Source of the DNA: a virus
DNA: 20,760 nucleotides
IMG/VR virus record: IMGVR_UViG_3300017758_002524
Coordinates: 1 to 20,760 of that record
Strand: one strand, 5' to 3'
How positions within the stretch are numbered: position 1 is the stretch's first letter; every line of letters starts with the position of its first letter. Position numbers and translations under genes: made by a program. Shown one piece after another: positions 1 to 20,760 of the stretch. Below the pieces are notes generated by a model, which did not search any database, had not been told where the DNA came from, and saw only the letters and a program-made list of their open reading frames with translations.

Positions 1-385
1 CAAATAGTGTAGGAAATAAATTATTAATCTGGTCTTTGACAGCATCAAATACAACTTTTCTAGGAAATGGTGGAGCTATTTTAACTACATCACCTATTGC
101 ATGTGTAGTTGCAGTAGAACCTCTTGCACTTCTAACTACTGTAACTTGATTATTTATAGTATCAATAGAACTACAAAACATAAGTTCTTGTCCTATTTCT
201 ATAACAGAACCTGCGTCCATCATATCTTCTTCTTCTTGTGTAAGAAGGTCACCGTTAAAACTAACAGTTGTGGCAGATGTGCTGCTAATAGCAGAAGTTA
301 AAACTGTATACGGTTGTAAATCGTCCATAGGTTCGAGATATTCTCGATACACTCTATCGACTAGATTACCTATAGTAGTACTCAT
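1..385 (-). CDS. Probable head-tail adaptor/connector protein (C-terminus beyond window)
   Basis: The reading frame opens at ATG 385-383 and stays open to base 1, giving 128 visible residues; the C-terminus lies outside the window. The protein begins MSTTIGNLVDRVYREYLEP. It then has a beta-rich stretch that includes an acidic QEEEDMMDAGSVIEIGQE segment, TVVRSARGSTATTHAIGD, and PPFPRKVVFDAVKDQINNLFP. This order (N-terminal helix ending in a YLEP-like motif, a small barrel with a VVRGxxGTxxxxHxxGD-like strand pair, then a helix after a PRF/PFPR motif) is one I associate with short proteins encoded just after the capsid genes of actinobacterial and marine phages, probably head-tail joining proteins. 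It starts 4 nt after the preceding stop, so it is translated from the capsid module. Only a weak AGAG-type ribosome binding site is visible. The family assignment is from memory of the pattern, not a search. Confidence 0.7.
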   Translation of the reverse strand, partial: MSTTIGNLVDRVYREYLEPMDDLQPYTVLTSAISSTSATTVSFNGDLLTQEEEDMMDAGSVIEIGQELMFCSSIDTINNQVTVVRSARGSTATTHAIGDVVKIAPPFPRKVVFDAVKDQINNLFPTLF

Positions 386-389
386 GGTA

Positions 390-728
390 CTAAGCGTCTC
401 TAAGTAATACTGTTATTGCTGAACTTGTGTCTTCTGTTGCACCTGATACAAACCTAATAGAACCTGTAGATGCAAAAGCCCAACCTGATGGGTCAACTCT
501 TGTGAGTTTGTCTGCAGCAACTGTGTAAGATACTGCTGAACCATCTGTCTCTTTTACATCAATATATGTACCACCACCATCTTGGTCTGCTGACCATTGA
601 AAGGTGACTGTTGTTCCATTAAAAGCTGAATTAGGTATAAACCCTGCTAGTAACATCCCATCCGTTGGTATAGGTGGACTTTGTGTAGCACTACCAGTGT
701 AAGTTACGCCTACTAATTTATTTGCCAT
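390..728 (-). CDS. Small beta-rich virion protein, possible capsid decoration or fibre protein
   Basis: This 112-residue protein starts at ATG 728-726, with AAGGA upstream. It has no signal peptide or membrane segment and alternates short beta-prone strands with Gly/Ser/Thr turns. It contains TVTFQWSADQDGGGTYIDVKE in the middle and ends in an SGATEDTSSAITVLLRD-type strand. This resembles a family of small phage proteins with a 'solution of inserted values plus SxDGGTTYxDV' look, encoded right after the major capsid gene. The resemblance is remembered, not computed. Its position between the capsid gene and the probable head-tail adaptor fits a surface decoration or minor head protein. A role in tail or receptor contact cannot be excluded. 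The stop lies 4 nt before the next gene. Confidence 0.7.
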   Translation of the reverse strand: MANKLVGVTYTGSATQSPPIPTDGMLLAGFIPNSAFNGTTVTFQWSADQDGGGTYIDVKETDGSAVSYTVAADKLTRVDPSGWAFASTGSIRFVSGATEDTSSAITVLLRDA

Positions 729-771
729 TAATTTTTTTCCTTATATATTTATTTGATTATAGCAGAACTAA

Positions 772-793
772 GGGAGCAGGTGGAGCTACTCCC
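772..793 (-). other. Inverted repeat between capsid and decoration genes
   Basis: Arms gggag (772-776) and ctccc (789-793) are complementary across a 12-nt loop, in the 83-nt gap after the capsid stop codon. Transcribed on the minus strand it could form a short GC-rich hairpin and act as an mRNA 3'-end stabiliser or weak attenuator. No T-tract follows on the minus strand, so it is not a standard intrinsic terminator. Five pairs with a long loop is weak support. Confidence 0.25.
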
Positions 794-811
794 AAAGTTC
801 CAATATTTACT

Positions 812-1933
812 TTAGCTATTTGTTTGTTCAAATAGTAAGTGATATGAAGGAGGTCCGAAATCGAATCCCATCTCCATATAAATTGCTTTACCGATTCTAG
901 CGTTAGCATCTTGGTCAATATCTCTTACAAACACTGTTCCCTTTCCTGGGATGTTTGTGAATATTGGCTTAATGAATGCCAAGTCTAAGATGTAAGCAGT
1001 TCCTGCAGGCATGATATTAGGGTCTAAGACCATCATACCAATAGAACCAAACGGTGTTACAACGGTATCAATGTCGATACCTGCTACATTTCTATCCCTT
1101 GGGATAATTGCTGCAGCTAAACCAATGGTGCCTTTAGCTAGTTCTTTGTTAAGAGCTAGTAATTGCTTTGGTGTAACTACCAATACAGGTTGCTTCATTG
1201 GAGCATGAGCGTCATAAAGTCGCTTCATGCCATCAGCGATAGCATCCCATGTAAGGTCACGAGCTGCAGATGTTGCATCTCCGTCAGCATCACAATAATG
1301 TATGTTACCACCAACATAAGTTGGGGCTACTGTATTGTTAGCATTTGCATTTAAACCAATCCATTGTTTAAGACCACGCATTTCACGAGTTCCTGAACCT
1401 GGAGTGGTGTTAGCACCGTCAGCAAATGTTCCGTTAAATGCGAACCATTCTACTTCTCTTGCTACTTTTTCCATTGCTAATTCTAATTGATTAGCAAATT
1501 CATCGGTTACTGGGTTACCACCAAAAAGACCAAGTTTGTCTCCTGCTGTAACAGTTCCATCTCCGTCTGAGGAGTTGGCTATGTTTGCAGATAAGTCAAA
1601 TGGATTTTGATTCATGTAACTTGCTAAAGCTGTGTATGTCATTTGGACACCCTTATGGAATACCTGTGTAACGAAAGTATAAGCTACTCTGTCACGACCT
1701 AGATATTCTGTCGGAGCTGCACCTTCTTGACCTTTAGTAGGTTCTGAAGATACTGTCTGATTATCAGCTGCTTGGATTTGAAAGAAGGTTGACTGTATTG
1801 CAGTTCCTCCATTTAAACCACCAACGGCAGATAGGAAAGGTGTTCTTTGACCACCAACTTTAAACAATTCACCAGTAAAGTTATTAATATTTTGAGCATA
1901 AATGCTACTGTTAGTCAGGGATATTGCTCCCAT
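812..1933 (-). CDS. Major capsid protein, HK97 fold, SU10-like
   Basis: This 373-residue protein is the building block of the icosahedral head. Features consistent with the SU10-type (DUF5309-like) HK97-fold family are: an N-terminal segment with FLSAVGG; an EYLGRDRVAYTFVTQVFHKGVQMTY strand region; a long helix ELAMEKVAREVEWFAFNG around residues 148-170 followed by a TREMRGLKQWIG motif; a PVLVVTPKQLLALNK helix; and a C-terminal IGKAIYMEMGFDFGPPSYH strand set. The start at ATG 1933 is backed by AGGAGA at 1943-1948, 9 nt upstream, the clearest ribosome binding site in the capsid module and consistent with high output. It directly follows the probable scaffold gene. No separate prohead protease is visible in the window. 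The sequence looks less AT-rich than the long genes upstream. Confidence 0.92.
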   Translation of the reverse strand: MGAISLTNSSIYAQNINNFTGELFKVGGQRTPFLSAVGGLNGGTAIQSTFFQIQAADNQTVSSEPTKGQEGAAPTEYLGRDRVAYTFVTQVFHKGVQMTYTALASYMNQNPFDLSANIANSSDGDGTVTAGDKLGLFGGNPVTDEFANQLELAMEKVAREVEWFAFNGTFADGANTTPGSGTREMRGLKQWIGLNANANNTVAPTYVGGNIHYCDADGDATSAARDLTWDAIADGMKRLYDAHAPMKQPVLVVTPKQLLALNKELAKGTIGLAAAIIPRDRNVAGIDIDTVVTPFGSIGMMVLDPNIMPAGTAYILDLAFIKPIFTNIPGKGTVFVRDIDQDANARIGKAIYMEMGFDFGPPSYHLLFEQTNS

Positions 1934-1992
1934 AATTAATCTTCTCCTAGTTATTATCTAATACTTAAATTTTTCGAAGAAGTAAAAGCTAC

Positions 1993-2451
1993 TTAGTTGT
2001 TCTTTTTTGCTTCTTCTTGTGCGTATAACTTAGCAGCTATAGATTGTTTTACGGTTCCTTTGTTGACAATTTCATCAAGCTGTGCAACTGCATCTGTGTT
2101 GTAGTTGTCTACCACAGAATTTTGTTGTATATTGTTTAGCCTGTCTTGACTTGCTTCAACTTGTTGTTGTAGTCCAACATCTTGTTGTAATCCGTCTTGT
2201 TGCCCAAACTCTACTCCAAATTCTTCTGTAGCATATTGCTTGATGTTATCAACATTTAGTTCGCCTTCAAACATCATATCTACTGCTTTACCAACACCTT
2301 TAGTAGGGTCTAGACCTGCTAATTTAAAAACTTGCGTTCTCTCTTTAGCTTCATACTCTGCAACTTTTCCTTTTAGAAATTCATTTTGTTCTCGAATCTC
2401 TTTCCAGTTCTTATCGCCTGTGTTAGTTTGAGAGTTGTTCTCTTCTGTCAT
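1993..2451 (-). CDS. Probable capsid scaffolding protein
   Basis: This 152-residue, charged, Gln/Asn-rich protein has no Cys and no hydrophobic core. It starts with a polar tail, then a helical heptad-like stretch (KNWKEIREQNEFLKGKVAEY and onward, about residues 14-40). A motif ERTQVFKLAGLDPTKGVGKA follows, then a Q-rich segment (residues about 83-110) and a basic C-terminus ending AKKNN. Short, acidic/Q-rich coiled-coil proteins with an 'AGLDPxxGxG' motif encoded immediately before the major capsid gene are typical phage scaffolds that assemble the procapsid and then leave it. Its place between the regulatory gap and the capsid gene supports this. The start ATG 2451 has only a weak GAAGAAAGA-type site upstream. 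The assignment rests on composition and position. Confidence 0.72.
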   Translation of the reverse strand: MTEENNSQTNTGDKNWKEIREQNEFLKGKVAEYEAKERTQVFKLAGLDPTKGVGKAVDMMFEGELNVDNIKQYATEEFGVEFGQQDGLQQDVGLQQQVEASQDRLNNIQQNSVVDNYNTDAVAQLDEIVNKGTVKQSIAAKLYAQEEAKKNN

Positions 2452-2485
2452 TATTCACTTGTCTTTCTTCATACAGGTTTTTACA

Positions 2486-2506
2486 AGTGGTGTATGAGTA
2501 ACCACT
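2486..2506. repeat. Inverted repeat AGTGGT/ACCACT
   Basis: Perfect 6-nt arms agtggt (2486-2491) and accact (2501-2506) flank a 9-nt loop in the leader of the scaffold gene, downstream of both promoter-like sites. It could form a 5'-leader hairpin in the transcript or be a protein-binding site. It shares the GTGG/CCAC core with the palindrome at 2625-2639. Confidence 0.35.
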
Positions 2507-2511
2507 GGTTT

Positions 2512-2539
2512 ATTCTACGCTACTGTTTTTATTTGACAG
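2512..2539 (-). promoter_or_regulatory. Possible sigma70-type promoter with inverted repeat over the -35 box
   Basis: Read on the minus strand there is CTGTCA (2539-2534; 4 of 6 matches to TTGACA), a 16-nt spacer, and TAGAAT (2517-2512; 5 of 6 matches to TATAAT). The inverted repeat tgaca-ggtct-tgtca (2534-2548) covers the -35 box, an arrangement that could serve as an operator. It would direct transcription into the scaffold and capsid genes about 60 nt away. Support is pattern only; host sigma preferences are unknown. Confidence 0.35.
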
Positions 2540-2619
2540 GTCTTGTCAGTAGGCATCAAGACCGATTACAATTTTGAAAGGTCATTTTTACCCCCAGACC
2601 TAACTATGGGGTCATATTG

Positions 2620-2646
2620 AGTATACCACATATTGTGGTTGTGCAA
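2620..2646 (-). promoter_or_regulatory. Possible sigma70-type promoter with a palindrome in the spacer
   Basis: Read on the minus strand there is TTGCAC (2646-2641; 4 of 6 matches to TTGACA), a 15-nt spacer, and TATACT (2625-2620; 5 of 6 matches to TATAAT). The plus-strand sequence accacatattgtggt (2625-2639) fills the spacer and is a palindrome with 6-nt arms around a 3-nt centre. Such a palindrome between -35 and -10 is a classic repressor-site position. It lies just after the stop codon of the last cassette gene and points at the scaffold gene. The spacer is shorter than the ideal 17 nt. Confidence 0.4.
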
Positions 2647-2649
2647 GTA

Positions 2650-3711
2650 CTAACCTTCTAAAAGACCAGTTACTGCTCCTGTTTGTCCTTGGACTGCTCC
2701 TAATGATACAGAGCTTTGTGTCTGTTGCTGATTCATAATATTCATAACTGTTGACAGTTCTTCTTGTTGACCTAATTCAGTTCCTTCTAAAATATCTTGG
2801 ACTGATGGTACATCTCTACCCTGTGCTAGTGCTTGTTGCTGTATAGTTCTTACCTGTGCAAAACCTCTTCGTGCTTTTTCTACACTTAAACCTAAGTTAC
2901 TTAATTCCTCTGCAGCTTCAATAGATATATCTGTTCCTGCAAGTAATGCTTCTGCACCTATCCTTGCTGTCCTAATTTGCTGATTTAATATTTCGCTAGA
3001 AGTCAATGTACCAGAAACTAAACCTTTACCTATCTCTGGGTCTATAGCACTTGCTATTATTTCTTCATCTGTCAACACTCTGTTAAAGTTTCTTAAATAA
3101 AATTCTTTAACTTGTGGTATAGCGTTTAAAACATTTGTACGAACAGTATTTATTCTTTGACCAAACTCATCTGGTGACACAACATTTTCTATAAGCTGTG
3201 CTCTTCTTTCTTCTGTCAAAATAACATCTGGGTTTATATTAATGTTTTCTAATCTCCTTTTATAAGAGTTTTGTATAGAGGTATACTCTGATTCTGAAAA
3301 TTTTACTGTTGCTCCATCTGCATTTAGATTTCCTGGAAATAAGGTTTTATATAAATCTGTTTGTCTAACTGTGGCTATGGCACTATCAGCATCGTTACCA
3401 AATTCTATATAAGCATTTGTGTATTCTTCAATTAGTTCCTCTGGTAAAGAATTACCAAATTTTAATTTAGCTGAATCTTTAATTCTTTTTTTAGCTTGTG
3501 GTGTTAAGGTCGTGCTGTCAACAGTAGAATTATTTTCATTTGTCGGAGCTGTATAATTAATACCACCAACAGTTGTTTTCGATTCTCTTAATGCTTGTTC
3601 ATAATTAGTTGTATAACCAGATGATTTAAAATTATCTATTGATGCTGTATCATTTTCATCAACTGTATAACCTTTTAAATAATCACTTCTATAATAAGTT
3701 ACTGTTGCCAT
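2650..3711 (-). CDS. Cassette protein of 353 residues, probable internal virion protein, function unknown
   Basis: I do not recognise a defined family with certainty. It is soluble and mostly helical, with no signal peptide. Visible blocks: an N-terminal Tyr/Asp-rich start; IATVRQTDLYKTLFPGN near residues 109-126; a charged helix SEYTSIQNSYKRRLENI near 140; FYLRNFNRVLTDEEIIASAI near 204-222; a helical bundle GAEALLAGTDISIEAAEEL and onward near 250-287; then a Gln-rich tail ending in a GAVQGQTGAVTGLLEG flexible end. An 'R.T..Y...FPG' block followed by 'Y.R..L' helices resembles proteins encoded near the portal/capsid of actinobacterial siphoviruses, thought to be particle components. Its ATG overlaps the preceding stop (TAATG), so translation is coupled to the 483-residue protein. 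It is the last gene before the regulatory gap. Confidence 0.7.
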   Translation of the reverse strand: MATVTYYRSDYLKGYTVDENDTASIDNFKSSGYTTNYEQALRESKTTVGGINYTAPTNENNSTVDSTTLTPQAKKRIKDSAKLKFGNSLPEELIEEYTNAYIEFGNDADSAIATVRQTDLYKTLFPGNLNADGATVKFSESEYTSIQNSYKRRLENININPDVILTEERRAQLIENVVSPDEFGQRINTVRTNVLNAIPQVKEFYLRNFNRVLTDEEIIASAIDPEIGKGLVSGTLTSSEILNQQIRTARIGAEALLAGTDISIEAAEELSNLGLSVEKARRGFAQVRTIQQQALAQGRDVPSVQDILEGTELGQQEELSTVMNIMNQQQTQSSVSLGAVQGQTGAVTGLLEG

Positions 3712-5162
3712 TATCTCTGTGCTCTGACTATACCAGATTGTACACCTATAGATGAAGACATATTATCTGTAAGGTCGTCTAGTACTTTCATATTATTATT
3801 ATTTAGACCGTATGTAGTTAATAATTGGTTTGCTACTGTCTGGTCATTAGCTTGTAAAATTTTAATCCATATATCAGAAGTTTCATTCACTCTTTCACCT
3901 AAAGCGTTAAAAGAAAAGTTACGCCACGGTCCTGCTATTTCTTCATAAGTTAAACTTTCATCGTAATTAGGAAACAAAACTTTTCTCTGTCCTAATAATA
4001 AATTGTTTATAATCATTAAACCATCTGCTTCAGATTCAGCGTTATTATATTTGTCTGCGTATTCAGCTAAAGTAGTATCATCTAATTTGCCATACAATGG
4101 ACCTAGTACTGCTTTGCCTCTATTGCTAACAACACCATATCCTTTTCTAGACTCGCCTAATGTTCCTCTACCGTCTAACCAATTCGTTATGTCTGTTGCT
4201 ACTTTAATACCAGATGAACTGTCAGCTAAAGCAGTTATCTGTGCAGAAGCCAAAGTATCACTTAAAGGTGCTGTGCCTGTTGTTCCTTGTGTTACAGAAT
4301 CTGCAAACCATGTTGCAAAAGAAACTCCGTTGTTGTCAACTATTGTATCTACTCCATCTACTCCTGCATCTATAAGTGCATTTCTCCACAAAACTCTATT
4401 CTCATCTCTGTAAACAGCAGCATCAACAGGTAAATTATCAGCATTAATATCTCTACCTCTTGATAGTATTAACCAATCTATTGTTTCTTGGCTTTGTCTT
4501 GTAAACCAATCAGTATTATTCCATTCATAATCTGCTATGTCTCTATCTTCAACAAGACCTTGAATCCATAACTCCATCATTTCTGGGTCTGACTTTAACC
4601 AAGGTTGCCCTTCTACTGCAGCATTCCATTGTTCTGTAAAACCTATAAAAGGATTTTCTCCTTGTAATATAACGCGTTCTGGTAATTCTTCTATAGCACC
4701 AAAATATATAGCAGTCGTCCACATATCATCACTAGCTGTTTGTACCTGTGGTTTTTCTCTACCACTATAAAAACCATCTAACTGTTGTTGTGTGGCTGTG
4801 TACCTCATGTAAATTTCTGTATTAGGTATTTGCCAAACAACATGCTGTTGACCTTCGTATTCCCATATTTCAGAATTAACAAAACCTTGTGTAGGTGGTA
4901 CTACTGGTACTACTGTTTCTGGTGTTTCTTGTTCTACTGTTTCTTCTTTATCAATCTTTTCTTCTTGGTTAAATAAAAACTCATAAAACCCTGGTTGTAA
5001 TTCTGTAGTTTGCATTTCTTCTAATGTAAAAGGACCGAAACTCTTATATAAATTTGTAGCGTAATTAGTGTAGTCTTCAATATCTAATGATTTACCTGCT
5101 GCAGGTCCATTAGTTTTAATATAGTTATTTAAATTTCTTACAAATAATTCTAATTCATCCAT
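3711..5162 (-). CDS. Cassette protein of 483 residues, probable internal virion protein, function unknown
   Basis: This is a soluble 483-residue protein. Residues 1-65 form a small helical domain. A Glu/Val/Pro-rich linker (about 67-92, with TVEQETPETVVPVVPP) leads to a beta-containing region, EIWEYEGQQHVVWQIPNTEIYM. A Trp-rich central part follows (WFTRQSQETIDWLILSRGRD, near 220-240). The C-terminal part (about 350-455) reads GPLYGKLDDTTLAEYADKYN, then LLLGQRKVLFPNYDESLTYE, EIAGPWRNF and ILQANDQTVANQLLTTYGL. This last 'FPxYDxxLxYxxIAxPW...ND...LLxxxG' pattern looks like one in large structural proteins of actinobacterial and uncultured marine phages, where the role is unknown. The gene is translationally coupled on both sides through TAATG overlaps. 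I infer a virion-internal or adaptor role from position only. Confidence 0.7.
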   Translation of the reverse strand: MDELELFVRNLNNYIKTNGPAAGKSLDIEDYTNYATNLYKSFGPFTLEEMQTTELQPGFYEFLFNQEEKIDKEETVEQETPETVVPVVPPTQGFVNSEIWEYEGQQHVVWQIPNTEIYMRYTATQQQLDGFYSGREKPQVQTASDDMWTTAIYFGAIEELPERVILQGENPFIGFTEQWNAAVEGQPWLKSDPEMMELWIQGLVEDRDIADYEWNNTDWFTRQSQETIDWLILSRGRDINADNLPVDAAVYRDENRVLWRNALIDAGVDGVDTIVDNNGVSFATWFADSVTQGTTGTAPLSDTLASAQITALADSSSGIKVATDITNWLDGRGTLGESRKGYGVVSNRGKAVLGPLYGKLDDTTLAEYADKYNNAESEADGLMIINNLLLGQRKVLFPNYDESLTYEEIAGPWRNFSFNALGERVNETSDIWIKILQANDQTVANQLLTTYGLNNNNMKVLDDLTDNMSSSIGVQSGIVRAQR

Positions 5163-8100
5163 TATCTCGGTGAGACTCCTGTTTCAATATTACTGATATA
5201 ATCTTGTTCTTCTCTTTTATTTTTAAGTTCAGTATACTCTTTAAATACATAATTAATTATAGGTTCACTTATTTTCCATGACAAGGACCAGTCGTCTGAT
5301 ACTTCACCAAATTGTTTAAATGTATCTTTACCCAATTTTCTCCAATCAGCGTTTTCAGTTCCACCAAATATTGCACCACCTGCTTCTGCTACAGTACCTA
5401 AACCTTGATTTACTCTTGCTTTATTTAATGCTTGACCTACATCTACAAGTAATACACCTACTTCATAAGCTACATAAGCAGATAATGCAGGTGCTGCTAT
5501 TGATGCTAAACCTAATGCAGGTGCTAGTCTTCTTAAACTTTCTACTATAACTATATCTCCTGGGTCAAAGACTTGCAAAGCAGATAATCCCTTACCTACT
5601 AATTTTTTAGACGCTTTGTATATATCTTCAAATACTTCTGGTGCTTCGTCAACTAATTCCATCCATTTATTTCTTCCTTCATCTGTAACATATTCGGAAA
5701 CATCTTTAGAACCAAAGCGTGGGTCGTTTGCTTTTGCTGCACCAACTGTTCCTCCTTCAGTTCTCGGCACTATCTTAGCTATATCTTCATCAATAGTATC
5801 TCCCTGCATAATTTTTTCTAAAGTACTTTCGTCTAATTCTATAAATGCACTATCAGGAGCTAAAATTTCCATTTCATTACCATCAATACCACCTCTTATA
5901 CCTAATGCTTCTGTGTCAATTATTTCTGCTGTATTTACCAAATAAGCCTTTACTTTTGGGTCTGCTTCTCCTGCATTTCTACCCATCGAAGATTGATAAA
6001 ACAACATCCCTTCAGATACATTATAAGATTTACTAGCACTACTTATAGGTGTAGCACCACCGTGTACTCCTAATTCACCTGCTCTAAACACAACAATATA
6101 ATCTGTGTCAGGAAGGTATGAATTTTGTACTTTAGCTAAATGTGTTTGCATAATGTTTTTAATTTCAATTTGATTATCTACTACTAAATCGACTACAGTT
6201 TTGTCTACACCTGCTATGTTTAATAAATCAATTTCTTGATTTATAGAGTTAGTATTAAAATCTACACCTGTTTCCATAACAGGTACATCACCATATATAA
6301 CTTTTTTAATAATGTCTGCTTTAGAATCATAGGCATCAAAAGCACCTGAGGTTTCAAAATGATGTAGATAATATATAAATTTAGATAAGTTTGTTCTGTT
6401 AACATCATCAAATTTACTTAATGTTTTATTTTCTAAGGCAGGTATTAATGTATTTTCAATAAAATCCACAGTGTCTGTGTTGTTAAAATAATTTCTAACT
6501 GTGTATCTTGTATATAAAGATTCCCCTATCTTGTTAGTAAAATCTCTTTTATCTGAAAAAACACCAAAAGGATTTGTAGGACGGTCATCTAAATTTTGTA
6601 TTAAAGTAGCTGCTCCTGCATTTGGGTCTATGTTCGGCATCATTTTAATTAGTTGTTGCATTACTGGATGATTTTTAATAGGAGCATTTAATCTAATAAG
6701 TTCGTCTACAAATTCATCTATTTTATATTGTTGTCCAAAAATTGCATCCTCTGGGTTTGTCCAAAAATTTTCTGGGTTTTGGTTAATAGGATAACCATCT
6801 ACCATTTCTACATTGTAATGATAAGAACTTGCTACATTTGTAGGTGTGTCTGTTTCATTTAGTAAAGCATCTATTAAAACTTGATACCTTTCAGGTTTTG
6901 TAAACGCTTCTTCTCTGGCTAATTTGGACACTGTTGCGTATGGGTTATTTTTAATATGTTTATTTGCAACATCAATATTAAATTGTGCATCATCTATTTT
7001 TTCTAATCCATAAGAGTTTTCATTCATAAAAATGTATGATTTACTACCAACATCTTCTATGTCATTGGTATAAACTAATACATCTGCATCTTTAAAATGT
7101 TTTTGTAATGCTTGTGCTGATGTAAAATCATTTGTTATATCGTATGTTTTACCATCAATTTTTATTTGTGTTACATTTGTATATTGATTTACATCACCTG
7201 GTCGTTCTATAAACCCCTGTATAAAATCTGCACTCATTTCTTTTTCTATACCGAACTCTACAAATATTGCTGTATTTGGTATGTTTACTACATTTGCACC
7301 AGGTTTTATGTTTACTTTGTATAAATCGTAACCATTTCTTAAATTAAAATCTCCTGCTTGACTTTTTAAACCTAATTCATCTAAAAATCCTGCAGCAACA
7401 TTTTCATCATCAATAATATTTATAGTAGATGTAGAACTTTTTAAACTATTAGGTTCATTTTCTATATCCCACAATGTTTCACTATATATTTCTTCACCAT
7501 CATATCCATCTAAATCTTGAAATTTTACAGTTAAATCATTATTAGAAGTTTCTGCAACAATGTTGAAATCTGCTTCTACGCCTGTTGGTAATGTAATAGT
7601 TATTTCTCTCGTAACCATACCATCTGTTACTTCATAAAAATCTCCTACTTTTTCAAAACTTACTTGTTCTGATAATTCACTAACTAAATCATTGACTTGT
7701 TCTTGTATAAAATTTAAATTATCATTGGCTATTTTATATAATTGTTCACCACCATAAAATTGACTTGCTCTATCTAAAGCTGCATTGTAAGTTCCTGCGT
7801 GAAACTTTTTATTTACTGTTTCACCTTTAGATATAGAATGATATAACTCTATACCATCATCTACTACATTTGTAGGTGTGATTGCAAAAATGCCTTCGCC
7901 TTTTAATGCTTGTTTATACTCTGTTTCTGATATTGCACCATTATCATATAATTTTTTAACTTTTTGTTCTTCTGTTAAATTTTCAGGAGGTGTTTCTAAG
8001 TCTTTAACTATATCATCAAATTTAGATTCATCACTTATTCTTGGGTCATCAGGACTAACTTCTTCTCCATAAAAATCTGTGTATGTAACTTTGCCATCTG

Positions 8101-8845
8101 CATCAGTAGATTTTATTATCAAGTTTTCTTTTACTTCTGGCAACCAGTCACCTTCTGGAGTCATACCCATTTTCTCCATATTTCGTCTGTGACTTTCATC
8201 TAAGTATGCTTCGTAAGAACCACCAGGAAATAAATTGTTTACAAATTTTATTTTTACATCACTTGCTTTATTGTAAAGAGATTGTTTTTCAAAAAACTTT
8301 TTAAATTTTAATTTTTTTAAATCACCTTCTGTATATTCTCCACTAATTATTTTTGCTTGTTGTATTAATTTTTGTTCTGGTCCTTGTGCATCTGCACCTT
8401 TAAGTGCATATTCTGCCATGTAATGACTAGGTGGAGCATCTATAATTTCATCCAAATCAAAATCATAAACACCTGATGGTGTTCTTCTTGTAACTGAAAT
8501 CATATACTCTATTAAATCATTTGTGTAATATTCATTTCTTTGACCTAGTTGAAAAATTAAATATGGTGATAATCTTTTATTTTCTGGTATAAAATCGTAT
8601 ACATCTATTTCACTATAATGGATATCATTTGCGTCCATGTAATCCATAATTTCGCTAAAAGCTGTATCTTCAATAATTTTTAATTCATCACCACCATAAC
8701 CCATTTGCCTTCCACCAATATAATTCCACAAAAATTTATTATCTATAGGTTCGTCATATCCTTTATTAAATAAAGCAGTGTCTTGTTCCTGCTTTAAAAA
8801 TTCTAGCTCACTATCGTCAGGGATAAAGTTGTCGTCTTCTACCAT
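5162..8845 (-). CDS. Large multidomain protein with ADP-ribosyltransferase-like motifs, putative injected effector
   Basis: The protein has 1227 residues. Near residues 330-530, ELYHSI (His336), FHAGTYNAALDRA (348-360) and, after an insertion, YDLYKVNIKPGANVVNIPN (from about 506) resemble the LYHGT...FGTxxAAxxR...YxVxLxxxNPLxIPD layout of polyvalent-protein ART-like domains. Near 915-1005, VFRAGELG (Arg921), ISSASKS (Ser935-Ser940), VKAYLVN and NEMEILAPDSAF (Glu991 and Glu993, an ExE pair) match the Arg / Ser-x-Ser / ExE order of mono-ADP-ribosyltransferases, although the Arg-to-Ser spacing is short. A hydrophobic stretch at about 1108-1140 could be a membrane segment. ART enzymes move ADP-ribose from NAD+ to a target; T4 Alt does this to host RNA polymerase after entering with the DNA. 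The gene follows the transglycosylase gene via TAATG. Activity and target are inference; the ART calls come from pattern reading. Confidence 0.72.
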   Translation of the reverse strand: MVEDDNFIPDDSELEFLKQEQDTALFNKGYDEPIDNKFLWNYIGGRQMGYGGDELKIIEDTAFSEIMDYMDANDIHYSEIDVYDFIPENKRLSPYLIFQLGQRNEYYTNDLIEYMISVTRRTPSGVYDFDLDEIIDAPPSHYMAEYALKGADAQGPEQKLIQQAKIISGEYTEGDLKKLKFKKFFEKQSLYNKASDVKIKFVNNLFPGGSYEAYLDESHRRNMEKMGMTPEGDWLPEVKENLIIKSTDADGKVTYTDFYGEEVSPDDPRISDESKFDDIVKDLETPPENLTEEQKVKKLYDNGAISETEYKQALKGEGIFAITPTNVVDDGIELYHSISKGETVNKKFHAGTYNAALDRASQFYGGEQLYKIANDNLNFIQEQVNDLVSELSEQVSFEKVGDFYEVTDGMVTREITITLPTGVEADFNIVAETSNNDLTVKFQDLDGYDGEEIYSETLWDIENEPNSLKSSTSTINIIDDENVAAGFLDELGLKSQAGDFNLRNGYDLYKVNIKPGANVVNIPNTAIFVEFGIEKEMSADFIQGFIERPGDVNQYTNVTQIKIDGKTYDITNDFTSAQALQKHFKDADVLVYTNDIEDVGSKSYIFMNENSYGLEKIDDAQFNIDVANKHIKNNPYATVSKLAREEAFTKPERYQVLIDALLNETDTPTNVASSYHYNVEMVDGYPINQNPENFWTNPEDAIFGQQYKIDEFVDELIRLNAPIKNHPVMQQLIKMMPNIDPNAGAATLIQNLDDRPTNPFGVFSDKRDFTNKIGESLYTRYTVRNYFNNTDTVDFIENTLIPALENKTLSKFDDVNRTNLSKFIYYLHHFETSGAFDAYDSKADIIKKVIYGDVPVMETGVDFNTNSINQEIDLLNIAGVDKTVVDLVVDNQIEIKNIMQTHLAKVQNSYLPDTDYIVVFRAGELGVHGGATPISSASKSYNVSEGMLFYQSSMGRNAGEADPKVKAYLVNTAEIIDTEALGIRGGIDGNEMEILAPDSAFIELDESTLEKIMQGDTIDEDIAKIVPRTEGGTVGAAKANDPRFGSKDVSEYVTDEGRNKWMELVDEAPEVFEDIYKASKKLVGKGLSALQVFDPGDIVIVESLRRLAPALGLASIAAPALSAYVAYEVGVLLVDVGQALNKARVNQGLGTVAEAGGAIFGGTENADWRKLGKDTFKQFGEVSDDWSLSWKISEPIINYVFKEYTELKNKREEQDYISNIETGVSPR

Positions 8846-9834
8846 TATCCACCAAGTAATCTAATAGCTTCTTCTATTTCCTTCGACATTGTTTTTCTGG
8901 TATTCGGTTGTTGTTGTTGTATTGGTTCTAGATTTTTCTGTGTTCTTTTTTCATTAATACTAGATACCATTCTATCTATCAACATTTGTATTGGTGTATT
9001 ACCATCTCTTATTTTTTGTGTAATAGGACCTACAGGAATATTACTAAATGCTTCATTACCTTTATCTACTAAACTCATATCCGACCTTAAAGGTCTGTCT
9101 GGTTCCGTAGGTGAGTCAAACATAGGGTTTAATAATTTATAAAAATCTGATTGTTCAAAATCTCTTTCTCTTGGTGGTTTACCAAATTGATTAGTTATCC
9201 CTGCACTTCTTGATGTTGTATCAATTTCTGTATCTTCAGGTATTGTAGTTGTAGTTGTAGGTGGTACTGTCGTAGTTGTAGGTGGAACTGTTGTAGTAAC
9301 AGGAACATCATCAATATTGCCGAAAGATATTTGGTTGTAATTTTTAATGTAATCTACAGCTTTAGTTATCTCTGCATCTAACCCATCTATAAGTACCAAT
9401 TCATTGTCTGCTCCTAATCTTGACATGTTAGGTTTTATATATTTTGTGTATGTCTTCCAAGCATCAAAAGGGTCTGGACCATAAGATTTAGGATTTCTTC
9501 GTCTGTAGTCAACTATATGTGCAGCAAAGGCTGTTGCATACTTAATATCATATTTAACTGATTTAGTAAAATCTTCTAATGACAAAGTCTTACCTTGATT
9601 TTCAAAAAACTCTACAGTCATATTGTCTGGTTTTTCTCCAGTAAAATATCTTGGAGGATTAATTTGCCATAAACCTTTATCATCAATGTCAGTATCACCA
9701 TCTATACCATGTTTAAATTTTGATTCTAAGTAAGCAATAGCAATTAATATTCTAGCATCATCGCCTGGAACCTCTTGTTGTGATAATAATTCTTTAACTT
9801 GTTCTACTGTATATTGCGTTTCTACTTCTTCCAT
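8845..9834 (-). CDS. Virion-associated lytic transglycosylase-like protein with Thr/Pro linker
   Basis: The protein has 329 residues and no signal peptide. Residues about 10-135 show a lysozyme/SLT-like fold: helix DDARILIAIAYLESKFKHG with the probable catalytic Glu37, then KGLWQINPPRYF (GLWQIN 54-59, matching the GLxQI motif), and later PFDAWKTYTKYIKP, matching the closing 'AWxxYxxY' helix. Such domains cut the glycan strands of peptidoglycan. Residues 178-199 are an almost pure Thr/Pro/Val linker, followed by a polar C-terminal region with LLNPMFDSPTEPD, QKIRDGNTPIQMLIDRM and a basic end. No holin neighbours it and it lies among structural genes, so a tail- or core-borne entry enzyme is more likely than a lysis endolysin. 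Start ATG 9834 overlaps the previous stop, with AGGAGAGG just upstream. Confidence 0.8.
   Translation of the reverse strand: MEEVETQYTVEQVKELLSQQEVPGDDARILIAIAYLESKFKHGIDGDTDIDDKGLWQINPPRYFTGEKPDNMTVEFFENQGKTLSLEDFTKSVKYDIKYATAFAAHIVDYRRRNPKSYGPDPFDAWKTYTKYIKPNMSRLGADNELVLIDGLDAEITKAVDYIKNYNQISFGNIDDVPVTTTVPPTTTTVPPTTTTTIPEDTEIDTTSRSAGITNQFGKPPRERDFEQSDFYKLLNPMFDSPTEPDRPLRSDMSLVDKGNEAFSNIPVGPITQKIRDGNTPIQMLIDRMVSSINEKRTQKNLEPIQQQQPNTRKTMSKEIEEAIRLLGG
9245..9298. repeat. In-frame tandem repeat encoding the Thr/Pro linker
   Basis: Two adjacent 21-nt units (9251-9271 and 9272-9292, beginning gtagttgtaggtgg) differ at two positions, and partial copies extend on both sides. On the minus strand each unit encodes a TVPPTTT-type heptad, seven codons per unit. 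Repeat slippage could change linker length without a frameshift. Confidence 0.75.
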
Positions 9835-10871
9835 TAGCCTCTCCTCATTGGTGTACTAGATTGTGCCGAAGATAGACCTGCCATATTTTTTTGTATTCTA
9901 TAAAAAGTATCATCTTCTATATCTGCTTGTCTACTTACTTCTTCTCTAGGTGCAAAGACTTCATCTTGTATATCTTCTGTGTCTGTCAAGATACTTGTGT
10001 CAGGTTCTTCAGCAGGAGTACCTTCTACAAATCCTGCAAACTCTCCTGTATCTGTAGACAATAAGGTATCTGGTACAGCAGGAGCTAAGTTATCAACGCT
10101 TTCTAAAAATTGAGCAGCAGGTCCACTAGCAAATTTGTTACTAAAATAATTTGTTTCATATTCAGACAAAGGTGCACCTTTTCGTAATTCTACTTCTTTC
10201 AAAAAACCGTTATAGAAATCTTCTAAGTCTTCGTTTTTATATTCATAAGTAGTCGTGTTACCTGCTTGATACGCTTGGGAAAATTCTCCCATCATTGTAG
10301 TTGATGCAACCCAAGAAAGTTTACCATTATTATCCATAGAAAAGTCCATAGCTTTTTTGATGCCTTTCATGGTTTCAGCATCTAAATTAGCACCGTAAGT
10401 TTTACTTAAATTTATTAGACCTGCTTTAGCTAAAGCATTTTTAAGAGGTATTCTTTGTGCTTTATCTAAAGCAGTCCATTGATTCTTTATATCTTTTGTG
10501 TAATATATATTTAAAAAAGCATCTGATGTTCCAAACAAATCTCTTCTTTCAACTTGGTATTTATCTGATGTTAAAAACTCCTCTGCAGAAATAGGTTCAA
10601 CAATAGGGTTTCCAGTATTTGCTTCATATTCTATGTTACCTGCATCGTCTTTTTTGTATACACTGTATTCTTTTTGAAATCCTGTTCCTAATAATTTGTT
10701 AGGGTCTGAAAACATAGACATATTTAATAGATTTTCGTATATGTCACCACCAGTTTCATCCATACCGATTGGAGCATTGTCACCTTGTGGAGGCATAAGG
10801 TCTAATGGACCTACACTTTTTTGACCATCTTTCTCATCTGTTATGTTTTCAGGCATAAAGAAATTAACCAT
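9834..10871 (-). CDS. Cassette protein of 345 residues, probable virion component, function unknown
   Basis: I recognise no named family. The protein is acidic and soluble. The N-terminal 60 residues are polar and Pro/Gly-rich (MPENITDEKDGQ, LDLMPPQGDNAPIG). The middle holds a helical core (about 115-190): IYYTKDIKNQWTALDKAQ, LKNALAKAGLINLSKTYGAN, LDAETMKGIKKAMDFSM and GKLSW. This 'L..AGL...YG..D.ET..A...' plus 'W' layout looks like a helical module that recurs in large phage virion proteins. A disordered acidic tail (about 262-330; DTSILTDTEDIQDEVF) precedes a basic PMRRG end. It lies between the 2301-residue giant and the transglycosylase, coupled to both by TAATG. GGAG sits 10 nt before the ATG; ATG 15 nt further in is a possible alternative start. 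Confidence 0.68.
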   Translation of the reverse strand: MVNFFMPENITDEKDGQKSVGPLDLMPPQGDNAPIGMDETGGDIYENLLNMSMFSDPNKLLGTGFQKEYSVYKKDDAGNIEYEANTGNPIVEPISAEEFLTSDKYQVERRDLFGTSDAFLNIYYTKDIKNQWTALDKAQRIPLKNALAKAGLINLSKTYGANLDAETMKGIKKAMDFSMDNNGKLSWVASTTMMGEFSQAYQAGNTTTYEYKNEDLEDFYNGFLKEVELRKGAPLSEYETNYFSNKFASGPAAQFLESVDNLAPAVPDTLLSTDTGEFAGFVEGTPAEEPDTSILTDTEDIQDEVFAPREEVSRQADIEDDTFYRIQKNMAGLSSAQSSTPMRRG

Positions 10872-13800
10872 TAATCTATTACTCCAAATCTATCTACTTC
10901 ATTAACTAACACTTCATCGTATACTACCATAAACAATGGGTATTTTTCTATAATCTTAAAGGCTTGTGTTTGCAATTCTAGACGAACAGCATCTGCACCA
11001 GGTGATGTATTGTTTTTTAAATAATTAACTGCTTGTTCTATATTAGGATAATTTTTGTTTTTTCTGATAGCATCTAACGCTCTTGTTCGTTCAGCGAAAT
11101 ATTCTTGTAAGTAACCAGTTAATTCAAACTGTGCAAACTCAGGATGTTCTGCTGCTCTAGTTAAATAATCTATCATTATATCATTGTCTAATCGTTCAGC
11201 AGTTTCGCCACCAAGAACACTGTTGTATGCTTCTGACTTACCATAAGCTATAGGAAACATAGACGCTAACCAAGCATCAATCTTTGCGTTTTCTGCTTTT
11301 ACAATGTTTGCAAAATTAGAATCAGGTTTATATTTTACTGTTGCTTCAAGTTCTCTTAGCTTATCTTCTTTCATAGCTTTACCAATTACAGAAGCTAAAA
11401 ACTTTTGTACATCTGCAAACATTTCTTGTTCGTTTTTAGGTGTTACTAGCTCTAAAGGTAAAGATTCGTAACCACTAAAATCTAATAAACCCTCATCTAG
11501 ATTTCTAGAAAAGTAAGTTAATACTGGTCCAAAATCTTTTGCAAGTTCTGGGTGTGATAACACAAAATCATATTCTAATGTTGTTCTTGGTACTCTACCT
11601 GCTTCAGATACAGCTTTACCTTTTAGTTGCAAACCTGCAGATGTAAACCCTTGTATACCATATTTATCTAAACCTAATAGTCTTACAACTTCTACTAATG
11701 CGTAGTATTCACCTTGTGTTGGTCCTAATGTGGCTACCCATTGGCTTCTCATTGATTGGTAAAAACCATGTATTGCTGCAAGTTCAACCATATTGTTATA
11801 AAAAATACCAGAATCAAAACCTTCTTCATCGTACCATTTTTTAAAAGTTGCAGGATTACCTTCTATCGCATAAAGAACATTTAGCTTTGGTGCAAACGGA
11901 CTTATAAATCTATCGTATGCCATTAATGTATAAATGTTTTCTCTTACCTGCTCGGTAATAGTTTCTAATGCTTCAAAATCATCAGCTAACTCTGGGTGTA
12001 ACTGTGCTGATATTTGAAAGGCTTTTGTTGTTGCACCTAACCATATATCTTCATCTACACCTGCTATGTTAAAATCTTTTGCCATAGCGTTAAACCAGTT
12101 CTGAGCTACTGAAGGTATAGCACTTCTTATAAATTCTTCTGGTATATCTAATAAATCTATTTCACCTTTGCCACTGAAAGGTAAGTTATAACCTGCCATG
12201 ATATATCGTTCTACAAATCTTTTAGCTGATGGCTTATCTCTTAATAAAAAACCTACTGGCATACTCATACCTGCACCTAAAGATGGTAGTACTCCTGCAC
12301 CACCTACGCCTAAAGCACTTAGTCTAAGACTTCTTTTAGCGTAAACTCTTTCACTAGGCACTGATGCGTCTTCAGAATACTCGCCAAAACCATTTGATTT
12401 TGCATACGAATCTAACGGTGTACCACCTGTCGGTATAAAAAGATAATTGTCACCAAACTTATCTTTAAAGATAACATTATTTTCTACACCTTTTCTATAA
12501 CCTTCTGCAATTTGATACGCTGCTTTTACATTGTTTTTACTTAACAAGTAATACCTACCTGCGTATTCTCTCCATGCTTCAAAAAAAGCAAAACCACTTC
12601 TGTAGGCTTGTGCAAAATATCCACGCTCTGTTAAATTAAACAATAGATTAGTCTGTGCTTCCATAGCAAACTCTATTGCTCTTTGGTGTATGTCTTCAAA
12701 ACTCATATTTCTTACAATATTTGCTCTAACATCATTCATGTCTAATACAGATGTATAACTCCACTCGTTCATATTTGGCATTATGGTATTGTCAGCAGGT
12801 TTAAATATTTCCATAGTCTTTTCTTTTCTATTAAAGATGCCTTTAATATTTAATTTTTCAAATATTTTGTCTGCAACAATAGCTTTTTCTGTAACATCTA
12901 AGCCTTGTCTTTCTTTTAAATATCCAGGGTTTGTTACTATTGTTTCTTCACCTAATGCTTTTACTTGATTATCTGTTAGTAATTTCTTTCCTCTTAATCT
13001 AAGTGTGTTATACACAGCACCATTGTTAATTATTTCATAAGTATCATCATATTTAAATATACTTTCAATAATCTCGTCACCTTCTTTTCTTAAATACACT
13101 TCACCAAAAGATATTTGGTCAGCAGCTAATCCTAAATACTTAGCTTTGTCATACGCTTTTTTACTAGCATTGATAGTTGTATCTTGTACACCACGATTAA
13201 TTTTAACTGACACATCTAAAAACCATTGTCCTCTAGCTTCATCCCATCTACCACCTAGTACATGGTCGGTCAATCTTAACTTATCTCCATTATCAAGTAT
13301 GTATGATTTCAATACATTCGGTGTTAAAGAATTTTTACCACTTACAACTAATGTTCTGGTGTTGTATGGAGATACAAACAAACTAGCAACTTTACCCCAA
13401 GATTCTTGATTGCCTAAATCTAGGCTAAAACCTTCTGGATTTTCTCGTACAAATCTATATACACTATCAGTGAGTTCTTCGTTTAATGCGTTCTTAGGTA
13501 CAGCTATTCTTACTGGTTGATTTAAAACTTTTTCTATAGTTTTTCTACCTACATCAAATGTTTGTTCACCTGTGTATTTAGCTTTTTGCGTTTTACCTTT
13601 GGTAGATGCTTGGAAATTTTTACGGATTTGTAATAAATTAGGTTTACTACCAGATAAACCTAATATTTTTTCTAACCCTTTTTTGTTAGCACCAGGTTCT
13701 GAAAGATACTTAACTGCGTCTTTAATGATTAATGCTACATCTTCTGCACCATAACCAATGTCATAGGCATTTAATAAAACATCTTGTACAATTTTTTCAT

Positions 13801-16800
13801 TAGCAAATTGTCCATTGTAAATTATTTCATCTTTATTAAATCTAGATATGTAAGTACCTACTTTACTGTCATCAAAACCTAATCTTCCTTCAGCTATTTT
13901 ATTAGCAGCTCCATAAACTTGTGCTTCTGCTTTTTGTACATCAGTAGTAAAAGTTATACTGTCGGCATTCCGAGCATTTGTAGATAAATAATCTACAGTT
14001 TTTTGTCCTTGTTCTGTAAACAAAGTAACAACAAACTCTGTAACACCATTCGCAGTGTTCTTAGAAATAATAGGTTTTATGTTAACATTTAAAACTTCGT
14101 CATAATCAGCAAGTGTATTATCTGCTTTCTTTATATTATCTTTTACAGATTTAATAACTTCTTTATTTAAATTTACTGCTGTGTCTGGGTCCAAATGAAC
14201 TTTTAACATTTCTTCTAATGCAGATTTTTGACCAAAATTTGCAAAAGAGTCTACTGCTAAATTGTATGCTTGTTTAATAAATGGTATACGAATAGCAGTA
14301 CCTTCTCCTTGTGATGTAGCAAAAAACATAGAGTCTAATAAATTTCTAATAACACCTTTTTGTTCAGCTAAACTTTTTTTATCTCCCTTTGGAAATGGTA
14401 TCTCTGCAGGTACTTTTTCTTTTACCTCATTGTAAAGTTTTATAATTTTTCTTGATGCTTGTTCTTGTAGTTCTGGTTGCAATATATCCAAGTTTCTTAA
14501 ATTAATGTTGCCTATTTTTCCATCAGCAATGACATCAAGAAGTTTTAAACTACCACCTGTGTAATTATCTATTGATTGCGAATAATGTGTTGCTAGTCTT
14601 ATAAAATCTTCGTCAGTTTTTATTGAACCTGCAGCAGCATTTCTACTAGCAGGTCCTCTTTTAATAAGACCATCATTATTTTTCTGAATTATTTTTCTTA
14701 TTGATTCTGTATTTTTGAGATAGTCAGCCATTTGGTCTATAGTAAAACCTTTTCTTTTCATGCCTGAAACAATATTGGCTAATGGGTCGTCTATATATCT
14801 ATCTAAAAAATACACAAATGCTTTTGGATGTTTAACGGTATCTACAATAGTAACGAGGTCATGTCCTGTAATGTTCATTAATTGATTATCAACAAATTTA
14901 ACATCTGCAGAAAAAAGTTGTGCTAATTCTGGTGTGCCAAATTGTTGTGAATCAGACAATATGCCCAAAGCCTTTCTTACTGATTTAGGAATAACATCTT
15001 CTAGTAACTCAGTAGCTTTATTGTCTAAAGGTTTTGTAGTTCTATAAGGACCTACCATAGTTGTATCTGGATTTATCTTAAATACTCTTGCAAGAAGTCC
15101 TTCTGAATCATTAAGCATTAATTTAAAATAAGTTACAAGACCATCTAGAGGTCCTCGTGTACCTAGAAATTTATTTTTAATAATTGCATCAGTTATAAGT
15201 TTTAATGGATATGACAACCTGCCTAATAAAAAAGCAGGGTATTGAAAATTTCTCATATATCCAAAAAATAATCTATCAAAACCTCCTGAAAAACCTTCTA
15301 CACTTTTAAACAAAACATTAGGGTTTTCAAAATCTGGTTTAATGTCTGATAACAATTCATTTAAATGTGAGCCTTCACGCCAAAAATCTACTTCTTCTCC
15401 TTCATCTGCAGCTTTACGCACTACTTCAAATATATCTTCGTTACCCTCTGCATTTAAATATTTGCTTCTAAGTCTTCTTTTGTTACTTGTTGCTTTAATC
15501 AATCCTTGTATATCAGGACCATGTATAGTTAAATTTTTTAATTGACTGTATAGCTCTAAAGAGTTTTGTGTTAGTTGTATCATTTGTTCTTCACTTGCTA
15601 CATCTGAAAATTGTTTTTGTGTTATTATATCTACTTCATCTAGAGGATAAAATTCTGGATTTCTACTTGGTGACATTGGTTTAGCAAATGTATCATCAAA
15701 ACCTTGTGCGTCATTGTTATAAAATTTATTAAAGAAATTATCTATTTCATTATCTGTTAAACCAAAAGTAGTTTTAAGTTGTAAACCTATTTCACCAGAT
15801 ACAAGTTTGTCCTTAAATATACTTTTAGCTTCCATTGTTTTTCCATCTTTCAATGCGTTATAAAACTCTGTGCTTAATTCACCTAATCTTTGTTCTGGTA
15901 CAGAACCTAGATAACCATATCTTGTAAAATATCTTAATGATTCTTGTATGTCATTTAAATCTGCAGGTTTAGTTTTAGGTAATTTAATATCTTGTGCTAA
16001 CATTTGGTCTCTAAAACTTCCACCTCTTCTTGCTGTAGTTGTTATACCATCATCTAACGGTGTGTCTAATGCAGCTAATAAATTTTCATTTAATATTTTC
16101 GATTGTAAATGTTTGTTTTTACCTCTACCTATCCATCGACCACCATAATACAAATCTGCTACATAACCATTTTGTATACCGTCTTGCATAATATTTATAA
16201 CATCATTTACTGTAGTATCTGCATTTTGTATTTTAAAAGCAAAGTCTGGATGCAAACCTGCATTTATTAATTTTAATCCAACAGGTACACCATTGTCCTT
16301 AGCATTTACTAATATTTCTGCTAAACCCTCAAAAACATCTATATTTTCATCATAAATATTTTGTAGTGTTTTACCTTTATCAAGTTCCTCTGGTAGAGAT
16401 TTAGCTAAAATAGTTAAGGCTTCATCCATATTTTTAAGAGGTTGTCTTACAATTCCTTGACCAGGAACAACAATATTAGCTAAGTCTAAATAAATATATT
16501 TACCAACATTTATAGTACCTGCAAAAAATCCTGCCATACTATATTCTTTTTTGTAACCTATATCTTGTATTAAATTATTTCTTTGTACAGTAGCTTCATC
16601 TAATATTTCATAATATGTTGTACCATTAATTCGACCTTCGCTTAATAAATCTTGTGCTTGTGATTGTACTAATAAATATTGATTATCTACAAACTCTGTA
16701 ATCTGGTTTCCTGGACCATAACTTGCACTTAAATTACCTGTTAAAGAATATGCTAGACCATCTCCTATTGTTACTGGTAAACCTACTGTCATGTAATCTT

Positions 16801-17776
16801 GTGCAAAACTTCTGTTCTCGTCAAACTCAGGAGCTGAAGATAACATAGCTGCAAAACCTGTTTGTTCTGTATCAGGGTTCATAATATCATTTATAGTCTT
16901 TAAATATAAACCTGTTTTTTCAGTAAAAGTTAATGGTCTTCCTAATACTTGTTCTTCTTGTTCTAAATTTTCTGCTAAGTAATCTGGGAATATTTCTAAA
17001 TAAATATCTAAATCTGTTTTTCTAACTAGAGGATTTCCTTCATCATCTACTAAACCTCGTGCAATCATAAATTGTTTTGCTTGTGTTGAAGCATCATAAT
17101 AAGGTAAACCATTTTTATATTGTGTTTTTTTTTGTGACCTGTAAATTTGTTGTGCTTCAAAATGTGCTTTAAGAGCAGCTCCAATAGGTGTGTTGTTATC
17201 TTTTAGTCTTTCGTAACCTGCAATACTTATAGAATCTTCTAATGTTTTACCATCTTCATTTAATTGTTTTTCTAATGCTGCTGTATATTCTAAATTATAA
17301 TTATAAGCAGCCCTATCAGCATCTTGAATTGCAGCTTCTAAAAATATGCGAGAGCCATTAAAAAAATAAGAACCCATTGTTTCTTTAAAATTTCTTAAAT
17401 TTTCTTTAACTGCTGCTCCTAGGGTACCAAGAGTATCTGCATTTAATTGAAGAAACAGTTGTGTTTGTGCATTGTAATGTTGTTGTACTTCTTCATTTAC
17501 TTTTGCACTTCTATTATTTTGATTTAATAATTCTTCGTTTTTAGTTTCTGACCAAATTTCTAAATATTGCTCGTCAGTCAAGTTCATGTCCACTGCTGCA
17601 AGTAATAGTTCTGGTGTTTCGTTAGGTGTAAGTGCTTCTAATTGTTCATACCTATTAGCTAATTCTTTAGCTTTAGGACCTAATGCCTGTTCTGTATTAT
17701 TTAATTGTGTATTGTACTGTTGATTTTTTTTATAACTTTCATTCCAGTTGTCACCCCATTCTGTCCAGATTGACAT
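10871..17776 (-). CDS. Giant 2301-residue protein, putative internal virion/ejection protein
   Basis: This single frame fills a third of the window. It has no signal peptide and is mostly helical and polar. Landmarks: charged N-terminal helices (1-330); RNFQYPAFLLGRLSYPLKLI near 840-865, like the 'RP.Y..R......R' helix of giant actinophage proteins; a mixed segment about 1440-1565 with FVRENPEGFSLDL, LVVSGKNSLT, LGGRWDEARGQWFLDVS and ISFGEVYL, resembling a domain shared by large phage and mobile-element proteins; LLFNLTERGYFAQAYRSGFA then FFEAWREYAGRYYLL (about 1705-1745); and a Gly-rich hydrophobic stretch near 1815-1846 (LGVGGAGVLPSLGAGMSM). No polymerase, protease or lysozyme signature was found. 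Size and place next to the portal genes recall T7 gp16-like or N4 vRNAP-like injected proteins, but no homology is claimed. ATG 17776 is a TAATG overlap with weak AGTAGG upstream. Confidence 0.75.
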   Translation of the reverse strand: MSIWTEWGDNWNESYKKNQQYNTQLNNTEQALGPKAKELANRYEQLEALTPNETPELLLAAVDMNLTDEQYLEIWSETKNEELLNQNNRSAKVNEEVQQHYNAQTQLFLQLNADTLGTLGAAVKENLRNFKETMGSYFFNGSRIFLEAAIQDADRAAYNYNLEYTAALEKQLNEDGKTLEDSISIAGYERLKDNNTPIGAALKAHFEAQQIYRSQKKTQYKNGLPYYDASTQAKQFMIARGLVDDEGNPLVRKTDLDIYLEIFPDYLAENLEQEEQVLGRPLTFTEKTGLYLKTINDIMNPDTEQTGFAAMLSSAPEFDENRSFAQDYMTVGLPVTIGDGLAYSLTGNLSASYGPGNQITEFVDNQYLLVQSQAQDLLSEGRINGTTYYEILDEATVQRNNLIQDIGYKKEYSMAGFFAGTINVGKYIYLDLANIVVPGQGIVRQPLKNMDEALTILAKSLPEELDKGKTLQNIYDENIDVFEGLAEILVNAKDNGVPVGLKLINAGLHPDFAFKIQNADTTVNDVINIMQDGIQNGYVADLYYGGRWIGRGKNKHLQSKILNENLLAALDTPLDDGITTTARRGGSFRDQMLAQDIKLPKTKPADLNDIQESLRYFTRYGYLGSVPEQRLGELSTEFYNALKDGKTMEAKSIFKDKLVSGEIGLQLKTTFGLTDNEIDNFFNKFYNNDAQGFDDTFAKPMSPSRNPEFYPLDEVDIITQKQFSDVASEEQMIQLTQNSLELYSQLKNLTIHGPDIQGLIKATSNKRRLRSKYLNAEGNEDIFEVVRKAADEGEEVDFWREGSHLNELLSDIKPDFENPNVLFKSVEGFSGGFDRLFFGYMRNFQYPAFLLGRLSYPLKLITDAIIKNKFLGTRGPLDGLVTYFKLMLNDSEGLLARVFKINPDTTMVGPYRTTKPLDNKATELLEDVIPKSVRKALGILSDSQQFGTPELAQLFSADVKFVDNQLMNITGHDLVTIVDTVKHPKAFVYFLDRYIDDPLANIVSGMKRKGFTIDQMADYLKNTESIRKIIQKNNDGLIKRGPASRNAAAGSIKTDEDFIRLATHYSQSIDNYTGGSLKLLDVIADGKIGNINLRNLDILQPELQEQASRKIIKLYNEVKEKVPAEIPFPKGDKKSLAEQKGVIRNLLDSMFFATSQGEGTAIRIPFIKQAYNLAVDSFANFGQKSALEEMLKVHLDPDTAVNLNKEVIKSVKDNIKKADNTLADYDEVLNVNIKPIISKNTANGVTEFVVTLFTEQGQKTVDYLSTNARNADSITFTTDVQKAEAQVYGAANKIAEGRLGFDDSKVGTYISRFNKDEIIYNGQFANEKIVQDVLLNAYDIGYGAEDVALIIKDAVKYLSEPGANKKGLEKILGLSGSKPNLLQIRKNFQASTKGKTQKAKYTGEQTFDVGRKTIEKVLNQPVRIAVPKNALNEELTDSVYRFVRENPEGFSLDLGNQESWGKVASLFVSPYNTRTLVVSGKNSLTPNVLKSYILDNGDKLRLTDHVLGGRWDEARGQWFLDVSVKINRGVQDTTINASKKAYDKAKYLGLAADQISFGEVYLRKEGDEIIESIFKYDDTYEIINNGAVYNTLRLRGKKLLTDNQVKALGEETIVTNPGYLKERQGLDVTEKAIVADKIFEKLNIKGIFNRKEKTMEIFKPADNTIMPNMNEWSYTSVLDMNDVRANIVRNMSFEDIHQRAIEFAMEAQTNLLFNLTERGYFAQAYRSGFAFFEAWREYAGRYYLLSKNNVKAAYQIAEGYRKGVENNVIFKDKFGDNYLFIPTGGTPLDSYAKSNGFGEYSEDASVPSERVYAKRSLRLSALGVGGAGVLPSLGAGMSMPVGFLLRDKPSAKRFVERYIMAGYNLPFSGKGEIDLLDIPEEFIRSAIPSVAQNWFNAMAKDFNIAGVDEDIWLGATTKAFQISAQLHPELADDFEALETITEQVRENIYTLMAYDRFISPFAPKLNVLYAIEGNPATFKKWYDEEGFDSGIFYNNMVELAAIHGFYQSMRSQWVATLGPTQGEYYALVEVVRLLGLDKYGIQGFTSAGLQLKGKAVSEAGRVPRTTLEYDFVLSHPELAKDFGPVLTYFSRNLDEGLLDFSGYESLPLELVTPKNEQEMFADVQKFLASVIGKAMKEDKLRELEATVKYKPDSNFANIVKAENAKIDAWLASMFPIAYGKSEAYNSVLGGETAERLDNDIMIDYLTRAAEHPEFAQFELTGYLQEYFAERTRALDAIRKNKNYPNIEQAVNYLKNNTSPGADAVRLELQTQAFKIIEKYPLFMVVYDEVLVNEVDRFGVID

Positions 17777-18114
17777 TAAAACCTACTTCGTACTTTATAT
17801 CCATAATTGTTTTGTATAATCTCTTTAAGAATTTGTGTATTAGTACCGTCTGGCATTTGTATATTTTGTTCTACACCTAGAGCATTGCCTGGTTCGTTAG
17901 TTCTTTCTGTATTTCTAAAAACATCTTGCATTTCACCTATGTTAGGTATACCACCTGTTGTTGTTGTTTCTCTTTTAACAGCGTCAATACCTGCTTGTTG
18001 TTGTGCTCTGCCACCATACTCATCATCAGGTATAGCTTTCAAATCTGCATAAGCACCATCTAATTTTGTATCTGTATTTTGGGTTAACTTACTTGGTTTT
18101 CTACCACCTGGCAT
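17776..18114 (-). CDS. Small conserved-type protein following the portal, function unknown
   Basis: I set the start at ATG 18114-18112 (112 residues, MPGGRKPSK...) because the strong site AAGGAG (18124-18129) is 9 nt upstream of it. The in-frame ATGs at 18120 and 18123 lie only 3 and 0 nt from that site. The protein is polar and probably disordered. It begins with a basic GGRKPSK, continues LKAIPDDEYGGRAQQQAGID, and has GEMQDVFRNTERTNEPGNAL in the middle, then a basic end YGYKVRSRF. Short proteins with a 'YGxRxxxxxxQ...FxxTxRPxEP' layout sit just after the portal gene in many actinobacterial and marine phages; the resemblance is remembered, not searched. It overlaps the 79-residue gene by 14 nt and the giant gene by 1 nt. 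Role unknown, perhaps portal-associated. Confidence 0.65.
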   Translation of the reverse strand: MPGGRKPSKLTQNTDTKLDGAYADLKAIPDDEYGGRAQQQAGIDAVKRETTTTGGIPNIGEMQDVFRNTERTNEPGNALGVEQNIQMPDGTNTQILKEIIQNNYGYKVRSRF

Positions 18115-18340
18115 CGTCATCATCTCCTTCTGGTTTTTCTATATCCAAACTTAAATTAATATTAATCCACAATCCAGGAATAGATGTAGGTAATATATAT
18201 GCACCTATAGGTACTTCTCTAGACGCAAACATTTCTCTAATTAAAATTGGCGTATCGTCTAAGTCAACATTTACAGTATCAGACCAATCTTCACCGTTAA
18301 TTATATCATAAAATATTTTATTAATTATTTCTTCATCCAA
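18101..18340 (-). CDS. Small acidic protein (79 residues) with TTG start, function unknown
   Basis: The frame begins at TTG 18340-18338, overlapping the last 8 nt of the portal gene. The TTG choice is supported by a full AAGGAGG (18346-18352) 5 nt upstream; the nearby ATG at 18336 is in another frame and stops after three codons. The protein is strongly acidic (DEEIIN at the start, EKPEGDDDDARW at the end) with a beta-prone middle, PILIREMFASREVPIGAYIL then LWININLSLDIEK. There is no signal peptide or membrane helix and no recognisable family. Position between portal and the cassette suggests a head or portal-associated small protein, but that is guilt by association. Confidence 0.62.
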   Translation of the reverse strand: MDEEIINKIFYDIINGEDWSDTVNVDLDDTPILIREMFASREVPIGAYILPTSIPGLWININLSLDIEKPEGDDDDARW

Positions 18341-20111
18341 GAGGACCTCCTTGTGGTGGACCTCCTTGTGGTGGAGCTCCTGCTAAACCTGCTAACACAG
18401 ATGCTATATCTGGTTCTCCTTGTGGTACAGGTCCTAATCCTTGTTGTGTTAATGCTTCTTCTTGTGGTGACATAGCAGGTTCTTCAGGAGTATAGAATTT
18501 ATCTAATATGTCAGAAATTTTTTGTGGATTTTTACGAATCTCAATAGCAGCCATAGTAGCTTTAGGATTACCTTGTGCTGCTTGTGCCATTAATGATTCA
18601 AACAAAACTGTTTCTGCTTTTTCTTTATTAACTCGTTGTTGTATTTTTGTTATATCTTCTAAGCCATCCATGTTTTCTTGTAATGTTTGTGTGTCAATAA
18701 TTCCTTGTTGTTTTAATTGCAACCCTGTAATTATTTTTTGTGGCTCATCAAATCCTGCCATTACTCCATACACTCTTCTAGTTTTGTACATTTCTTTTAT
18801 GTCAGTGCTAGGTGTATAAGATTCTTTAAAAGCTGTACCTTTGTGCATACCTGCCATAGGTTTTCTTAAACCTCCAAACAAACTGTCATCATACTCTAAT
18901 CTTTTAGAATCTAATTCTTCTAAAGCATCTGCAAGAACACTTTGATATTCTCTAACATGCAAAGAAGCAGATTGTCCTAGTTCCTCTAATCCTCTACCAG
19001 TAACAAAACTGTTAGGAGATTGACCATCATCAGCAACTGGATATGATGCACCAAGTCTTAAATGTCTTTCAAGTCTATCTACTTGTTGAAATAATTGATA
19101 TGGTAGATTGTTGACTGGCTTAGACACTGAAGAGCCTGGAGCCATGTAGTTTACGGCAAATCTACCTTTACGGTATTTACCTGATTCTATTTCTCCAACA
19201 ATATTTGTTTCTGTAAACACTGCATCTTCCATAGCAATAGTTCCAAGAATATTTATTTTTGCCATGTTAGCCATAAGTCCTGTTATGTGTTGGAACTGAC
19301 TTTGTAATTGGTCAAACGAATATCGTTTAGCTACAACAAAACAAGGTCCTGACCTTAACGGATTAGGCATAAAATCTATTGTCTTACGGTTTTCTGGTAA
19401 GTAAACATAAGTACCATCACCATTCATAAACTCAACAACAACTTTTCCATACCCTGTAGAGTTAGACCAACTACCGTTTCTAGAACCTGTAGTTAATAAA
19501 ACTGAGTAAGGGTCAACTTGTCCATCCTCATCTTTTTCATAAATATATTTTTTAGCATTGGGATATTGTTTAGCTAATGTATCGTGTGGCACACGAGATA
19601 TAATTGCTAGTTCGTCTGGTTGTTGGTCATTACCAAAGTTACCAGGAAAACAAGTAAAGGGGTCTCTTAATTGTGCGTAAGGATAAGGATTACCGTCTTT
19701 ATCTTTTTTGTGATTTATAACCCATACAACAAAACCATAACCAGGTAGCCATCTACCTACTTGTGGTAATTGCATATTAAGTTTTTGAAAACCATCGTAA
19801 GAATTTACTATGCGTTCTAGTTTTTCAGATTTTTTTCTAGCTCTTTCTGAATCTTTTTCGTTTACTATATCTACTTTTAAATCAGGACTACGCCCTAGTT
19901 TTTGTGCAAATCGTTCTAACGCTGTTAAAAATAAATTAGGTGCAGGTAATTCGTGGTATTCCACATCAACGCTTTTGCCTAGCAAAGCTGTTACTGCTGC
20001 TTCTCCACCATTCATAATATCTCTAATACGAGACCTATCAACTGAAGCGTCATTGTTTATACTTCTTAGGTAATCTATTCTGTCATAAATTTCATCGTTA
20101 TTTAAAGGCAC
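18333..20111 (-). CDS. Portal protein
   Basis: This 592-residue protein forms the dodecameric ring at the capsid vertex through which DNA is packaged and released. It follows the terminase gene directly. Its layout matches SPP1 gp6-type portals of actinobacterial phages: an N-terminal helix (NDEIYDRIDYLRSINND), LFLTALERFAQKLGRSPDLKVD near 50-70, a beta-rich wing (PYAQLRDPFTCFPGNFGNDQ), and a long stem/crown part with FDQLQSQFQHITGLMANMAK. LRLGASYPVADDGQ then NSFVTGRGLEELG (about 354-384) leads into the helix HVREYQSVLADALEELDSKR. The C-terminal tail is Gln/Pro/Gly-rich and ends PPQGGPPQGGPLG. The start is GTG 20111, with GGAG 5 nt upstream and only 1 nt between the terminase stop and GTG. Family assignment rests on order and layout and is firm for 'portal', less so for subfamily. 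Confidence 0.9.
   Translation of the reverse strand: MPLNNDEIYDRIDYLRSINNDASVDRSRIRDIMNGGEAAVTALLGKSVDVEYHELPAPNLFLTALERFAQKLGRSPDLKVDIVNEKDSERARKKSEKLERIVNSYDGFQKLNMQLPQVGRWLPGYGFVVWVINHKKDKDGNPYPYAQLRDPFTCFPGNFGNDQQPDELAIISRVPHDTLAKQYPNAKKYIYEKDEDGQVDPYSVLLTTGSRNGSWSNSTGYGKVVVEFMNGDGTYVYLPENRKTIDFMPNPLRSGPCFVVAKRYSFDQLQSQFQHITGLMANMAKINILGTIAMEDAVFTETNIVGEIESGKYRKGRFAVNYMAPGSSVSKPVNNLPYQLFQQVDRLERHLRLGASYPVADDGQSPNSFVTGRGLEELGQSASLHVREYQSVLADALEELDSKRLEYDDSLFGGLRKPMAGMHKGTAFKESYTPSTDIKEMYKTRRVYGVMAGFDEPQKIITGLQLKQQGIIDTQTLQENMDGLEDITKIQQRVNKEKAETVLFESLMAQAAQGNPKATMAAIEIRKNPQKISDILDKFYTPEEPAMSPQEEALTQQGLGPVPQGEPDIASVLAGLAGAPPQGGPPQGGPLG
18343..18372. repeat. 15-nt tandem repeat at the 3' end of the portal gene
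   Basis: Two identical units, ggacctccttgtggt (18343-18357 and 18358-18372), encode the PPQGG repeat in the portal C-terminal tail. A degenerate third unit follows (ggagctcct, 18373 on). Each unit carries the complement of AAGGAGG, so the repeat also creates the ribosome binding site of the next gene. Confidence 0.85.
18346..18352 (-). promoter_or_regulatory. Ribosome binding site AAGGAGG embedded in the portal coding sequence
   Basis: The plus-strand cctcctt reads AAGGAGG on the coding strand, a perfect match to the 16S anti-Shine-Dalgarno core. It lies 5 nt before TTG 18340. A second copy at 18361-18367 sits 15 nt further upstream, too far for direct use. This site decides the TTG start of the 79-residue gene. 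Confidence 0.75.
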
Positions 20112-20112
20112 T

Positions 20113-20760
20113 TTATCTCCATGTATCTACATCCATATTACTAGGTTCGTAACCAGAAAAGCTAGGAGTATAATCATGACCCAGTTCTGCGAACCGTTCT
20201 TTTTGCATACGCCTAATAGCTCTTAGTGGAAACCAACTAGCCATTACTATGTCAGTCTTTGTACCTATAGACTTGCTTCTGTTTTTAGCAGAACTAAAAT
20301 ACACTAACTGACTTGTATATAAGTTTACCTTCTCTTGTGCTTCAAAGCTAAGATATGGCAAAGAAATTATTTTTTCTTGAAACATTGGTCTCATAGCTGT
20401 AACTCCATACAAAGGGTCAAATTTATTGTTATGAGTTTGATGTCCTTCTAAAAACACACCATGAGCAGAAGCAAATTCTCTTATGCTTCTATCTTGTCGT
20501 ATTGCTTTCTGAAAACCATTTTCTTCTATAACCCAGTGAGAACAATTATATTTTTTCCACCATTCTTTAATAACATCTAGTGCTTGTGGTATACCACCAC
20601 CTAAACTGTTATTCATATCTACCATAGATAATTTATTTGTTTCTGAATCGTATGCCCAAAGAAACGCAGCTTGATAACCAGTAGAAGCAGGGTCAAGTCC
20701 TGCAATTAATCTTACTCCTGCAGGTATATGACCTATATCTCTTTTCTGGTCTCTACACTC
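20113..20760 (-). CDS. terL: Terminase large subunit, C-terminal nuclease domain (N-terminus beyond window)
   Basis: The frame is open from the stop at 20113-20115 to the window end; 215 residues are visible and the first ATG inside the window (20625) is an internal Met, not the start. The visible part is the RNase H-like nuclease that cuts packaged concatemer DNA. VRLIAGLDPASTGYQAA supplies the first metal-binding Asp (in GLDPA), HWVIEENGFQKAI the second acidic residue, and TKTDIVMASWFPLRAI the third (Asp in KTDIV). The spacing of the three is typical of TerL. The ATPase half, with Walker motifs, must lie beyond base 20760. The C-terminus (SGYEPSNMDVDTWR) ends 1 nt before the portal GTG. Confidence 0.92.
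   Translation of the reverse strand, partial: ECRDQKRDIGHIPAGVRLIAGLDPASTGYQAAFLWAYDSETNKLSMVDMNNSLGGGIPQALDVIKEWWKKYNCSHWVIEENGFQKAIRQDRSIREFASAHGVFLEGHQTHNNKFDPLYGVTAMRPMFQEKIISLPYLSFEAQEKVNLYTSQLVYFSSAKNRSKSIGTKTDIVMASWFPLRAIRRMQKERFAELGHDYTPSFSGYEPSNMDVDTWR

What the first reader, a model, noticed from the sequence alone, without database searches (positions are those of the whole stretch)
2650..17776. 15 kb cassette of six coupled genes, over 5,000 residues, between portal and scaffold
Phage head modules usually place scaffold or protease and capsid genes close to the portal gene. Here six large frames (2301, 345, 329, 1227, 483, 353 residues) intervene, with a peptidoglycan-cutting domain and ADP-ribosyltransferase-like motifs among them. 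Seen: order, size, strand and coupling. Known: phages such as T7, N4 and T4 carry internal proteins that leave the particle with the DNA. Inferred: this cassette encodes a virion-internal ejection and effector set, possibly for a marine actinobacterial host. It is the best candidate in the window for an undescribed system.
Basis: partly seen in the sequence, partly recalled or inferred. Interest (0 to 1): 0.78.

Follow-up and report, generated by a model that had tools for sequence, protein, structure and literature searches.

The report
Swappable phage ejection and effector cassette
A little-known group of uncultured bacterial viruses carries, between two capsid genes, a block of six linked genes that probably makes the machinery pushed into the host together with viral DNA, including one interchangeable cargo protein, and related viruses swap this block as a unit.

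Summary
In detail: six same-strand frames (2301, 345, 329, 1227, 483, 353 aa) lie between portal and scaffold, all joined by the same TAATG overlap. The order portal-giant-~345-peptidoglycan hydrolase-[optional slot]-483-353-scaffold-capsid recurs in many IMG/VR contigs. Portal, giant, 483 and 353 are, by profile comparison, homologous to proteins in the same order in Streptomyces Beephvirinae, of which Abafar is a podovirus by EM. So the layout has a known but uncharacterised precedent. Two things look new. (1) The 1227-aa gene is an optional cargo slot (occupied in 43 of 70 contigs): constant hydrophobic C-terminal tail, shuffled N-terminal domains (ART fold, HPr, methyltransferase). The hydrolase is swapped too (lysozyme, SLT, M23; NlpC/P60 in Streptomyces phages). 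(2) The cassette is exchanged as a unit: phages with portals up to 96% identical carry giants that blastp cannot align; DNA similarity stops near portal codon 555 and resumes around the gap before scaffold. Best reading: a podovirus ejection set with an injected multidomain effector, probably in phages of actinobacteria. Presence in the particle, injection and enzyme activity are inferred, not shown.

The parts
20113..20760 (-). terminase large subunit, cut by the end of the record (215 aa left; 645 aa in relative L005)
   Evidence: full-length relative matches 164 phage records, Streptomyces Beephvirinae and ct2KA10 among the best
18333..20111 (-). portal protein, 592 aa; left border of the exchanged block lies near its codon 555
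   Evidence: hhalign to Beephvirinae portal 99.5% E 1.6e-22; border:
17776..18123 (-). 115-aa frame coupled to the giant gene by TAATG
   Evidence: relatives in the same place
10871..17776 (-). giant protein, 2301 aa; homologue of Beephvirinae gp9; likely main ejection (core) protein
   Evidence: hhalign of a 50-member giant alignment to Beephvirinae giant 99.3% E 3e-20
12737..14176 (-). residues about 1201-1680 of the giant: segment of the ~2300-aa giants, mostly absent from the 1475-1932-aa giants
   Evidence: well-predicted part of the model, no solved fold found
9834..10871 (-). 345-aa protein, conserved in the window's clade
   Evidence: no significant match to Beephvirinae gp10
8845..9834 (-). 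329-aa peptidoglycan hydrolase with exchangeable catalytic part
   Evidence: SLT E 0.0031 below cut-off; family at this position: lysozyme, SLT, M23
9652..9768 (-). SLT/lysozyme-like stretch, residues 23-61 of the 329-aa protein
5162..8845 (-). 1227-aa cargo (slot) protein: optional, mosaic, candidate injected effector
6959..7861 (-). ART-fold domain 1, residues about 329-629 of the 1227-aa protein
   Evidence: structure comparison, first six rows are toxins titled or recalled as ART-fold, Z 6.0-7.1; conserved blocks in L101-L103
5807..6100 (-). ART-like domain 2, residues about 916-1013: R ... SxS/T-K-S ... GNExE
   Evidence: motif kept in window, L093, L101, L102, L103; motif recalled, no fold match obtained for this part
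5171..5725 (-). constant C-terminal tail (slotC), residues 1041-1225
   Evidence: alignment A3; found in slot proteins of 43 contigs
5438..5527 (-). hydrophobic stretch in the tail, residues 1107-1136
   Evidence: most hydrophobic window lies in the tail in 38 of 38 slot proteins
3711..5162 (-). 483-aa protein; shares a domain with Beephvirinae gp12 ('glycosylase'), outside its SLT part
   Evidence: hhalign 94.4% E 8.8e-8, columns 242-448 to 186-364
2650..3711 (-). 353-aa protein, homologue of Beephvirinae gp13
   Evidence: phrog_8424 E 1.8e-29, the same PHROG as FlowerPower gp13; hhalign 99.0% E 6.8e-18
2452..2649 (.). 198-base gap before scaffold: right border of the exchanged block; tRNA array in Beephvirinae at this place
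1993..2451 (-). probable scaffold protein, 152 aa
   Evidence: position
812..1933 (-). major capsid protein, SU10 type
   Evidence: Pfam E 4.2e-43
2..385 (-). start of a ~337-aa protein related to FlowerPower gp43, which matches the Pfam SU10 adaptor

Best explanation
The cassette encodes the internal (ejection) proteins of a short-tailed phage together with a swappable cargo. Shown: five core genes (giant, 345, hydrolase, 483, 353) are kept in order between portal and scaffold; giant, 483 and 353 have homologues in the same order in Streptomyces podoviruses; the hydrolase position is filled by unrelated peptidoglycan-cutting folds; a sixth gene is optional and consists of changing N-terminal domains on a constant hydrophobic tail; the block is exchanged as a unit. 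Inferred: the proteins are loaded into the procapsid beside the portal (hence the place between portal and scaffold), leave with the DNA, the giant and its partners form the conduit, the hydrolase opens the wall, and the constant tail loads the cargo and/or anchors it in the membrane, so that its enzymatic domains (in the window two ADP-ribosyltransferase-like domains) meet the host cytoplasm at the first moment of infection and act on host proteins, nucleotides or defences.
For: Order recurs. Homology to Beephvirinae with off-diagonal controls. Abafar, a member, has a 16-nm tail by EM (PMC11536984, passages). Hydrolase swap: among 47 proteins at this position Pfam finds Phage_lysozyme in 14, SLT in 10, SLT_3 in 7, M23 in 1 (a protein may match more than one model); NlpC/P60 E 1.7e-29 in FlowerPower gp11 and SLT in gp12. 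No frame above 646 aa outside the cassette in contig bases ~2600-40058 of the 41,372-base relative. Slot: occupied in 43 of 70 contigs; for 37 slot proteins the N-terminal parts cover each other by half in 132 of 666 pairs against 467 of 666 for the tail, 632 of 666 for 483, 595 of 595 for the giant's end. Domains: HPr in 9 of 36, methyltransferase in 2 of 36, HPr above Pfam's cut-off in L131 and seen against solved HPr chains, E 0.0011. ART fold. Tail hydrophobic maximum in 38 of 38. Exchange as a unit.
Against: No particle proteomics; virion location is inferred from genome position and homology only, and no virion analysis of Beephvirinae gp9-gp13 was found. The window's own SLT hit is below cut-off. 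No sequence match to T7, P22 or N4 internal proteins. The giant model (pLDDT 69) has no solved-fold match. The ART model is weak (mean pLDDT 57), Foldseek finds nothing below E 0.001 and Z values of 6-7 lie in the range the tool calls common. 345, 329, scaffold and capsid show no significant profile match to their Beephvirinae counterparts. Hydrophobicity of the tail is modest (median 1.49; 22 of 38 at 1.4 or more).
Confidence: 0.62

Rival explanations
1. The cassette is a tail module in an unusual place: the giant is a tape measure, 345/483/353 are baseplate or tail-tip proteins, and the hydrolase is a tail-tip lysin.
For: Annotators call the gp11/gp12 homologues 'minor tail protein' in Dennebes and Stella. 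Tape measures are also long and can carry hydrolases. BFVD lists some tape-measure rows, but only at E 0.21 or worse.
Against: Closest annotated relatives with this order are podoviruses (Abafar). No major tail tube gene was recognised after the capsid; what follows is a SU10-adaptor relative, a ~650-aa protein and fibre-like repeats. The block lies before scaffold and capsid. The giant model holds well-predicted alpha/beta regions.
Confidence: 0.1
2. The core is an ejection set, but the 1227-aa slot protein is not injected: it is made late and acts inside the producing cell (against competing phages or host defences), or is a structural decoration.
For: The gene is dispensable (27 of 70 contigs lack it). 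No delivery was observed. Its tail could be a membrane anchor in the producing cell.
Against: It is co-translated within the core operon (TAATG on both sides), its tail is more constant than its domains, and multidomain phage proteins with ART domains near virion genes are argued to be injected (PMC5512222, passages).
Confidence: 0.2
3. Cassette types I and II are not exchanged; the giant simply diverges much faster than the portal.
For: Ejection proteins are known to diverge faster than portals (PMC8954989, section on conservation). Types I and II are still homologous by profile (hhalign 100%, E 2.9e-82 against the mixed set, 97.6% E 4.1e-12 against type I alone).
Against: Type II portals do not form one clade (AU p 8e-5; 14 type II of 36 rows). 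L050 and L083 share 94.4% DNA identity over 5.7 kb ending inside the portal gene, then giants with no blastp match. Similarity returns near the gap before scaffold. The tree is a quick one and the portal itself may have recombined.
Confidence: 0.1

Closest known systems
Beephvirinae (Streptomyces podoviruses: FlowerPower, Dennebes, Stella, Manuel, Immanuel3, Abafar), genes portal to capsid
   Same: Order portal, small frames, giant (~1640 aa), ~275 aa, hydrolase, 430 aa, ~390 aa, scaffold, capsid; portal, giant, 483/gp12 and 353/gp13 homologous.
   Different: Beephvirinae have no slot gene, fuse hydrolase domains to the gp11/gp12 C-terminal domain, carry 14-22 annotated tRNA genes in the gap before scaffold, and have another capsid family (Phage_capsid_3) than the window (SU10_MCP).
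T7/P22-type ejection proteins (gp14, gp15, gp16)
   Same: Operon of large, fast-changing proteins with a movable peptidoglycan-hydrolase domain (PMC8954989 section on conservation).
   Different: No sequence match found; block lies between portal and scaffold; giant of 1475-2388 aa; optional multidomain cargo. That review describes ejection genes in podoviruses of Gram-negative hosts and their absence from phi29-like phages.
Polyvalent proteins of phages (PMC5512222, passages)
   Same: Several unrelated enzymatic domains in one long protein encoded beside virion genes; ART is their commonest protein-modifying domain.
   Different: Here one fixed slot with a constant C-terminal tail; no Pfam polyvalent-domain hit; HPr domain in the cargo.
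MuF polymorphic toxins and VIP2-MuF fusions (PMC5576092 abstract and one section; PMC7302621 passages)
   Same: Phage-encoded variable toxin-like domains, ART among them, in the portal-capsid region.
   Different: No MuF domain found; here the constant part is C-terminal and the variable part N-terminal, the reverse of MuF toxins.
Giant genes of Microbacterium podoviruses, cluster EK and Burro (PMC7302621 passages; PMC8281081 whole text)
   Same: Actinobacterial podoviruses with a very large gene next to portal, thought virion-associated.
   Different: One >4,400-aa gene just before the portal gene (Burro 27 and 28), capsid candidate directly after portal; not compared here by sequence.

Membership tests
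Beephvirinae-type structural module | homologous portal | tested here: met
   hhalign 99.5% E 1.6e-22; other proteins 0.8% or less in that row
Beephvirinae-type structural module | homologous giant protein after portal | tested here: met
   99.3% E 3e-20 with 50 giants, controls 0.4% or less; with the narrower 24-member set only 6.8%, with type II giants alone 27.6%
Beephvirinae-type structural module | homologues of gp12 and gp13 in order | tested here: met
   94.4% E 8.8e-8 and 99.0% E 6.8e-18
Beephvirinae (as taxon) | same capsid family | tested here: not met
   SU10_MCP against Phage_capsid_3; hhalign 0.2%
T7/P22 ejection proteins | sequence family of gp14/gp15/gp16 or P22 counterparts | tested here: not met
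   no such Pfam or PHROG family matched
T7/P22 ejection proteins | peptidoglycan hydrolase in the set | tested here: met
   window protein itself below cut-off
T7/P22 ejection proteins | proteins inside the particle, ejected with DNA | not testable with these tools
   needs particle proteomics and ejection assays
Podovirus (short tail) | short tail, no tape measure | tested here: inconclusive
   no tape-measure-sized frame in the read part of the 41-kb relative; Abafar short-tailed by EM; no particle of this group seen
Polyvalent proteins | two or more unrelated domains in one protein beside virion genes | tested here: met
   for relatives: ParB-like and methyltransferase-like (L096), ART-like, methyltransferase-like (L101-L103), HPr and HDTFGH (L137, L142, L163); in the window two ART-like domains
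Polyvalent proteins | published polyvalent domain families | tested here: inconclusive
   no Pfam match of that kind; the authors' own profiles were not available
MuF polymorphic toxins | N-terminal MuF domain | tested here: not met
   no Pfam match in the cassette proteins
ADP-ribosyltransferase superfamily | ART fold, domain 1 | tested here: met
   six toxin chains first, Z 6.0-7.1, 105-129 aligned residues, rmsd 3.9-5.0, next unrelated row Z 5.3; moderate, Foldseek alone not significant
ADP-ribosyltransferase superfamily | R-S-E motif, domain 2 | tested here: inconclusive
   R, SxS/T and ExE kept in 5 sequences; motif recalled; no fold match for this part
N4-like virion RNA polymerase | RNA polymerase domain in the giant | tested here: inconclusive
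   no Pfam or PHROG match; N-terminal half of the giant not modelled

The most novel reading that the evidence does not exclude
A transferable delivery module of phages of single-membrane bacteria: a wholesale-exchanged ejection apparatus with a dedicated cargo slot, in which a constant C-terminal tail loads and delivers whatever enzymatic domains are fused in front of it (ADP-ribosyltransferases, HPr-like phosphocarrier domains, methyltransferases), so that related phages change host-takeover effectors and wall-opening enzymes by swapping parts or the whole block.
Probability: 0.35. Interest if true: 0.82.

Novelty: new variant of a known kind. Interest (0 to 1): 0.62.

Why it matters
Ejection proteins have been studied in phages of Gram-negative hosts, and the review seen here notes their absence from phi29-like phages of Gram-positive hosts. 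If these phages infect actinobacteria, as portal and capsid matches suggest, a 5,000-residue ejection set would show that such machines also serve single-membrane hosts. The slot offers a natural test of what loads a protein into a capsid and carries it into a cell: one constant tail, many cargos. The block exchange with definable borders shows that phages treat host entry plus effector as one transferable unit. The cultured Streptomyces podoviruses make the core testable now.

Tried and rejected
Portal, 353, giant, 483 and 1227 were searched by tblastn in the phage collection: only the portal of these matched; so homology had to be shown by profiles. Direct profile comparison of the narrow giant set with the Beephvirinae giant was not significant (6.8%); the broader set was. 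Profiles of 345, 329, scaffold and capsid against Beephvirinae counterparts gave nothing. Solved-structure searches by sequence with the slot, 483 and giant alignments gave nothing convincing; the tail alignment hit only a designed helical barrel (E 0.00063, not counted as a passing stretch) and a weak regulator row. PADLOC gave nothing for six slot proteins. Rfam and tRNA scans of the window were empty, as was a tRNA scan of 11 loci. HExxH, a sign of an N4-like self-processing peptidase, occurs in 3 of 50 giants, not in the window's, and in no slot protein of 38: self-processing not supported. Promoter-like sites are no more than in shuffles (77 against 87); terminator-like sites 14 against 7, none in the 198-base gap.

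Host: 29 of 31 portal matches are Streptomyces phages and 23 of 25 capsid matches are phages of actinobacteria, but terminase matches are spread, Klebsiella and Escherichia phages included; WhiB was found in 1 of 25 records searched, not in the window's relative; among genome contigs one relative lies in an Actinomycetota MAG and one in a Flavobacteriaceae MAG. So actinobacteria are likely, not shown. 'Marine' is recalled from sample numbers and rests on no call.

Rows dropped before counts: one search left out L143 (N-terminus cut) and kept near-copies L132 and L158; one search left out portals under 540 aa, Beephvirinae, L007, L010, L011, L121, L023 (profile hit but no blastp hit to the giant) and identical portals, and counted L016, whose giant is cut, as type II; one search printed 71 contigs with 28 empty slots, but L048 and L130 are one contig, hence 43 of 70 and 27 of 70; some of the 70 are near-copies. 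The portal scan kept the best 80 of 549 relatives, so the picture is of the nearest relatives.

Not-in-print statements rest on searches only.
Full report
What is there. The window is a whole virus record of 20,760 bases. All main genes run on the minus strand: a cut terminase, portal, a 115-aa frame, six large frames (2301, 345, 329, 1227, 483, 353 aa), a 152-aa frame in the place of a scaffold, an SU10-type capsid protein, and the start of an adaptor-like gene. Nothing in Rfam and no tRNA was found in the window.

It is a conserved unit. Scans of IMG/VR with the giant, the portal, the 353-aa protein and a profile of the 483-aa protein brought in loci whose maps show one order: portal, small frame(s), giant of 1475-2388 aa, a ~345-aa frame, a hydrolase, an optional slot gene, a 483-like gene, a 353-like gene, scaffold, capsid. 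The portal scan alone found 549 relatives, of which the best 80 were kept.

It has a named precedent. Outside uncultured viruses, the portal matches only Streptomyces phages of the Beephvirinae (29 of 31 records; the other two are the unassigned ct2KA10). These phages carry portal, small frames, a giant of 1635-1648 aa, ~275 aa, a hydrolase, 430 aa, ~390 aa, a tRNA array, scaffold, capsid. Profile comparison, with every cassette protein tested against every Beephvirinae protein as control, gives portal-portal 99.5% (E 1.6e-22), 353-gp13 99.0% (E 6.8e-18) and 483-gp12 94.4% (E 8.8e-8). The giant is significant only with a broad set of 50 giants: 99.3%, E 3e-20, controls at or below 0.4%; narrower sets gave 6.8% and 27.6%. 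345, 329, scaffold and capsid are not significant. Abafar, one of these phages, has a 16-nm tail and a 60-nm head by electron microscopy (PMC11536984, passages). In the read part (about bases 2600-40058) of the 41-kb relative no frame outside the cassette exceeds 646 aa, so there is no tape-measure-sized gene there.

Two proteins of the block are interchangeable. At the hydrolase position, 47 proteins gave Phage_lysozyme in 14, SLT in 10, SLT_3 in 7 and M23 in 1; FlowerPower has NlpC/P60 in gp11 and SLT in gp12, and gp11 and gp12 share their C-terminal domain (100%, E 1.7e-62), the domain to which the 483-aa protein aligns. Different wall-cutting folds at one place argue that wall cutting is the job of that place. 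The slot gene is present in 43 of 70 contigs and cleanly absent in 27, with the hydrolase then followed directly by the 483-like gene (L048 and L130 counted once). Its products (426-1624 aa) share a C-terminal tail, while N-terminal parts differ: half-coverage in 132 of 666 pairs, against 467 for the tail, 632 of 666 for 483, 572 of 630 for 353, 625 of 630 for 345, 595 of 595 for the giant's last 430 residues, and 179 of 630 for the hydrolase. Cargo domains include HPr (9 of 36 by Pfam, best E 7.9e-6; over the curated cut-off in L131 and under it in L142; against solved HPr chains E 0.0011), methyltransferases (2 of 36, under the cut-off in the two shown), ParB-like GNHRLRA and HDTFGH stretches (names by eye). 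In 38 of 38 slot proteins the most hydrophobic window lies in the tail, though 16 of 38 stay under 1.4.

The window's cargo. Residues about 329-629 form a domain whose first six structural neighbours are toxin chains (ParT, two Xre-RES entries, VPA0770, MbcT; Z 6.0-7.1), followed by an unrelated row at 5.3 and diphtheria toxin at 5.1; that RES toxins have the ART fold is recalled. The model is weak (pLDDT 57), Foldseek's best E is 0.15, and the tool warns that Z under 8 can be a common arrangement; the consistency of the rows is the argument. Residues about 916-1013 keep an R, an SxS/T and an ExE in five sequences, the recalled signature of a second class of ART. Tails and domain 2 had no fold match.

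The block is exchanged as a unit. Among loci with portals 78-88% identical to the window's, giants fall into two types: type I (28-56% identical to the window's giant) and type II (2001-2120 aa where complete, no or only short blastp matches). Types I and II are distant homologues by profile, type II being nearer to the giants of remoter phages. On the portal tree the types are interspersed: starred branches force three changes and one clade for type II is rejected (36 rows, p-AU 8e-5; quick tree). L050 and L083 have portals 95.9% identical and 94.4% DNA identity over 5,728 bases that ends inside the portal gene, while their giants give no blastp hit. Over 260 type I x type II pairs DNA similarity ends at portal codon 555 (median; 5-95%: 542-703). 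Two type II contigs extended show the rest: 558-303-1819-414-360-scaffold-capsid and 481-441-1454-405-443-scaffold-capsid. Against six type I loci, similarity returns for L185 between 20 and 97 bases after the 353-like gene, before scaffold, and for L184 from 119 bases before to 60 bases after that gene's end. Both type II slot genes lack a hit to the tail profile at E 0.01, but their most hydrophobic stretch also lies near the C-terminus, with similar ..YE/AE.. patterns by eye.

How it most likely works. The place between portal and scaffold, the podovirus relatives, the hydrolase, the giant and the variable cargo fit an ejection set loaded at the portal vertex, and a cargo that is carried in by it. 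Shown: homology, order, modularity, exchange. Inferred: presence in the particle, ejection, the role of the tail, enzyme activity, host. Rivals are a displaced tail module (0.1), a cargo that acts in the producing cell (0.2) and divergence without exchange (0.1).

What is known. T7- and P22-type sets are movable mosaics with swapping hydrolase domains (PMC8954989, abstract and one section); polyvalent proteins (PMC5512222, passages) and MuF toxins (PMC5576092, abstract and one section) are the nearest known effector kinds; Microbacterium podoviruses have a >4,400-aa gene beside portal, and VIP2-MuF fusions are predicted virion parts (PMC7302621, passages; PMC8281081, whole text). This block fails the sequence test for T7/P22 proteins and the MuF test, and is not Beephvirinae as a taxon because the capsid differs. 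I file it as a new variant of a known kind.

Noticed in passing
L007/L010 (contig IMGVR_UViG_3300050343_000097): In this nearly identical copy the giant gene is split into frames of 2022 and 319 aa (one base longer), a real frameshift or an assembly error.
   Followed up: no
L002, L003, L118, L119, L120, L122, gap between gp13 and scaffold: Beephvirinae carry 14-22 annotated tRNA genes exactly in the gap that is the right border of the exchanged block in the IMG/VR relatives; an insertion hot spot may be old.
   Followed up: partly
L131:7999-8253 and nine other slot proteins with the string GLHARP: HPr-like phosphocarrier domain with the GLHARP site inside a probable phage virion cargo; unusual and untested.
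   Followed up: partly
L182/L183 (PBPX01000048.1, MAG of an Actinomycetota bacterium, 54,151 bases): A relative's portal occurs at both ends of this contig, as in a circularly permuted or repeated viral assembly binned with an actinobacterial MAG.
   Followed up: partly
window 9247-9297 and 18343-18381: Short tandem repeats encode a TTTTVPP linker between the two parts of the 329-aa hydrolase and a GGPPQ tail of the portal.
   Followed up: no
window 12737-14176 (giant residues about 1201-1680): A well-predicted segment is mostly absent from the shorter giants; BFVD matches to the modelled half of the giant include several stand-alone 120-139-aa phage proteins, the matching part not being given.
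   Followed up: partly
L121 (OX376640.1, Caudovirales sp. ct2KA10): Unassigned phage with a reduced version: portal, 1764-aa giant-sized frame, gp12-like and gp13-like genes, scaffold, capsid, all nearer to Beephvirinae.
   Followed up: partly
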